Of a stretch of DNA of 64,000 bases, positions 1 to 64,000 are shown in pieces. The DNA lies in assembly GCF_003025005.1 (NCBI RefSeq), contig NZ_PVSS01000008.1, positions 124,001 through 188,000 on the forward strand, written 5' to 3'. Below the pieces are notes generated by a model. It saw only the letters and a program-made list of their open reading frames with translations, searched no databases and had not been told where the DNA came from. Made by a program: the position numbers and the translations under genes. Position 1 is the first letter of the stretch. Each line of letters begins with the position of its first letter. Origin of the DNA: Brumimicrobium mesophilum (GTDB lineage Bacteria > Bacteroidota > Bacteroidia > Flavobacteriales_D > Crocinitomicaceae).

Positions 1-419
1 CATAAATCATTGGTTTGATTAAATCGTTTTCCATCGTACTCAGTTGCAATCGCCTTATATTTTCCATCTGGAGTTGTCGAAGTAATTTGTCCTTGTTCCC
101 CTTCGCACGCCAGTAAGTTTTGATCTTTATCAAAGTATAAACCGTTTGCTCTTCCGCTATTTAAACGGAAAGTATCTAATTGGTCATCAATTGTCCAAAT
201 CAAAATAAGGTTTTCAGGAATATCTGTAAAATAGACATTTCCTTGCGCATCAACTGCCGGACCTTCTGTAAATGAAAATCCATCTGCTAATTTCTCTAAA
301 TCTGAAGCAATTAATGATTCAGATTGAACCTGCTCTTCCTGGACCTCTTCAACTTCTGATGAGTCGTTAGTACAAGAAACAATTGCAATAGAAACGAGTA
401 AAAATGTGATCTTTTTCAT
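1..419 (-). CDS. SMP-30/gluconolactonase-like lipoprotein, 5' part
   Basis: This gene runs off the left edge of the window, so only about the first 139 residues are visible. The product starts MKKITFLLVSIAIVSC, a lipoprotein signal with the lipid-bearing Cys at residue 16, followed by an acidic Glu-rich linker. From about residue 46 it reads FTEGPAVDAQGNVYFTD and later KRFNQTNDL. These match the opening blade and the N-D-L metal-site region of the SMP-30/gluconolactonase/LRE beta-propeller family, whose members hydrolyse sugar lactones with a divalent metal. Being a lipoprotein, it should act at the envelope. The substrate cannot be told. The family assignment is fairly secure, but the C-terminal propeller blades are outside the window. 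Confidence 0.8.
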   Translation of the reverse strand, partial: MKKITFLLVSIAIVSCTNDSSEVEEVQEEQVQSESLIASDLEKLADGFSFTEGPAVDAQGNVYFTDIPENLILIWTIDDQLDTFRLNSGRANGLYFDKDQNLLACEGEQGQITSTTPDGKYKAIATEYDGKRFNQTNDL

Positions 420-464
420 AATGGTAATTATTTATTTTTTCATAAAATATTCTCTCAACTCTTA

Positions 465-1088
465 TCAGTTAAGATTCGGTTTTTTCGCAATTCCTCGAGC
501 TATCGGTGTTTTTGAAGCAAAAACGAGCGCCTGAAGTACAAGTAATATAACAATTATCAATGCAAACACAAACTGAGAAGATGTTCTACTTGAGGAATAC
601 AACGCCTCAGCATTTTTCATTATTTTTTTAGATTCTACCAACTGAATGTTGGAAAGTTGGTCAAGGATGCCAAGCGATTCACTTGCAATTTCAAGTTTAT
701 CTTGTTTATTTTTCGAATGAATCGTTTCTAATTCACTTAAAACTATCATTAATTCTTCTGCTTTTATCAACTCAATTTCAGTAAGTTTTGTTTCTTGATA
801 AGCAAGGTTTTTATCTTTAATATTCAACAGTAATTCATCAATTCTTTGCACTTTTTTAGTTTTGTTATCATCTGATCTAATGACTTCCTTAATTTGATAG
901 ATACTGCTTGTCATTCTAAAAATATATTCCTCCGCAATTAATCGATCTTCATACATCGTGCTGATCATATTTTTAACATTGTCAGTATGATTTCTATCAA
1001 TATAATTACTTAACAAAGCTAATAAACACAATGAAATCAATGCAACTGAGGCGGTGACTTTGTTTTTTATAATGTAAGTCCATTTCAT
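465..1088 (-). CDS. Small membrane protein with MCP-like four-helix-bundle sensor region
   Basis: The 207-residue product has a membrane helix at about residues 10-27 and another at about 171-191, with a roughly 140-residue, highly charged helical segment between them. This is the layout of the periplasmic four-helix-bundle ligand domain of methyl-accepting chemotaxis proteins (4HB_MCP family). No HAMP, signalling or kinase domain follows the second helix, only a short basic tail, so it is a sensor-like module without an output domain. It may act as an accessory subunit or be a family of unknown role. It starts at an ATG and is about 45 bases from the lipoprotein gene on the same strand, so the two may be co-transcribed. 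The domain call rests on topology and composition, not on diagnostic residues. Confidence 0.6.
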   Translation of the reverse strand: MKWTYIIKNKVTASVALISLCLLALLSNYIDRNHTDNVKNMISTMYEDRLIAEEYIFRMTSSIYQIKEVIRSDDNKTKKVQRIDELLLNIKDKNLAYQETKLTEIELIKAEELMIVLSELETIHSKNKQDKLEIASESLGILDQLSNIQLVESKKIMKNAEALYSSSRTSSQFVFALIIVILLVLQALVFASKTPIARGIAKKPNLN

Positions 1089-1208
1089 ATTTTTCTGGAA
1101 TATTAATGATGATTTATAATGCAGAAAATAAAGCAGTAGTTCTATTCATTCACAACCCACTAAGTTAATAAATTCCTTGATTTAAGAATAAAAACCAATC
1201 ATTCATAT

Positions 1209-1964
1209 TTAATCTGACTTTAACCTAGTAAGAATGACGTTTACTTCTTTAGTTTCAAACTTATGCATGAACTTGAGCAAAAATCTAAGGAATTTGGATT
1301 TAGGAGCTTTGACTACTTGGCTCAACTTAAGAACTAAATTATCTAAATTATTGATGGTTTCTTTGTTATTTTCACCTCCTAAAGACCACAGTAAATTTGC
1401 TGAATTCCAAGATTGTTGGCGGGCTTTTCTCATGCTAAAATCAATTGCCTTCTCATCATTATTTTTACCTAGCCAATCTAAAATAAACATCATGGGGGTC
1501 ACTCTACTCAAGCGATCTTGCATTTCGTTGACGATTTGAAAAAGGATGTCGTTCACTTTATTGAAGTCAGCTTCTATTTCAAGTATTTCCTGACCTGACA
1601 TTGTAGAAGCAGTTGCCACTCCAAGATCTAGATTGATATGGGCGTTCATTCCTAACATAATATGCTGGAGAATAGTCAAAGGTTCATTTTCTTGATCAAA
1701 GGCAAACGCCCATGAGGTGCTAACAAGCTGTCCATTTTTATAGTCTTTGTATGCATCAAGATATAGGTTGGCAAAAACTACATCCATGTCTTCTAAGCGT
1801 TGATTATTTTCAAAATTTCCTAGTGCAATTTCTGCGGCAATTTCTGCAGTTGTACGTCTGTAGATGTAAGCAAACAAACCCAATCTACTGTTGTTTGCAA
1901 TGCAATCTTCTATAATCACATCAAGTTGGTCTAAAACCTGTTGAATGGTAGTTGCGCGTGACAT
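1209..1964 (-). CDS. DUF5995 family protein
   Basis: The 251-residue soluble protein has no signal peptide or membrane helix. The central segment around residues 98-115, reading LQHIMLGMNAHINLDLG, is the hallmark of the DUF5995 family, preceded by a typical WAFAF block. The conserved His and Asn/Asp residues look like a possible metal site, but the biochemical role of the family is not established. The gene stands alone on the minus strand, 120 bases before the MCP-like gene. It is divergent from the large protease fusion, so the 375-base spacer between them holds both promoters. There is no contextual clue to function. Confidence 0.8.
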   Translation of the reverse strand: MSRATTIQQVLDQLDVIIEDCIANNSRLGLFAYIYRRTTAEIAAEIALGNFENNQRLEDMDVVFANLYLDAYKDYKNGQLVSTSWAFAFDQENEPLTILQHIMLGMNAHINLDLGVATASTMSGQEILEIEADFNKVNDILFQIVNEMQDRLSRVTPMMFILDWLGKNNDEKAIDFSMRKARQQSWNSANLLWSLGGENNKETINNLDNLVLKLSQVVKAPKSKFLRFLLKFMHKFETKEVNVILTRLKSD

Positions 1965-2339
1965 AATTTATGTTTTTACAAAAAGTAATATGGTGTTTAG
2001 CTTTATGAATTAACTGTATGATTCTAAACATCTTTCAGTCAAATATAAACATTATATCAATAAATGATGTTCTTAAATTCTATCGACAAACTACTAAACA
2101 ATTGAAAACCTCGTACTATAACTAATGATTCCTAACTCGAATTCTATTTTTTTTATTTAGATGGAGTTTTAGTGAATGTTATCATTTATTTCTCTAAATT
2201 TAAGGACCTTATGAAATGTCATTATTTATTATTGAACACTTAATATTTAACCAGCTATTCATTTTTACATTTATGAACCATTGAAATTTAAATGAGATCT
2301 GAATAAATTTTTCAGGCAATCAATTTTAAAATTTAGGCC
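1965..2339. other. Divergent intergenic region
   Basis: An AT-rich spacer of 375 bases separates the minus-strand DUF5995 gene from the plus-strand protease fusion. I see no coding frame with family-like content. It must hold both promoters. No perfect TAnnTTTG box is evident for the fusion gene; the closest is an AT-rich AATTTAG stretch ending a few bases before its ATG. Confidence 0.5.
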
Positions 2340-5300
2340 ATGAAATTGAGAAAATCATACATTCGAGATGGGCAAAAGGTTGTTTTAGAGGAAAGTCAAA
2401 CCCTTTTTGTGATAAGAACAAAAAATGGATTCAATCCTCACGAAATACTGTCTTTCTGCCTAGAAGACAATAGTTGTGTCTATCACGAAGAGCTGGACAG
2501 CTTTCCAGAAGCAAGTGTGTGGATTTTTAAAATTAGCAAAGACAGCGGTAAAACGATTTCAGAATTTAAAGCAGAAGTCAATTCACAAGGACATCCACAA
2601 TTGGTTTTTATTGGTTCTGTATGGATAGATGTTGAAACAAAAAGATATCAATTATATACAGAAAATTTATTCATAAAATTTAAACCTGAATATTCAGCAG
2701 AAGTTTGTTTGAACTTATTGGAAAAATGGGATCTCAAGGTGAAAATCAAGCTAGAGTTTTCTGAAAACACCTTTTTTATTGAACCTAGAAGCTCTAAAAT
2801 AATTGACACTTTCAGCTGGACTGAAATATTAAATGCCAAAGCACAAGTTGAATCTTGCGAGCCAGAATTAATCGTCAAACGAAAGTCATTCAAAAGAATG
2901 AAGTCTGATTATATATTGGATCCAGACAGAAAATGGGCCAGTGAAGCAATTGGATTAGATAAAGCTTGGCAAGTGAGCAAAGGTAAAGGTGTAAAAGTTT
3001 GCATCATCGATGACGGAATTGATGTCGATCATCCAGCATTTAATAAACCCAACAAAATAATTGCTTCAAGAGATGTTTTGAGAGCAGATAATGCTGGAGC
3101 AAAACATTTGTTTAATTCTGAATTTCATGGAACGGCTTGCGCTAGTGTTGTGAGCTCAAGCGATTATCGTTCCTACGGAATAGCTCCAGAATCTCAATTA
3201 ATTGTAGTGAGAAGTAAAGGTTTAGGTTCCATTTTAGAATCAGAAGCCATTTATTGGGGTGTGAAACAAGGCGCTGATATTATTTCTTGCAGCTGGGGTC
3301 CGACCGATGGAGATATTGATGACCCTTCAGATGATAGGCCTTCTCACAGGTTACCAAAAGCTACACGATTGGCAATTGATTATGCGGTAAACGAAGGCAG
3401 AAATGGAAAAGGAACCTTGGTTTTCTTTGCGGCAGGAAATGGAAGTGAAGCAGTTAATTTAGATTCCTACGCTTCTTATCACAATGTTTTAGCAATTGGC
3501 TCAGTCAATAAAGAAAATAAACTTTCGAAATATTCTGATTTTGGAACGCCTTTGTTTTGCGTTTTTCCGAGCAGTGAAATTCAAAAAACAGGAAAGCAAT
3601 ACGAAACCATTTATGGAATAACCGTTGCCGATAGAATAGGATTGGACGGTTTTACGAAACAAGATTATTTTTCTCAATTTGGCGGCACATCTGCTTCTGC
3701 GCCCGGTGCTGCCGGTGTTGCAGCATTGGCATTGTCGGTTAATCCAAATCTTACAGCAGCAGAACTAAAAAGAATTCTCATCGCTTCTTGCAAAAAAATT
3801 GGCGATCCTGAATGTTATTCTAGCGAAGGATACAGCCAAGAATATGGATTCGGGCTATTGTGTGCAGACTTAACGATTCAAAATACATTAACTTTTTCAA
3901 AAACAAAAGAACTTATGAAAACTCCAAACACTCCAAAAGGATATGCGCTACACATTGGTGTGGACATTGCCGATCCAAAGGCATATTCGAATTTCCCAGC
4001 TTTAGATGGATGCGTAAAAGATGCCGAAGCGTTGCAAAAAATAACAAAGGCAGAAAATTTTGATGAAGTCATACTTTTGGCCAACGCAAATGCAAAAAGA
4101 AGCAGAATAAAACAGGCTGTCAAACAATTTGCAAGTTCAGCAAAATCAGGTGATTTAGTCGTTATTTCTTATGCCGGACATGGTAGTCAAATTGTGGATG
4201 AAGACGGTGATGAAGAAACAGGTTTCGACCAAGTTTTGATTACTTACGACGGAATGTTGATCGATGATGAAATCTATGAAATTTTTCTAGAATTTGCAGC
4301 TGGAGTAAGGGTTGTTTGGATTGGTGATAGTTGTCATTCTGATTCTCAAGTTAGGTTTTTCAATCTTGATCCCGATGCTCCAAAATACAGACAGTTAAAC
4401 CCCAATGATGCACAGGAATTTTTTGATAAAAACAAAGCAAGTTTCAGAACTATTTTAGACAGTTTAAAAAGAAATGGAAGACAAAATGCAAAAGCTTCTA
4501 TTTGGAGTATGTATGCTTGTAAAAAAACAGAATATGCAGCAGAAATTAAAGGCAGAGGATTATTTACTTCAGAAATTGAAAAACTGTATTATTCAGGAAA
4601 TATTTTAACGGTTGACGAAGCGAACAAAAGATTAAATCAACCTATTTCTCCCTCTCAAAATCCAGCGATTGAGTTTTTCGGTGGTGATTACAATTTGTTT
4701 AAAGGTGGAGCTTTTAAAATTGGGAATGTCGTGGTAGATTCTCAACCTATTGATGAGGTGCCCGACATAGCTGATCCAGTTGCAAATAGTGATGCTCAAG
4801 ATGAAACCCCACTTGCTAATTTAGAAACAACATTGTTGGTGACAACAGCAAAGGATAATTTAGAATTGATAGAAAATTCTAGAGGAATTGAATCTGATTT
4901 GAGTGCTGTTAGAGTTGCAAATTCAGAAGTGAATCTTTCGTCATTTACAGATGTGAAACCATGGGATAGTGCCTATCAATTTTATCATTCCTTGAAAAAC
5001 AAAAATGATGTAGATTTTATTGAACCAGACATTACCAGTGACATTTATAAAATTCATGACGAAGAGCTGCAAGGAAAACGCAGTGAAAATAAATATTTAG
5101 AGAGTTATCCAGATCCAGAACATGATAAATTCGATTCGATAAAAAATCCATTTATCTGGCATTTGGGAGATGAATATAGTCAGTTAAGAACAGCATTCGA
5201 ACAAATAAAAAAACGATTTAGAAATGGAGAACCAACTTTAGAGGAAAGAGAAGAACTTCCTTTAATTTGTCACATTGATACTGGAATTTTAGATGACCAT

Positions 5301-7829
5301 CCTGCGACTCCAAAATTCTTAGATTATGATAAATCGAGAACATTCAGAAGCATAGGTAAGAAAAAAGACATTACAGATTACGATTCGAAAACTGCGCTCA
5401 TTGAAAACCAAGGGCACGGACAAGGAACAATTTCCATTCTAGCAGGAAATTATGTTAATCTTTCCGATACTGATAATTCATTTAAAGGATATTATGGCGC
5501 TTTTCCTTTTGCTAGGGTGATGTCGCTTAAAATTTCGGAAAATGTGGTGTTACTTTCTGGGAATAAATTTGCTCGAGCGTTGCGATACGCGGTAGATTCT
5601 GGTTGTGATGTTGTAACAATGTCTATGGCTGGTGCGCCAACAAAAGCGATGGTTCGTGCAATAAATTATGCCTATGAAAAAGGTGTAATTGTGGTCTCAG
5701 CCGCCGGAAATAGTTGGGTAGAAGGAGGACGAAAATTGTTGCCAGAAAAAACAATGTATCCAGCAAGATTCAATAGGGTTATTGGAGTTACGGGGGCTAC
5801 ACTAGATTACACACCATATTTAGTGAAGGAAAATGAAAACTGGAGAATAAAAACGCGAGATACTGGAGGTAAATTCATGCAAACATGTTTTGGTCCAGAA
5901 GCCTCAAGCAGAACAAATATGGCAGCTTACACTCCTAATGTTCAATGGGCGAGCAATTTTAAAAACAATAGTTTTTTTGATAAAAGTGGAGGCGGAACAT
6001 CTTCTGCAACGCCTCAAGTTGCTGCGGCAGCTGCAATGTGGTTGTACGAACACCGCGAAAGCCTGAACCAAATTTTGAATGGGAAACGTGATTGGCAAAG
6101 AGTCGAAATGGCAAGGCATGCGCTTTTTTCTACAGCCAAGAAAAGTGAAACGAGTGACTACAACGCGGTTTTTGGAAACGGAATGTTGAAAGCATTGGAC
6201 GCATTGGAGATTACACCTCAAAAAGCAAAGTCGAAAATTAAAAAAGAAGCAGCTGACGACATAGGTTGGAGTGGCTTGGATGATTTGTTCAACTTGTTGC
6301 GCAACAGAAGTTTTGCTCCTGAGGAAAATGACTTAATTAAAGAAATGGTGCAAACAGAAATTGCGCAACTTACATGTATCGATCCTGCATTCTTTGATTT
6401 TACTGAAGAATCCACTTTGGATGACATGGGAGAAGCGATTTTGCAAAGCGATAAAGCATCAGATTATTTAAAATCTTTAGCCCGTCAAAATGCCGAAATA
6501 AAACTTCCGAAATCTGAACGAAGTGAAAGTGGTTTAGGAAATGATGTTTATGTTTCTGCCAGATTAAAAACAGATAATGACGGTGAATATCACATCAATG
6601 CTGAAGGATGCGCTTTTGAATTGATCGAGCAAAAAGCGGAGGATGATGCTTTATATGCAGAATATGAGTTGGTGGTTAGTCCAATTGTTACAAGAAGTGT
6701 TGCTTTACCGAAAATAAATTTCTTACGTAATTTTGAGGCCAGTCCTGCTGTTATTGTTACAGATTATGATGACGGAACAAAACACTATCAATGGATTATA
6801 GAAGAAGAACCAGAAGAAGGAAAAAGAGGATTTAAGTCTCTTGGACTTCAAAATAACGCCTTTGTTCTTGATGTCGATATTTATAAAACAAGAGGAAAAG
6901 GAAGAATTAAGCGCTTCTTTATTAAAATATTTAGAACGGTAAAAGATGAGGCGCTTTCTTCACGTCCAGGATTGATTGCTGGACATATTTCAAATGGAAA
7001 ATTTACTTGGGTTGAAAGAACGGCTGCGATTGATAAAAAAATTGAGCAACAAAAAAGAACACTTTTGCTGCTGCATGGAACATTTAGTTCTGCCGAAAAT
7101 TCATTTGCTAATTTGCTGGAACGACCAGAATTTTTCAGTGAAATGGAATCAAAAGGTTTCGGAAAATATGTTTTGGCGTATAACATGAGCACCATTCGTT
7201 CAAGTGTAGAAACCAATGCAAAAGAACTGCACAAAGCATTAAAACCATTGAAAATTTATTCTAAAACGAGTACAACGATAGAAGTTATTGCATCAAGTAG
7301 AGGTTGTTTGGTGGCCCGTAGAGCATTCGGAAACAAGACTAAAATGGCGCTAATTGCAGGAACACATTTAGGAACACCTTTGGCTTCTGCGGAACATCTT
7401 TCTTCATTGGTTAATCGTGTAAGTAATTTGGCAGCGATTTCACTTTCTGCGCCTGTTTTTACCGGATTTTTAAAAGGAATGAGCATTATTGTAAAATTAG
7501 TGTTCAAGGCCAAAGGAATTGCTGATCAAAGCGAAGAATCTTTAGAAATTAGGTATTTGGCGAAAACACCCTTAAACGAAAAGCAAAAAGTATTTGGATC
7601 CAACTTCGAGCCTGACGAGAAAATGTTGAAGCAACTAGGCGACGCAGCAGTGGATAAATTAATTTTTAGAAACCGCGAAAACGATGGTGTCACTTTAACT
7701 GATAGCGCTTTAATTAATGAAGGTCAGGGATCACATGAGCCATTTTACAGAGTAAGCGATGGTGGAACAAGTCACTTTGGCTTCTTCAGAAATGATGAGG
7801 TGATAGAAGAGATTTTAAAGCACTTTTAG
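2340..7829 (+). CDS. Four-enzyme fusion: subtilase - caspase-like - subtilase - alpha/beta-hydrolase
   Basis: This 1829-residue protein has no signal peptide, so it is probably cytoplasmic. Residues 1-100 are beta-rich; about 105-190 resemble an I9-type subtilisin prodomain. The first S8 domain (about 195-515) has Asp224 (IIDDG), His263 (FHGTACA), oxyanion Asn367 (AAGNG) and Ser451 (GGTSASAP); its SWGPTDGD block is kexin-like. A caspase/metacaspase-like domain (about 530-780) has His614 (YAGHGS), an acidic DEDGDEE stretch like the metacaspase calcium site, and Cys665 (GDSCHS). A linker and second prodomain-like segment (FIEPD) lead to S8 domain two (about 940-1290): Asp980 (HIDTG), His1026 (GHGQGT), Asn1124 (AAGNS), Ser1221 (GGGTSSATP). 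The C-terminus (about 1560-1829) is lipase-like: HGTF at 1579 and a nucleophile elbow A-S-S1653-R-G, with His1799 or His1812 as candidate base. The gene is monocistronic. The domain calls are secure. The role is unknown; a self-activating proteolytic effector or stress response is inference. Confidence 0.9.
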   Translation: MKLRKSYIRDGQKVVLEESQTLFVIRTKNGFNPHEILSFCLEDNSCVYHEELDSFPEASVWIFKISKDSGKTISEFKAEVNSQGHPQLVFIGSVWIDVETKRYQLYTENLFIKFKPEYSAEVCLNLLEKWDLKVKIKLEFSENTFFIEPRSSKIIDTFSWTEILNAKAQVESCEPELIVKRKSFKRMKSDYILDPDRKWASEAIGLDKAWQVSKGKGVKVCIIDDGIDVDHPAFNKPNKIIASRDVLRADNAGAKHLFNSEFHGTACASVVSSSDYRSYGIAPESQLIVVRSKGLGSILESEAIYWGVKQGADIISCSWGPTDGDIDDPSDDRPSHRLPKATRLAIDYAVNEGRNGKGTLVFFAAGNGSEAVNLDSYASYHNVLAIGSVNKENKLSKYSDFGTPLFCVFPSSEIQKTGKQYETIYGITVADRIGLDGFTKQDYFSQFGGTSASAPGAAGVAALALSVNPNLTAAELKRILIASCKKIGDPECYSSEGYSQEYGFGLLCADLTIQNTLTFSKTKELMKTPNTPKGYALHIGVDIADPKAYSNFPALDGCVKDAEALQKITKAENFDEVILLANANAKRSRIKQAVKQFASSAKSGDLVVISYAGHGSQIVDEDGDEETGFDQVLITYDGMLIDDEIYEIFLEFAAGVRVVWIGDSCHSDSQVRFFNLDPDAPKYRQLNPNDAQEFFDKNKASFRTILDSLKRNGRQNAKASIWSMYACKKTEYAAEIKGRGLFTSEIEKLYYSGNILTVDEANKRLNQPISPSQNPAIEFFGGDYNLFKGGAFKIGNVVVDSQPIDEVPDIADPVANSDAQDETPLANLETTLLVTTAKDNLELIENSRGIESDLSAVRVANSEVNLSSFTDVKPWDSAYQFYHSLKNKNDVDFIEPDITSDIYKIHDEELQGKRSENKYLESYPDPEHDKFDSIKNPFIWHLGDEYSQLRTAFEQIKKRFRNGEPTLEEREELPLICHIDTGILDDHPATPKFLDYDKSRTFRSIGKKKDITDYDSKTALIENQGHGQGTISILAGNYVNLSDTDNSFKGYYGAFPFARVMSLKISENVVLLSGNKFARALRYAVDSGCDVVTMSMAGAPTKAMVRAINYAYEKGVIVVSAAGNSWVEGGRKLLPEKTMYPARFNRVIGVTGATLDYTPYLVKENENWRIKTRDTGGKFMQTCFGPEASSRTNMAAYTPNVQWASNFKNNSFFDKSGGGTSSATPQVAAAAAMWLYEHRESLNQILNGKRDWQRVEMARHALFSTAKKSETSDYNAVFGNGMLKALDALEITPQKAKSKIKKEAADDIGWSGLDDLFNLLRNRSFAPEENDLIKEMVQTEIAQLTCIDPAFFDFTEESTLDDMGEAILQSDKASDYLKSLARQNAEIKLPKSERSESGLGNDVYVSARLKTDNDGEYHINAEGCAFELIEQKAEDDALYAEYELVVSPIVTRSVALPKINFLRNFEASPAVIVTDYDDGTKHYQWIIEEEPEEGKRGFKSLGLQNNAFVLDVDIYKTRGKGRIKRFFIKIFRTVKDEALSSRPGLIAGHISNGKFTWVERTAAIDKKIEQQKRTLLLLHGTFSSAENSFANLLERPEFFSEMESKGFGKYVLAYNMSTIRSSVETNAKELHKALKPLKIYSKTSTTIEVIASSRGCLVARRAFGNKTKMALIAGTHLGTPLASAEHLSSLVNRVSNLAAISLSAPVFTGFLKGMSIIVKLVFKAKGIADQSEESLEIRYLAKTPLNEKQKVFGSNFEPDEKMLKQLGDAAVDKLIFRNRENDGVTLTDSALINEGQGSHEPFYRVSDGGTSHFGFFRNDEVIEEILKHF

Positions 7830-8064
7830 AAGATTTGATTAGGATTTATGGCGGATAATTACTTTTTAGGCTGAGTTTTGAGATCGGTCTTTGGATGCAT
7901 GTTGACTATAAAGGTAGTGTTATAAATTGATGCTTTTCCTTAGCGAAAAGTGTAAATGATTCTCTTTTTACACCTAATATTGACTAAATCAAGCATTATA
8001 TACAGCAATACTTAACGTAAATAAGTTTTGTATTTTTTTGTGAATTTGGAGACAAATGGTTTTT

Positions 8065-8072
8065 TAGTTTTG
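8065..8072 (+). promoter_or_regulatory. Bacteroidota -7 promoter box for the OmpA-like gene
   Basis: TAGTTTTG matches the TAnnTTTG consensus exactly. A TTG lies at 8046-8048, about 16 bases upstream, which fits the -33 element. The start codon follows 28 bases downstream. Confidence 0.55.
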
Positions 8073-8100
8073 TTAAACTGTATTAAGAAAAAATAAAAAA

Positions 8101-8961
8101 ATGAATATATTTAAATCGATTGCTGTATCAAGTTTATTTGGAATTTTTATACTTTCATCTTGCGCACCAATATATAAATGTGGCGATCCAATTCCTGAGA
8201 AAAAGCCATCAGGAAAAAGAATACAAGCTGTAATTTCGGAAAGAGATAGTCTTTGTACAGATTTGGCTCAAGAAAAACAAACTACGTCAAATTTAAGAGC
8301 AGATAAAGTTGTTTTGGAGAAAAAACTTTCAACACAACAAACTATTAATTATGACCAAGCAGATCAGTTTGGGAAAGCTTTGCAGGAAAAATCAGAGGCT
8401 TTGGAAGAGCAAGAAAAATTGTTGAAAGATAGAGAAGCAACCTTGAGAGAATTGCAAGATATCATAGCAAGGAAAGATGCAGTAACCAAAAAACTAAATG
8501 ATGTTTTGAGAAATGCTTTGTTAGGGTTTAATTCTGATGAGCTTTCAATTGATATTATAGATGGTAAAGTGTATGTGTCACTTTCGGATAAACTTTTGTT
8601 CCGATCTGGTAGTGCTGCGGTAGAAACTAAAGGTACGGAAGCCCTAAAAGTTTTGGCTGAAGTATTAATTAAAAATCCAGACATTGATATTTTGGTGGAA
8701 GGGCACACGGACAATGTTCCAATTAAAACAGCGATTTATAAAGATAATTGGGATTTAAGTGTAGCTAGAGCAACTGCGATCACTCGGATTTTAACAGAAA
8801 CGAATGGGGTAAATGCAAAAAGAGTTGTCGCATCTGGAAGAAGCGAATTTTATCCAAAGGCTACAAATGAAACAGCGGAAGGTAGAGCGAAAAACAGAAG
8901 AACTGAAATCATTCTATCTCCAAAATTAGATGAAATGTTTGAGTTATTGAAAGGTAATTAA
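8101..8961 (+). CDS. OmpA-family peptidoglycan-binding lipoprotein
   Basis: The 286-residue product begins with a lipoprotein signal ending ILSSC, with the lipidated Cys at residue 21. Residues about 45-135 are a charged coiled coil (Glu/Lys/Gln-rich heptads). The C-terminal 130 residues form an OmpA/MotB-type domain. Its motifs VEGHTDNVPI, LSVARA and the final AEGRAKNRRTEI carry the Asp and Arg that bind diaminopimelate in peptidoglycan. It should tether the outer membrane to the cell wall, with the coiled coil as spacer. Such proteins are common in Bacteroidota as cell-shape or envelope-stability factors. It is a single gene with its own promoter, downstream of the protease fusion and facing the beta-lactamase gene. 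Assignment to the family is firm; a specific partner is not visible. Confidence 0.9.
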   Translation: MNIFKSIAVSSLFGIFILSSCAPIYKCGDPIPEKKPSGKRIQAVISERDSLCTDLAQEKQTTSNLRADKVVLEKKLSTQQTINYDQADQFGKALQEKSEALEEQEKLLKDREATLRELQDIIARKDAVTKKLNDVLRNALLGFNSDELSIDIIDGKVYVSLSDKLLFRSGSAAVETKGTEALKVLAEVLIKNPDIDILVEGHTDNVPIKTAIYKDNWDLSVARATAITRILTETNGVNAKRVVASGRSEFYPKATNETAEGRAKNRRTEIILSPKLDEMFELLKGN

Positions 8962-8997
8962 TTCAAAGTAGAGCCTGGCGTTTGGTATCTTGTATTT

Positions 8998-9006
8998 GTT
9001 TATAAC
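8998..9006. repeat. 9-bp direct repeat, copy 1 (downstream of beta-lactamase)
   Basis: GTTTATAAC occurs here and again at 9921-9929, bracketing the beta-lactamase gene. This copy is about 80 bases past the beta-lactamase stop codon, the distance expected for a recombination site trailing a gene cassette. Confidence 0.4.
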
Positions 9007-9086
9007 GTTTTCGCAACATACGAGTTGGTGCTTTAACCGATTCTCTAATTGCGATCTTCAGCTAGTTGGGTATTGGTGGAATATGG

Positions 9087-9914
9087 TTATTTAAATGCTC
9101 CTATTTCTATCAATGCTTCTTTGGTGACAGTTTTTCGGAGCTCAATTAACTTGTCCAAATTGGTTTCTTCACCAGGTTCAATGTTTGTTGCGAAATAATA
9201 AAATCCATGATCATTTTCAACAAAACCTACATACCATAAGTTATTTTTATCGTTCACTACGGACCAACCAGTTTTGCCACGTAAAGTGTATTCTTTATTA
9301 TCTTCGATAATCATTAATCTGCGCATAATTGTATGCGTTCTTTTTGAAATTGGAAGCCTTTGTTCATTAAATATCTTTAAGAAAGATATTTGTTGAAATT
9401 GACTAATTCTTGACTTTCCTTGCAGCCAAAACATATCCAAATTTGTGCTGTCAAAAATCATCTTCCCGTAGTTCATTTTGTTTAAATAGGTTTTCATACG
9501 TTGAACTCCAATGGTTCTAGCAATTTCCTGATAACATGGTACACAAGAATAATGAAACGCTTCTTTGAATGATAAATCTTGCTCCCATCTTTTTTGAAAA
9601 CGAGACTTGCCGTCCCACTTGATTATTGTGCTGTCATTTCCAACAATACCAAGTTCAATTGCAATTATTGAGTTAGGAATTTTGAATGTGGAAGCAGGTA
9701 GATAACCCTTTTTGGACAATTCGAAGTCATTCGAGTAATATTTATTTTCATTCCATATGAGGATAGATCCTTTAATACCCGCTTCATCTAATATAGTCTG
9801 AAATTCTTCTTTGATTATTTCTGGGTTTTCATTCTGATCAGTATCAATATTTGACTTTGATTCTTGATTGCAGGCTCCAAGAATGCATAAGAATAGAATA
9901 AATATGTACTTCAT
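9087..9914 (-). CDS. Class D (OXA-type) beta-lactamase, lipoprotein
   Basis: I chose the ATG at 9914, giving 275 residues, because the protein then opens with a clean lipoprotein signal ending ILGAC (Cys15). An upstream in-frame ATG at 9950 would put 12 unlikely residues before it. All class D motifs are present: the active-site Ser75-T-F-K78 in PASTFK, Ser123-Cys-Val125 (S-x-V), Trp163-Leu-Gln-Gly and Lys214-Thr-Gly216. In this family Lys78 is carbamylated and acts as general base to hydrolyse penicillins and sometimes carbapenems. The lipid anchor would keep it at the membrane. A LecA-like gene lies upstream on the same strand. Identical 9-bp repeats flank the gene. I cannot name an OXA number or predict the spectrum from sequence alone. 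Confidence 0.92.
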   Translation of the reverse strand: MKYIFILFLCILGACNQESKSNIDTDQNENPEIIKEEFQTILDEAGIKGSILIWNENKYYSNDFELSKKGYLPASTFKIPNSIIAIELGIVGNDSTIIKWDGKSRFQKRWEQDLSFKEAFHYSCVPCYQEIARTIGVQRMKTYLNKMNYGKMIFDSTNLDMFWLQGKSRISQFQQISFLKIFNEQRLPISKRTHTIMRRLMIIEDNKEYTLRGKTGWSVVNDKNNLWYVGFVENDHGFYYFATNIEPGEETNLDKLIELRKTVTKEALIEIGAFK

Positions 9915-9920
9915 AATGTG

Positions 9921-9929
9921 GTTTATAAC
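9921..9929. repeat. 9-bp direct repeat, copy 2 (just before the beta-lactamase start)
   Basis: This is the second GTTTATAAC copy, in the same orientation as copy 1. On the coding strand it ends only 6 bases before the beta-lactamase ATG, as in integron-type cassettes, where the boundary sits close to the start codon. Confidence 0.4.
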
Positions 9930-9969
9930 TGTAAGCGAATTTCTTTGCATTGAAAATCGTCAAAATATT

Positions 9970-10356
9970 TTATAGTTTTCGTTTAACTAGTAATGTTAGA
10001 TGCCCAAAATTATTCCAATAAAATCCTTTAGCATCATTGGCAAAGCAAAAGAGTGTTCCATTCTCATTAAAAGAAATGTTATTATTTTTTCCAATGAGAA
10101 AATACTTGTCTTCATTTTTATCCAAAGATCCCATCAATGCAAACCACAAATATGGTTTTGCTCTTTTTTTAGGGTCAAATAACTGCATGTATTTATTAGT
10201 ATAACCGTCAGCGTCTGTTTTTCTGATAAAATCCGTCCACTTGCCTGTTGCTATAAATTCATATTCTTCGCCTTCTGAAATTTCAATTTGCGTGGAATTC
10301 CACTTACACTTTGCTCGTATTTGAACTTCTATGGTTTCGTTTACTTGTAGTTTCAT
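9970..10356 (-). CDS. LecA/PA-IL-like beta-sandwich protein
   Basis: Starting from the ATG at 10356 gives 128 residues; a TTG at 10416 would add 20 residues and looks less likely. The order of features matches the PA-IL/LecA lectin-like beta-sandwich: a Trp-Asn-Ser-Thr opening, an EGEEYEFIATGKW strand, a central WFALMGSLD block, a YFLIGKN strand, a LFCFANDAKGFYWNNFG turn, then a final LTLLVKRK strand. In P. aeruginosa LecA the equivalent late Asn/Asp residues bind calcium and galactose. Here the FANDAKGFYWNNFG segment is similar, but sugar binding is not proven. There is no signal peptide. It lies 55 bases upstream of the beta-lactamase on the same strand, inside a patch with recombinase debris. 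Confidence 0.6.
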   Translation of the reverse strand: MKLQVNETIEVQIRAKCKWNSTQIEISEGEEYEFIATGKWTDFIRKTDADGYTNKYMQLFDPKKRAKPYLWFALMGSLDKNEDKYFLIGKNNNISFNENGTLFCFANDAKGFYWNNFGHLTLLVKRKL

Positions 10357-10533
10357 CTCTTTATGAATTGAAGGATTCTTACCAGTGCTGTAAAAATTGG
10401 CGTTACTCAAAACCAACCTGTACCTTTCAATCCAAATTTAGCGATTATATTGGACTTTAAGTGCTCTCAATTGAACAACTGCGAATTATAGCTTTCTCTT
10501 TGTGGCATTATTCCTACTGCGCTCTAAATATGA

Positions 10534-10746
10534 CTAAATATTAAGGACGTTTTTATCATTTTCTAAAAGGTGTATTGCGAAGCTATGTCTTGAAATATGT
10601 AGTCCACCATTATTCTTTATTACTTCTATTTTAGCTCCATTGCTAATGATATACAAAAGGCTTGATGAATTAAAATGATTTCCATTTTTAAGATATTTCT
10701 TCGGTTTCTATTTTCGAAATGGACTATCTATTATAAAACTTCTAAT
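10534..10746 (-). pseudogene. Decayed tyrosine recombinase (integrase) fragment
   Basis: Reading the minus strand gives a fragment containing PFRK, a stop at 10708-10710, then KPKKYLKNG, a serine-rich stretch, ISNGAKIEVI and finally LHISRHSFAIHLLENDKNVL before a stop at 10534. The H-x-x-R-H-S-F-A-x-H-L-L-E block is the catalytic His-x-x-Arg box of phage-type/Xer integrases, and KPKKYL is typical of the Bacteroidota branch. The N-terminal domain, the first catalytic Arg region and the C-terminal LGH and Tyr segment are missing, so this is a non-functional relic. It marks a former mobile element beside the beta-lactamase and LecA-like genes. The rest of this 510-base gap (10357-10866) shows no other coding content. 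Confidence 0.7.
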
Positions 10747-10854
10747 TCATTCTTTAAAAACAACACTATTCTAACCATTTACAAAAAAAACTATTTATCC
10801 ACCTACACCATAAATTTATTTTATCTTCGTTCTTATAATTAAAAGTAAGTTAAG

Positions 10855-10862
10855 TAGCTTTG
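10855..10862 (+). promoter_or_regulatory. -7 promoter box 4 nt before the start codon
   Basis: TAGCTTTG fits TAnnTTTG exactly and ends 4 bases before the ATG at 10867. If used, the transcript would begin at or next to the start codon. Confidence 0.45.
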
Positions 10863-10866
10863 CATC

Positions 10867-12144
10867 ATGATGAAACACACCTTTTTCTTTCTTCTGTTTT
10901 TTCAGTCCTTCTTTATTTTCGGACAAGAGGCGTATAATAATTGCGCTGATGCTTTTGAATTGTGTCCTAACTCTTCTTTTACCTTGAATAATATTGATGC
11001 AAATTCAACTGTTTGTGCCAATTGTGAAGATGACTTTAATTTTTGTTTTGCGGGAGAAAACACCATTTGGATGACATTTACTACCAATGATTCAGGTGGT
11101 GATGTTGATGTGAATTTTTCGAATATCGTATTTCAAAATAATCCTGGACAAGGAAATGGACTGCAAGCAGCTTTAATTTCCGCTCCACTTCCATGTATTT
11201 CTTCTTCCTACAATTTGATTTCAAATTGTGAAGCCAATGGAACAACAAATTTCGCTTTGAATTCACTTTCTCTTCCTCCAAATTCAACTTTTTATGTCGT
11301 TGTGAATGGAACAATGGGCGCTTCTTTGAACGCGGAAGCAACTTTTGATATCAGTATTTCAGGGACAGGTGTGGTGAGAACTCCGCAAATTATGATTGAA
11401 GCAGATACCAATGTTATTTGCGTGGGAGAAAACGTTGTTTTTAATGCTACGATTACCGATTGCGATGAGCAGTTGGTGTTTAATTGGTATGCCAATGGTG
11501 TTTTAATAGGCACAACTGTAGATCCAAATTTTGAATCTCAACAAATTTCAAATGGTGATGTAATTACTGCTGAGATGGTTTGTTTCACTCAATGTCAAGA
11601 TACTATTGCTAGTAATTCAATCACTTTTACAGTTTTTGATTTCCCAGTTGATGCAGGACCAGATCTATACATTAAACAAGGAGAAACTATTCAACTTCAA
11701 GGATATACAAGTGAGTTAATCTTCAATTGGAGTCCTAATTACAATATGAGTAAAACCACTGTTCTTGACCCATTCGTGAATCCTGAAGTTACAACTATTT
11801 ATTATTTGAAGGCAAGTAGCAGTAAATGTTCCAAAATTGATGAAATGACCGTTTTTGTTGAAGAAGGACTTGAAATTCCCAATACATTTTCGCCTAACGC
11901 TGATGGTATAAATGACTTCTGGGAGATTTTAGGTATAGAATTTTTTCCAAATTGTAATATTCAGGTTTATAGTCGATGGGGCCAATTGGTTTTTCAAACT
12001 ACCGGCTATTCACCTAATAAATTTTGGGATGGAAATACACAGGGAGGAAGAAATTTGGCTGCAGGAAGTTATTATTATGTCATAGACTTGAGAGACGATA
12101 ACTTCGATGAACCATTCAAAGGAACAGTTACAATTGTAAGATGA
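10867..12144 (+). CDS. Secreted protein with type B (gliding-motility-associated) C-terminal domain
   Basis: The product is 425 residues. Residues 1-19 are a signal peptide ending IFGQ. A Cys-rich beta-sandwich follows (NNCADAFELCP opening, about 21-170). An Ig/PKD-like region (about 175-330) contains DAGPDLYIKQGETIQLQG, a pattern common in Bacteroidota adhesins. The last 90 residues (from about 336) start IPNTFSPNADGINDFWEI and contain SRWGQLVFQT and WDGNTQGG. These are the hallmarks of the CHU_C/TIGR04131 domain that directs secretion by the type IX system and attachment to the cell surface. The stop codon overlaps the start of the PorP/SprF-like gene by 4 bases, so the two are translationally coupled. 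Type B cargo and SprF-type partners are known to work in pairs. Ligand unknown. Confidence 0.88.
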   Translation: MMKHTFFFLLFFQSFFIFGQEAYNNCADAFELCPNSSFTLNNIDANSTVCANCEDDFNFCFAGENTIWMTFTTNDSGGDVDVNFSNIVFQNNPGQGNGLQAALISAPLPCISSSYNLISNCEANGTTNFALNSLSLPPNSTFYVVVNGTMGASLNAEATFDISISGTGVVRTPQIMIEADTNVICVGENVVFNATITDCDEQLVFNWYANGVLIGTTVDPNFESQQISNGDVITAEMVCFTQCQDTIASNSITFTVFDFPVDAGPDLYIKQGETIQLQGYTSELIFNWSPNYNMSKTTVLDPFVNPEVTTIYYLKASSSKCSKIDEMTVFVEEGLEIPNTFSPNADGINDFWEILGIEFFPNCNIQVYSRWGQLVFQTTGYSPNKFWDGNTQGGRNLAAGSYYYVIDLRDDNFDEPFKGTVTIVR

Positions 12145-13067
12145 GAAAATTCGCATTACTTCTAATCTTAATTCTTTCCTTCACAGGATGGAGTCAGCAA
12201 ACCACTCAATATTCGCAATGGTCTTTTAACCAGTTTGCAATAAACCCAGCCTTGGCAGGAGTAAAAAACTGTTTAGAAGTAAGAACAGCCGTTCGTGCAC
12301 AATGGGCAGGTTTTGATGGCGCTCCAACAAGTGGCTTGTTCACAATTAATGCTCCTTTAAAGAAAAAGAAGAAATATTATTATGACTCATTTCATGGTTT
12401 AGGAGCCAAAATAGAACGTGATGTTTTCGGTCCTTTTAATAACTTCGCACTAACTATAGCTTATGCCTTGCACTTTCCCCTTGGGGATCATCATCGAATA
12501 AGTTTTGGACTGTCTGGAGGGCTTCAACAATTTGCATTCGATCAAACTCAAGTTACCACAATCGACCCTGATCCAGCTGTAGCCCAATCATCGAATCAGA
12601 TGCTGTTTCCATTAATCGGCGCTGGAGTTTGGTACAATTCGAAAAACTACTATATTGGTGGAGCTATTGATCAATTTTTAGGAAGTAAATGGGAAGATAT
12701 AGGATATGCTTCAAGATTCAGATTACATACTAAAATTCAAGCAGGAACAAAATTTACATTTTCCAATAAAACATCTTTATTACCTGGCGTTTTAGTTCGT
12801 TTCCCTCCTGCTGGACCAGTCAGTTTTGATCTTAATTTGATGTTAGATTTTCAAGATAATTTCATGGTTGGAATTGGATACAGAAATACAGACGCACTAA
12901 TAGGGTTTTTAAAACTCAACATTAAGAAATTTACAATTGGTTATAGTTTCGATTATATAACTTCTGCAATTCGAGGAGGAAATTTCCATACACACGAAAT
13001 TTCATTGCAATTTAGTGGCTGTAAAAAAGAAAAACGAGCGTTCAATGCTTGTCCTTTGTTTGAGTAG
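12141..13067 (+). CDS. PorP/SprF family type IX secretion outer-membrane protein
   Basis: The 308-residue protein has a signal peptide ending GWSQ and the family's N-terminal signature YSQWSFNQFAINPALAG. Repeated amphipathic strands rich in Gly and aromatics follow, as in a 14-strand-type barrel (for example KNYYIGGAIDQF and DNFMVGIGYRNTDALIG). PorP/SprF proteins sit in the outer membrane and help secrete or retain specific type B CTD cargo; SprF is needed for SprB in Flavobacterium johnsoniae. The ATG overlaps the stop of the preceding CHU_C protein (ATGA), so that protein is the likely cargo. The C-terminal Cys-containing tail is short. The family call is strong; the cargo pairing is inferred from gene order. 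Confidence 0.9.
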   Translation: MRKFALLLILILSFTGWSQQTTQYSQWSFNQFAINPALAGVKNCLEVRTAVRAQWAGFDGAPTSGLFTINAPLKKKKKYYYDSFHGLGAKIERDVFGPFNNFALTIAYALHFPLGDHHRISFGLSGGLQQFAFDQTQVTTIDPDPAVAQSSNQMLFPLIGAGVWYNSKNYYIGGAIDQFLGSKWEDIGYASRFRLHTKIQAGTKFTFSNKTSLLPGVLVRFPPAGPVSFDLNLMLDFQDNFMVGIGYRNTDALIGFLKLNIKKFTIGYSFDYITSAIRGGNFHTHEISLQFSGCKKEKRAFNACPLFE

Positions 13068-13467
13068 TTTTTTAATAATATCCTATCATTAGAGAATTAA
13101 GCTAATTTTGAAATCATCTGTCCATTGAGGATAAAAAAGAGATTCCTCCATCACTAAAAATCATAGCGCCTCTCCTAAATCCGTCTTCCTGACAGAGCAT
13201 TGCAACGAAGAATCTCTTTTTTTACTCTTAAATCAATTTTTAGATTGCAACTCTAGACCAAATGACTATCAGATTTTTTCTGATGTAACCAATTTTTTCT
13301 AATAAAAATCATGGCTAAATTTTCGCTCAAATCTACACAAAATTACCCCCGTTAAACCTTTATCATCAAAAACCCTTATCTATATCAATTATAAATAAGT
13401 GAAAAATGAGCTATAAATCAAAGTAACCTTTATTTTTGCTATCTATAATAGAAATATAAAAATAATT
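13068..13467. other. Intergenic region with a long-loop hairpin
   Basis: This 400-base gap has no coding frame. A 13-bp inverted repeat, AAAAAAGAGATTC at 13133-13145 and its complement at 13211-13223, encloses a 65-base loop and ends in a T-run, so it may end the PorP/SprF transcript. The last 60 bases carry the sdhC promoter. Confidence 0.5.
13431..13438 (+). promoter_or_regulatory. -7 promoter box of the sdhCAB operon
   Basis: TATTTTTG fits TAnnTTTG and lies 29 bases before the sdhC ATG, leaving a leader of roughly 20 bases. No clear TTG is seen at the -33 position. Confidence 0.5.
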
Positions 13468-14151
13468 ATGAGCAAATCTGGTTTATTTAAATCATCAATA
13501 GGAAGGAAATTTGCAATGGCGTTATCGGCATTGTTCCTTATGATTTTCCTTTTACAACACCTTGTTATCAACATAACAGCCGTTATTAGTCCAGACACTT
13601 TTAACGAATTATCACACTTTATGGGGACAAATCCACTGGTGCAATTCTTTGCGCAGCCAATTTTGATTTTCGCAGTAGTTTTTCACTTCGTGATGGGATT
13701 CATTCTTGAAATTCGAAATAGAACAGCTAGACCGGTTTCTTACAACAAGTTCAATGGTTCTGCAAATTCTACTTGGATGTCGAGAAATATGATCATTTCA
13801 GGTTTGGTGATTTTAGCTTTTTTAGTGCTTCACTTTATTGACTTTTGGTTTCCAGAAATCAACACAAAATATATCGTGGGTGATACATCAGGACTTCACC
13901 ATGGAGAATACAGATATTATCCAGAGTTATTGGCAAAGTTTGCAAATCCAGCTAGAGTTATCGCATATATCGTTGCTTTCGTTCTTTTGGCTTTGCACTT
14001 AATGCACGGTTTTGGTTCTGCATTCCAATCAATGGGACAGAACAACAAATACATTGATGGATTAAAAAAATTCGGAGTTATTTATTCAATTGCAGTTCCT
14101 TTAGGATTTATCCTTATTGCAGTTGTACTTTATGTAACGACATTAAACTAG
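13468..14151 (+). CDS. sdhC: Succinate dehydrogenase/fumarate reductase cytochrome b subunit
   Basis: The 227-residue membrane subunit has five hydrophobic helices (about 15-40, 60-80, 110-130, 165-188, 205-225). This matches the single-subunit diheme b-type (B-type SQR/QFR) anchors of Bacteroidota rather than paired SdhC/SdhD anchors. Conserved histidines at helix positions (LLQHLVINI, FHFVMG, VLHFIDF, LHLMHGFGSAFQ) are the likely heme b ligands. It binds menaquinone and anchors SdhAB to the inner membrane. It is the first gene of sdhCAB, with 6 bases before sdhA, and has its own promoter box. The identification is secure; direction of use (oxidation or fumarate reduction) cannot be decided from sequence. 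Confidence 0.95.
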   Translation: MSKSGLFKSSIGRKFAMALSALFLMIFLLQHLVINITAVISPDTFNELSHFMGTNPLVQFFAQPILIFAVVFHFVMGFILEIRNRTARPVSYNKFNGSANSTWMSRNMIISGLVILAFLVLHFIDFWFPEINTKYIVGDTSGLHHGEYRYYPELLAKFANPARVIAYIVAFVLLALHLMHGFGSAFQSMGQNNKYIDGLKKFGVIYSIAVPLGFILIAVVLYVTTLN

Positions 14152-14157
14152 TAGGTT

Positions 14158-16161
14158 ATGACAAATATAGATGCAAAAATACCAAGTGGTGCGTTAAAAG
14201 ATAAATGGACTAACCACAAAAACAATATTAATTTAGTTAACCCAGCAAACAAGCGTTTAATTGACGTAATTGTTGTAGGAACTGGACTAGCTGGAGGATC
14301 TGCTGCAGCAACATTAGCTGAGTTAGGATACAATGTAAAAGCATTCGCATTTCAAGATTCACCAAGACGTGCGCACTCGATTGCGGCTCAAGGGGGAATC
14401 AATGCAGCAAAAAATTATCAAGGAGATGGAGATTCAATCTATCGCTTGTTTTATGATACAGTAAAAGGTGGTGATTACCGTTCTAGAGAGGCTAACGTTT
14501 ATCGTTTGGCTGAAGTTTCGGCAAATATTATTGACCAATGTGTGGCTCAAGGAGTTCCTTTTGCACGTGATTATGGTGGATTATTAGATAACCGTTCTTT
14601 TGGAGGGGTTTTGGTATCACGTACTTTCTACGCGAAAGGTCAAACAGGACAACAATTATTGTTAGGAGCTTATTCTGCAATGAATCGTCAAATTGGTCGT
14701 GGAAAAATTAAAATGTACAACCGTCACGAAATGATGGATGTTGTTTTAGTTGACGGAAAAGCGAGAGGAATTATTGCCCGTGATTTAGTTACAGGTAAAG
14801 TTGAACGTCACAGTGCTCATGCTGTTGTAGTTGGTTCTGGTGGATATGGTAACGTATTCTTCTTATCAACTAATGCAATGGGAAGTAACGTTTCTGCAGC
14901 TTGGAAGATCCACAAAAAAGGAGCATATTTTGCAAATCCATGTTTCACTCAAATTCACCCAACATGTATTCCAGTTGCAGGTGAACTACAAGCGAAACTA
15001 ACGTTGATGTCGGAATCTTTAAGAAACGATGGACGTATTTGGGTTCCTAAAAACATGGAAGATGTTAAGGCAATTAGAGCTGGTCAATTAAAACCAACTC
15101 AACTTTCAGAAGATAAAAGAGATTATTATTTAGAGCGTCGCTACCCAGCATTTGGTAACTTAGTTCCTCGTGATGTTGCATCTCGTGCGGCTAAAGAGCG
15201 TTGTGATGCTGGATATGGTGTTAATCAAACTGGACAAGCAGTATATTTAGATTTCGCTTCTGCGATTGAGCGTTACGGAAAAGAAACAGCGCACGTACAA
15301 GGTTTAAATGAAAATGATCAAGCACTTGTCACTAAATTAGGAAAAGAAGTTATCGCAAATAAATACGGGAACCTTTTCCAAATGTATGAGAAAATCGTTG
15401 ATGAGAATCCATATGAATCTCCAATGATGATTTATCCTGCAGTTCACTACACAATGGGTGGAATTTGGGTTGACTACAACTTAATGACAACTGTTCCTGG
15501 ATTATATGCAATTGGAGAAGCTAACTTCTCAGATCACGGAGCTAACCGTTTAGGAGCTTCTGCATTGATGCAAGGATTGGCAGATGGATATTTCGTATTG
15601 CCTTACACAATTGGTGATTACTTATCTAATGATATTCGAACAGGAACAATTCCAACTGATCATCCAGCATTTGCTGATGCTGAGAAAGAAGTAATCGAAC
15701 GTTTAGATCACTTAATCAATAATAAAGGAACTAAATCAGTGGATAATTTCCACAGAAGATTAGGTCATATTATGTGGGAGAAATGTGGAATGGCCCGTAA
15801 TAGACAAGGTTTAACAGAGGCTATTTCAGAAATCCAAGCATTGCGCGACGAATTCTGGAAAGATGTAAAAGTTCCTGGAGGAAGAAATGAATTCAACGAA
15901 GAATTAGCTAAAGCTGGAAGAGTTGCAGATTATCTAGAGTTAGGTGAATTGTTCGCCAAAGATGCTTTACTTAGAGAAGAATCTTGTGGAGGTCACTTCA
16001 GAGAAGAATCACAATCGGATGAAGGTGAAGCTAAGCGTGATGATGAGAACTTCAAATATGTTGCTATGTGGGAATACACAGGTAAACCTGCTGATGCCAT
16101 CCTTCACAAAGAAGATCTAGTTTACGAGAACATTGAACTTAAAACTAGAAGCTACAAATAA
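14158..16161 (+). CDS. sdhA: Succinate dehydrogenase/fumarate reductase flavoprotein subunit
   Basis: The 667-residue catalytic subunit oxidises succinate to fumarate (or the reverse). A Rossmann FAD motif, [17 protein letters not shown], lies near residues 40-57. The following [13 protein letters not shown] carries the His that binds FAD covalently in this family. The substrate-site region includes [10 protein letters not shown] and, later, [12 protein letters not shown] and the flavin-contacting [18 protein letters not shown]. The C-terminus has the helical domain typical of the longer Bacteroidota/epsilon-type flavoproteins. It is cytoplasmic and attached through SdhB to SdhC. It starts 6 bases after sdhC. 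No irregularities were found. Confidence 0.97.
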
Positions 16162-16217
16162 ATGTAATTTGAAAGTGTGTGATGAACGCCTTTCATAAAT
16201 CATAAAAAATTAGAGAT

Positions 16218-16970
16218 ATGAATTTGACATTAAAAATATGGAGACAGCAAAACTCCAACGATAAGGGGAAAATGGTTGATTATCAAATCAGCGATGTCTC
16301 TGGAGATATGTCTTTCCTTGAAATGCTGGACGTTTTAAACGAAGACTTAATCTCAAAAGATGAAACACCTGTAGCTTTTGATCATGATTGTCGTGAAGGA
16401 ATCTGCGGAATGTGTTCTTTGCATATTAACGGAGAGCCTCATGGGCCAGATAGAGGAATTACAACTTGTCAATTGCACATGCGTAGCTTCAAAGATGGTG
16501 ACACAATTTACATTGAGCCTTTTAGAGCTAAGGCATTCCCAATTATTAAAGATTTAGTTGTTGACAGAAGCGCATTTGACCGTATCCAACAGTCTGGTGC
16601 ATATGTTTCTGTAAATACTTCAGGAAACACACAAGATGCCAACTCAATTCCTGTTCCTAAGGAAGATGCAGATATGGCATTTGATGCAGCAACTTGTATT
16701 GGTTGTGGAGCATGTGTTGCAGCGTGTAAAAATAGTTCGGCTATGTTGTTCGTTTCTGCGAAAGTTTCACAGTTTGCACTGTTACCACAAGGTAAAGTTG
16801 AAGCGAAGAAACGTGTTCAAGATATGGTTCACCAAATGGATGAAGAAGGTTTCGGAAACTGTTCAAACACTGGAGCATGTGAAGCAGAATGTCCAAAAGG
16901 AATTTCTTTGGAGAACATTGCAAGAATGAATAGAGAATTAATTTCTGCTAAAGCCGCGGTTAAGCATTAA
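16218..16970 (+). CDS. sdhB: Succinate dehydrogenase/fumarate reductase iron-sulfur subunit
   Basis: This 250-residue electron-transfer subunit passes electrons from the flavin to heme b. Residues about 57-77 hold the plant-type [2Fe-2S] ligands in [12 protein letters not shown], with the fourth Cys in TTCQLHMR. The C-terminal half has the [11 protein letters not shown] cluster motif and, after the FALLPQGK region, [15 protein letters not shown], which together bind the [4Fe-4S] and [3Fe-4S] centres. The gene is the last of sdhCAB, 56 bases after sdhA, and is followed by a 40-bp palindrome and a T-tailed hairpin. All expected Cys residues are present. Confidence 0.97.
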
Positions 16971-16978
16971 GGGTTTGG

Positions 16979-17018
16979 ATTACAGTAAGGGTGATTTGCA
17001 AATCACCCTTACTGTAAT
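16979..17018. repeat. 40-bp perfect palindrome after sdhB
   Basis: Two 20-base arms (left arm ATTACAGTAAGGGTGATTTG) form a perfect inverted repeat starting 8 bases after the sdhB stop codon. There is no T-run directly after it. It may stabilise the sdh mRNA 3' end or bind a dimeric protein; transcription probably ends at the next hairpin. Confidence 0.7.
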
Positions 17019-17036
17019 ATGCATATAATATTTTGG

Positions 17037-17068
17037 AAAGTGGAGGTCGTAAGGCTTCCACTTTTTTT
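17037..17068 (+). terminator. Rho-independent terminator of the sdhCAB operon
   Basis: An AAAGTGGA / TCCACTTT stem with an 11-base loop is followed by a run of T. It lies about 70 bases past the sdhB stop codon. Confidence 0.65.
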
Positions 17069-17089
17069 TGTGGTTAAATATTGGTTCTG

Positions 17090-17150
17090 CCCAGACCACG
17101 AGATTGAACCCAGACCACGAGGTAAGATCTCACGGTAGTCGTGGTTCTAC
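17090..17150. repeat. Short direct and inverted repeats with ACCACGAG core
   Basis: CCCAGACCACGAG occurs at 17090-17102 and again at 17109-17121. An inverted form, GTCGTGGTTCT, lies around 17138-17148. A related inverted pair is found at 25503-25541. Function unknown; it may be a REP-like intergenic repeat. Confidence 0.45.
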
Positions 17151-17191
17151 ACTGTTGTCGCTAGATTTCATCCCATGATAACAGTTAATTC

Positions 17192-20100
17192 TTAATCAAC
17201 CTTCGGCAATCGAATATAAAAAGTCGTTCCGCTCCCTATATCCGATTCAAACCAAATCTCCCCATTGTGGTTGTTAATGATTTGTTTCACCATGGCCAAT
17301 CCTAAGCCCGACCCGGTTGTCTTTGTCGTGAAATTAGGTGAGAACATTTTTTTCTGAATTTCAATTGGAATTCCTGCTCCTTGATCATGAACTGAGACAA
17401 TATAATGATCTTCATCTGTGGTGAATGCAATCGTAATTCGCGTTAAACTTTTCTCTGGAGTTGCTTGAATTGCATTTTTTATAAGGTTATTAAATACCCG
17501 AATAATTAAATCTTTATCCGCGAAAATTATCCAGTCTTTATCTCTGTCTACTATAACTTCTATGAGCACTTTGTTTGATGAATAAAGGTCCACGATGTTA
17601 TGGAGAATTGGAATCAAATTTAGTTCTTCTTCATTGGCTTTTGGCATTTTGGCAAAGTTTGAAAACTCATTAGCAATCTTTGTCAATGCATCTATTTGCT
17701 CAATTAATGAGTTAGCAATGCGCTGCATTTTATCTTTTGCATTAGGGTCATTCACATCAAATGAACGTTGGAAATGCTGCACGCTCAACTTCATTGGAGT
17801 CAATGGATTTTTAATCTCATGTGCCACTTGTTTGGCCATTTCTCTCCAAGCAGTTTCTCTTTCACTTTTCGCCAATTGCATCGCTTTCAATTCAAGCTCA
17901 ATCAGCTTATTGTTATAGTCTTTTACCAATGCTCCAATTTCATCATTACCAGTATAAGCAATAGGCTTATTTTCTTTGCCCAGCTCCACCTTTCTAAAAC
18001 TTTGCTGAATCAGTCTTAATGGAGCTGTAATCCAACCCGAAACGAAAATTGCAACTACAACAGTAATTACGAGTAGTAAAACAGCAATGTTAATTACCGC
18101 AACAATAAAATCATTCATTTGATTCTCAAAAGCATTTTGCTTTGAAAAATGTTGCAGATTGATGTAGCCCAATAACTTTCTCTCATGATTTTTATACGGT
18201 AAATAAGCAGACAAAAAGGAAAGTTCTCCTATTTCTTCCAAATGAATAAACTCACTTCTTTCATTATATTTCATTGCGTAAAACGCCTTATTATTCATTT
18301 GATTAGTACTTAATCCTTTATCATAAATTTTAGGTTGAGAAGTTGCAAATAACTTACCATCTAATCCATAAAAGTTAATATCCGTTACAAAAACATTTGA
18401 AAACTTCTTCAGAATATAATTTACATAATCTCCATTAATTGAAGGTTCTAGAATTTTCTTTTCACCTATTTTTTGATCAATTTCAATATGCACTGAATAG
18501 ATTTTTTCTTTAAGGTTATCTGTGGTGTAAACACTATATTGTCGTGTTACATTTTGGATGGCCACATATGCAAAAACCACAAATGACCCTACCACCATTC
18601 CAATTAAAACAACTTGAACCTTGAGAGAAAGCTGCCAATATTTTAATGGAAAAATAGAAGACCAATTGAATATTAATAAAACAATTGAAGCATAAATACC
18701 AAAGAAAAGCACCAAATAAGAGAATGTACTTAATTGCTCAATAAAACGCTTTTCTGGTTTTGAAATTACTGCAGATTGACCGTCTTCTTGTTGGTAAATG
18801 AGATGATTCATTCCTTCAATGGTTGTAAAACCAGATTGAGTTCCAAATTGTTTTTGGAAAAAACTCATTTTAGTAGGATAGTTGTAATCTCCAAAACGCA
18901 TAACTAATCTTCCATTGGAGTATCGCGCTATGGAATAATCTTCTAGATCTTGAAGAGCATATGATTTCTCATTCATCAACAACCTAGGAAAACCAATTTG
19001 CTCTGGAATTTTCTTAGACTTAAAAATTATATAAAAATCAAGTTTTGAGTTGTCTGAAAGTGTAATCTCTCTTCGCCCGATATAACTAATTTGGTCATAA
19101 TAATCATTCACAAAATATAATTCTTTCGCAATTGATGATTTATTAGAATGCACATCAATTAAATGATCAATTTCTTCTTTGGTTTTTGATTGATTGGAAA
19201 TGTAATCCATTAATGGTGTTCCATCTGGACGAAAAAAGAAAAAACTCATTTCATATCTTTCCCAAAATTCTCCGAAACAACAATTTTCTATTTCATTTGA
19301 AAGATTTGGAGTAGAAAAAAGATCTGTTTCACTAACTAACTTATTAAAATTCGGATTTTCGATCAACTTATTCAATGTCGATTCATATTCAATTTCCATG
19401 TTAGGATCTTGATCAGTAATCAACTGATTAGCATACAACTCCCTCTTTTGATGCTCGTTAGATTCATTGTTTTCAAAAAGAATAACAGCCCCATAAAACC
19501 CAATAACTATCACAATAGCAATGTGATATTTCAACGCGTTTAATCGGTGATTTTTGGTGGCTAAATAAAAGAACAACGCATTCAATAAAACGGGCCAAAG
19601 TGCGTTAAAAATATTTTTTTGAACATAAACTATTTCAATAAAAACAAAGATAATTCCACTGATAAACCAAAAAATAGCCAGGCGATTAAGCGGAATATTC
19701 GACCGAATTAATTTGATACTGATTTGCCTAACTAAAAGATAATATGCTAAGAACAAAGACGAAATAATGATCAAAGCAATTACTGAATAAAGTGATAAAG
19801 AAAAAACCTCATCAATCACCAGTGATATGGAACTATTGATAATTAATGATTCAAATATGTAACTAATTAATGCTGAGAAAACCAATAAAGACAAATAAGA
19901 AACTACCAACACCAGCGTACCTCTGCGGGTATCCTCCTTTAAAATCCCTAGAAAATATAAGACCCACCAAATAACAATTGCAGTAATAATTAGTGTGAGG
20001 ATTAAACTACCTAAATTGGGAATCAAACTATTATTGGCATATAAAATGGGATCATAAAGTTCAAATTCTCTAAATAAATTTATCCAACCGAACTCAATAG

Positions 20101-20842
20101 AAAGATAGCGCAAAAAGATTAAAAACAATGGATAAACTACAATGAGCCATTTGTGCATACGTGCAAAAGGAATGATGCTTTTCGTAAGTGCAATAAAGAA
20201 ACTCAAGAACCCAAAAGCATAAAGACTAAAAATTATCAGTTGTTTATATGTGCCAATAGATTTTTCTTCATGAACAGTGACATAAAACAAGGGTTTATCC
20301 TTTGAGGATAAAATAGGAACATTATCCTCATTTTTTTCCCATTGTATGCTTATATCATTTGCGGTTTTAAATGTTGAAGTTAAGTTGTTTTTTAAGGCAT
20401 TATTTTCATAAAAGAACTCATTTTTGATTTTACTGCTTATAAAAACCTGTAAATCATGCACTCTAAATTGGTCAACCAAATAGAAGCCATTTGAGAATTT
20501 AGCAACGTAATGATTATTTATATCAGATAATTCATTTTCAATTTTAATCTCATTCGAATTCCAGTACACTAAGGAATCATTGCGAAGAATATGAATTGAA
20601 ATTTCACTTTTTTGAAGATCTTCCATAGACCATAAATGATCTATCGTGTTACTATTAATAACTTTAGATAGTGTGTTCCTGAAAGAAATTTGAGTTTTCT
20701 CTAACTCCGAAAAATTATTTTGAAATCGCTCCTGTTCGCTCTCAATATCGGTATTGTAAAAAACAGAATAAGCAACCCATGATAAGATTATACTTATAAG
20801 GGCCAGCAACAACCATTTAGTTTTGTGTGAAATAGATACCAT
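17192..20842 (-). CDS. Large multi-pass sensor histidine kinase (NtrY-like)
   Basis: From the ATG at 20842 (a TTG three codons upstream is less likely) the protein has 1216 residues and about 12 membrane helices. One is at the N-terminus, a cluster of eight spans about residues 215-480, two lie near 710-780 and one near 920-940. Extracytoplasmic segments lie between the first two and between the later helices, the last resembling a CHASE/PAS-like sensor. A HAMP-like linker (APLRLIQQSF...GNDEIGALV) leads to the H-box AHEIKNPLTPMKLS with phospho-acceptor His1008, then N-box NNLIKNAIQA, GAGIP and TGSGLGLAM of the ATPase domain. The H-box is of the NtrY type. No response regulator gene is adjacent. 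The gene lies 40 bases after udk and has its own -7 box. The signal sensed is unknown. Confidence 0.9.
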   Translation of the reverse strand: MVSISHKTKWLLLALISIILSWVAYSVFYNTDIESEQERFQNNFSELEKTQISFRNTLSKVINSNTIDHLWSMEDLQKSEISIHILRNDSLVYWNSNEIKIENELSDINNHYVAKFSNGFYLVDQFRVHDLQVFISSKIKNEFFYENNALKNNLTSTFKTANDISIQWEKNEDNVPILSSKDKPLFYVTVHEEKSIGTYKQLIIFSLYAFGFLSFFIALTKSIIPFARMHKWLIVVYPLFLIFLRYLSIEFGWINLFREFELYDPILYANNSLIPNLGSLILTLIITAIVIWWVLYFLGILKEDTRRGTLVLVVSYLSLLVFSALISYIFESLIINSSISLVIDEVFSLSLYSVIALIIISSLFLAYYLLVRQISIKLIRSNIPLNRLAIFWFISGIIFVFIEIVYVQKNIFNALWPVLLNALFFYLATKNHRLNALKYHIAIVIVIGFYGAVILFENNESNEHQKRELYANQLITDQDPNMEIEYESTLNKLIENPNFNKLVSETDLFSTPNLSNEIENCCFGEFWERYEMSFFFFRPDGTPLMDYISNQSKTKEEIDHLIDVHSNKSSIAKELYFVNDYYDQISYIGRREITLSDNSKLDFYIIFKSKKIPEQIGFPRLLMNEKSYALQDLEDYSIARYSNGRLVMRFGDYNYPTKMSFFQKQFGTQSGFTTIEGMNHLIYQQEDGQSAVISKPEKRFIEQLSTFSYLVLFFGIYASIVLLIFNWSSIFPLKYWQLSLKVQVVLIGMVVGSFVVFAYVAIQNVTRQYSVYTTDNLKEKIYSVHIEIDQKIGEKKILEPSINGDYVNYILKKFSNVFVTDINFYGLDGKLFATSQPKIYDKGLSTNQMNNKAFYAMKYNERSEFIHLEEIGELSFLSAYLPYKNHERKLLGYINLQHFSKQNAFENQMNDFIVAVINIAVLLLVITVVVAIFVSGWITAPLRLIQQSFRKVELGKENKPIAYTGNDEIGALVKDYNNKLIELELKAMQLAKSERETAWREMAKQVAHEIKNPLTPMKLSVQHFQRSFDVNDPNAKDKMQRIANSLIEQIDALTKIANEFSNFAKMPKANEEELNLIPILHNIVDLYSSNKVLIEVIVDRDKDWIIFADKDLIIRVFNNLIKNAIQATPEKSLTRITIAFTTDEDHYIVSVHDQGAGIPIEIQKKMFSPNFTTKTTGSGLGLAMVKQIINNHNGEIWFESDIGSGTTFYIRLPKVD

Positions 20843-20848
20843 TACAAA

Positions 20849-20856
20849 CAAAACTA
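20849..20856 (-). promoter_or_regulatory. -7 promoter box 6 nt before the kinase start codon
   Basis: On the minus strand TAGTTTTG fits TAnnTTTG and ends 6 bases before the ATG at 20842. This implies a near-leaderless transcript independent of udk. Confidence 0.45.
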
Positions 20857-20882
20857 ACTATTTTCAAAGAATATAGAGTAGA

Positions 20883-21500
20883 TTACTTCCCTTTTGGAAG
20901 AATAGGTTCTAAAACTCCTGTCAAACGTAGAAAGTCATTTTCTGAACGGCTATCGTTGTGATATATAAAGTCAGCCTTGGTTTCATGTGGAGCAAGGAAG
21001 GAATTATAACAAGGAATTACGTGATTATCCCATTGATACATTATTTCAGAACGGGAATAGCCCCTAGATTCTTGATCTCGGTAAATTCTTCTGTCCAATT
21101 GAATCGCCGGGTCTACATCTACAAAAATACTGAAGTCTAATAATTCACGAACCTCTTCATATTCAAAAACAAAAAGACCTTCAACAATTAATAATGGAGA
21201 AGGTTCAAGTGTAATCAAAACATTTCTATTGTTACCCGCATTGAATTGATATTCAAAAACTTCAATACTTTTACCACCAACTAATCTTGTTAAATCTTTA
21301 ACTAAACGTTCTTTATCTAAAGCAGTGGGCAAATCGAAATTCACTTTTCCATTTGTGTCTAAAGATTGTTCTTCGATAGGTTTATAGTAATTGTCCATGG
21401 AGAAAACCGTAGGACTATATTCCTCATAATATTCTGCCAAACGGTTTAATAAAGTTGTTTTTCCTGAGCCACTTCCTCCACAAATTCCTATAACCTTCAT
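20883..21500 (-). CDS. udk: Uridine kinase
   Basis: The 205-residue P-loop kinase phosphorylates uridine and cytidine in pyrimidine salvage. Walker A GGSGSGKTT is at residues 8-16. The uridine kinase signature SMDNYY follows near residue 39. A lid/base region contains VDVDPAIQLDRRIYRDQESRGYS, where the Arg pair contacts the phosphate and ribose. The length matches the family. It starts 2 bases after the stop codon of an upstream secreted-protein gene, so the two are probably one transcript. The sensor kinase follows 40 bases downstream with its own promoter box. No unusual features. Confidence 0.93.
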   Translation of the reverse strand: MKVIGICGGSGSGKTTLLNRLAEYYEEYSPTVFSMDNYYKPIEEQSLDTNGKVNFDLPTALDKERLVKDLTRLVGGKSIEVFEYQFNAGNNRNVLITLEPSPLLIVEGLFVFEYEEVRELLDFSIFVDVDPAIQLDRRIYRDQESRGYSRSEIMYQWDNHVIPCYNSFLAPHETKADFIYHNDSRSENDFLRLTGVLEPILPKGK

Positions 21501-21502
21501 GC

Positions 21503-22729
21503 TTATTTCTTAAATATAATTTTCTCCTGTTTCTCCATATTTTTACTGTCTGTGAAATACGGAGTTCCTTTAATAAGATGCACAAAATTAGCAGTATTAT
21601 CTTTTATTTTGAAAGAACTTGGGTTTAATTGAACTTTTTCTAAATCCTTTTTCGAAATGGATAAGGTAGAAACCCCATCTTTTTGAATTTTATAAGCGCT
21701 GAAACTTCCATCAATTTCACTTGACACGTACAATTCACCATCCAACTCGAAATAAGAAATTGAAGCATTTGGATTACGTGCTTCAACTGGTCTTCCACTA
21801 CATTCGTTTAGTTGCTCAACTTTTCTAGCCGAATTTAAACCATATATTTTTAGACAATTGCTTTGGGCATCATTCATTACATAGTAATATTGTTTGTTAT
21901 AATAAATAGCTTTACCTCTTGCATTAAATTTTGATTTATCTTCAACATAATTACTCCCATCAAGGTTTAAAGATTTAACCTGTGAAACGATTCCGTTAGC
22001 AGAGCCAATTTTCATAAATTGATCCGCTATAGGTTCAGCTTTTGGACTGAAAGCAATAAAATTCACATCCGTTTTACTTTCTTCATTTGAAGCATAAGCA
22101 AAATTAATCGTTGACTCATCTGCTCCTGCAAATAAAATTGGACCAGTAATTCCTTTCTTTTGTAATTTCATGTCTGTCGAAGGTCCTTTTGTATGATAAA
22201 GTCGATTGTTATGGTGCGTAATAGAAACGAAAATATTTTCAATGATTCCTTCTCCTTTCACCGGCAATTGCAAATAGAAAACGATAGATTTTGGTGTGTT
22301 TACAACTTCAGTTATTTCTATATCATCAGTGACGTTATATCCATACTCTCGAATTACTTTCAAAAGATCTATTTTAGTTGAAACAACTCCCCCACTTTGA
22401 TTCAATTGGGCATAATAAATAAAATTATTCTCGTGTTCGAAATTGTCAACAAAGTAGAAATATTCTGACTTCCCAGAAACAATTAATTTAGAACTTTCCG
22501 TTTTAGGATATATACTTTTTGACCATTGCGTTTCGCCCTCATTATTAAAGAAATTAATGAAAATCTCTTTTTTTGAACCCGTTGGGTCTTCAGCCAATAG
22601 AATCGAACCTTGACCTGGCCATTCTACAATTTTGTTAAACGGATACTCTCCTTTTGCAACTTCAAATTGTGAGAAGGAAAAAGAAATGGAAGTAAGAATA
22701 GTCAATAATATAAGAGGTAACTTCAGCAT
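21503..22729 (-). CDS. Secreted beta-rich protein of unknown function
   Basis: I place the start at the ATG near 22729 rather than the upstream TTG, giving 408 residues that begin with a signal peptide (MLKLPLILLTILTSISFSFSQ). The mature protein is a run of short beta-strand segments separated by polar turns, each built around a hydrophobic strand and an aromatic residue (for example SEYFYFVDNFE, KQYYYVMNDA, GELYVSSEIDG), as in a beta-propeller. No catalytic motif, lipobox or type IX C-terminal domain is visible, so it is probably periplasmic. It is the first gene before udk, with only 2 bases between them. I do not recognise the family. Confidence 0.7.
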   Translation of the reverse strand: MLKLPLILLTILTSISFSFSQFEVAKGEYPFNKIVEWPGQGSILLAEDPTGSKKEIFINFFNNEGETQWSKSIYPKTESSKLIVSGKSEYFYFVDNFEHENNFIYYAQLNQSGGVVSTKIDLLKVIREYGYNVTDDIEITEVVNTPKSIVFYLQLPVKGEGIIENIFVSITHHNNRLYHTKGPSTDMKLQKKGITGPILFAGADESTINFAYASNEESKTDVNFIAFSPKAEPIADQFMKIGSANGIVSQVKSLNLDGSNYVEDKSKFNARGKAIYYNKQYYYVMNDAQSNCLKIYGLNSARKVEQLNECSGRPVEARNPNASISYFELDGELYVSSEIDGSFSAYKIQKDGVSTLSISKKDLEKVQLNPSSFKIKDNTANFVHLIKGTPYFTDSKNMEKQEKIIFKK

Positions 22730-23057
22730 AATTAAAACGATTTTAGTCAACAATATTTCTAAGATAATTAATCCAATATTTGTTTAATTTTCATGTATTT
22801 CGAGTTCTAAAATTACTGAAATATTAGAACAGAATGAATAAAGAGATGCTAAAGTGTGTTATTTCTTAATGATCGAAATATTGAAAGGCAACCATTTACA
22901 ATCTGAAATCATTATCCTATTGCATGATATTTGCAAAGTAGTTTATTGCAGACCGATTAACATAAGCCGATTTTAGGTAAATAATCAATTATTAATATGT
23001 TGATTTATTCGTAATTTAGCGTCACATTTTTAGATTAGCACTGTATAATTTTTTACA
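22730..23057. other. Divergent intergenic region
   Basis: These 328 bases separate the minus-strand secreted protein from the plus-strand protease gene. They are AT-rich, without a coding frame, and carry both promoters. No exact TAnnTTTG box close to either gene is clear. Confidence 0.4.
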
Positions 23058-25346
23058 ATGAAAACGATTTTAATTTCCTTCATATTTCTTTTTTCACTCG
23101 TCGCTTTTGCACAACAAGGGGATGGAGGTGAACCTAATGGATATAATTATTTCATTAAAACGGATACAGAAATTCCAACTTTTTACTTTGACAAGCCAGA
23201 TGTAGAGAAATTGAGAGCAGAAGATAAGATCAATGATTCTCTCAAAAATGGTCCTTGGAGATTTGGAATTAATAATTCAACTTCAATTAATTTATTGACT
23301 TCAGCGATATGGCGGGCAAATTCAAAGGGAGATAAAATTGGAATTTTAAAAATCACCTCTGATCAAGCTCAAACTATAAATCTAACTTTTTCTAACACCA
23401 CTATTCCTGAAGGAAATGAATTATACATTTACAATCCTGACAAAAGTTTTATTCTTGGCAAATTCATTCAAAATCATATTTACAAAGGACAACTAGGGAC
23501 CGAATTAGTTCCAGGAAACACGGTTTACGTTGAATATTTTGTTCCCGCACGAAACAGTGAAACTATTGGAAACGTTGAAATTTCAAAGGTTACACACGGA
23601 TACAGAACAGCAAGAGAATATCAGACTAAAGCTTTTGGTACTTCTGCAAGTTGCAATATGAATGTAAACTGTCCTGATGGTGCTCCTTATGCAAGTCAGC
23701 GAAATAGCACATTGATGATTGTTGTAGGAAGTAGCGGATTTTGTACCGGCGCATTAATCAACAACACTCAATTTGATGGAAAACCATACGTTCTAACAGC
23801 AAACCATTGTACTTTCGCTAGTGTGAATAGTGATATTCCAAATTGGATTTTCAGATTTAATTGGCAATCACCTGATTGTAATAATCCTGCTTCATCTCCA
23901 AGTTTTCAATCTTTATCTGGATCAATTGAAAGAGCAAGACGTGTTCCATCAGATTTTTTATTGGTTGAAATTACGGGTGGTTTAGAAAATGGGAAAGTTC
24001 CTGAATCATATTCCCCTTATTATGCTGGTTGGGACAGAGGAGATACACCTCCCCAATCGTCTTACAGTATTCATCATCCAACCGGTGATATCAAGAAAAT
24101 TTCAATTGATGATGACCCAGCTATTGCAATTCAGGCAATGGGATCCACAGAAGCAAATAGCACATGGAGAGTGATTTGGGATAGAAATACAACTACTCAA
24201 TGGGGTTCGTCAGGGTCGCCATTGTTCAATCAAGATGGTCAAATTATTGGTCAACTTTGGGGAGGAAATGCAAGTTGTAGCCCAACTTCTCTTGATCAGG
24301 ATTACTACGGAAGAGTGCATAATTCTTGGGAGCCTTTGGGAAGTGAAAACTCAAGTCAATTAAAACATTGGCTAGACCCTACAAGTTCTGGTTCAGAAGA
24401 TATTTTAGGGTATGATCCTTACAATACTCCTTTAGATTATAATATTTCCGTTCAGAACCTTTACGGAGTGGAAGGACAAACATGTGAAGAATCTAATACA
24501 CCAAGAGTTAAGGTTGTGAATAATGGAGATGTAACTGTAACATCATTTGAGATAAAATATTCTTACAACAATGCTCCAGTTCAGACCTTGAATTGGTCCG
24601 GAAGTTTATCTCTTTATTCTTACACCACAATTGAATTACCTTTAATTCTTCAAATGGATGGTGAAAATACGATTGAAGTTAACATTGTTAATCCTAATGG
24701 TAACGCAGACCAAGACATGAGTGATAATCAAATGAACCTCAGCTATTTTGCTGCACCCAATGGAACACTGCTTGATTTTGAATTTTATTTAGGTTGTTAT
24801 GCTGATGAAGTGTCTTGGGAATTGAAGGATGAAAACGGAGCAATCCTGTATTCTGGAGACGATTATATTTCCGCTAATGCAGCAAATTTAGTTACTGAAG
24901 AATTTTGTCTACCGAATGGTTGTTACCAACTTGTATTGAAAGATTCTTATGGTGACGGAGTAGAAGGAGCAATACATAATCAATGCAATTATACAGGAAG
25001 CATGACTTTAACGAATAAAGTGAGTGGAGAAATCGTTGCAACTCTTTCGGAAGCCGAGGCTAATTTTGGATTTGAAATAGCCTATGATTTCTGTACCCAA
25101 GGAAAAGTTGAAGAAAAAGAATTCAAAATATTCCCAAATCCTTCAGATGGAAACTTCAAAGTTGAAATGGATTTAGAAGGTCAAAAAACAGTTACTTTAG
25201 TAGCATTAACAGGTCAAATTATTGGAACCTATGAAGTCAAAACTAATTATTTGATTATTTCTAAACCTCATCTTTCTGCTGGAATGTATATTGTGAATGT
25301 TAGGAACTCAGAAAAGAGTGTTTCGAAGAAGATTAGTGTGAAGTAG
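23058..25346 (+). CDS. Secreted trypsin-like serine protease with type IX (type A) sorting tail
   Basis: The 762-residue product has a signal peptide ending FAQQ, an N-terminal region of about 200 residues, and a chymotrypsin-fold domain of the lysyl-endopeptidase type. The triad is His250 (LTANHC after CTGALINN), Asp299 (PSDFLLVEI) and Ser385 in GSSGSPLFN, followed by GQIIGQLWGG. Several Cys pairs (GFCTG, NHC, DCNNP, ASCSPT) suggest disulfides. A CARDB-like segment (about 465-570) and a Cys-containing beta-domain with SYGDGVEG (about 575-680) follow. The last 75 residues, from FKIFPNPSDGNFKVEM to KKISVK, are a Por_Secre_tail signal for type IX secretion. It should be exported to degrade extracellular protein. 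The gene is monocistronic. Confidence 0.92.
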   Translation: MKTILISFIFLFSLVAFAQQGDGGEPNGYNYFIKTDTEIPTFYFDKPDVEKLRAEDKINDSLKNGPWRFGINNSTSINLLTSAIWRANSKGDKIGILKITSDQAQTINLTFSNTTIPEGNELYIYNPDKSFILGKFIQNHIYKGQLGTELVPGNTVYVEYFVPARNSETIGNVEISKVTHGYRTAREYQTKAFGTSASCNMNVNCPDGAPYASQRNSTLMIVVGSSGFCTGALINNTQFDGKPYVLTANHCTFASVNSDIPNWIFRFNWQSPDCNNPASSPSFQSLSGSIERARRVPSDFLLVEITGGLENGKVPESYSPYYAGWDRGDTPPQSSYSIHHPTGDIKKISIDDDPAIAIQAMGSTEANSTWRVIWDRNTTTQWGSSGSPLFNQDGQIIGQLWGGNASCSPTSLDQDYYGRVHNSWEPLGSENSSQLKHWLDPTSSGSEDILGYDPYNTPLDYNISVQNLYGVEGQTCEESNTPRVKVVNNGDVTVTSFEIKYSYNNAPVQTLNWSGSLSLYSYTTIELPLILQMDGENTIEVNIVNPNGNADQDMSDNQMNLSYFAAPNGTLLDFEFYLGCYADEVSWELKDENGAILYSGDDYISANAANLVTEEFCLPNGCYQLVLKDSYGDGVEGAIHNQCNYTGSMTLTNKVSGEIVATLSEAEANFGFEIAYDFCTQGKVEEKEFKIFPNPSDGNFKVEMDLEGQKTVTLVALTGQIIGTYEVKTNYLIISKPHLSAGMYIVNVRNSEKSVSKKISVK

Positions 25347-25502
25347 GTATTTTACGCTTTAATAACTCACCGATAATCACGGATTTTAATTAGGATGGTC
25401 ACAGTTTTTTTTATATGTCTGGATGGTTTTTCATTACCGAATAGATCTAAAAGTAACAACTGGAAGATATGGCGGAACTTACTTTCGCTGTTGTAAAATT
25501 AG

Positions 25503-25541
25503 ACCATGAGATAAATCCGTACAGCTGTCGGATCTCGTGGT
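25503..25541. repeat. Short inverted repeat (ACCATGAGAT / ATCTCGTGGT)
   Basis: Two 10-base arms with one wobble position enclose a 19-base spacer between the protease and hemW genes. The arms share the ACCACGAG-type core seen at 17090-17150, so both may belong to one dispersed repeat family. Confidence 0.45.
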
Positions 25542-25581
25542 AACAGTTACATTATAATATCTATTTCCTTTAAAATAAATG

Positions 25582-25589
25582 TACCTTTG
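25582..25589 (+). promoter_or_regulatory. -7 promoter box 4 nt before the hemW start codon
   Basis: TACCTTTG fits TAnnTTTG exactly and is separated from the ATG at 25594 only by AAAA. This implies a leaderless or near-leaderless mRNA. Confidence 0.45.
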
Positions 25590-25593
25590 AAAA

Positions 25594-26715
25594 ATGGCTG
25601 GACTCTATATTCATATTCCTTTTTGTAAGCAAAAATGCACATATTGTGACTTTCATTTTAGTACTACTTTTTCCGCTTATCGCGAGAAAATGATCCATTC
25701 AATTGTAAAAGAATTAGAAAGTCGTGTAGCTTATTTAGGCAAACAAAAAGTTTCAACGCTTTATTTTGGTGGTGGAACGCCTTCTTTATTAAGCAAAGAA
25801 GAATTGAAATTAATTGTAGATACAGTTTATCAAAACTACCGAATTGAATCGGAAATCGAATTTACTTTAGAAGCTAATCCAGACGATATCTCGATTGAAC
25901 AACTGTTGATGTGGAAAAACGCAGGTGTGAATCGATTAAGTATTGGACTCCAATCATTTTTACAAGAAGACTTAGACTGGATGAATCGCGCACATACAGC
26001 CGAAGAATCTGAAAGTGCAGTAAGATTAGCAAAAGAACATGGTTTTTCTTTAACAGTAGATTTAATTTATGGTTTACCCAATAGAACGAAATTTGATTGG
26101 GAATACAATATTGAAAAACTAGTGAAATTAGGACCAGATCATATTTCGGCCTATTGTCTTACAGTTGAAAAACAAACAGCGCTTCATAAGTTAATCGAAA
26201 AAGGTGAATTACCTGAAGTGAGTGAAGATAACCAATCCGACCAGTTTGAATTGTTGATTAGTAAAATGAAATCATCAGGTTATCAGCAATATGAGATTTC
26301 TAATTTCGCTAAAGAAGAAGCCTATTCAAAACACAATTCCAATTATTGGAAAGGAATACATTATCTAGGTATTGGACCTTCAGCACATTCATTTGATGGA
26401 GAAAGCAGGAGGTGGAATGTTGCCAACAATCCAAAATACATCAAAGGAATTACTGAAAACACCATTTATTATGAGGAAGAGATCTTAACCCCAAAAGATA
26501 GGTTTAACGAATTACTTTTAACTGGATTGAGAACGAAATGGGGAGTAAATTTAGAATCACTGTCATTCAAACATTGTCCTTCAAAAGAATTCTATAAACA
26601 ATTAGAGTCCTTCAAAGAATTTGATTTAATCATTGAAGAAGAAGGAAGGATAATTTTAACTGAAAAAGGTAAATTACAAGCAGATCATATCGCAGCGATG
26701 TTGTTTTTAGAGTAG
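25594..26715 (+). CDS. hemW: Radical SAM heme chaperone HemW
   Basis: This 373-residue protein is of the HemW/HemN-like group. The radical SAM cluster ligands are Cys11, Cys15 and Cys18 in PFCKQKCTYCDF. TLYFGGGTPSLL is the SAM-binding glycine motif, followed by FTLEANPDD and RLSIGLQSF. The length and lack of a second terminal HemN domain favour HemW, which binds heme and passes it to respiratory proteins, over a true coproporphyrinogen dehydrogenase. The C-terminus ends DHIAAMLFLE. The final 29 bases of this gene are repeated almost exactly at 27453-27481, beyond a GIY-YIG gene. The promoter box is very close to the ATG. Confidence 0.92.
   Translation: MAGLYIHIPFCKQKCTYCDFHFSTTFSAYREKMIHSIVKELESRVAYLGKQKVSTLYFGGGTPSLLSKEELKLIVDTVYQNYRIESEIEFTLEANPDDISIEQLLMWKNAGVNRLSIGLQSFLQEDLDWMNRAHTAEESESAVRLAKEHGFSLTVDLIYGLPNRTKFDWEYNIEKLVKLGPDHISAYCLTVEKQTALHKLIEKGELPEVSEDNQSDQFELLISKMKSSGYQQYEISNFAKEEAYSKHNSNYWKGIHYLGIGPSAHSFDGESRRWNVANNPKYIKGITENTIYYEEEILTPKDRFNELLLTGLRTKWGVNLESLSFKHCPSKEFYKQLESFKEFDLIIEEEGRIILTEKGKLQADHIAAMLFLE
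26686..26714 (+). repeat. Direct repeat of the hemW 3' end, copy 1 (attL-like)
   Basis: These 29 bases encode the hemW C-terminus (HIAAMLFLE) and match 27453-27481 at 28 positions. This copy is part of the intact gene. Confidence 0.7.
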
Positions 26716-26726
26716 AATATTTTCGT

Positions 26727-27038
26727 TTAACGATTAGACCAAATATGAATCGGCGGCTTTAACTCCTTCCAATCAGAATTCACATGATTAATTATTTCTT
26801 CTTTATTTACACGAGATAAACGCTTCAATTGTTTTTCTCTTTTTATTGCATCGATAACCAAGCTAAATGTTTCATAATAGACTAACTTATTAATATTATA
26901 TTTCGAAGTGAAACCTTTATTTATTTTAGTTTTATGTTCAAAAATACGCCTCGCCAAATTATTTGTAACTCCAACATAAAGAGTTTTATTATTTCTATTA
27001 GTAATTATATATACATAATATGATTTGATGGTTTTCAT
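26727..27038 (-). CDS. Small GIY-YIG nuclease family protein
   Basis: The 103-residue protein opens YYVYIITNRNNKTLYVGVTNNLARRIFEHK. This gives the first two strands of the GIY-YIG fold (YVYI...LYVGVT, variants of GIY and YIG) and the catalytic Arg in the NLARRIFEHK helix. The later conserved Glu is in the YYETFS segment and a basic IKREKQLKRLSR helix follows, typical of the stand-alone YhbQ/UPF0213 group common in Bacteroidota. Such proteins resemble homing-type and repair nucleases, but their role is mostly unknown. The gene is on the opposite strand to hemW, starts 12 bases after it, and lies inside a unit bounded by two copies of the hemW 3' end. This suggests a mobile origin. Confidence 0.85.
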   Translation of the reverse strand: MKTIKSYYVYIITNRNNKTLYVGVTNNLARRIFEHKTKINKGFTSKYNINKLVYYETFSLVIDAIKREKQLKRLSRVNKEEIINHVNSDWKELKPPIHIWSNR

Positions 27039-27194
27039 ACCAATTAAGTTATGAAATTTATTCTAAACAAGCCAAACAAAAACTTGCATTCTCAAAAAAC
27101 AAATGACTCTACACAAGAGTAAAATGTATTTTTAGTATTTTGCGTAAGCTCATTTCTAAATAACCCAACTCTAAAACTAGCAAGATCCCTCATA

Positions 27195-27229
27195 AAAATT
27201 CTTTTACAACAAGTTGATAAAAGAATTTT
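27195..27229. repeat. 12-bp inverted repeat upstream of the GIY-YIG gene
   Basis: AAAATTCTTTTA at 27195-27206 and its perfect complement at 27218-27229 enclose an 11-base loop. It lies between the GIY-YIG start and the larger palindrome. Confidence 0.6.
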
Positions 27230-27235
27230 CACAAG

Positions 27236-27350
27236 GGATGACAATTATCATGGAATGATCTTTTGAAAAAAGGGGATAAAAAACCTGATGCTGCGCGTCA
27301 GGTTTTTTATCCCCTTTTTTCATCCAAAACACACACTTGAGATGTCATCC
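27236..27350. repeat. 115-bp nested palindrome with terminal GGATGACA inverted repeats
   Basis: GGATGACA at 27236-27243 is mirrored as TGTCATCC at 27343-27350, both equally spaced from the centre of the 24-bp perfect stem at 27265-27321. The intervening arms are equal in length but not complementary. The layout is that of a small MITE-like or REP-like unit. Confidence 0.6.
27265..27321. terminator. Bidirectional hairpin with 24-bp perfect stem
   Basis: The arms at 27265-27288 and 27298-27321 are perfectly complementary around a 9-base loop. A-runs on the left and T-runs on the right let it terminate transcription from either side, including read-through from the PKD adhesin gene. Confidence 0.75.
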
Positions 27351-27391
27351 TTTGATCGATATAAATTACAGATTTATATTGATTGAAGGAT
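27347..27391. repeat. Imperfect hairpin next to the palindrome
   Basis: Two 20-base arms pair at 17 of 20 positions around a TACAG loop. The ATCCTT...AAGGAT ends resemble REP-like elements seen in Bacteroidota intergenic DNA. The remainder of this gap (27039-27495) shows no gene. Confidence 0.5.
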
Positions 27392-27452
27392 CTTGTTGGA
27401 GAGCGAAGCCTATATAGACTAATAGAGTTTTCTTTTTTTGTGCTTTTGAATA

Positions 27453-27481
27453 CATATCGCAGCGATGTTGTTTTTGGAGTA
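27453..27481 (+). repeat. Direct repeat of the hemW 3' end, copy 2 (attR-like remnant)
   Basis: These bases match 26686-26714 at 28 of 29 positions and still read HIAAMLFLE followed by a stop (TAA in place of TAG). The in-frame codon two positions before is a stop, so the similarity does not extend upstream. Confidence 0.7.
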
Positions 27482-27495
27482 ACCAAACTTTCCAA

Positions 27496-29658
27496 CTACC
27501 TCAACAAACTAAAATGTCCTTGATGTTCGTGGAAAATTTGACGGTGATTCCTGTATTTAATTCTCCAAACATAAACTCCATCAGGTGCCATTTTACCTTG
27601 AAAAGTTCCATCCCAGCCTTCTTTAGTATTGTCTGTTTCAAAAATTTTATTCCCCCAACGGTTATAAATTTCAAATTGGTAATTGGTTACGTCCAATATA
27701 ATTGGTAAGAAAATCCCATTGTATGAATCATTATCAGGAGTGAATGCAGTAGGGACATACATAGTAGTTTGAGGCTCTACATAAACTTGGTTGTGGGCAG
27801 TATCTTTACAACCAAACTCATTAGTTACTACTTGATATATATGATGATAACCTCCTTCAATATACTGATAACTTAAATTTCTTTTTGTAGTATCAACCGT
27901 GGGTGTAAGTTGATAAAAATGCTGTTCACTGTCTATACTTTGATCACTAATAAAAAATTCCGTTTCAAATACATTTGTTACAGGTGGTGTAACTGTAAAA
28001 TCAGCAATAGGCCGAGGAAAAACTTGAATTAGTTTATGCTTTGTTAAGTCCAAAGTATCAATACAACCTTCAGTTGTCATCATGATTAACGATACATCAT
28101 AATAGCCTGGATTTTCATAAATATGGATTGGGTTTGCTTGGGTTGAAGTTGAACCATCCCCAAAATCCCATAAATAAACCATATCAGAAGTTGTAATACA
28201 GCTATCTAAAAATTGAACTTCACCGGGAGCACAAAAAAGCTTAGGTTCAAATCCAAAATTAATTATTGGTTGAGCATGTACTTCTATTGTATCCACATAA
28301 GTTCCCACACAAGAATTCCAATTTACCGTGTAGGTAACAGGGTAAACACCTGGAACGGCATAAACTACTCCAACAACATCCTCGGTTGTACTTTGATTAG
28401 GCGTTGCGTCAATTCCAAAATCCCATTCAAAAGTTGCCCCAACATCATAATCTCCTTCTCCTACAAAATCGAAAGAATTCCCATCGACGCATTGATCTTT
28501 GGGAGGTTCAAAACTCACATTTATACCATCGAAAACAGTAAAAGTTTGAACTGAAGAGTCAGAACAAGGCCAACCTGGATTCAAATATAAGGTCACATCA
28601 TAAGTTCCATCTGATGGAAAAGTATATGTTGGCTCAAATTGTGTGCTATTGGCATTAGGATCACTTGGTACACCGAAATCCCACAAATAATTTGTACCTC
28701 CGTAACTATTGTTTTCAAATTCAATAGTCAAACCTCCACACTCGCCAACGTATGTGGATAAATCCACTTGTGCTACTATCTCTGCAGCTGCGGAAATATC
28801 ACAATTAAACACAGTAAATAAGAAATCTCTTTTTGTACTACCGATCAAAACTCCGTTTCTGTATTCTTTTACACAAACACCAACAACAAATTTCCCAATC
28901 AAATCGGGAGCAGCAATTAATTGTCCCGTATTTTGGTCAATTGATATTGGTCCGTTAGCCCCAAAAGGTGTAGTTTCAGTAAAACCATTTTCCCAAACGA
29001 CATTGGAATATGGAGGTAAATTAGGTGGATTAGGTGCTGGATTAGCACTAGAACCACCATGTAGAGGAGTACACAGTTCATATTCTAAAACATCTCCATC
29101 AGGGTCAGTTGCACTGTGGTCAAAATTCAAAATGTCATTATTACATAATAAAAGTGGAGGATAATTCTGAAAACGAGGACTACTATTACAAATAACCCCA
29201 CTTGATGAGCCCGGCACTTCCGAAGTGAGTGTTAAACCTTCAGCAGCCGGAGACATTAAATTAATTATTCCAGGACCACGACAACATCTTTCATAGGCCA
29301 AAATGTAGCCATCTGGCGTTGAAGGTAGTGATATTACCTTTTGATAAACAGCTTCTTGAACACAAATGTCTGTTGGAGGTGTTACGCATGGATTGCTAAA
29401 AATAACGGGAAGATTAACACTTCCGGGAAAACCAACAGATTCCGTTCGAATTCGCGCATTTGTTGCTTTATTGAAAATACCTAAATATAATGGCGTGTCA
29501 AAATCGGCCCCATTACTATTGCAATCGCGATAAACCTTAATGGTAACGCGGTATTGATCATTACCTAAACAATCATAATACATCTCACCTCCAACTATGT
29601 GCGAAGCATTAAGTTGAAAGCCAACAATAAGTAATATGATTACAAGTAGGTGTTTCAT
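27496..29658 (-). CDS. PKD-repeat cell-surface protein with type B C-terminal domain
   Basis: From the ATG at 29658 (a GTG 11 codons earlier is less likely) the protein has 720 residues and a signal peptide ending LNA. The mature start SHIVGGEMYYDCLG...YRDCNSNG is a recurring N-terminal module of large gliding-associated Bacteroidota proteins. A Cys-rich beta region (to about 290) is followed by at least three PKD-like repeats with the FDFG-type motifs YLWDFGV, FEWDFGI and YLWDFGDGSTS. The C-terminal domain has VPTAFTPDNDSYNGIF, NRWGNKIFET and WDGTFQG, a slightly degenerate CHU_C motif. It should be secreted by the type IX system and displayed on the surface. It is divergent from the SGNH operon. 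Ligand unknown. Confidence 0.88.
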   Translation of the reverse strand: MKHLLVIILLIVGFQLNASHIVGGEMYYDCLGNDQYRVTIKVYRDCNSNGADFDTPLYLGIFNKATNARIRTESVGFPGSVNLPVIFSNPCVTPPTDICVQEAVYQKVISLPSTPDGYILAYERCCRGPGIINLMSPAAEGLTLTSEVPGSSSGVICNSSPRFQNYPPLLLCNNDILNFDHSATDPDGDVLEYELCTPLHGGSSANPAPNPPNLPPYSNVVWENGFTETTPFGANGPISIDQNTGQLIAAPDLIGKFVVGVCVKEYRNGVLIGSTKRDFLFTVFNCDISAAAEIVAQVDLSTYVGECGGLTIEFENNSYGGTNYLWDFGVPSDPNANSTQFEPTYTFPSDGTYDVTLYLNPGWPCSDSSVQTFTVFDGINVSFEPPKDQCVDGNSFDFVGEGDYDVGATFEWDFGIDATPNQSTTEDVVGVVYAVPGVYPVTYTVNWNSCVGTYVDTIEVHAQPIINFGFEPKLFCAPGEVQFLDSCITTSDMVYLWDFGDGSTSTQANPIHIYENPGYYDVSLIMMTTEGCIDTLDLTKHKLIQVFPRPIADFTVTPPVTNVFETEFFISDQSIDSEQHFYQLTPTVDTTKRNLSYQYIEGGYHHIYQVVTNEFGCKDTAHNQVYVEPQTTMYVPTAFTPDNDSYNGIFLPIILDVTNYQFEIYNRWGNKIFETDNTKEGWDGTFQGKMAPDGVYVWRIKYRNHRQIFHEHQGHFSLLR

Positions 29659-29836
29659 TGCATCTAAATTACATAAAATCAGATTAATCACCTATTCTGA
29701 AATTAATAAAAATATAGAGGTCTAAGAATGCCGATTAATAAAGAGTTACAAGAAATAAATCAAATTTAATTTAAATAATCAGTAGAAAATTTTTGAAAAT
29801 TAAATAAGCGTTCAGTTCAATAAACAACTTCTTGAC

Positions 29837-29844
29837 TACATTTG
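29837..29844 (+). promoter_or_regulatory. -7 promoter box 6 nt before the first SGNH gene
   Basis: TACATTTG fits TAnnTTTG and ends 6 bases before the ATG at 29851. The preferred start therefore excludes the in-frame TTG inside the box. Confidence 0.45.
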
Positions 29845-29850
29845 TATGCG

Positions 29851-31290
29851 ATGCAAAAAGAGATTAAACCTTTTCATATTGTCTTGTTTATTTTAGTATG
29901 CCTAATTATTTTGGGGATAGTCACTTTTGCAGTTCCTTCAGGCAGAAAAGATTTTTTTGGTTATGAATTCCGCTTTTTGTCTCAATCCAAACTTTTAAAG
30001 AATGAAAAGCGAAATGAAGTCAATGTAGATTCACTTTTTGTAGATGTTGACACATCAATGGTTGATTTAAAGGAAGATTCATTAGGCAATGTGAAAAACT
30101 ACAAAATTACTGATGAAGATTTGTTGGCTTATTCTGAAAATGGAAAAGAAAAATTCACAGCTTTCTTTAAACAGTTGAATTCTATTGGAACAGGTAAAAT
30201 TAGAATTTTGCATTACGGAGATTCACAAATTGAAGGTGATCGAGTTACCGCATTTTTGAGGCAAAGATTACAAACTCAATTTGGTGGTAATGGTCCCGGA
30301 TTCATTCCCGCTGTTAATGTTTACGAAACGATAACTTACACACAAACTGTTTCAGATAATTTCCAACGATTTACAAACTTCGGAGGAGAAAAGTTGTCCA
30401 ATAAAAGATATGGAATCATGAATTCTGTTGGGAGATTTACCCCTGAATTTGGAGATTCTGTAAATCGCGACAGTCTGGAAATTGTTAGCGCTTGGATGGA
30501 AGTTGAACCAGGAAGATTGGGTTACAGCAAAGCAAAAAGTTATCAAAGTATCACTTTACATTATTCCGATGCTTTTGCTAAATGTGAGGTGAAAATTTAT
30601 GACAATGATGTATTGGTAAAAACAGATTCCTTGATTCCAGATGGAAAATACCATAAGTTGAAATACACTTTCCCTGGTCAAGTTGGAAAAATAAAGTTTG
30701 AATATTCTGCTAAAATGAGTCCAAATGTGTTGGGTTATACTTTAGATGGAATTAGCGGTTTACAGGTTGACAATATCGCCATGAGAGGATCAAGTGGTAC
30801 TTTTTTTGGGAAAATTGACAACAGTTTGGCAAAGCAAATTTATGACGATCAAAATGTAGAATTATTCATCATGCAATATGGAGGGAATGCGGTTCCTTAC
30901 ATTAAGGATTCTACGGATGTTTCTCAAGTAGTAGGTTATTTTAAAGGACAATTAAACGTGATAAAACGATTAAGACCAAACGCAATGATTATTGTGATTG
31001 GCCCTAGCGACATGTCAACGCTTATTGAAGAAGAGTACAGAACTTATCCTTTGCTTCCGTTTTATGTTGACGAACTTCGTAAAATGACCAAAGAAATTGG
31101 TGGAGCATATTTTGATATGTACGCCGCAATGGGAGGAGAAGATGCAATGGCTGCTTGGGTTGAAAACGGTTTAGCAAGTCAAGACCATGTGCATTTCACC
31201 TTGAAAGGAGCAAGTATTTCAACACAAAAGTTTTATGATGCCTTCATGACATCTTATAATAAATTATCCAAAATCAATGATTCAAAATAA
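29851..31290 (+). CDS. Membrane-anchored SGNH/GDSL-like acyl hydrolase or transferase 1
   Basis: The ATG at 29851 gives 479 residues with one N-terminal membrane helix (about 8-28) and a periplasmic remainder. The SGNH block I motif is ILHYGDSQIEGD with nucleophile Ser125. A mid-domain QYGGNAV supplies the block III Gly/Asn. The C-terminal SQDHVHFTLKG has the Asp-x-x-His pair. The region between about 200 and 310 is an extra beta-sandwich insertion, as in AlgX- and AlgJ-type proteins. With the downstream second SGNH protein and MBOAT it forms an operon, overlapping the next gene by 14 bases. It probably moves acetyl groups to or from a polysaccharide in the periplasm. The polymer is not known. 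Confidence 0.8.
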   Translation: MQKEIKPFHIVLFILVCLIILGIVTFAVPSGRKDFFGYEFRFLSQSKLLKNEKRNEVNVDSLFVDVDTSMVDLKEDSLGNVKNYKITDEDLLAYSENGKEKFTAFFKQLNSIGTGKIRILHYGDSQIEGDRVTAFLRQRLQTQFGGNGPGFIPAVNVYETITYTQTVSDNFQRFTNFGGEKLSNKRYGIMNSVGRFTPEFGDSVNRDSLEIVSAWMEVEPGRLGYSKAKSYQSITLHYSDAFAKCEVKIYDNDVLVKTDSLIPDGKYHKLKYTFPGQVGKIKFEYSAKMSPNVLGYTLDGISGLQVDNIAMRGSSGTFFGKIDNSLAKQIYDDQNVELFIMQYGGNAVPYIKDSTDVSQVVGYFKGQLNVIKRLRPNAMIIVIGPSDMSTLIEEEYRTYPLLPFYVDELRKMTKEIGGAYFDMYAAMGGEDAMAAWVENGLASQDHVHFTLKGASISTQKFYDAFMTSYNKLSKINDSK

Positions 31291-32695
31291 AATTAGATTA
31301 TCTGTTACGTTTGTATTTTTAATGTTCAATTTATTTGGACAAGAGCCCGATTTAGTTGAAAATGACTCTTTATCCATGTCGGAAAAGCTTGATTCAATCA
31401 CTCAATCATTATTGAGCAAAGACAGCGATTCATTGAATGGTTATTTGAATGATGATTTATTCGGAATTATCGACACTTCTGTTCAAAACCAATATCCTTT
31501 CATACAATTTGATAAAAACAACTATCAGTTTTATACCAAAGAAAGTCCGACGTTTGAAAAGTTGTTTTTTGAACTTCAACAAATGGTAAAAACGAAGAAA
31601 GGAAAGTTAAATTTTTATCATATTGGAGGGTCGCATATTCAAGCAGATATTTATACTAATGATATGCGCGAATACTTATTAAATTATTGGGATGATTTAC
31701 CTGGAGAAAGGGCTTTTGTTTTTCCTTTTAAAATGGCAAGAACAAATAATCCATGGAATTATGCTTTTACATCAAATAATGAATGGAAAGGTTATAGATC
31801 TGTAATTCACAGGCCGGATTCTGTTCATTATGGATTGCTAGGAGCCGCAATTGCTTGTACAGATTCAAAAATTGATTTGTCATTTAGATACAAAGGAGAT
31901 AATGAAAACTCTCCGATTGATCACATTCGCGTTTATCATAACAAGGGGGAAATGCCTTATGAAATTAAATACAATTCAGTTAAAAATCCGATAATTCGTC
32001 AGTTTACGAATGAACTACTTGGGTTTACAGATACTTATTTCAAAAAGGAATTTACCACTTTTGATGTTGAGTTTATCAAAATTGCTGATAGTTTGTTGTC
32101 TGATTCGGTAAGAAATGAAGCGCTTTATATTTATGGATTTCAACTCATGAATAATCATCCTGGAATTTCATATACGGCAATTGGAATTAACGGTGCTGGA
32201 TTATATACTTATTTAGAAAATGAGAATTTTACGGAACAATTATCTCAAGCTCCACCAGATTTTTTCGCTTTTTCTGTAGGAACAAATGATGCCAATGTCC
32301 CTTATGATGATTTTGATCCCCAAGTTTATAAAAAGAACCTGGAAGCAATGATGAAAAAAGTATTGCTTGCAAATCCCGATTGTGCGATTCTTTTGACTGT
32401 GCCCAATGACTCCTATTACAAAAGAAGGTATTTGAATAAAAATATTGATAGAGAAAGAACTGTAATTATTGAGCTAGCTAAAAAATATGAGATTCCTGTT
32501 TGGGATTTATATGGAATTATGGGTGAATTGGGTTCGTCAAAAACTTGGTCAACCAACAAATTAATGAAATCCGATTTAGTTCATTTTTCGGTAGGTGGTT
32601 ATCACCTTAAAGGCGATTTATTTTTTGAAGCCTTTTTGAAATGGATAGAGCAAATGGAGAATAAACCTCCGGTAACAATTTTAAATAAAAACTAA
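31277..32695 (+). CDS. Secreted SGNH/GDSL-like acyl hydrolase or transferase 2
   Basis: The 472-residue protein has an N-terminal signal-like segment ending LFGQ. It is a distant paralogue of the preceding protein. Block I is YHIGGSHIQAD, with Ser in place of the GDS order. Block III is FAFSVGTNDANV with the expected Gly/Asn. Block V is SDLVHFSVGGYHL with Asp-x-x-His. A family-type insertion separates the blocks. Overlap with the preceding gene by 14 bases and a TAAATG junction with the MBOAT gene show tight coupling. Two different SGNH partners for one MBOAT is reminiscent of AlgJ plus AlgX in alginate O-acetylation. Which one is the acetyltransferase cannot be told. Confidence 0.8.
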   Translation: MIQNKIRLSVTFVFLMFNLFGQEPDLVENDSLSMSEKLDSITQSLLSKDSDSLNGYLNDDLFGIIDTSVQNQYPFIQFDKNNYQFYTKESPTFEKLFFELQQMVKTKKGKLNFYHIGGSHIQADIYTNDMREYLLNYWDDLPGERAFVFPFKMARTNNPWNYAFTSNNEWKGYRSVIHRPDSVHYGLLGAAIACTDSKIDLSFRYKGDNENSPIDHIRVYHNKGEMPYEIKYNSVKNPIIRQFTNELLGFTDTYFKKEFTTFDVEFIKIADSLLSDSVRNEALYIYGFQLMNNHPGISYTAIGINGAGLYTYLENENFTEQLSQAPPDFFAFSVGTNDANVPYDDFDPQVYKKNLEAMMKKVLLANPDCAILLTVPNDSYYKRRYLNKNIDRERTVIIELAKKYEIPVWDLYGIMGELGSSKTWSTNKLMKSDLVHFSVGGYHLKGDLFFEAFLKWIEQMENKPPVTILNKN

Positions 32696-34360
32696 ATGCA
32701 ACGCCTGCTGGACGTTTTTTCTTTGAATCCTGTGGATTTAACCTTTTCAAGGTTAGATTTCTGGTTGTTCTTTTTGGTGGTAATGATTTTCTTTTCATTC
32801 CTTCACAAGAACAAGCTTGTTCGAAGTATTTATCTCACAGCAATTAGTTTATTCTTTTACTATAAAACGTCTGGACTTTCTGTTTTTATTCTAGTTTTTG
32901 CTTTGGCCTCAAATTATAGTTTTGGTCATTTGATAGCCGCTCAAACCAAACAATCTTCAAGGAAATTTATTTTGGCTATTGGCGTAATCTTGAATGTATT
33001 TGTATTGGCTTATTTCAAATACGCTTATTTCTTTACCACTTCATTCAACGACTTTTTCCATACGAATTACGAGGTTTTCAACATGATTTCCTATTTTAAA
33101 AATGGATTTAGTTCTTATGGTGCAAACGATATTTTTGGGCGATTACTTCTTCCAGCGGGAGTTTCATTCTTTACTTTTAGCTCAATCGGGTATATCGTTG
33201 ATGTTTACCGAAAAGAAGTTCCACCAATTAAAAACGTTTTTCATTATTCATTCTTTATTTCTTTTTTCCCGCATTTAATTTTAGGCCCAATTGTGAGAGC
33301 AAAAGAGTTTGTTCCACAAATCAGTAAACCTTATTCATTAAATAAAGAAGAATTTGGGTGGGCCATATTTCAAATACTAAAAGGGATATTCAAGAAGTTG
33401 GTTCTTGCAGATTATATCGCTGTTCATTTTATTGACAAAATTGTTGATTCACCAGAATCTTACCCCGGATTTGTGAGTTTAGTAGCCATTTTTGCATATT
33501 CTTTACAAATTTATGGAGACTTTTCTGGTTATACCGATATGGCCACTGGAGTAGCCAGATTGATGGGATTCAAATTAATGAAGAACTTCAATTCGCCCTA
33601 TAAATCCTTGAACACAGCCGAGTTTTGGAGAAGATGGCATATTTCACTTGGTAAATGGTGGAAAAGCTATTTATATATTCCGCTAGGAGGAAACAGAACA
33701 GGTGGATTAGCATCAATAACAACGATTTCTATTATATTTTTATTCCTGTTTTTCTTCACGAAATGGTTTTGGTTATTGTATGTTTTGCTGGCTTTTATCG
33801 CAATTTACTTTACCATTCTGTGGCTATTTCCACATGCTAAAAAGATCATTTATCGCGACATGAACTTGTTGATTACTATGGTTGTGGGAGGACTTTGGCA
33901 TAATCCAAACCAAAACTATCTGATTTGGGGAGCGCTCAATGGATTAGGTTTGGTGTTTTATAATCATTGGAAGAAAATTTCACCTTATGAAAATTCAAAT
34001 CATTGGTTAGTTCGGATTTGGAAAATATTCTCCACATTTACATTTATGACCATCGCTAGAATCTGGTTTAGGGTGGAGGGAAAATCCGAACCTTTCGATT
34101 ATTTCAACCACATGGTTTCTAAATTTCAATGGAATATGGACGCCTTCCTCTTGATGTGTACTACTTTCTCAATTCCATTGATTATTTTGGTTTTAGGATT
34201 GATTCTTCATTGGCTTCCAGAAAGAAGTGAAACATGGTTAGAAGATCGATTCTCTAAAACACCTTTTGCAATACAAATTGTAGCGAGTTGTGTGTTTGTG
34301 ATTGGAATTTATCAATTGGTTGCGGATACCTCGAAGCATTTTGTGTACTTCTATTTTTAG
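32696..34360 (+). CDS. MBOAT family O-acyltransferase (AlgI/DltB-like)
   Basis: The 554-residue protein has about 12 membrane helices. The MBOAT core has the RPxPFxxPF-type region here reading LLPAGVSFFTFSSIGYIVDVYR, then the ILGPIVRAKEFVPQI stretch, FWRRWHISLGKWWKSYLYIPLGGNR, and the catalytic His in VVGGLWHNPNQNYLIWGALNG. These are the core motifs of AlgI and related proteins that pass acyl groups across the membrane to an SGNH protein. It starts at the TAAATG junction directly after the second SGNH gene. The usual second His in the WGxxHG motif is Asn here, a substitution also found in other members. It probably supplies acetyl groups for O-acetylation of a surface glycan. Confidence 0.93.
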   Translation: MQRLLDVFSLNPVDLTFSRLDFWLFFLVVMIFFSFLHKNKLVRSIYLTAISLFFYYKTSGLSVFILVFALASNYSFGHLIAAQTKQSSRKFILAIGVILNVFVLAYFKYAYFFTTSFNDFFHTNYEVFNMISYFKNGFSSYGANDIFGRLLLPAGVSFFTFSSIGYIVDVYRKEVPPIKNVFHYSFFISFFPHLILGPIVRAKEFVPQISKPYSLNKEEFGWAIFQILKGIFKKLVLADYIAVHFIDKIVDSPESYPGFVSLVAIFAYSLQIYGDFSGYTDMATGVARLMGFKLMKNFNSPYKSLNTAEFWRRWHISLGKWWKSYLYIPLGGNRTGGLASITTISIIFLFLFFFTKWFWLLYVLLAFIAIYFTILWLFPHAKKIIYRDMNLLITMVVGGLWHNPNQNYLIWGALNGLGLVFYNHWKKISPYENSNHWLVRIWKIFSTFTFMTIARIWFRVEGKSEPFDYFNHMVSKFQWNMDAFLLMCTTFSIPLIILVLGLILHWLPERSETWLEDRFSKTPFAIQIVASCVFVIGIYQLVADTSKHFVYFYF

Positions 34361-34458
34361 TTTTTTGAATATGCACTTCTATTTATTTCTTAAGTAATGG
34401 AATGTATGTTAGACTATAATTAACTTGCGATTAACCTTTAAACTGTTGTTAATGAACG

Positions 34459-34490
34459 CCTCCCCCTTCGGAGGGGGATTAAGGGGGAGG
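34459..34490. repeat. GC-rich hairpin repeat
   Basis: The sequence has the pattern CCTCCCCC-TTCG-GAGGGGG followed by ATTAAGGGGGAGG. The first part folds into a TTCG-type hairpin. It is strikingly GC-rich compared with flanking DNA. Confidence 0.6.
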
Positions 34491-34621
34491 ACTGTTTAAA
34501 TTTGATGAATTTATTAAAATTTCATATGAAAGGAAGCATATTTGAGAATACCTTACAAAACCATTTTTGTTGTCAATCCATTATTAATATCTGACTTGGA
34601 AACTTTAGTTAAACTATTTGA

Positions 34622-34655
34622 TCCTCTCCCTAGTTCCCTCTCCAAAGAGGGATGT
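34622..34655 (-). repeat. Dispersed intergenic repeat, copy A
   Basis: Read on the minus strand this segment matches 41741-41774 almost base for base, including CATCCCTCTTTGGAGAGGGA. It contains a CCCTCT/AGAGGG hairpin. Confidence 0.65.
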
Positions 34656-34738
34656 GCGCACTAACCTCTCTTTACTGATATAATAGACAAGCGTTTTTCT
34701 TAATAACGTCTTTACTGATTTTCGAAACCTTATATAAA

Positions 34739-35539
34739 TTATCTTTTCATAGGAAAATCAAAAGGATCCTTATGCTGATATTCATACCTAAATTTCTCCG
34801 TTATCTTACTTCCATCAATAATTTTATAATCTTTATTTTTCTCATCGAAAGTAGGCGGTTCAATATTCAATTTTTTCGCTGCGAAGGTGTAATATTCCTC
34901 TTTTGACGGATGCATTTCAGCAGATCCATTGAAAATTTTACCCCAGATTGAATTCTCGATAATATGTTCTATAATTCCCATACAATCTTCTTGGTGAATT
35001 AAGTTTACCGGTTCCTCACCACCAGAAATTGTTCTTCCTGTCATGTATTTTGCAGGATTTCTATCTCCACCAACCAATCCTGAAAATCGAACAATAGTCA
35101 ACCTGTCTTTTGCAAAGTCTTCCAACGCTTTTTCAGCATTAATGATGTATGCCGAATTCCTTCGGGTTCCTTCGAGTTCAGCTTCTTCAGTGACTTCTTG
35201 ATTATTATTCGCATAAACAGAAGTTGAACTAATGAAAACTATTTTCGCTGTTGGTTTCAATTGCTTCACAATTTTCATCATAAAATTGCCATATTCTTCC
35301 TTCAAATTTGACGGTGGAATATTCAACAAAATATAGTCTAACTCAGAAAGCCATTTTATTTCCTCATTGGTCTTTTCGCTATCCAAAATATGTCCAACAA
35401 TTCCTTCTTTCTCCAACTTCTCAATTTTGTCTTTTGAAGTTGTTGATCCTTGAACAGTTTTTTGTTCTTGAATCCATTTTTTCGCCATTGGAAGACCTAA
35501 CCAACCACAACCTACTACCCCGTATATTTTTTCACTCAT
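34739..35539 (-). CDS. SDR-type NAD(P)-binding protein (YeeZ-like)
   Basis: The 266-residue cytoplasmic protein starts with a Rossmann motif GVVGCGWLGLPMAKKW (GxGxxG at residues 10-15). It continues with LLNIPPS and VFISSTSVYAN (the SDR Ser/Tyr region) and a Glu-rich segment. This is the pattern of the atypical extended-SDR group containing E. coli YeeZ, usually annotated as an NAD-dependent epimerase/dehydratase-like protein. The substrate is unknown. The catalytic YxxxK is not obvious as such, though Tyr130 (NSAYIINAEKAL) with the following Lys fits it. It is on the minus strand downstream of recA, separated from it by the recA terminator. Confidence 0.75.
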   Translation of the reverse strand: MSEKIYGVVGCGWLGLPMAKKWIQEQKTVQGSTTSKDKIEKLEKEGIVGHILDSEKTNEEIKWLSELDYILLNIPPSNLKEEYGNFMMKIVKQLKPTAKIVFISSTSVYANNNQEVTEEAELEGTRRNSAYIINAEKALEDFAKDRLTIVRFSGLVGGDRNPAKYMTGRTISGGEEPVNLIHQEDCMGIIEHIIENSIWGKIFNGSAEMHPSKEEYYTFAAKKLNIEPPTFDEKNKDYKIIDGSKITEKFRYEYQHKDPFDFPMKR

Positions 35540-35617
35540 GTTTTTCTATAATAGTTTAAAGAGCTAACTTATGAATTATCCATTTAATTTCAAGTAGTAT
35601 TTCTAACTTAACGTAAA

Positions 35618-35645
35618 CAAAAAAGGTGTGGATTGCTCCACACCT
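35618..35645 (-). terminator. Rho-independent terminator of recA
   Basis: On the minus strand AGGTGTGGA and TCCACACCT pair around a 4-base loop and are followed by TTTTTT. It begins about 20 bases past the recA stop codon. Confidence 0.8.
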
Positions 35646-35665
35646 CTCACATAAACGATATGCAA

Positions 35666-36703
35666 TTACGCTTGTGCCTTTTGAGCATCAAGAGCTTCTT
35701 TAATTTTTTGTTCTAACTCAATCATCATCTCATCGTTATCTGCAATGATTTGTTTTACTGCATCTCGTCCTTGTCCTAAACGTGTTTCTCCGTATGAGAA
35801 CCAAGAACCACTTTTCTTTATGATGTCTAAATCGACACCAATATCTAGGATTTCTCCAACTTTAGAAATTCCTTTACCATACATGATGTCAAACTCTGCT
35901 TTTCTAAATGGAGGAGCTACTTTATTTTTAACAATTTTCACTTTTGTACGGTTACCAATTACTTCGTCCCCATCTTTAATTTGACTTGAACGACGAATAT
36001 CAACACGTACAGAAGAATAAAATTTCAATGCGTTACCTCCCGTAGTTGTTTCTGGATTTCCGAACATTACACCAATTTTATCTCTTAATTGGTTAATGAA
36101 AATACAACAAGTTCCAGTTTTGTGGATAGATCCAGTCAATTTACGCAATGCTTTAGACATTAAACGTGCTTGAAGTCCCATCTGACTGTCTCCCATTTCT
36201 CCTTCGATCTCTGCCTTTGGTGTAAGTGCAGCTACTGAATCGACAATTAATAAATCGATAGCACCTGAACGAATCAAGTTATCCGCAATTTCTAATGCTT
36301 GCTCTCCATTGTCTGGTTGAGAGATAATTAGATTATCTGTATCAACTCCTAAACTCTTCGCGTAAAATTGATCAAAGGCATGCTCTGCATCAATAAATGC
36401 AGCAATACCACCTGCTTTTTGAACTTCAGCAATAGCATGAATTGTCAATGTTGTTTTCCCTGATGACTCAGGACCATATATTTCAATTACACGACCTTTT
36501 GGATAACCACCAACACCAAGTGCAATATCTAATGTAACAGATCCAGATGAAATTGATTCTACATCAACTACAGCGCTATCTCCTAATTTCATTACAGACC
36601 CTTTCCCGTAGGTTTTGTCCATTTTGTCCATCGTAAGTTGAAGCGCTTTTAGCTTGTCTTCGTTTACTTTTGATTTTTCTTTTGTTTTCTTAACTTCTGC
36701 CAT
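35666..36703 (-). CDS. recA: Recombinase RecA
   Basis: The ATG at 36703 gives 345 residues; an upstream TTG at 36721 lies inside the promoter box and is unlikely. RecA forms ATP-dependent filaments on single-stranded DNA for homologous recombination and SOS induction. Walker [10 protein letters not shown] is near residue 74, with [13 protein letters not shown] typical of RecA. DNA-binding loop motifs [17 protein letters not shown] and [25 protein letters not shown] are fully conserved. The C-terminus is short and acidic, with an Ala/Gln-rich end. The gene is monocistronic with its own -7 box and terminator. A LexA site was not identified. Confidence 0.98.
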
Positions 36704-36718
36704 ATCGTTTATTTTTAG

Positions 36719-36726
36719 CAAATTTA
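36719..36726 (-). promoter_or_regulatory. -7 promoter box of recA
   Basis: TAAATTTG on the minus strand fits TAnnTTTG and ends 15 bases before the recA ATG, leaving a very short leader. Confidence 0.5.
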
Positions 36727-36836
36727 GGTGTGCAGAACGTAATCTTTTTACGTCCTGATAAAATTGTTATGATTTGGTTGGTTTCTATTCTTTTTTATCA
36801 ATTATATTATCCTGATTATCAAGACCTACTACTTAT

Positions 36837-37304
36837 TTACTCAGCTTCAAAACTTTTTAATATTTCTTCCGCGTGCGCCTTAGTTTTGGGCTTTTTAATC
36901 ACATCATGAATTTTTCCTTCTTCGTTAATTAAAAAAGTAGTTCTGTGTAATCCATCGTATTCTTTTCCCATGAATTTTTTCGGCCCCCAAATTCCATAAG
37001 CATTTATAACTTCATGCTCGGTATCTGCAATTAAAGGAAACGGCAAATCATATTTGTCAATGAATTTTTGGTGACGTGCTTCAGCATCTGGACTCACTCC
37101 TAAAATAACAACATCCTCTTTACCTAGTGCGGAATAGTTGTCTCTCAAATTACACGCTTGATTTGTACATCCTGGTGTCATGTCTTTCGGGTAGAAATAT
37201 AAAGCTACTTTCCTTCCTTTATAATCAGAAAGTGAAATCTCTTTTCCGTTTTGGTCCTTCGCTGTAAATGTTGGAGCTGTATCTCCTTTTTGTAAATTCG
37301 TCAT
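36837..37304 (-). CDS. bcp: Thioredoxin-dependent thiol peroxidase (Bcp/PrxQ)
   Basis: The 155-residue peroxiredoxin reduces hydrogen peroxide and organic peroxides in the cytoplasm using thioredoxin. The peroxidatic Cys46 is in TPGCTNQACNLRD, with the resolving Cys51 five residues on, as in PrxQ. A conserved FYPKDMTPGC segment precedes it, and Arg in the LHRTTFLI segment completes the active site. The length is normal. It lies upstream of recA on the same strand with a 133-base gap, so joint transcription is possible but not required. Confidence 0.95.
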   Translation of the reverse strand: MTNLQKGDTAPTFTAKDQNGKEISLSDYKGRKVALYFYPKDMTPGCTNQACNLRDNYSALGKEDVVILGVSPDAEARHQKFIDKYDLPFPLIADTEHEVINAYGIWGPKKFMGKEYDGLHRTTFLINEEGKIHDVIKKPKTKAHAEEILKSFEAE

Positions 37305-37536
37305 TTTGATATTATTTTAAACATTCTATTGACAATATTATAATCAAAAGTAACAACTTTATTTTAATTATCATCAATTTTCGAAATTATTTTCTTTTTA
37401 AAAAACACAACAATTGATGTTATGTTTATATATAAGTTAATGAAATAATTGAAGTGTAAAAAGTTAAATTGCAATTATTTTTATTTTCTTGTAAAGAAAG
37501 AAACTTTTACCTAGTAGGTATTTAAGAATTTAAATT
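37305..37536. other. Intergenic region upstream of the small ORF
   Basis: AT-rich sequence between the minus-strand bcp gene and the plus-strand small genes. No coding frame, repeat or clear promoter box was seen. The gap up to the lipoprotein gene (37677) includes the 30-residue ORF listed next. Confidence 0.4.
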
Positions 37537-37629
37537 ATGAAACAAATTCTTAAAAGAATAAAATCATTATTCCAGTGGATTTTTAATACACTGGGAAATT
37601 TAGGGAGTGCGATGTCATCTTGGTGGTAG
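37537..37629 (+). CDS. Possible 30-residue amphipathic peptide
   Basis: An ATG opens a frame coding for MKQILKRIKSLFQW... ending SAMSSWW, closed by TAG at 37627-37629. The first 14 residues are strongly cationic, with Lys/Arg spaced every three to four residues, and would form an amphipathic helix. The middle is hydrophobic and the end carries two Trp. The composition resembles membrane-active peptides such as type I toxins or phenol-soluble-modulin-like peptides. There is no clear ribosome-binding site, which is normal for Bacteroidota. It lies 48 bases before a lipoprotein gene. It could be chance, but the base composition differs from the surrounding non-coding AT-rich sequence. Confidence 0.35.
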   Translation: MKQILKRIKSLFQWIFNTLGNLGSAMSSWW

Positions 37630-37677
37630 ATAATGATAAGTACCTTAAAAATTTATTTTCACAATTAAACTTTAATT

Positions 37678-38220
37678 ATGAAATCAATTCTTCAGTACCA
37701 TTTTATGATTCTATTTATTGTTTCACTTGCTTTCCTTTCTTGTGATTCCTCAATTAATAAAAATGAAAACAGTTCAGGTAAATTTGAAGATAACTCTATT
37801 CATCAAAATATAGATACCTTAGAGAACGCTGATAACCTTACCAATGATTTTAAAGTAGTCTTAATAGACTCAATAGATCGTCGAATACAAAGAGTATTTG
37901 TAGTAATTGATTCTATTAATATTGAAGTTATGCAAAATGCAATTTGTGACATTTTTGGAAATTACCAATTAACAGAAAGGTCTAATATATCATTCTTCAC
38001 AGATGAAAAGTACGCTAACTATAAAGACGAAGTGTTTTTTATTATTGATGACGATCCATTTAAAGACGAAAACAATTATTTACCAATTGAAGAGTATGAA
38101 AACTGGCGAAATGAATATTATCTGGCCGAATATGATTTGAAATCAAAAGAATTAGTGCTTTTTCCTGCGAATGGAGAGAAAAAAAAGGATTTCGGGATTG
38201 TTGAATGTGAAAATAAGTAA
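37678..38220 (+). CDS. Lipoprotein of unknown function
   Basis: The 180-residue product has a lipoprotein signal ending AFLSC, with the lipidated Cys at residue 22. A Ser/Asn/Glu-rich linker (about 25-55) leads to a mixed alpha/beta domain with acidic, aromatic-rich segments such as FFIIDDDPFKDENNYLPIEEYENWRNEYY. No enzyme motif is visible and I do not recognise the family. The neighbours are other lineage-specific small secreted proteins. It should face the periplasm or the outer surface. The start codon is supported by the clean signal peptide. Confidence 0.7.
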   Translation: MKSILQYHFMILFIVSLAFLSCDSSINKNENSSGKFEDNSIHQNIDTLENADNLTNDFKVVLIDSIDRRIQRVFVVIDSINIEVMQNAICDIFGNYQLTERSNISFFTDEKYANYKDEVFFIIDDDPFKDENNYLPIEEYENWRNEYYLAEYDLKSKELVLFPANGEKKKDFGIVECENK

Positions 38221-38493
38221 ACCATTGATTAAAATGAGTTTAGGTAGTTAAACTTATCTTGATGTATTCTTTTACTTTACCCTTCTCTAAAGGACTTCAC
38301 ACTTCAAAATAAATAATTTAACTAAAAAATAGTACTCTATTTTATAGCCAGGCGGTTCTGAAAAAGAAATTCTATTCTTCCAAAAAGTACTTTTTAGAGA
38401 TTGAAATAAATTTCAATCTTAATCAATAAAATCTTACATTTACACGAATGCAACCTTAGCTATGCTATCACGTCTTATAAAAAAAAACCAGTT

Positions 38494-38865
38494 ATGTTAA
38501 AAACGATTATGATTTGTTTTCTGTTCTCTTTAACCTTCATAGGCTACTCACAAGAAAACCACGACTCCCGATTATTAGAAAAATATTCGGCTGAAGAACT
38601 TACTAACCTTCAAAATACCGATCCTGAAGAATACAAAATTCTTAATCATGCATTAGAAGTTGGAATTTCTATAGGTGAAATACCAACTGAAAAGGGTAAA
38701 GACCTTGTTTTCGACGGAGAAATCGATAAAGACCCAAATTTACAACATACTTATATTAGTTTGGGGTTAGAACTAATTGATGGTCGATACCAATACTACA
38801 AATTCAAAGGAACCAATAAAATGGTTATTGTACGTCCTAAAAATTTAATCACTCAAATTAAATAA
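38494..38865 (+). CDS. Small secreted protein preceding a type B adhesin
   Basis: The 123-residue product has a signal peptide ending GYSQ. The mature part has a helical start (SRLLEKYSAEELTNLQNTDPEEYKILNHAL) and a beta-rich end (YISLGLELIDGRYQYYKFKGTNKMVIVRPK). It has no Cys and no known catalytic motif. Its stop codon is 2 bases before the start of the large CUB/P-domain adhesin gene, so they are co-translated. It could be a chaperone-like or surface partner of that protein. The pairing is seen in the sequence; the role is inference. Confidence 0.7.
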   Translation: MLKTIMICFLFSLTFIGYSQENHDSRLLEKYSAEELTNLQNTDPEEYKILNHALEVGISIGEIPTEKGKDLVFDGEIDKDPNLQHTYISLGLELIDGRYQYYKFKGTNKMVIVRPKNLITQIK

Positions 38866-38867
38866 GT

Positions 38868-41597
38868 ATGAAAACATTATATAGTTTATTCACATTTTTA
38901 TTGTTCTCTACTCTAGTTTATGGACAATTAAGCATTACAGACCCTGATTATTTACAAACTAACCCTTTGAATTGTGCAAATTACAATGTACTCACTGCAA
39001 ACTTTGTAGATGATGGTGGTGCTGCAGATTATTCTCCAAATAGTAACGAAACTTTCACTGTTTGTCCAGACTTGACAGCTGGTGGACTAAAAATTATAGG
39101 ATCATTTGGAAATGCAACAGGATTAACTTGGAATGTTCATAGTAGTGATACACTCTATGTTTATGACGGACCAGACGCGAACTCTCCTTTGCTTGGGGCT
39201 TACAATAGTTCGAATGCTCCAACAGGTTTTTCTCATACTGCTTCTTGGGCAAATACTTCTGGTTGTTTGACTTTTGTTTTTGTTTCTGATGGGAGTAATC
39301 AAGGAACGGGTTGGGACGCAAATATAAGATGTATTTCTCCTTCTCAAGATATTGAAATGCATATGGAAGCTTTTGTGAACACTTCAACTACAAACAACAT
39401 GTTTCCTTTAGATACTGGATATGTTGATATTTGTCAAGGTGATTCCGTTCTATTAGTTGCTAAACCAATTTTCCCTTATTCTTTTGAAAATACTGGTAGT
39501 GGTTATTCTCAAACACTTACAAATATTGATTACTTGTGGAATTTTAGCGATGGCCAAGTTGGTCCAAATAATGATAGTATTTGGTATGTTCCAAATGGTC
39601 AAAACGGAATTTTCGTTAGTTTAAACATAACTGATACTTATCCTCATAATACCTCAATGAGCGCTAAAATTAGAATTAGTACAACACCTTTATTTTCCGC
39701 CACAGGACCAATTGAAGACAGTGTTTGTTTTAATCAAGTTACTAATCTTTTAGGAGGTATAATCCCTGGCGATACTGTAGGTGTGGATGTACCACTCGGT
39801 AGTTTTCAATTAGGAGGAACATTTGCAGGATTAACCTTCTTACCTGATGGGAATGGAGCTGTTTATACTACTTCTATTAACATGTCTGACTTTGATCCTG
39901 GCTCTACAGTTACTTCTGCATCAGATATTGTAAGTATATGTGTAAATATGGAGCATAGTTATTTAGGTGATTTAGAAATGTGGTTAGAATGTCCAAATGG
40001 AACCGAAGTTGCTATTTTTAATGGCTATAATCCAGGACATATTCCTGGTGGATTTGGTGGGGGAGGTACTTTTCTGGGTGAACCTGATGATAATTTCCCA
40101 ATTACCGGGTTACCTGGGAATGGTTATGAATATTGCTTTTCTTCAATAAACAACACTTTTGGAGATTTTGCAGCTGAATGGAATACAAATACAATCCCTA
40201 CTCCTCCTACTGCTCCAACTGTAGGAAACACCATGAATCCAAATGGTATTTATGAACCAGAAGGCTCTTTGGCTGACTTTATTGGCTGTCCTTTAAATGG
40301 AGATTGGACACTTAACGTTCAAGATAATATTGGTTCTGATGATGGATATATATTTGAATGGGGTATCTTCTTTGATCCTTCACTTTATCCAAATAATGAA
40401 TTTTATCAAAATACAATTACTGATGCCTTTTGGTCTCCTGATCCAACAATTACCTCTAATCCCAATAACGACACTTTGATAACAGTTGAACCACCTGGAA
40501 TAGGAGATTATGATTATACTTTTAATGTTGTTGATAATTTCGGATGTTCTTACGACACAACCGTAGTTCTACATGTTTTAGATACTATTATTAACGTTAA
40601 CACCTTTGGCAAAGATTTATTATGTGCTGATGATAGTGTTGCTATTTGGGCTCAAGCTACAGGAACTGTTTCTCCTTTTTCTTACCAATGGGCTGATGGC
40701 CAATCATCAGACACTGCTTATTATGCTGCGGTTAACAACGAATCTATTGATTATTATGTAACTGTTACCGACGCATGTGGAATTTCTGTTAAAGATACGG
40801 CAACTATAACTTTGAATCAAACCCTAGCAATAGACACAATGATTCAAACTCCTGCAGATTGTGGCATGGAAAACGGAACCCTTTCAGGAATGGGAAGTGG
40901 ATTCACAGGAACCCCACAATTCAGATGGACAGGACCCGGTTCAGGAAATACAGATTTCACAACCGCATCTGTATGGGGGAATAAACCTTCTGGATGGTAC
41001 TACTTCACTATTAAAGACGATGTTTGTAATGTTCTCGATAGTATTTTCTTAGAACAAAAAGACCCTCCAGTTGCAGACTTTACTCCTACTCCAAACCAAG
41101 GTGCTGCACCTCTTGATGTTACTTTTATCAACAACTCAGATCCTGGAACTACCTATGTTTGGGACTTTGGAAATGGAACAGGAAACACAGTGAATGACAT
41201 GAGTGACCAATATGCAACTTATGTAAATGAAGGAGTGTACACCGTGACATTAGAAATTACTGAAGGTGCATGTTCTGATATTACTAGCAAAACGATAACT
41301 GTTTTCTTTCCTATGTCTTATGATCTTCCGAACGTTTTTACACCAAATGGAGATGGACAAAATGATGTCTTTACAATCAATGCTCAATATGCAACTGAAG
41401 TTGAAGTAGTTATTGTAAATAGATGGGGTAATTTGGTTTATGAAAGCTCTGATCTTAACTTTGCATGGAATGGAAATGTAGGTAACGATGGTGCTGAATG
41501 TACAGATGGAACTTATTTCTACACGTTGAAAATTAAAGGTAGCAGTACAGACCTCATTGAAGAACACGGGTTCGTTCAATTGGTTAGAGATAAATAA
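38868..41597 (+). CDS. CUB / P-domain / PKD surface protein with type B C-terminal domain
   Basis: The product is 909 residues. Residues 1-20 are a signal peptide ending YGQ. About 22-165 form a CUB-like domain (DDGG...SPNSNETFTVCP, then DTLYVYDGPDANSPLLG). About 285-500 contain a proprotein-convertase P-domain-like unit (SICVNMEHSYLGDLEMWLECPNGTEVAIF and GDWTLNVQDNIGSDDGYIFEWGIFF). Further beta repeats follow, then a PKD repeat with TYVWDFGNGTGN. The last 90 residues (LPNVFTPNGDGQNDVF, NRWGNLVYES, WNGNVGNDG) are a canonical CHU_C sorting domain. It should be secreted by the type IX system and attached to the surface, probably as an adhesin. A strong terminator follows. Confidence 0.9.
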   Translation: MKTLYSLFTFLLFSTLVYGQLSITDPDYLQTNPLNCANYNVLTANFVDDGGAADYSPNSNETFTVCPDLTAGGLKIIGSFGNATGLTWNVHSSDTLYVYDGPDANSPLLGAYNSSNAPTGFSHTASWANTSGCLTFVFVSDGSNQGTGWDANIRCISPSQDIEMHMEAFVNTSTTNNMFPLDTGYVDICQGDSVLLVAKPIFPYSFENTGSGYSQTLTNIDYLWNFSDGQVGPNNDSIWYVPNGQNGIFVSLNITDTYPHNTSMSAKIRISTTPLFSATGPIEDSVCFNQVTNLLGGIIPGDTVGVDVPLGSFQLGGTFAGLTFLPDGNGAVYTTSINMSDFDPGSTVTSASDIVSICVNMEHSYLGDLEMWLECPNGTEVAIFNGYNPGHIPGGFGGGGTFLGEPDDNFPITGLPGNGYEYCFSSINNTFGDFAAEWNTNTIPTPPTAPTVGNTMNPNGIYEPEGSLADFIGCPLNGDWTLNVQDNIGSDDGYIFEWGIFFDPSLYPNNEFYQNTITDAFWSPDPTITSNPNNDTLITVEPPGIGDYDYTFNVVDNFGCSYDTTVVLHVLDTIINVNTFGKDLLCADDSVAIWAQATGTVSPFSYQWADGQSSDTAYYAAVNNESIDYYVTVTDACGISVKDTATITLNQTLAIDTMIQTPADCGMENGTLSGMGSGFTGTPQFRWTGPGSGNTDFTTASVWGNKPSGWYYFTIKDDVCNVLDSIFLEQKDPPVADFTPTPNQGAAPLDVTFINNSDPGTTYVWDFGNGTGNTVNDMSDQYATYVNEGVYTVTLEITEGACSDITSKTITVFFPMSYDLPNVFTPNGDGQNDVFTINAQYATEVEVVIVNRWGNLVYESSDLNFAWNGNVGNDGAECTDGTYFYTLKIKGSSTDLIEEHGFVQLVRDK

Positions 41598-41628
41598 CAA
41601 TTAAGATTCGAAGACTGATAAATATTAT

Positions 41629-41662
41629 AACGAGGAGCTGATTTAGTTCCTCGTTTTTTTTT
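41629..41662 (+). terminator. Rho-independent terminator after the CUB/P-domain adhesin
   Basis: AACGAGGA and TCCTCGTT pair around a short loop and are followed by nine or more T. The sequence is nearly identical to the terminator at 42773. Confidence 0.85.
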
Positions 41663-41740
41663 GAATAAAAAACAACTAATTGTCAACTCTAAAACTCCAA
41701 AATGATTTCGAGATAATATTCAAAATGGCGCTCTATTCTA

Positions 41741-41774
41741 CATCCCTCTTTGGAGAGGGACCGAGGGAGAGGAT
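41741..41774 (+). repeat. Dispersed intergenic repeat, copy B
   Basis: This is the opposite-orientation counterpart of 34622-34655, sharing CATCCCTCTTTGGAGAGGGA and the following GAGGGAGAGGAT. It carries an internal hairpin. Confidence 0.65.
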
Positions 41775-42090
41775 TATATTTAATGACTAATAGAACCTAG
41801 TAGTTTTTGCTCTGAATGGCAACAAAATTTGAGAAGTTGGTAACATAGATAGAGAGAACGAGTGAGTTATTCGTCTTCTAAAAGTAATATCTCTTTTAAA
41901 CGTTCGAATACCTATTCATCATTCTTAGTAAACCATTCTATAATATCGTCAAATATTTTTTACATAAAATTTTATTAATAAATAATTATTGTTTACCTTA
42001 AAGTGAACTAAAACTATATTCTTATGAAGAATTAACAATTTGGAAAAATATGAAGTTAAAAGATTAATTATAAGGTAAAAACCATACACT

Positions 42091-42750
42091 ATGAAAACAT
42101 TAATATATATTGCCACAATTATATTTCTATCAACTATAGCTTTTGGCTGCAGAGATAAAGATAAGGAATACACTATCGAAGGTAGATTGATGCTCGATTG
42201 TGAAACTCCAGCGTCCAACGTTTCTGGCATTTCAATGAAGCAAAATGTCTCATTAGGTATAAAAAAGGGAATGATTATTTATTTCGAAACAGATGAAGAT
42301 GGTTATTTTGAAGTAAAGTATCTCGGAGGAGATGGAACAAATTCAGATTTTAAGATTCTGAAAAACGGTGAAATACTGAGAGATATTCCTGTCTTCCAAG
42401 ATATTGATTTGGGAAATGTGTATTTTAGTTTACCTAGGTTTGATTTCGTTGTTAAACTCGAAGTTGAGAATGCATACTCTAATTTAGACACTTTGTTTTA
42501 TCAAGATTGCAATTATCCGCAGAATGGTGCTGATTTTTGGATGAAAAAAATTGCTGGCCCATTCGAAAGTATAATCATAGACACAATGTGGAATTGTAAA
42601 ATGATGAGTAGTTATTCTTACGGAAAAGAACCATTAATGGAAGTCAGTTATTACATTAATGATTATCAAACCAATAGTCAAAAAACGAACTTTCAGTTAT
42701 CCGATTTATGTTCGAATAAATTATATGAAGCTACTATCAATTTAGATTAA
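42091..42750 (+). CDS. Lipoprotein of unknown function
   Basis: The 219-residue product has a lipoprotein signal ending IAFGC (Cys20). The segment IEGRLMLDCETPASNVSGISM and the DEDGYFEVKYLGG block resemble a carboxypeptidase-regulatory-like (Ig-type) beta-domain, the sort that often carries surface or transport functions in Bacteroidota. The second half has two Cys (YQDCNYPQ and WNCKMM) and a Tyr-rich stretch. There is no enzyme motif. It is followed by a terminator nearly identical to the one ending the upstream adhesin gene. Function unknown. Confidence 0.7.
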   Translation: MKTLIYIATIIFLSTIAFGCRDKDKEYTIEGRLMLDCETPASNVSGISMKQNVSLGIKKGMIIYFETDEDGYFEVKYLGGDGTNSDFKILKNGEILRDIPVFQDIDLGNVYFSLPRFDFVVKLEVENAYSNLDTLFYQDCNYPQNGADFWMKKIAGPFESIIIDTMWNCKMMSSYSYGKEPLMEVSYYINDYQTNSQKTNFQLSDLCSNKLYEATINLD

Positions 42751-42772
42751 CATATTACTTAACAAAAGATAC

Positions 42773-42806
42773 AACGAGGAGCTAATTTAGCTCCTCGTTT
42801 TTTTTT
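42773..42806 (+). terminator. Rho-independent terminator after the lipoprotein gene
   Basis: AACGAGGAGCTAA and its perfect complement are separated by one T and followed by a T-run. It closely matches the terminator at 41629-41662. Confidence 0.85.
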
Positions 42807-42961
42807 CATCAGTTGACCAAAGAACAAGGCCTCAGAAGGAAAAATTTGAACTTTTTAATCTGCCCAAAACCTATCTCTAAAATTTCTCCCTTAGGAGAAT
42901 GAGCCTAACCAAAGTCCAACTTCAAACTATATACTCAAAACTATATAATCTATACTCCGTA

Positions 42962-45865
42962 CTACTTTTCCCATTCAACTACATTTGCTCCAAGTCCTTC
43001 AAAAATATCTCGTGTATGCGCATGACATGTAAAATACAACACTTGTCTATCAGCTGCGAAATCTATGAGAATTTTAGCCAAATTTTCTGTTCTTACAGTA
43101 TCAAAATTCACCATAATATCATCAAAAGCAACGGGTAACGGTTCAGCATTTTTTTCGTATTCTGCAATTAATCCCAAGCGTAAAGCCAATAACAATTGTT
43201 CTCTTGTTCCTCTGCTTAATTCTTGAACGGTTTTACTATTTCCAGCAGCATCAATAATACTCACATGTTTTTCGCTAAGCGAAATGCGTATATCTTCATA
43301 AGCGTTATTAGTAATCGAACGGAAATAATCCCGGGTTTGGGTAATCACTTCTGGTTGACGTTCCTTCTCGTATTTCTGCTTACTTTGATTCAAAACTTCC
43401 AACGCTAATCTTGTTGTCAACCATTCTTTGGTTTCTTCTTTTAATTGCGCTTGCAAACTTTCCTTTTCGTTTTGAAGTCCATACATTTCATCTACTTCCA
43501 AAATGTGTCGAATGTCAGCTTCAATTCCAGCTAAATCCTTGTTCAATTCATCATATTTTGTTTTAGCCAATTCATAATCAACTGATGTTTCTTCTTTTTT
43601 TGTATTTAACTCTGAAGGCGAGAATCTAGATAACTTCAAGATGGTTTCTTTCAATAAGTTTTCTCCACATAAGGTTTGAATTGTAGCAGCAGAATTTTCT
43701 AATTTTTCTTTCTCTTCTTGAAGACTATTTTGAAGTTTAAAATGATAATAAAGCGCTGATTCATTTTCTACATTTAATGATTTAAAAATTGCATCAATTT
43801 CTTCATTTAGTTTTTTTACATTTTCTTGTTTTAAATCCTTTTTAATTGAAAAACTACTGATTTCATTTAAAAAACGTTCTCTTTTCGAATTTATCAACTC
43901 ATTCTCTTCCATTTTAGAGATGATTGTATAGACAAAAGAAGTGTCTAATGCTGAATTTTCTGGAGCTACTTCATTTAGCTTATCCTCGAAAGAAGTAATT
44001 AAGTAATCAATATTCTGGATGGATTTCCGAGCTTCAATTTCATTCGAATTTTGTCTTTTTATTTCCTCAACATTACTTATGAAATCATTAATTCGAGAAG
44101 GAACAATGGAGGAAGGCAATTGATTGTTTTCGAGTAATGACTGCCATTCGCTTTCCAGCGCCGAAAATTGATTAGTCAGCCTATTTAATTCTATTTCTAT
44201 TTTTTGAAATTCATTAGACTTAAATTTTAATTGATTGTTGACTTCCTCCTTAGCTTCTTTCCATTGATCAAATTCTTGAATCGATGTATTTATAACATCT
44301 AACTCCCTATTGATATCGTTTAGATTCTGATTTGGAATTCCAGAAAAAGAAGTGTCTCTATTTTGAAAAAGAACAGCAATTAAACCAATCAATGCAATTC
44401 CAATAACGATACCTCCAGAAATGAAATCAATGAAAATTAATCCAATTCCAACTAACAAGAATACAATTGATAAAATCAAAGGAAATTTACTTGTTGTTTT
44501 GTATGGAAGACTTCTATTTTCTAATGCAGATTTGAATGCCGTATCTAACTCTATTCTTCTATGATTGGCTTTAGTTCTTTGCTCATCACTTTGAATGATT
44601 AAATTCTTTGTTTCTGGAATCAAACTTTCATGGCGTATTTCCAATGCAGAAAGTTCATCCGAAATACGTTCTTTTGATGCTTTTTTAGTGTCAATTAATC
44701 GATCTAATTTTAATTGACCCTCCCCTATTTGAATCGCTTTAGTTTGTAATTCAAAAGTTCCTTTTAATTCTAATAAATTCGTCTTACTCAAATTGACACC
44801 TAAGCGTTTTAAAATAGTTTCAATTTGCGAATGAGCATTAAATAATTTCTCGTTTTCTTGACTTCTTTTCGCTTTTGCGTCCTCATAAAGCTTCACGTTA
44901 GTTTTTAAATAGTCAAGTAAATTAGCTTTTTTAGAAAGATCTGAATTCCATTTTAACTCGTTTAAATCCTTTTCTATTTGTGTTAATTGTTGTTGAATTT
45001 TTTCTAATTCTTCACGCTCAGCATTCAACTTAAACTTAAGTGATTCATATTCTTCTAAAACTTTGGAAGAATAAATTTGAATTCTTCCAATCTCTGAAAT
45101 TTGTGTTTGTGCTGACTTATATTTTATGTATTCAGGATAAGCTTTTGATAAATCGGAATATTCATTTTTATCTTTACCTAACTTTGAACGCTTTTCATTC
45201 AACAACGTTAAATCAGTTTCTAGCTTCTCTTTTTGCTCTGAAAGTCTGTTGTATTCTCCCAGTTTGTTTCGTAATTTATTAATCGCTTCTTCTTTTTCTA
45301 CGATATCATTGGACAATTTAGGCAGTACTTGAACGGAGCCCCTGGCTTTGAAATAAGCAGATGAATGATCGATAAGGTTTTTCTCAAACCCACCAAAATC
45401 AACTCCGGAAAGCCCCATTCCCATGCTGAAAATTCTGTCTTCCATTCCTGACTCGCCCAATTGTTCAACGCTAGTAAGTTCATCAATCGTTATGGCATAA
45501 ATATTCTTAAATAAATCGATAGACGCATTTCCTATTAATTTATGATACAACTTTTCATCCTCAAATTTCTCACCTTTATATTCTAAAAGAAAATCTTTTG
45601 CATTTCCGTGTCGATAAACAGAAAGCGATTCTCTTAAACTATTATTTAGCCAAATTCTTCCGCTGTGAGTTCCACCTAAAAGTGGCTTTCTTCGCTCTGC
45701 ATGTGACCTCGGATATTCAAATAATGTAAAACGAATAAAATCTAAAAGTGTAGATTTTCCAGCTTCATTATTTCCATAAATTACATTGATTCCTTTCTTA
45801 AAATTTTGGATAGAGTGGTCATGAAAAATACCAAATCCGTCTATATGAATTTTGTCTATTTTCAT
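42962..45865 (-). CDS. yhaN: YhaN-like SMC/Rad50-type ATPase
   Basis: The 967-residue protein is of the AAA_27/YhaN type. Walker A GNNEAGKST is at residues 31-39, within FGIFHDHSI...GINVIYGNNEAGKSTLLDF. Two long coiled-coil stretches (about 160-420 and 500-820) surround two closely spaced membrane helices near 460-500, a feature of YhaN but not of soluble SbcC. The C-terminal lobe has the signature LSRGTREQLLLALR and Walker B PVAFDDIMVNFD. With the YhaO nuclease encoded 2 bases upstream it forms an SbcCD-like complex, here membrane-attached, likely acting on DNA ends or hairpins. The exact cellular role is not settled. Confidence 0.9.
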   Translation of the reverse strand: MKIDKIHIDGFGIFHDHSIQNFKKGINVIYGNNEAGKSTLLDFIRFTLFEYPRSHAERRKPLLGGTHSGRIWLNNSLRESLSVYRHGNAKDFLLEYKGEKFEDEKLYHKLIGNASIDLFKNIYAITIDELTSVEQLGESGMEDRIFSMGMGLSGVDFGGFEKNLIDHSSAYFKARGSVQVLPKLSNDIVEKEEAINKLRNKLGEYNRLSEQKEKLETDLTLLNEKRSKLGKDKNEYSDLSKAYPEYIKYKSAQTQISEIGRIQIYSSKVLEEYESLKFKLNAEREELEKIQQQLTQIEKDLNELKWNSDLSKKANLLDYLKTNVKLYEDAKAKRSQENEKLFNAHSQIETILKRLGVNLSKTNLLELKGTFELQTKAIQIGEGQLKLDRLIDTKKASKERISDELSALEIRHESLIPETKNLIIQSDEQRTKANHRRIELDTAFKSALENRSLPYKTTSKFPLILSIVFLLVGIGLIFIDFISGGIVIGIALIGLIAVLFQNRDTSFSGIPNQNLNDINRELDVINTSIQEFDQWKEAKEEVNNQLKFKSNEFQKIEIELNRLTNQFSALESEWQSLLENNQLPSSIVPSRINDFISNVEEIKRQNSNEIEARKSIQNIDYLITSFEDKLNEVAPENSALDTSFVYTIISKMEENELINSKRERFLNEISSFSIKKDLKQENVKKLNEEIDAIFKSLNVENESALYYHFKLQNSLQEEKEKLENSAATIQTLCGENLLKETILKLSRFSPSELNTKKEETSVDYELAKTKYDELNKDLAGIEADIRHILEVDEMYGLQNEKESLQAQLKEETKEWLTTRLALEVLNQSKQKYEKERQPEVITQTRDYFRSITNNAYEDIRISLSEKHVSIIDAAGNSKTVQELSRGTREQLLLALRLGLIAEYEKNAEPLPVAFDDIMVNFDTVRTENLAKILIDFAADRQVLYFTCHAHTRDIFEGLGANVVEWEK

Positions 45866-45867
45866 GG

Positions 45868-47142
45868 TTAGTTTTTATTATTAATTAAACCATCAATACA
45901 TTTCCATTTGGCTGCTGAAAATAGTTGCTGCATTTCAGTTAGAATTTCTTCATCGAAATCTGTCTTCTTTAATTCTCTTCCAAACTTGGTGCTAGAAACT
46001 TCCTCTAAAATATTAGAAATCATTTTTTTTGAAGCACTTTTGTCCAATTCTAACTCTTCAAATCTCACCAATAAATCGGCAATAAAGTCAGAGGATTTTT
46101 TCCTCGCTTCAAGATCAATTTCAGGGTAACTTTCATTGATGAATTTATCGATAAACACAAATCGGTCTTGATAAACAACTTCATTATTTAATTCTTGAAT
46201 TAAATTTTCCATTTCGGAGTGATTAGAAAAAACACTATGTAATTCACTCTTTCCTTTTAATCGAATACGCACTAAATAAGATTTATCCTGATGAGTTCTA
46301 TCACTTTTAAGCTCATGAATTGCTTCAAAAAATTGTGATAGATTCTTTATTTCACTTACATCCAAGTCGAAATAAGCATAAACAATGTCTGAAAGTGAAA
46401 TAAAGGCATGCTTTGTAACGCGTCCATGCTCCGCAGTGACCAGTGAACAGCCTTTATCACCTGTTTCATTAAAATGTCTCCCTTGAATATTTCCAGCATA
46501 AACCACCATTGGGTTTCGTTTAGAAATAACCTCCCGTTTATGAATATGACCCAAAGCCCAATAATCCATATTGGAAGCCCTCAAAGTATCCATATCAAAT
46601 GGACAATAAGCATTATGTGCGTCGTTTCCTTCAATCGTTCCATGCAATAACCCAATCGCAAAAGAGGCAGAATCATTCCTTAGAAATTGCTTTGCCAAAG
46701 GATTAAACTCCTCCTTATTACCATAACTAACACCGTAAATTTCAGCCAGTTTTTCGTTATTTTTAATTACAGTATGTTGCTGAACTTCATCCGCTTCAAA
46801 AAGTGTTACATTCTTAGGCAGTTTTAAATGCTTTGACCAAACGGACAGTGGGTCATGATTACCCGTAATTATAAAAACTGGAATTTGTGCGTTATTTAGC
46901 TTTTCTAATCCACGCACAAATCGATATTGAGCACTCAAACTTCCCGATTCACTATCAAAACTATCGCCAGCAATCAATAAGAAATCGACCTGCTCATTCA
47001 AAGCTGTTTCAATTAACTTATCATATGCTTTTACGCCATGTTCAACCAAAGAACGACCTAATTGCTCATTCATTTGACTCAATCCTTTATAAGGACTTTC
47101 AATGTGTAAATCGGCGGCATGAATAAATTTAAACTTTGACAT
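45868..47142 (-). CDS. yhaO: YhaO-like metallophosphoesterase nuclease
   Basis: The 424-residue protein starts FKFIHAADLHIESPYKG, giving the Asp11/His13 metal ligands of the Mre11/SbcD fold. AGDSFD, ITGNHD and GLLHGTIEG, then the YWALGHIHKRE block, supply the other metal and catalytic residues. After about residue 275 it has a C-terminal helical domain that docks on the ATPase partner. It precedes yhaN by 2 bases, so the two proteins form a co-translated Mre11/Rad50-like pair. The family call is firm; substrate specificity cannot be read from sequence. Confidence 0.92.
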   Translation of the reverse strand: MSKFKFIHAADLHIESPYKGLSQMNEQLGRSLVEHGVKAYDKLIETALNEQVDFLLIAGDSFDSESGSLSAQYRFVRGLEKLNNAQIPVFIITGNHDPLSVWSKHLKLPKNVTLFEADEVQQHTVIKNNEKLAEIYGVSYGNKEEFNPLAKQFLRNDSASFAIGLLHGTIEGNDAHNAYCPFDMDTLRASNMDYWALGHIHKREVISKRNPMVVYAGNIQGRHFNETGDKGCSLVTAEHGRVTKHAFISLSDIVYAYFDLDVSEIKNLSQFFEAIHELKSDRTHQDKSYLVRIRLKGKSELHSVFSNHSEMENLIQELNNEVVYQDRFVFIDKFINESYPEIDLEARKKSSDFIADLLVRFEELELDKSASKKMISNILEEVSSTKFGRELKKTDFDEEILTEMQQLFSAAKWKCIDGLINNKN

Positions 47143-47234
47143 AAAATGGCTTTATTCAAAGTTAATAAAGTTTGGGTGAATTATTGAAGGATAGATGATG
47201 GAGATGAATTGGGCGAATATAGTGGCAAGACATT

Positions 47235-47744
47235 TTATATTGTATCAATTATCATCTTATAAAATTCAATTAAAGCTTTAGCTGCACCAATTTTATCTCC
47301 AAACTGCAGGTGATATTCTGAATGAATGAACTGAATACCTTCTTTTTTGATGAGCTTAATATTGGGTTCGAATAGATTTTCTTTAGCTATTTGATGGATT
47401 CCTGAGATTTGTAGCGCCTCCTCAATTTTTAATTTGAATTGGGTGTTTTTGCAATCAATAGAAAAAAGTGATTTATTGAAGGAAAAAAGAATACTAAAAT
47501 GGCTTCTATTTCTAATTTCAAAATCTGGAATAAATCCATTTACAACTTTCATTTCTACAGTTGCAGTATTACTAATTCCATATTCGTTGTCAATATGGAT
47601 TTGATGATGCTTATATGGTACCGTAATCCAAACATTACTTACAGAATGGACCACTCCTGATAAAGAGCATCTAATTTTGTCATCTTTGAATTGCAATTGT
47701 GCACCTTCGTATGCCGCAGCTAATTTTTCATAGTCCTTTATCAC
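47235..47744 (-). CDS. Conserved hypothetical protein
   Basis: The 169-residue protein starts at a GTG and has no signal peptide, membrane helix or metal motif. It reads as an alpha/beta protein: a helical start (KDYEKLAAAYEGAQLQ), strands around VHSVSNVWITVPYKHHQIHIDNEYG and FSILFSFNKSLFSIDCK, and a helical C-terminus (DKIGAAKALIEFYKMIIDTI). I do not recognise it. It lies between the yhaO/yhaN pair and a beta-barrel-like gene, all on the minus strand, with gaps of about 90-100 bases. Confidence 0.6.
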   Translation of the reverse strand: MIKDYEKLAAAYEGAQLQFKDDKIRCSLSGVVHSVSNVWITVPYKHHQIHIDNEYGISNTATVEMKVVNGFIPDFEIRNRSHFSILFSFNKSLFSIDCKNTQFKLKIEEALQISGIHQIAKENLFEPNIKLIKKEGIQFIHSEYHLQFGDKIGAAKALIEFYKMIIDTI

Positions 47745-47843
47745 AATTCATTATTAAGTTTTATCTTCAGTTACAAAAGAATTAGAAAAGAATATTATTT
47801 CCACGAGAACTCTAAATAAAAAGTTGGGACAGGAATGTTTAAT

Positions 47844-48374
47844 CTATTTCCTTTTCTTCCTGCGGTTATTCCACTTGAAATTTCGGTTATTTATGATAGT
47901 AAATCGAGCATTGATAAATAGTTGATTGGTTTCCGTAAATATATTTGAAGGGGTAAGAAACATATATCCAGCCCTTACGTGCAACCCAAAGATTTTATAT
48001 CCAATAACTGGTGCTATCCCAAAGCGTTCGACTTCAAAATTTGAACGTAAAGCGACATCAAATCCATAAGTTAAATCTAATCTACTTGGTTTGTGCCAAT
48101 ATCCCATATTTAGACCGAGTGCACTATTTGGTATATTATATTCCAGTCCAGCATGTAAGCTATGTGTTTTTGGCTTTCTCAATTTAATATCTTTATATTG
48201 AATTTCCATGCCTACTTCTCCAACAAAAAAAGCTCCTTTTTGAATTCCAAAATATGGTCCCATTTTTCTAACGCTTGGATCCAATAATGGCTTTTTATTC
48301 GACTTTTGAGCAGAAAGAGGTAGACTCAAAACTATTAAGTTAATTACAACTATAAGATGAAATACTTTTTTCAA
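47844..48374 (-). CDS. Outer-membrane beta-barrel-like protein
   Basis: The 176-residue protein starts at a TTG that overlaps the cvpA stop codon by 4 bases (TTGA), so it is translationally coupled to cvpA. It has a signal peptide ending LSAQ, then alternating amphipathic strands with aromatic girdles (GPYFGIQKGAFFVGEVGMEI, HSLHAGLEYNIPNSALGLNMGYW, LHVRAGYMFL, LFINARFTI). It ends in a very basic tail (NNRRKKRK). The length fits a small eight-stranded barrel. No function can be assigned. Confidence 0.65.
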   Translation of the reverse strand: MKKVFHLIVVINLIVLSLPLSAQKSNKKPLLDPSVRKMGPYFGIQKGAFFVGEVGMEIQYKDIKLRKPKTHSLHAGLEYNIPNSALGLNMGYWHKPSRLDLTYGFDVALRSNFEVERFGIAPVIGYKIFGLHVRAGYMFLTPSNIFTETNQLFINARFTIINNRNFKWNNRRKKRK

Positions 48375-49027
48375 TTTTGTTCTAAATTCAAATTTAATGA
48401 ATCCTTGTATTGCTCCTTTAGCAATTTCAAATCTTCAAGTGTTAAACCCAAACTGTCTGCTTTATTTTTTAATTCTTGAAAATTATCCAGATTTAAATCT
48501 TGACCATCAAAGAAATTATCATTTACACTATTTTTCAACCAAATTGTACTTTCCTCAATTGCTGGGATAGTTGCAGATGCGGTTAACCTCACAGGATTGT
48601 ATAAATATGATTCATTTTTGACGTCTTTTGGAATAAAATTACCCCTTTCATCGTAAGTTTCAATCAAAATGATCAAAATAGATAGAGTATAAAGCATTTT
48701 GATAACTCCGAAAAACAATCCTAAAATTTTATTTACTGGACTCAAATTAACGACTTTCAACATGCGCTCAATCATTTTTCCAGCGAAATAAACCATTGCA
48801 CCAACTCCTAAAAAAGTCAAAGTAAATGCCACCACAGGTAAGTATCTACCCTCAATGTTGATTTTGTCTTTGATTAAGTTTGAAGTCCAATCAGAAAAAT
48901 GAATTCCAGCATAAATACCTACCAACAAAGCCAACAAGGTGAAAACTTCAATTATTAATCCTTTTCTAAAACCTACCCAAGCGGCATACAATAACGGCAC
49001 AAGGATGACAATATCAACAAAATTCAT
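48371..49027 (-). CDS. CvpA family membrane protein
   Basis: I chose the ATG at 49027 over a TTG five codons upstream, giving 218 residues. MNFVDIVILVPLLYAAWVGFRKGLI is the typical CvpA opening, followed by three more membrane helices (about 28-45, 64-85, 100-122) and a charged helical C-terminal tail. CvpA homologues are inner-membrane proteins linked to colicin V production in E. coli and to envelope or stress phenotypes elsewhere. The gene overlaps the following beta-barrel gene by 4 bases. A TATTTTAG box lies 4 bases before its ATG. Confidence 0.85.
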   Translation of the reverse strand: MNFVDIVILVPLLYAAWVGFRKGLIIEVFTLLALLVGIYAGIHFSDWTSNLIKDKINIEGRYLPVVAFTLTFLGVGAMVYFAGKMIERMLKVVNLSPVNKILGLFFGVIKMLYTLSILIILIETYDERGNFIPKDVKNESYLYNPVRLTASATIPAIEESTIWLKNSVNDNFFDGQDLNLDNFQELKNKADSLGLTLEDLKLLKEQYKDSLNLNLEQN

Positions 49028-49170
49028 TTGGCTAAAATACAATACATTAAATCAATTGATATTTAATTTAAAAAATGTTGCTAACAATAGACCCTTGATT
49101 GGTCATGTTTTAGAACAAATCAAGGGTCAAATAAAATTCTTTAAATACGCGTAATTATAAAGTTTACTAC

Positions 49171-49884
49171 TTATTCAATATTGGTAAATACTTGTTGAAT
49201 ATCATCGTCATCCTCAATTTTATCCAGCAATTTTTCTATTTCTAAGGTTTGTTCTTCATTTAAATGAATTGGCGCTGTTGAGAACCGCTTTAAACCAGAA
49301 GTTGCAACTTCAATATTTTTCTCTTCTAAAGCTGCTTGAAGTGTTCCAAAACTTGTGTAGTCGGCATACATCCTGATTACACCATCTTCATCTTGTTCAA
49401 TTTCGTCCAACCCAGCATCGATTAGTTCTAATTCTAATTCTTCGATATCTAAACCTTCTGATTTTTCTATTTCGAATGTTGCTTTTCGGTCAAACATAAA
49501 CTCAATAGAACCATTTGGAACTACTTGTCCTCCTGCCTTATTAAAATAAGCTTTTACGTTGGCTACAGTTCTTGTTGTGTTATCTGTAGCACATTCAACA
49601 TAAACTAAAACACCATGAGGTGCTTTTGCTTCATAATTCACCAATTCATAGTTTTCAACATCTTTCGCTGCCGCTCTTTTAATTGCTTTTTCTATGTTAT
49701 CTTTAGGTACGTTTTTCGCTTTAGCATTTTGAATTGCCGAACGTAATGTTGAGTTCATGTGCGGATCATCACCACCTTCTTTAGCAGCCATAGTTATTAC
49801 TTTCAATAACTTTGGAAACAACTTCGACATTGCCCCGCTTCTTTTCTCCTTAGAAGCTCTTCTTACCTCAAATGCTCTACCCAT
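49171..49884 (-). CDS. YebC/PmpR family regulatory protein
   Basis: The 237-residue protein has the YebC signature throughout: [56 protein letters not shown] and [26 protein letters not shown], then the [10 protein letters not shown] segment. Family members bind DNA as transcriptional regulators, and recent work on YebC paralogues links some to translation of proline-rich sequences by the ribosome. The MGRAFEVRR start is the common Bacteroidota variant of MAGHSKW. It is monocistronic, with its own -7 box 23 bases before the ATG. Which YebC subgroup it belongs to is uncertain. Confidence 0.93.
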
Positions 49885-49907
49885 AATTTTTATTCATTTT
49901 TACAAAT

Positions 49908-49915
49908 CAAATGTA
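49908..49915 (-). promoter_or_regulatory. -7 promoter box of yebC
   Basis: TACATTTG on the minus strand fits TAnnTTTG and ends 23 bases before the ATG. Confidence 0.45.
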
Positions 49916-49983
49916 ACATTTTAAACCAAAATAATTTGACTAAGGGTTGATAATTTCGATATTACGCATAAAATTAGCGCAAA

Positions 49984-50014
49984 AGAAAAAGCTATCACCT
50001 AAATTGATGATAGC
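49984..50014 (-). terminator. Rho-independent terminator of the TonB receptor gene
   Basis: On the minus strand GGCTATCA and TGATAGCT pair around a 10-base loop, followed by a T-rich tract. It starts about 30 bases past the receptor stop codon. Confidence 0.7.
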
Positions 50015-50043
50015 CTTCCTGAATTAAAAATTAAAAATTAAAC

Positions 50044-52518
50044 TTAAAACCTATATCCTATTACCACTGAGAAGTTTCTTGGAGTAACACGATTTATAAA
50101 TGATGTCCTATATGCATCATAACCAACTGTATTCATAATATTATTGGCTAAAAATCTTACATTAAAGTTTTGAAGTGTTTCATTGTTTATGTTTTTAAAA
50201 TTATAATTCACTTGTGCATTCAAAAGAGAATATGCTTTATTGTTCCATGGTTCAAGATTTGGAGAAATACCATGGTACTCTACATTACCTTGAGTCCAGT
50301 CATTATATGGTCTATCACCTAAGTAATAAAATCCAGCACCTATAGATAACCCTTGCATCATACCAGTTTCAAAAGAGTAATTCAAATAAGCGTTCAATGT
50401 GTGTGATGGCGTTCCATTTGGTGAAGAGCCAGGAACGAAAGTAGTATGTTCTTTGTATTGAGCATCTATATAAGAATATCCGACTATTAACTCTAAGTTC
50501 TCTAATACTCGTCCAACCAGTTCTAATTCTATACCTTTTCTCTCATCATTTCCTCCTTGGAAGTAATAGTTTTGTAATTCTATAAGATCTGTTACCGGAT
50601 TTTCAACTGCAGCTCTAATATTCATTCCTTTATTAGTGATAAAGTAGTAAGTTGCATTAAATCGTAATCGATCTTTAAACCAAGAAGATTTTATTCCCGC
50701 TTCAAACTGAGATATGGTTTCATTTCCTAATGGATTCCCATCTACATCAACATATGCTGCTGTTCTAGGATTTGTACTGTTTGTATAAGACCCAAATAAA
50801 CTTAAATCCTTCCAAACTTTAACCATAGCACCTGCAATTGGATTAACAAATGTTCCTGTAACATTCGTATTTGCTAACGGACTTGAGCTGTTTGAAGTTC
50901 CGAAACGTACACCTCCAAATAATCTTACCCTTTCACCTATTTGTAAAACTTCCTGAGCGGAAATACCTATTCCACTAGTGTTTGATTCCTGTGTTCCAGT
51001 TAATGTGAAATCTTCAACTTCGCCAGGTAAATTATTATTTACTTCTTCAGTAACATTAATGGTATCTACTATTAGTGAATTAAATGATTCTGTTTTCAAG
51101 TAAGTCGATCTAAAGTCAATTCCAGCCTGAAAAGTATGTTTGAAAATCCCTGTTTTAATATTGTGACCAATTAAATCCATTTGAATTACGGTACTTTTAT
51201 CGTTTCTTACATTACTTTTCCCAATCGATCTTTTGTACATCGAATTTTCAATAGTATTATATCCTAGACTGTCGTTTTTGTCAATTGCCCTAATGGAAGA
51301 AACAATGGCATCTGAATCATAATCGGCTATATACACAGCACCTCTCAAATATAATTTTGGTGCAATATCACGTTTAAAACGTGCAGTATAAGTAGTTGTT
51401 TTTTGAATCGCATTGTTCCCTTTAAACCCTAGAAAACGATCCATTGGTAATTCATAAATATCATTAATTCGATTATCAGGATCTAAATTCACTGTTCCTG
51501 GATCAAAAGCTCTTACATCATTCAAATAATCCATTTCAAGAATAATTTCCGTTTTATTATCAGGTCTCCATGCTAGAGATGGATTGATGTAGAACTTTTC
51601 TTGTCCAATTCCTTCTATATTCTGAAATGTTCTAACATTCTCATATGCACCATTTAATCTAAATGAAACTTTACCTTCCTTTCCTAAAACATTCTCTACA
51701 TCGAAAGTTGGTCTAACTTGATTAAATGATCCTACACGTACAGTTACGTAACCAAACTCTTTAAATTTTGGTGATTTTGTAACAACATTTATTATTCCAC
51801 CTGGACTTCCTAGATCCGCAGCTGAGCCCATATTTATAGAATTAGCTCCTTTTAAAACTTGAATTGACTCAACTCCTGAAAAATCAGTAGAAAAACCTTG
51901 ACCTCTAAAATCTGTATGTATTCTCACACCATTCTTTAATACTGGAATACCACGAAATCCGCGTGAAGACATACTTTCTCGTACACCACCATAAGTGGCA
52001 TAGGTATAAATTCCGGCTACGTTTCTTGTCGCTTCAGAGATTGAAAGGTTTCCTTGTTGTTCAATTAACTTTTGTGAAATGATTGAAATACTTTGGATTT
52101 GTTCAGTTGGCAATAAAGGTAAACGCGTAATTGCGTCCAATTTATCTGGTTGCTCTTCTCTATATCCAAAAACTTCCATTTGTTCCAAAACTTTTACTGG
52201 ATAGGAAAGAGTTTTATTGTAAACATTACTCTCTTCGGTTATTGTTATTTGACTTTCTTCCGGAATAAAACCCTCACTAATAAATTCTATAGTGTGAGTT
52301 CCGTAAGGAATATTGGAAAGAATATAATTTCCTTGTTTATCTGTCTTAGTTTCTATTGATAAATCCCCAATTTTTACTTCTACATTCGGAATTGGTAATT
52401 TTCTACCTGAAATTACTTTACCATATGCAACACCAACTTGGCTATTTGCAAATGATGAAATTAAAATCAGAGATAAAATTGTTAGGATGGAATTGCCGGA
52501 AAATAATTTAATTTTCAT
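50044..52518 (-). CDS. TonB-dependent siderophore receptor
   Basis: The 824-residue outer-membrane receptor has a signal peptide ending ANS, then a carboxypeptidase-regulatory-like beta-domain (about 30-112) common in Bacteroidota receptors. The plug (about 125-260) includes SISIISQKLIEQQG, RNVAGIYTYATYGG and the RGFRG and VLKGANSINMGSA blocks of the TonB-siderophore class, with GGIINVVTK. The rest is a 22-strand barrel ending VTPRNFSVVIGYRF with a terminal Phe, as required by the BAM machinery. It imports ferric siderophores using TonB energy. It is a single gene with its own promoter box and terminator. The siderophore cannot be predicted, and I did not find a Fur box. Confidence 0.93.
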   Translation of the reverse strand: MKIKLFSGNSILTILSLILISSFANSQVGVAYGKVISGRKLPIPNVEVKIGDLSIETKTDKQGNYILSNIPYGTHTIEFISEGFIPEESQITITEESNVYNKTLSYPVKVLEQMEVFGYREEQPDKLDAITRLPLLPTEQIQSISIISQKLIEQQGNLSISEATRNVAGIYTYATYGGVRESMSSRGFRGIPVLKNGVRIHTDFRGQGFSTDFSGVESIQVLKGANSINMGSAADLGSPGGIINVVTKSPKFKEFGYVTVRVGSFNQVRPTFDVENVLGKEGKVSFRLNGAYENVRTFQNIEGIGQEKFYINPSLAWRPDNKTEIILEMDYLNDVRAFDPGTVNLDPDNRINDIYELPMDRFLGFKGNNAIQKTTTYTARFKRDIAPKLYLRGAVYIADYDSDAIVSSIRAIDKNDSLGYNTIENSMYKRSIGKSNVRNDKSTVIQMDLIGHNIKTGIFKHTFQAGIDFRSTYLKTESFNSLIVDTINVTEEVNNNLPGEVEDFTLTGTQESNTSGIGISAQEVLQIGERVRLFGGVRFGTSNSSSPLANTNVTGTFVNPIAGAMVKVWKDLSLFGSYTNSTNPRTAAYVDVDGNPLGNETISQFEAGIKSSWFKDRLRFNATYYFITNKGMNIRAAVENPVTDLIELQNYYFQGGNDERKGIELELVGRVLENLELIVGYSYIDAQYKEHTTFVPGSSPNGTPSHTLNAYLNYSFETGMMQGLSIGAGFYYLGDRPYNDWTQGNVEYHGISPNLEPWNNKAYSLLNAQVNYNFKNINNETLQNFNVRFLANNIMNTVGYDAYRTSFINRVTPRNFSVVIGYRF

Positions 52519-52815
52519 TGCTTACTTTTATTTAGAATGAATATGAATAACGTTATTAATTTTCGACAAAGATACCCTTGCACTACTAAAGATAACATCC
52601 CCTTTTTAAGGTATATTTACAAATTTTAACATTCCTTCCTTAAAAGGCTGCCATTCATACATCTAAAAACCTGAATAATGTCCGTTAATATTTTAGCCCT
52701 TATGATTCAGGGAATTAGAATATTAATTAAATTTTACCGTAAAATGATTTAACAATATATCCTTGCTTTATTCGTATCTAAAGAAGTATATTGTCAGTAA
52801 TAAAATGAAAATATA
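52519..52815. other. Divergent intergenic region
   Basis: About 297 bases between the receptor gene and the small plus-strand gene. Apart from the receptor's -7 box no further element is clear. Confidence 0.4.
52566..52573 (-). promoter_or_regulatory. -7 promoter box of the TonB receptor gene
   Basis: TATCTTTG on the minus strand fits TAnnTTTG and ends 47 bases before the ATG, so this gene has a normal leader, unlike several others here. Confidence 0.45.
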
Positions 52816-53004
52816 ATGCTTGAATTAAGTAAGAACATTCTAACGAAAGTTAGTTTTGATAGAAATTTGTTTCAGAAGGAACTTGAGAAATCTATCAAAT
52901 GGATTAATAAATCCGAAGATCTGCATTCTTTAAAAGAATGGTGTATGATCGAATTTGGTCATCTCTACCCTTCAATACTAAAAAAGGTATTTTATAAAAA
53001 ATAA
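52816..53004 (+). CDS. Small conserved Bacteroidota protein (62 residues)
   Basis: The 62-residue protein (MLELSKNILTKVSFDRNLF, then a Lys-rich helix, EWCMIEFGHLYPSILKKVF) is helical and has no signal peptide. The LSKNILTKVSFDRNLFQKEL and LKEWCMIEFGHLYP pattern matches small uncharacterised proteins I recall from other Bacteroidota, so it is probably a true gene. It is followed within 5 bases by a T-tailed hairpin terminator, which supports expression as its own short transcript. The single Cys sits next to a Trp. Role unknown. Confidence 0.7.
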   Translation: MLELSKNILTKVSFDRNLFQKELEKSIKWINKSEDLHSLKEWCMIEFGHLYPSILKKVFYKK

Positions 53005-53008
53005 TAAG

Positions 53009-53040
53009 AAAAGGAGCTCTAGGGCTCCTTTTCCTTTTTT
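53009..53040 (+). terminator. Rho-independent terminator after the 62-residue gene
   Basis: AAAAGGAGC and GCTCCTTTT pair around a short loop, followed by a CCTTTTTT tract. It starts 5 bases past the stop codon. Confidence 0.8.
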
Positions 53041-53239
53041 CTGTATTATTTCCTTCAGTAGTTTGTCTAAATTAGGAAGACATTTTAACTCATTCTATCG
53101 AGAATAAGCGATGGAATATGTCACCCAAAAGTCCATAAGGCTTGTTGAGAAGAAATCAAACAGCGAGATATTACTCCGATAATTATCGAAATTGACAGTA
53201 TTTGATGTTTTATCGTTGCTTTGGGTTCAGTAAAATGAA

Positions 53240-54235
53240 TTAAAACAAATCTCCTTGAGTACTGGTTGGTTTTTTACCTAAATGTTCATATGCTTTTGCT
53301 GTAACTTTTCTACCCCTTTGTGTCCTTACAAGAAATCCTTCTTGTATTAAGAATGGTTCATATACTTCTTCAATAGTTCCTGCATTTTCACCCACAGCGG
53401 TGGCCAATGTTGTAATTCCTACCGGTCCTCCACTAAACTTCTCAATTAATGCTAAAAGTAGGCGATTGTCCATTTCATCCAAACCATTTTGATCTACGTT
53501 AAGCGCAGTTAAGGCAATATTTGTAATTTCAATATTAATGGTCCCATCACCTTTAATCTGTGCAAAATCTCTTACACGACGCAACAAGGCATTAGCTATT
53601 CTAGGAGTACCTCGACTTCGACTTGCTATTTCATAAGCCGCTTCATGTGTTATTGGAATATTCAACAAATCCGAAGATCGATTAACAATTGAAGTAAGTG
53701 TTTTAGCGTTATAATATTGCAATCTGGCATTGATACCAAAACGAGCTCTCAATGGCGCCGTAAGTAGACCAGAACGTGTTGTTGCTCCTATAAGCGTAAA
53801 TGGATTCAAAGCAATTTGAACGGTTCTCGCATTTGGCCCTGAATCAATCATAATATCAATTACGAAGTCTTCCATCGCGGAATACAAATACTCTTCAATA
53901 ACAGGAGATAAACGATGAATCTCATCAATAAAAAGGACATCACCCTCATCCAAATTGGTTAACAAACCAGCTAAATCCCCAGGTTTATCTAAAACTGGAC
54001 CAGATGTAACTTTAAAACCAACAGCCAATTCATTAGCAATTATATTCGCTAGAGTTGTTTTACCCAATCCAGGAGGACCATGTAATAAAACGTGATCCAA
54101 AGGTTCGTTTCTTTGCTTTGTAGCTTGAACAAAGATTTGAAGATTTTCCACAATCTTCTTTTGTCCTGTAAAATCTTCCAAAGCTTTAGGACGAAGCACA
54201 CGATCGAACTCTGCATCCGGGCTAGCGCTTTCCAT
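53240..54235 (-). CDS. ruvB: Holliday junction branch migration helicase RuvB
   Basis: RuvB drives branch migration of Holliday junctions together with RuvA. The AAA+ core has Walker [32 protein letters not shown], Walker [11 protein letters not shown] and the sensor-1 [11 protein letters not shown] block. The C-terminal winged-helix domain ends in [13 protein letters not shown]. The start is uncertain. The ATG at 54235 gives 331 residues, normal for RuvB. A TTG at 54283 would add 16 residues ([15 protein letters not shown]) and overlaps a promoter box, so I prefer the ATG. The gene lies just beyond the cytochrome oxidase terminator. Confidence 0.95.
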
Positions 54236-54280
54236 TTTATAATCAAAATCCTCTTCTTCCACTTTCAAAATATTATCATC

Positions 54281-54288
54281 CAAATATA
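54281..54288 (-). promoter_or_regulatory. -7 promoter box of ruvB
   Basis: TATATTTG on the minus strand fits TAnnTTTG and directly follows the cytochrome oxidase terminator, giving ruvB independent transcription. Confidence 0.45.
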
Positions 54289-54318
54289 AGAAAAGCCCAG
54301 CACTAAATGTACTGGGCC
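54287..54318 (-). terminator. Rho-independent terminator of the act-cox operon
   Basis: On the minus strand GCCCAGTAC and GTGCTGGGC pair (nine pairs, one wobble) around ATTTA and are followed by TTTTCTT. It begins about 23 bases past the coxA stop codon. Confidence 0.85.
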
Positions 54319-54340
54319 TTATTAAAATCAATTAATCTCA

Positions 54341-56140
54341 TTAATGTTCCTCTTCACCAGGTTGTAAAGGTACAGTTTGAGGAATGAAATCCTCTTCTGC
54401 TCCTGGCTTAGAATAATCATAAGGCCAACGGTGAACTTCTGGTAAAGCACCAGGCCAGTTTCCGTGTCCTGGAAGTATAGTTGGTGTTGTCCACTCTAAT
54501 GTATTCGATCTCCAAGGATTTAAAGGTGCTTTAGGACCTCTGAAAATACTATAAAAGAAGTTAAAGAAGAAAAACACTTGACCAAACGCTCCAATTATAG
54601 CGAATACCGTAATAATTATATTCAAGTCTAAAACCATTTCACCTGCAGAAGGATTGAAAGTATCAAAGATAGAATTGTCATAATATCTTCTTGGAGTTCC
54701 TCCAAGTCCAACAAAGTGCATTGGCAAGAATACCCCGTAACCACTAACTATAGTAGTCCAGAAGTGTGCATATCCTAATCTATTATTCATCATTTTCCCA
54801 TACATCTTAGGGAACCAGTGATAAACACCTGCAAACATACCAAAGATAGCAGATAATCCCATTACAACGTGGAAGTGGGCAACTACGAAATATGTATCAT
54901 GTACTTGAATATCTAAAGCTGAATCGGCCAAAATAATACCTGTAACCCCTCCTGAAATGAAAGTAGAAACTAATCCGATTGCAAACAACATTGCTGGAGT
55001 AAATACAATAGAACCTTTCCATAAAGTTGTTAAGTAGTTAAATACTTTTACAGCAGAAGGAATCGCAATTAATAAAGTTGTAAATACGAACACACTTCCT
55101 AAGAAAGGATCCATTCCTGAAACGAACATGTGGTGTGCCCAAACAATAAATGATAAGAATCCAATAGCTAACAATGAACCAATCATTGCTCTATAACCAA
55201 AAATTGGTTTTCTAGAATTAGTGGATATTACTTCCGACGAAATACCTAATGCCGGTAATAATACAATATAAACTTCAGGATGACCTAAGAACCAAAAAAG
55301 GTGTTGGTAAAGAATTGGTGAACCACCAACATTATCTAACATTTCACCCCCAACGATTATATCACTTAAGAAGAATGAAGTACCCATAACTCTATCCATA
55401 AATAATAATAAAGCTGCAGATAATAATACAGGGAAAGAAAGTACACCTACAATTGCTGTAATTAAAAACGCCCAAATTGTTAATGGCATTCTTGTCATTT
55501 TCAATCCTTTTGTTCTAAGGTTTACAATCGTAGCGATATAATTTAAAGATCCAATTAATGAAGATGCAATAAAGATGGTTAAAGAAATTAACCAAAGTGT
55601 CATTCCTAAACCTGAACCAGAGACTGCTTGGGGTAAGGCAGATAAAGGAGGATAAACAGTCCAACCAGACATTGCAGGTCCTGATTCAACAAATAGTGAT
55701 GCTAACATAATAATTGATGAAATACAGAACAACCAGAATGACATCATGTTGATAAAACCAGATGCCATATCTCGTGCACCAATTTGTAAAGGAATCAATA
55801 CATTAGAAAAAGTACCACTTAAACCACCTGTTAATACAAAGAAAACCATGATGGTTCCGTGGATGGTTACTAATCCAAGATACATATCTTGATTTAAAAT
55901 ACCTTCTGGTGCCCAACGGTCTCCCAAAAACATATTTAATAAGTCTGAAGATTCTCCAGGCCATGCTAATTGTATTCTAAAGAATACAGACAACATCATC
56001 CCTACTACACCCATAAAAATTGCAGCAAGCAAAAATTGCTTTCCTATCATTTTATGGTCGTAGCTAAAGATATACTTTGATACAAAGCTCTCTTCGTGGT
56101 GATCGTGTTCGTGAATTGCTTCTTGAGCTGCAGCTGCCAT
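54341..56140 (-). CDS. coxA: Cytochrome c oxidase subunit I (aa3 type)
   Basis: The 599-residue heme-copper oxidase core reduces oxygen to water. It has at least 12 membrane helices after a soluble His-rich start. The key residues are visible: GTIMVFFVLTGG (helix II region), FWFLGHPEVYIVLLPALG with the His-x-x-x-Tyr cross-link pair, the CuB ligands in WAHHMFVSGMDP, and the low- and high-spin heme ligands in DTYFVVAHFHVVMG. The His-Pro-Glu-Val-Tyr motif marks an A-type oxidase rather than cbb3. It is the last gene of the act-cox operon and follows coxB. No adjacent subunit III or IV gene is seen in the window. Confidence 0.97.
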   Translation of the reverse strand: MAAAAQEAIHEHDHHEESFVSKYIFSYDHKMIGKQFLLAAIFMGVVGMMLSVFFRIQLAWPGESSDLLNMFLGDRWAPEGILNQDMYLGLVTIHGTIMVFFVLTGGLSGTFSNVLIPLQIGARDMASGFINMMSFWLFCISSIIMLASLFVESGPAMSGWTVYPPLSALPQAVSGSGLGMTLWLISLTIFIASSLIGSLNYIATIVNLRTKGLKMTRMPLTIWAFLITAIVGVLSFPVLLSAALLLFMDRVMGTSFFLSDIIVGGEMLDNVGGSPILYQHLFWFLGHPEVYIVLLPALGISSEVISTNSRKPIFGYRAMIGSLLAIGFLSFIVWAHHMFVSGMDPFLGSVFVFTTLLIAIPSAVKVFNYLTTLWKGSIVFTPAMLFAIGLVSTFISGGVTGIILADSALDIQVHDTYFVVAHFHVVMGLSAIFGMFAGVYHWFPKMYGKMMNNRLGYAHFWTTIVSGYGVFLPMHFVGLGGTPRRYYDNSIFDTFNPSAGEMVLDLNIIITVFAIIGAFGQVFFFFNFFYSIFRGPKAPLNPWRSNTLEWTTPTILPGHGNWPGALPEVHRWPYDYSKPGAEEDFIPQTVPLQPGEEEH

Positions 56141-56167
56141 GTCTAAATATTTATTTATTGTAAATGA

Positions 56168-57412
56168 TTAATTTTCTTCTATTCGGTTTGCTATAGACTC
56201 ATAGTGCTCTAGCAATTTAGATTCGTCTCCTTCAATCCATGGAGTACCATCATACGTAGATTTAGTTTTTTGCCATTCTAGGTATTCTTTTGGTCCTAAA
56301 ACTTTAACTGACATTTTCATTCTATAATGAGAACCACCACAAATTTTGTTACACAATAATGCGTATTCAAATTCGGAATTGTCCATCATTCTTTTCATTT
56401 CATCCGTAGTGTAAATTGGTTGAAACTTAAAGTATGTTAGCATACCAGGAACCGTGTTCATTTGCATACGGAACTGAGGGAAGTAAGCACTGTGAATTAC
56501 ATCCTTAGAACGGAAAGATAAATTATATTTTTGTCCTTTTAATAAAACAAGACTATCCTCTAGAATTACATCATCGTTTGCGAATTCATCAAGTGAATCA
56601 GCGTAAGTAATTGACATTGCACTTAACATTCTTGACATACGTTCTTTACGACCTAAATCAACTTCTAATGCCTTACGCTCTTTTGAAGATAGCATAATCG
56701 AACGATCATTCAATTTATCTTCTATCATCTTAATTCCACTTTGACCAGGTTCTCCAACTTTCATTAATGAAAGTGAACGATCAATATTAGCCTTAGTCAT
56801 GATTGCGTATGGATTCTCCGCAGTAGTAAGTTTGTAATCAAACTTTCCTAATTCATTATTCATTCCTGAATAACGTGCAGTCCAAGCAAATTGATATGCA
56901 AAGATTTCAATATCTTCATATTCAGCACCGGCTCTCGCTGTTGTTTCATTCCAAGTTCTTAAACCAAGAATGATAATTACTGAAAGTACAGCAGCTGGAA
57001 TTACCGTCCAAACCATCTCTAGTTTGTTGTCATGTGCATAATAATATGCTTTAACACCTGGTTTTCTTGAATATTTCCATGCGAAAATAAATAGTAAAGA
57101 ATTCGTAAGGAAAAATACTGCGATTACAATAATCCAGTTAAGATTGAATAACCAATCTATTTCCTGACCATGAACAGAAGCAGCAGGTCCTAAACCAACA
57201 TGACCATACTTCAACATCAACCAAATAAAACCAGCATACAGAGAAATCATAAATGCCAACATCATATTCGCGTTGAACTTATTTTCACTTTCAGGAATTT
57301 CTTCCTCTTTTCGTTTGGTGGCTTTTGCTGTCAACTCATTAACGCGTACTAATTGCGCTATCGCAAGTACACCAAAAATGATCACCAATATTATAATTAA
57401 CTTACTACCCAT
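56168..57412 (-). CDS. coxB: Cytochrome c oxidase subunit II
   Basis: The 414-residue subunit has two or more N-terminal membrane helices and a periplasmic cupredoxin domain. The CuA ligands are in the late motif CNKICGGSHYRMKM (two Cys, His, Met), with the other His in DVIHSAYFPQFRMQM. A segment of about 80 residues, rich in Met/Lys/Arg (TKANIDRSLSLMKVGE to ADSLDEFANDD), is inserted between the first two cupredoxin strands. A similar longer form occurs in Bacteroidota coxB. There is no fused cytochrome c. Electrons are accepted from the ActE or ActA cytochromes. It lies 27 bases before coxA and 33 bases after actF. Confidence 0.95.
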   Translation of the reverse strand: MGSKLIIILVIIFGVLAIAQLVRVNELTAKATKRKEEEIPESENKFNANMMLAFMISLYAGFIWLMLKYGHVGLGPAASVHGQEIDWLFNLNWIIVIAVFFLTNSLLFIFAWKYSRKPGVKAYYYAHDNKLEMVWTVIPAAVLSVIIILGLRTWNETTARAGAEYEDIEIFAYQFAWTARYSGMNNELGKFDYKLTTAENPYAIMTKANIDRSLSLMKVGEPGQSGIKMIEDKLNDRSIMLSSKERKALEVDLGRKERMSRMLSAMSITYADSLDEFANDDVILEDSLVLLKGQKYNLSFRSKDVIHSAYFPQFRMQMNTVPGMLTYFKFQPIYTTDEMKRMMDNSEFEYALLCNKICGGSHYRMKMSVKVLGPKEYLEWQKTKSTYDGTPWIEGDESKLLEHYESIANRIEEN

Positions 57413-57445
57413 CTCTCTAAAATTAACTTATTCTAAATTTAAAAA

Positions 57446-58654
57446 TTATATCTCGTGATGTAAGGACTCATCCAAGAATGGATGATTTTTACTTACCAGA
57501 GGAGCCTTCGATAATTTAACCAAAATTACTCTAACGAATAATCCTAAGAATAAAACTGCCATACCAATTTCCATGAAACCTATACTTGCAGTTGGACCCA
57601 TTGAACCACCCATTACCATAATCCAAACATCCATCCAGTGTCCAGCTAATATTACTAATCCCACAAAAGTAAGAATACCTGCGTGTCTTTTTGCATCTCT
57701 TGACATCAAAATTAACATTGGGAAAGAGAAGTTGATTATAAACATACCGAAATACAATAATTTGTAGTGTTCGATACGCATCAAATAATAAGTTGTTTCC
57801 TCAGGAATATTCGCATACCAAATTAGCATGTACTGAGAGAACCAAAGATAAGCCCATAAGAATGAAGTTGCAAAAACCCATTTTCCAATATCGTGGATAT
57901 GGCTTTCGTTTACTTTTGGAAGGTAACCCAATTTCTTTAGGTACAATAACAAAATGATAACAACCACCATTGCACTTGTCCATGAACCAGCGAATACGTA
58001 CCAACCAAATAAAGTAGAGAACCAGTGAATGTCAATTGACATAATCCAATCCCAAGAACTTGTTGAACTAAATACTGCGAAGAACACTAAGAATAATGCA
58101 CCTCTACGGTAATTCTTAAAATGTATATTTTCAGCTAAATCAGGATTTTCATCCATAGTTAATGAACGCTTGATAAAACCTTTCCACATTATGTAATAAA
58201 TTGCTAAATAAGCCAAAGTCCTGATCCAGAAAAAAGGAGTATTTAAATATGCACCTTTTCCTGCAGACAAAGCATCATAGTGTGATCCACCTTCGTTCAT
58301 CACCTCAGGATCCATCCACATATAAATGTGAGCACCATTTGTGAATGTAAGAGAAAGGAAAGTTATGATTAATAAACCACTACCAATTGGAAGAAATCCT
58401 GTAACAGCTTCGATTACTCTTTTAACATAAACATACCATCCAGACTCAGTTGCATATTGCAATGCTAAAAAGAACAATGCTGTAATTGCTATTGAGAAAA
58501 AGAAAAAACTATTTGACAAAAGATTTCCTAAGAACTTTTGACCAAGATGTCCGTCTCCTGCAGCAGCAATTACTCCGATACCTGTAAATACGATTCCAAC
58601 AATCATTAAGACTGTCGTCCATATTTTAGCTTTGTTTGAAACTTGATAATCCAT
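57446..58654 (-). CDS. actF: Alternative complex III quinol-binding subunit ActF
   Basis: The 402-residue integral membrane protein has about ten helices. With actB-actE on the same strand it matches the ActF subunit, a truncated paralogue of the NrfD-type ActC. Recognisable parts are the YYIMWKGFIKRSL loop and the SSWDWIMSIDIHWFSTLFGWYVFAGSW block typical of ActF. Together with ActC it holds the quinol sites of the complex, which oxidises menaquinol and reduces cytochrome c. It starts 31 bases after actE and 33 bases before coxB. Confidence 0.93.
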   Translation of the reverse strand: MDYQVSNKAKIWTTVLMIVGIVFTGIGVIAAAGDGHLGQKFLGNLLSNSFFFFSIAITALFFLALQYATESGWYVYVKRVIEAVTGFLPIGSGLLIITFLSLTFTNGAHIYMWMDPEVMNEGGSHYDALSAGKGAYLNTPFFWIRTLAYLAIYYIMWKGFIKRSLTMDENPDLAENIHFKNYRRGALFLVFFAVFSSTSSWDWIMSIDIHWFSTLFGWYVFAGSWTSAMVVVIILLLYLKKLGYLPKVNESHIHDIGKWVFATSFLWAYLWFSQYMLIWYANIPEETTYYLMRIEHYKLLYFGMFIINFSFPMLILMSRDAKRHAGILTFVGLVILAGHWMDVWIMVMGGSMGPTASIGFMEIGMAVLFLGLFVRVILVKLSKAPLVSKNHPFLDESLHHEI

Positions 58655-58685
58655 TTTATCTACTAATTTTCTTAATTATAAAATT

Positions 58686-59441
58686 CTATTGTTGTTCAGC
58701 TATTTCAACAGAAGTTGAGTCAGAAACCTCTTCTTCCGTAACGTTACCTACACCATAATCCTTAGATTGTAATTTGTTGATGTGGTGAACAATAGTCCAA
58801 ATTTCCTTATTCTTCAATAATGGTGCATGCGCTCCCATCATACCTTTTCCGTAATAAATCGAATAAAACTTTTGTCCATCAGCTAATTCCTTTAGGTTAG
58901 CGAAATCAGGCACTCCTAAATAAGCTCCGCTTTCAACCATAGGACCTTTACCATCACCTTTTTCACCATGACAGTGAACACAATTGATTTTGAACAATTT
59001 CTTACCTTGATCAAATATTGCCTTTTGATTTTCTTCGGTTAAAACGATAGGATTTTTGTCCTCTGCAGCAACTTCGTAATCTCCGTTTAATTCTTCACTG
59101 ATTTTCCAACCATGTTTTGCTTGTAAACCATGAGTTACAGGAGCAGAGCTTGCAACTTGCCTATGATATGGTAACATCATTTCCAAATCCTCAACCTTTC
59201 CATAATAAGGTATTGTATTCATTGGAGGATGTTTAGCAGACTGCTTCATTGTTTTTTCAACATCAGTTCTCTCCTTAACATAACCGTAGTCCACATATGT
59301 TTCAATCGCTGGTGAGCGATACATGTCTGGCATCCATTCTAGTCCTGGAGAATCTTTATCTGAAACACAAGAAAATAGCGTTCCGATTCCAAAGGTTAGC
59401 ACTAAAGCTTTTGCTGATATTGCCTTAATTTTCTTCTTCAT
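58686..59441 (-). CDS. actE: Alternative complex III monoheme cytochrome c, ActE
   Basis: The 251-residue protein begins with a lipoprotein signal ending GTLFSC (Cys25), so it is anchored to the membrane. The mature part includes a conserved EWMPDMYRSPAIETY segment and a single class I heme c site, CVHCHGEKGDGKGPM, with the likely axial Met in KGMMGAHAPL. It transfers electrons out of the Act complex towards the aa3 oxidase encoded downstream. It overlaps no neighbour but starts only 3 bases after the stop of actD, so it is co-translated with it. Confidence 0.94.
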   Translation of the reverse strand: MKKKIKAISAKALVLTFGIGTLFSCVSDKDSPGLEWMPDMYRSPAIETYVDYGYVKERTDVEKTMKQSAKHPPMNTIPYYGKVEDLEMMLPYHRQVASSAPVTHGLQAKHGWKISEELNGDYEVAAEDKNPIVLTEENQKAIFDQGKKLFKINCVHCHGEKGDGKGPMVESGAYLGVPDFANLKELADGQKFYSIYYGKGMMGAHAPLLKNKEIWTIVHHINKLQSKDYGVGNVTEEEVSDSTSVEIAEQQ

Positions 59442-59444
59442 GAC

Positions 59445-59984
59445 TTATTTAATGTGTTTTTGATCTAATTCTACAATACCTGTTTCCATTAACATGTCTT
59501 CCAATTCTTTTTCTGAGAATTTACTGTTATCACTCAATCTTAATTCCATCACAAAACGGTCATCAGTTGTACGAGGATCTGGATTTTCAGCAACCATTCC
59601 TGGAATCGTTTTATTCACTAAGAAATAAGTGATAGCCATTGCGTGTGCTGCAAATAAAACAGTTAACTCAAAAGTAATAGGAACAAAGGCCAACATATTC
59701 TCTAAAAAAGAGAAATTTGGTTTACCTCCAATGTTCATTGGCCAATCTGTAATCATGATATATCTCATTCCGATTAGTGCAAGAGCAAGTCCGGTTAATC
59801 CATATATAAAAGCCATGATTCCTAATCTGGTTTCCTTCAATCCAATAATTGGATCTAAACCGTGAATTGGAAATGGAGAGAAAACATCTGTTACTTTAAC
59901 TCCTTTTGCAACCAACTTCTTTGCGCCGTCTTTCAAGACGTCATCATCGTTATACATTGCATAAAAAACTACGTTCGATCCCAT
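59445..59984 (-). CDS. actD: Alternative complex III subunit ActD (DUF3341)
   Basis: The 179-residue protein has a soluble N-terminal domain and two membrane helices near residues 65-82 and 100-118. VTDVFSPFPIHGLDPIIGLKETRLG is the typical ActD/DUF3341 motif, and the P-M-N-I-G-G-K-P segment between the helices is also conserved. ActD is a membrane-attached structural subunit with no cofactor. The gene is separated by 3 bases from actE and by 3 bases from actC, so actC-actD-actE are translated as a block. Confidence 0.94.
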   Translation of the reverse strand: MGSNVVFYAMYNDDDVLKDGAKKLVAKGVKVTDVFSPFPIHGLDPIIGLKETRLGIMAFIYGLTGLALALIGMRYIMITDWPMNIGGKPNFSFLENMLAFVPITFELTVLFAAHAMAITYFLVNKTIPGMVAENPDPRTTDDRFVMELRLSDNSKFSEKELEDMLMETGIVELDQKHIK

Positions 59985-59987
59985 GTC

Positions 59988-61460
59988 TTAATTATTATCG
60001 TTTTTTAAATTTTCGTCTGCCCCACCTTGTGAAGGTTTCATCTTTACATCTGCTAAATGCTGCTCTTCAATCGAAAATGCAGGAGTTTTAGCATCTCCAT
60101 CTTTATATGATTGACCTGAAGATTTCAAAATTGTTTTTACCTCGTTCAATGCCAACACTGGGAAATATCTCGTAAACAATAAGAAGAATACAAAGAATAA
60201 TCCGATCGTTCCAACGAAAATTCCAATGTCAATGTGTGTTGGGTAGAACATACTCCATGATGACGGTAAATAATCTCTGTGAAGAGTAGTTCCAATAATT
60301 ACGAAACGCTCAAACCACATTCCGATATTTACTACAATAGCAATTAAGAAAGTAAAAGTTAGACTCGTTCTTAATTTCTTAAACCACATCAATTGTGGAG
60401 AAACAACGTTACATGTCATCATTGCCCAATATGCCCACCAGTAAGGTCCAGTTGCTCTATTAATAAATGCATATGCTTCGTACTCTACTCCAGAATACCA
60501 TGAAATAAACAACTCCGTAATATATGCAATACCAACTATAGAACCAGTAGACATAATTACAATATTCATATATTCGATATGCTTCGTGTGTATGTAAGCT
60601 TCAAGATTATATGCTTTTCTCATTACCAACATTAAGGTTTGTACCATTGCGAATCCTGAGAATACCGCTCCAGCAACGAAGTAAGGAGGGAAAATTGTTG
60701 TGTGCCAACCTGGAATTACAGAAGTAGCAAAGTCAAAAGATACAATCGAGTGTACTGAGAATACCAAAGGAGTTGCTAAACCAGCTAAGATTAATGAAAC
60801 CATTTCAAAACGACTCCATTGTTTTGCACGACCTGACCAACCGAAAGAAAGCATTCCGTAGATTTTCTTTGCAACTGGTTTCTTTGCTCTATCTCTAATT
60901 GTTGCGAAATCAGGAATCAATCCAATGTACCAGAATACCAAAGAAACTGATAAATAAGTTGAAATCGCGAAAACGTCCCAAAGTAAAGGTGAATTAAAGT
61001 TAGGCCAAAGTGAACCAAATTGATTTGGTAATGGCATTACCCAATAAGCTACCCAAATACGACCCATGTGAATCAACGGAAATAAACCTGCCATAAATAC
61101 CGCGAATATTGTCATCGCCTCTGCAGAACGGTTAATGGCCATTCTCCATTTTTGACGGAACAATAACAGTACTGCAGAAATAAGTGTTCCTGCATGTCCG
61201 ATTCCTACCCACCAAACGAAGTTAGTAATATCCCAAGCCCAGTTAATGGTCTTATTCAACCCCCATGTTCCAATTCCAGTACCCAAAAGATACAAGATAC
61301 ATCCTACTCCATATACACCGATGATGGCTGCGATAGCGAAAAGAATATACCATGTTTTTGGTGCTTTTCCTTCAATTGGTTTACAAACATCCTCAGTTAC
61401 TTCGTGAAAGGTCTTGTGACCTAAAACTAAGGGTTCTCTAATTGTTGCTTCCTTATGCAT
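59988..61460 (-). CDS. actC: Alternative complex III quinol-binding subunit ActC (NrfD/PsrC type)
   Basis: The 490-residue membrane protein has about ten helices of the NrfD/PsrC type. Typical segments are WWVGIGHAGTLISAVLLLFRQKWR, HMGRIWVAYWVMPLPNQ and the DFATSVIPGWHTTIFPPYFVAGAVFSGFAMV block that forms the quinol pocket. A charged C-terminal tail faces the cytoplasm. It oxidises menaquinol and hands electrons to the iron-sulfur and heme subunits ActB, ActA and ActE. It starts 36 bases after actB. Everything expected of ActC is present. Confidence 0.95.
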   Translation of the reverse strand: MHKEATIREPLVLGHKTFHEVTEDVCKPIEGKAPKTWYILFAIAAIIGVYGVGCILYLLGTGIGTWGLNKTINWAWDITNFVWWVGIGHAGTLISAVLLLFRQKWRMAINRSAEAMTIFAVFMAGLFPLIHMGRIWVAYWVMPLPNQFGSLWPNFNSPLLWDVFAISTYLSVSLVFWYIGLIPDFATIRDRAKKPVAKKIYGMLSFGWSGRAKQWSRFEMVSLILAGLATPLVFSVHSIVSFDFATSVIPGWHTTIFPPYFVAGAVFSGFAMVQTLMLVMRKAYNLEAYIHTKHIEYMNIVIMSTGSIVGIAYITELFISWYSGVEYEAYAFINRATGPYWWAYWAMMTCNVVSPQLMWFKKLRTSLTFTFLIAIVVNIGMWFERFVIIGTTLHRDYLPSSWSMFYPTHIDIGIFVGTIGLFFVFFLLFTRYFPVLALNEVKTILKSSGQSYKDGDAKTPAFSIEEQHLADVKMKPSQGGADENLKNDNN

Positions 61461-61496
61461 TACAATATATTTATTGTTTTAATACTTATAATTCAA

Positions 61497-64000
61497 TTAA
61501 TGTGCTTCTTCAGTTTCAGTATGACCATGTCCACCTTTGTGTTCATTTGCCATTTGAATATCTTTTAGAAGATCATTTTCCTCGTTACGTACTTTAACTT
61601 TATACCACATGTTTGGTTTTAAACCAATTTCCTCCAGTGCTTGGTATGAACGTTTACTGTCTGCTGATTTTCGAATCTTAGAATTAACATCATTCCAGTC
61701 ACCTACAATAATCGCATTAGCTGGACAAGCGTCACCACAAGCTGTAGTTACGTCTCCATCTGCAACTGGACGACTATCTTTCTTAGCATTCAGTTTACCT
61801 TCTTGAATTCGTTGTACACAGAAAGAACATTTCTCCATAACACCACGAGTTCTTACAGTTACATCTGGATTCAATACCATACGTCCTAAATCATCTTGTG
61901 CTGGATTCACCTCCCCAAACTTCTTGTAAGAAGGATAATTGAACCAGTTGAAACGTCTTACTTTATAAGGACAGTTGTTTGCACAGTAACGTGTACCGAT
62001 ACAACGGTTATATGTCATTTGATTTAACCCTTCATTCGAGTGAGTTGTTGCTGATACTGGACAAACAGTTTCACATGGTGCGTGATTACAGTGGTGACAC
62101 ATCATTGGTTGGTGAACAACCTTAGGATTTGTAGCCGCTCTTTCAGCTTTACTGTAACTAAATGTATCTTTATCTTTACGTGTACCAACCGTTGCTTCCT
62201 CGTCAGATGCATAATAACGGTCAATACGGATCCAATGCATTTCACGACCTCTTCTTACTTCGTCTTTTCCAACAACAGGAACGTTGTTTTCAACTTGACA
62301 AGCAACAAGACATGATCCACATCCAAAACAAGCATTCAAATCAATTGTCATCCCCCAACGGTGACCCACATTCTCTACAGGATGTGCATCCCATAAGTCG
62401 AATTCTGCCAATGGAGCTTCAACGTGATGACCATGTTCATCTATTTTTTGTAAAGTCCAATCAGGATTGTATGCGTCCTTTGAATGATTCTTGTATGTAT
62501 CAAGAGTAGTTTCTCTAATAATAGAATTCCTCGCCATCACAGTTCTGTGAATTTGAGTTGTTGCTATTGGATAGCGAACATTTTTATTTTCAATGGTCGC
62601 TGCCGCAGTATACTCCATAGTACCAGAGGCAGTTTGAATCATGCGGTAAGCATTCTCCCCAATTGTCTTTGGATTACCATTTTCGTCATTAACAAGACCA
62701 CCGTATTCTTTTGTTTGAAAAGCAGCTTTACCAATATTAGCTCCGCCTTCACCTCTTCCATATCCTAGAGCCAATCCTACAGTTCCAGGGGCTTGACCTG
62801 GAGAAGGATAAACAGGTAATTCGTATGTCACATCACCTACAGTGATTGAAGCCACTGTACATCCATTTTCTTGGTCAATGATAAAGTTATATCCTTCTGA
62901 TTCCATAATCGTAGGATTCATAGTGATATAATTGTCCCAAGTTACTTTTGTAATTGGATCAGGTGTTTCTTGTAACCAAGGGTTAGCAGCTTGATCTCCA
63001 CGACCAATCGCCGCTTTTTGATATAAAACAACTTCCAACTCACCAGCTTGTGGTAGTTTACTTGCTGTTTTTGAAATAGCACTTTCGTCAAAACTTGAAG
63101 CTGAAGGAGCTTTGATAGTTTTTGAGAATACTGAATTATGAATTGTAGTATTCCAGAAAGTATCAAAATTAGAAGTTCCTGCAAAATTATTATTCGACCA
63201 GTTCTCTTTAATGAAGTTAAAATAAACTTTACTGTCTTTCCCTTCACGCTCTGCCTTTCCAGACCAAACTAAGAAAGATTCTTGTGCAGAAACCGTATCG
63301 TATAAAGGACGAATAGTTGGTTGTGCTAAAGAGTATTCATTTGCTTTTGGAGAATAATCATTCCAAGACTCTAAAGCATGGTGGTCAGGAACTACAAACT
63401 TACATTTAGAAGCTGTTTCATCCATTACACCTGATAAAGAAACTGTCAATGCAGTGTTTCCTAGTGCTTCGGCTAATGCAACTCCGTTTGGAGCAGAATA
63501 AACAGGATTTACACCATAGAAAAATACTGCATCTGGTCCTTTACCTGCAAGTACATCAGAAACAAGTTTCATCATTTTATCATCTTCAGATGCAAACATC
63601 TGAACCGGGTTATTTAAGTTGATTGTTGAATCATAAGCTCCAATTAAAGAGTTTACTTTATTCACCAATACTTGAATAGCTACATTATTTGAAGAAGAAA
63701 TTACTAATCCATCTCCTTGGCGTAATTCTTTAATTATTCTATCAACGTTTTCTTTACCAACATTTTCAGGAATAGCAGAAGAAACACCCCCTGTTGAACC
63801 ACCTAAACCTTTAACTAAAGCTGCTAATAAACTTGCTTCTTCAGAAGGTTTGATCATTAAACGAACATCTGCATTTGAACCAGTAATTGACATATTAGAT
63901 TCAATTTGGTAATGCTTATTCATCCATTTCCCATCAGGATTACGTCTTTGTCCATATTGTCCTGAATACTGAGTTGACATCAACCAAGTACTTAAGAAAT
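61497..64000 (-). CDS. actB: Alternative complex III iron-sulfur subunit ActB, 3' part
   Basis: The frame is open to the window edge (codons read on through TWLMSTQYS past an internal ATG), so the 5' end lies outside. About 834 residues are visible. The N-terminal visible half is the molybdopterin-oxidoreductase-like domain, which in ActB has lost the cofactor and only acts structurally. The C-terminal half has the four-cluster ferredoxin domain: CFGCGSCLVACQVEN, CHHCNHAPCETVC, CIGTRYCANNCPYKVRRFNW, CSFCVQRI and CGDACPANAI. ActB carries electrons from ActC to the cytochrome subunits. A typical ActB has about 1000 residues, so roughly 170-200 are missing. Confidence 0.95.
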   Translation of the reverse strand, partial: FLSTWLMSTQYSGQYGQRRNPDGKWMNKHYQIESNMSITGSNADVRLMIKPSEEASLLAALVKGLGGSTGGVSSAIPENVGKENVDRIIKELRQGDGLVISSSNNVAIQVLVNKVNSLIGAYDSTINLNNPVQMFASEDDKMMKLVSDVLAGKGPDAVFFYGVNPVYSAPNGVALAEALGNTALTVSLSGVMDETASKCKFVVPDHHALESWNDYSPKANEYSLAQPTIRPLYDTVSAQESFLVWSGKAEREGKDSKVYFNFIKENWSNNNFAGTSNFDTFWNTTIHNSVFSKTIKAPSASSFDESAISKTASKLPQAGELEVVLYQKAAIGRGDQAANPWLQETPDPITKVTWDNYITMNPTIMESEGYNFIIDQENGCTVASITVGDVTYELPVYPSPGQAPGTVGLALGYGRGEGGANIGKAAFQTKEYGGLVNDENGNPKTIGENAYRMIQTASGTMEYTAAATIENKNVRYPIATTQIHRTVMARNSIIRETTLDTYKNHSKDAYNPDWTLQKIDEHGHHVEAPLAEFDLWDAHPVENVGHRWGMTIDLNACFGCGSCLVACQVENNVPVVGKDEVRRGREMHWIRIDRYYASDEEATVGTRKDKDTFSYSKAERAATNPKVVHQPMMCHHCNHAPCETVCPVSATTHSNEGLNQMTYNRCIGTRYCANNCPYKVRRFNWFNYPSYKKFGEVNPAQDDLGRMVLNPDVTVRTRGVMEKCSFCVQRIQEGKLNAKKDSRPVADGDVTTACGDACPANAIIVGDWNDVNSKIRKSADSKRSYQALEEIGLKPNMWYKVKVRNEENDLLKDIQMANEHKGGHGHTETEEAH

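Follow-up and report, generated by a model that had tools for sequence, protein, structure and literature searches.

Two subtilases, a caspase-like peptidase, and a lipase-like hydrolase on one chain in Brumimicrobium mesophilum: a rare Bacteroidota family and its probable LecA-like lectin partner

What would two subtilases, a caspase-like peptidase, and a lipase-like hydrolase accomplish on a single polypeptide? The question is raised by a gene at positions 2340 to 7829 (+ strand, as are all parts of the protein given below) of a 64,000-nucleotide stretch of Brumimicrobium mesophilum DNA, here called the window. A sequence-only reading of this DNA had suggested a self-processing cascade in a conflict or cell-death setting, and we followed it up with profile searches, family alignments, structure models, and neighborhood comparisons.

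Architecture and distribution of the four-enzyme protein

The gene is a single open frame from ATG to TAG encoding 1829 residues, as the sequence-only reading had stated, and the four enzyme domains it had claimed were all recovered by Pfam above the curated cut-offs. They follow the order S8 - C14 - S8 - DUF7379, with Peptidase_S8 (E 1.2e-64) in two stretches, Peptidase_C14 at residues 547-775 (E 8.7e-16), and the alpha/beta-hydrolase domain DUF7379 at residues 1575-1724 (E 2.7e-21, 76.8 bits against a gathering cut-off of 33). The letters of the nine catalytic residues already named (D224/H263/S451, H614/C665, D980/H1026/S1221, and S1653) were all correct. On the basis of a Pfam match, an Asp/His/Ser triad, and an oxyanion-type Asn, both the first S8 domain (residues 215-504, positions 2982-3851, D224/H263/N367/S451) and the second (residues 915-1300, positions 5082-6239, D980/H1026/N1124/S1221) are subtilases. 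The C14 domain (positions 3978-4664) has the Pfam match, the H614/C665 dyad, and the acidic residues at putative S1 positions (C558/D561/D663) of a metacaspase-like (C14B) sequence. In the lipase-like hydrolase (residues 1575-1829, positions 7062-7826), the likely partners of S1653 are D1782 and H1812, which were invariant in a three-member alignment and kept, as read by eye from the nine-member alignment, in all eight members that reach that far.

The remaining parts of the chain are less well matched. The N-terminal region (residues 1-205, positions 2340-2954) gave no recurring Pfam match among nine members and its profile found nothing significant in the PDB (best E 0.64); a weak profile comparison related it (E 8.4e-5, probability 60%) to the corresponding region of an S8 protein from Leisingera that has a Fervidolysin_NPro-like match, suggesting that its second half (about residues 86-206) is propeptide-like. 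The stretch at residues 849-914 (positions 4884-5081), between two of the candidate cut sites described below, looks propeptide-like by eye in the alignment. For the C-terminal part, the profile matched only a putative lipase (E 0.02) and a Nesprin-1 chain (0.076) in the PDB, and the structural model was poor (pLDDT 54.9). A further feature considered, a cationic amphipathic helix preceding the hydrolase, was only partly supported: the best cationic 18-mer of the protein sits there in six of the nine members and the second best in one, the segment is absent by score in the window protein (P0001) and in L031, and at that place the model, poor as it is, shows a strand.

The four-domain frame is not a chance fusion, because the same order was found in other Bacteroidota genomes. 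A scan of GTDB species genomes with the three-member alignment returned 22 loci, ten of which belong to the family while the other 12 match mainly the first subtilase. The ten are all from Bacteroidota: Dyadobacter, Flavobacteriaceae, Aquimarina (two), Saprospiraceae (four), and genomes G240 (locus L028) and G103 (L029). With the window, the family thus comprises 11 loci, of which nine were aligned; L032, cut by a contig end, and L034, with a broken frame, were omitted. The L034 gene (Aquimarina agarilytica, positions 8947-14434) consists of a 1569-aa frame and a separate 162-aa hydrolase piece, reflecting either a pseudogene or a sequencing error. The nine members, 33-38% identical to the window protein, have invariant S8 triads, N367, N1124, C14 His and Cys, and hydrolase Ser. 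The architecture is real and conserved.

The family is rare and patchy within Bacteroidota. It was detected in three of 395 genomes at the class level, including the window's own, and at the phylum level two of 395 genomes matched, namely the window's own and G673 through its hydrolase. No relative of the C-terminal 1009 residues was detected at E 1e-12 in any of nine other genomes of the genus, and the window's own genome holds no second copy, just a weak subtilase match. A full-length search of 59 related genomes matched 12, and apart from the window's own genome the matches covered the first subtilase region only; a scan of genome contigs with the single protein as query returned no relative, and a search with the C14-hydrolase fusion of G673 matched, outside that genome and among the matches listed, the caspase part alone. 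Two scans of viral contigs contained no family member, and 12 phage records had subtilase matches covering 12-14% of the query. Plasmid matches were numerous (298 records), none of them covering 80% of the query, and the matching proteins in the five records examined have one S8 domain. Large proteins with only the second type of subtilase are encoded on Rhizobium and Methylorubrum plasmids (L019, L021, and L023), possibly as part of another protease system; in L019 and L021 the following gene matches or is annotated as an MBL-fold protein, and nearby annotations include peptidoglycan hydrolase, amidase, or DUF2235 genes.

In a tree of the second subtilase, the three Saprospiraceae rows are scattered and one joins Dyadobacter at 100/99, which points to horizontal spread of the family. 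An OmpA-type neighbor of the window gene was used as a synteny anchor; its homologues, found in all ten genomes of the genus, are at best 60% identical, so that no clean empty site was defined. The sequence-only reading did not know the combination as a named system; the literature searched, which included few subscription papers, held no description of the four-part protein, and the architecture appears to be undescribed in that literature.

Arg-[Gly/Ser] motifs in the linkers and the enzyme that may cut there

Three linkers follow the caspase domain (residues 790-874, 898-938, and 1301-1572), with mean pairwise identities of 18, 30, and 24%, compared with 34-53% for the catalytic parts. Across the nine members they contain 12, 9, and 52 R[GSA] motifs, respectively, where shuffled sequences predict 5.8, 2.5, and 21.7; the observed counts were reached in 11, 0, and 0 of 2000 shuffles per linker, a test that counts related sequences as independent. 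K[GSA] was not enriched in these linkers. A ranking of all dipeptides over the linkers together put RS (z 7.3) first and RG (z 7.1) second, followed by a third at z 4.3, whereas the pooled catalytic domains gave z 1.6 for RS and 0.6 for RG. Eight of the nine members were individually enriched at p<0.05, the remaining one being L028 (p 0.26).

Seven candidate cut sites were defined in the window protein, each given here with its position and the number of the nine members that have R[GSATN] within eight residues: R848-G (4881-4883; seven), R914-S (5079-5081; nine), R1323-S (6306-6308; nine), R1394-S (6519-6521; seven), R1452-S (6693-6695; nine), R1496-G (6825-6827; eight), and R1518-G (6891-6893; nine). 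The last of these lies before the cationic segment and the hydrolase, and the segment that follows it scores as cationic amphipathic in seven of nine members, the window protein not among them. On average, R[GSATN] occurs near the seven Arg sites in 7.29 of the eight other members, whereas no other residue followed by Gly or Ser exceeds 4.00. The results make it likely, in our judgment, that the Arg motifs are processing sites.

A rival account is that the motifs are structural loops and that the enzymes act unseparated, as a fixed machine for protein turnover or peptide maturation. It draws some support from two simpler C14-DUF7379 fusions, in G673 and G411, in which the R[GSA] excess is not significant (8 against 5.3, p 0.12; 13 against 15.0), and from the second subtilase, which is weakly similar to QhpE and PatA/PatG; these, like a mycosin match, are NCBIfam hits to the window protein, all of which fall below the cut-offs, and those to QhpE and PatA/PatG fall far below. 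Against it, the motifs recur in three separate linkers and not in the one that joins the first subtilase to the caspase (1 against 0.6 expected), and three plasmid proteins that have a related subtilase but no C14 domain show no Arg-motif excess. All five sites in the modeled C-terminal region fall in segments with pLDDT<50, although about half of that linker does so as well in this poor model. Nor was a precursor peptide or modifying enzyme recognized nearby in the general scans. We consider the fixed machine unlikely.

Several further results count against the processing reading. Taken alone, the C14 region also exceeds shuffles for R[GSA] (29 against 19.5), as does the hydrolase region (27 against 15.6), the latter partly because of its SRG elbow, and in the short stretch at residues 875-897 it is K[GSA] that exceeds them (9 against 2.6). 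In proteins that join DUF7379 to a CHAT peptidase, four of five linkers are without excess, the fifth being a C14-free linker in G411 (R[GS] 10 against 5.2, p 0.024). The separate subtilase of genome G789, described below, has Lys-Ser where site R914 would be.

The residues of the C14 domain bear on which enzyme would cut. Its best solved relative is GSU0716 (PDB 3bij), followed by metacaspases, with which it shares the DSCHS motif; it differs from them in being embedded in a four-enzyme chain. Kexin- and furin-type subtilases prefer a dibasic pair, and two of the seven window sites are dibasic (KR914 and KR1496), so that a subtilase could contribute. In a review of clan CD, Arg and/or Lys is given as the residue recognized by metacaspases and paracaspases, with C14B enzymes taking Arg/Lys at P1, and Cys92, Asp95, Ser156, and Asp211 are putative S1 residues of TbMCA2 (PMC4357240). 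When mapped by motif, with the displayed alignments being those to GSU0716 and to metacaspases 1 and 4, these positions correspond to C558, D561, A612, and D663 of the window protein, with C558, D561, and D663 showing no variation among the nine members. The C14 domain is thus our favored candidate for the cutter, with somewhat less assurance than we attach to the sites themselves. The self-processing put forward by the sequence-only reading has gained the linker Arg-[Gly/Ser] sites downstream of the caspase and the putative S1 residues as evidence; that the chain is cut, and cut by the caspase, we infer.

The LecA-like lectin and other neighboring genes

The neighbor comparison identified one recurrent gene across the family loci, which encodes a small PA-IL/LecA-like lectin. 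In the window, where the sequence-only reading had missed it, the gene occupies positions 9970-10416 on the - strand (148 aa from a TTG), although an ATG at 10356 (128 aa) seems the likelier start; the product has no signal-peptide-like start by eye. The lectin is present at eight of the ten loci with usable flanks and was not found within the available flanks of L026 and L027, L032 being a locus where its presence cannot be judged. Because L033 and L034 are close relatives, the count of eight holds seven well-separated cases. At seven of the eight lectin loci the gene is on the same strand as the large gene and either overlaps it or lies within 40 bases. The window lectin is instead on the opposite strand and not adjacent, about 2.1 kb off, with the OmpA-type gene and one resembling class D beta-lactamases in between; the score of the latter (positions 9087-9950, - strand) with the general class D model is 244.1 bits, where the cut-off is 250. 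We conclude that the lectin is very probably associated with the four-enzyme family.

The fold was assigned from profiles and a model. Among PDB entries, an eight-member lectin profile matched PA-IL lectins (best E 2.2e-5), and the AlphaFold model (pLDDT 81.4) matched EclA, LecA, and PllA best, with probability 1.00, E values from 5.4e-5, and TM scores of 0.49-0.56 by query length. The Pfam PA-IL cut-off was not reached; two of the eight members match, with a best E of 0.13. All eight keep the motif FAND...NN; LecA binds Ca2+ and galactose through residues of this kind.

The lectin family is uncommon (ten of 395 class genomes, three of 267 phylum genomes), and three of the ten class genomes are those with the four-domain gene. 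In G255 the lectin gene, with an in-frame TGA, stands beside genes for a DUF7379-LCAT-CHAT-TPR-S protein and TIR proteins. A BLAST comparison with the neighbor proteins collected gave no caspase, subtilase, or DUF7379 relative in the six other lectin-bearing class genomes, and several of these have lectin homologues with signal-peptide-like starts by eye. A LecA-like gene whose product lacks such a start lies 20 bases after a patatin-like gene (G502; L128, positions 6540-8911; 24.2 bits against a Pfam cut-off of 27.7), possibly forming a lectin-phospholipase pair. Genome G789, of another order, encodes a lectin 84% identical to that of the window over 134 residues; its gene comes first in a row, followed by those for a separate caspase and a second-type subtilase (38% identical to its window counterpart), with an HEPN_Toprim protein downstream. 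On this short contig, the row resembles part of the window system in split form.

DUF7379 itself was found in 12 proteins from 11 of 296 phylum genomes and in none of 14 control genomes. Nine of these proteins were scanned (those of G508, G563, and G629 falling outside the scan), and in eight the domain is joined to a caspase-clan peptidase: C14 in three (the window, G673, and one in G411) and CHAT in five (G255, G320, the other in G411, G625, and G649), with that of G493 standing alone. At L109 (positions 2710-8807), a C14-DUF7379 gene overlaps a CHAT gene by 4 bases. The window protein has no CHAT match in Pfam and so is not assigned to the Craspase or TPR-CHAT group.

Defense-type genes stand beside some relatives. 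The G240 locus has a weak alpha/beta-hydrolase match (18.6 bits, below the cut-off) and a caspase gene on one side, and on the other a helicase that scores 519.7 bits with the PADLOC SngC profile, SngC being part of the Shango defense system. For the window copy, no adjoining defense gene was recognized: PADLOC gave single-protein subtilase and caspase profiles only for the three window proteins submitted, Pfam identified no gasdermin, MoxR, vWA, or VMAP gene among the four neighbors scanned. No tRNA was found in the window. In Dyadobacter (L026), a PG_binding and CHAP protein (positions 18519-19307) is encoded two genes downstream of the family member.

The neighborhoods also bear on whether the protein is a weapon, carried as cargo by a contractile injection or other system into rival or prey cells and processing itself there. 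Injection cargo usually has no signal peptide, and none is obvious here, as the sequence-only reading had noted (the start is not hydrophobic, with a best 15-residue Kyte-Doolittle mean of 0.51); proteases and lipases are common toxin activities; and the L027 member lies about 3 kb from an eCIS-like cluster (positions 17831-23694) with a Pvc16 N-terminal domain and a tail sheath. Such proximity was noticed at only one of 11 loci in a look that was not systematic, two genes intervene there, and the four scanned neighbors of the window copy include no injection-system gene, so that we regard this account as improbable. An ordinary extracellular or housekeeping degradative enzyme is a very remote prospect: many Bacteroidota subtilases are secreted and some lectin homologues elsewhere have signal-peptide-like starts by eye, but no member has a strongly hydrophobic start (maximum 1.29 among the nine, by the same measure), the window protein has no sorting-tail match in Pfam, relatives are absent from the nine other genomes of the genus, and the gene tree is scattered.

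A possible self-processing chain in bacterial conflict

We put at about even the chance that the protein acts inside the cell as a zymogen of several enzymes that processes itself, a death polyprotein working with the small lectin. The computed basis of this zymogen reading consists of the domains, catalytic residues, conservation, lectin linkage, Arg-[Gly/Ser] motifs, and acidic residues at S1 positions; the reading also supposes a second propeptide (seen by eye), cutting by a particular enzyme, a substrate for the hydrolase, a role for the lectin and contact with its partner, a cellular location, and a biological outcome. Weighing against it are the simpler C14-DUF7379 fusions with no significant motif excess, the two dibasic sites that would also suit a kexin-type subtilase, the two loci whose available flanks gave no lectin, the non-adjacent lectin of the window, the failure to recognize a defense gene beside the window copy, PADLOC hits limited to single proteins, and the poor C-terminal model. 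In a resting cell all the enzymes would stay on the uncut chain, where a propeptide-like stretch would precede each subtilase. Upon a trigger, perhaps recognition of a glycan or Ca2+ by the lectin, the metacaspase-type C14 domain would cut after Arg in the linkers, at R848, R914, R1323, R1394, R1452, R1496, and R1518. Cutting at every site would leave the first subtilase joined to the caspase (1-848) and would separate residues 849-914, the second subtilase as a free enzyme (915-1323), four short pieces, and the hydrolase (1519-1829), whose new N-terminus would be cationic. Cell proteins and membrane lipid might then come under attack from the liberated protease and lipase-like enzyme, and the challenged cell would be killed or arrested.

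More tentatively, the chain may be a counterpart of an apoptotic cascade in one polypeptide, in which a lectin-triggered metacaspase cuts itself after Arg at about seven conserved sites, excises the propeptide of the second protease, and releases a membrane-directed lipase; one gene would then supply the initiator, executioner, and membrane effector in fixed ratio. A role in conflict or cell death has, in our estimate, slightly better than even prospects. The conflict setting proposed earlier is strengthened by the lectin partner, the joining of DUF7379 to C14 or CHAT, the defense-type genes beside some relatives, and the patchy distribution; cell death as the outcome is what we infer from these.

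Several known systems come close to this one. In VMAP (MoxR-vWA) systems, a caspase-superfamily domain is always accompanied by a neighboring alpha/beta-hydrolase gene (PMC7159879), the same pairing as here; the window protein differs in carrying both on one chain, together with two subtilases and the LecA-like lectin, and in having no MoxR, vWA, or VMAP gene among its four scanned neighbors. The DUF7379-CHAT proteins likewise join the same hydrolase family to a caspase-clan peptidase, and that of G255 has the same lectin family next door along with the TIR genes, but they have CHAT for C14, TPR-S in some cases, no subtilase, and the order hydrolase then protease. The System 3 NucA conflict systems can carry S8, trypsin, and a nuclease on one polypeptide, and a proteolytic cascade has been proposed for them, so that several peptidases including S8 stand on one chain as in the window protein; they differ in their nuclease effector and trypsin core, and the description consulted includes no caspase or lipase-like part (PMC7159879). 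Lectin-fold sensors of invaders have been proposed in bacterial conflict systems, and the NPCBM and FGS folds among them resemble the window system in tying a lectin-fold protein to effectors that include caspases, whereas the lectin here has the PA-IL/LecA fold (PMC8195603).

If the zymogen reading is true, the family would provide a protease-lipase death cascade encoded by one gene, with cut sites predictable from the sequence itself. The lectin-type sensors proposed for bacterial conflict would then include the PA-IL fold, and a role would be suggested for DUF7379, an unnamed domain that in most of the scanned proteins is joined to a caspase-clan peptidase.
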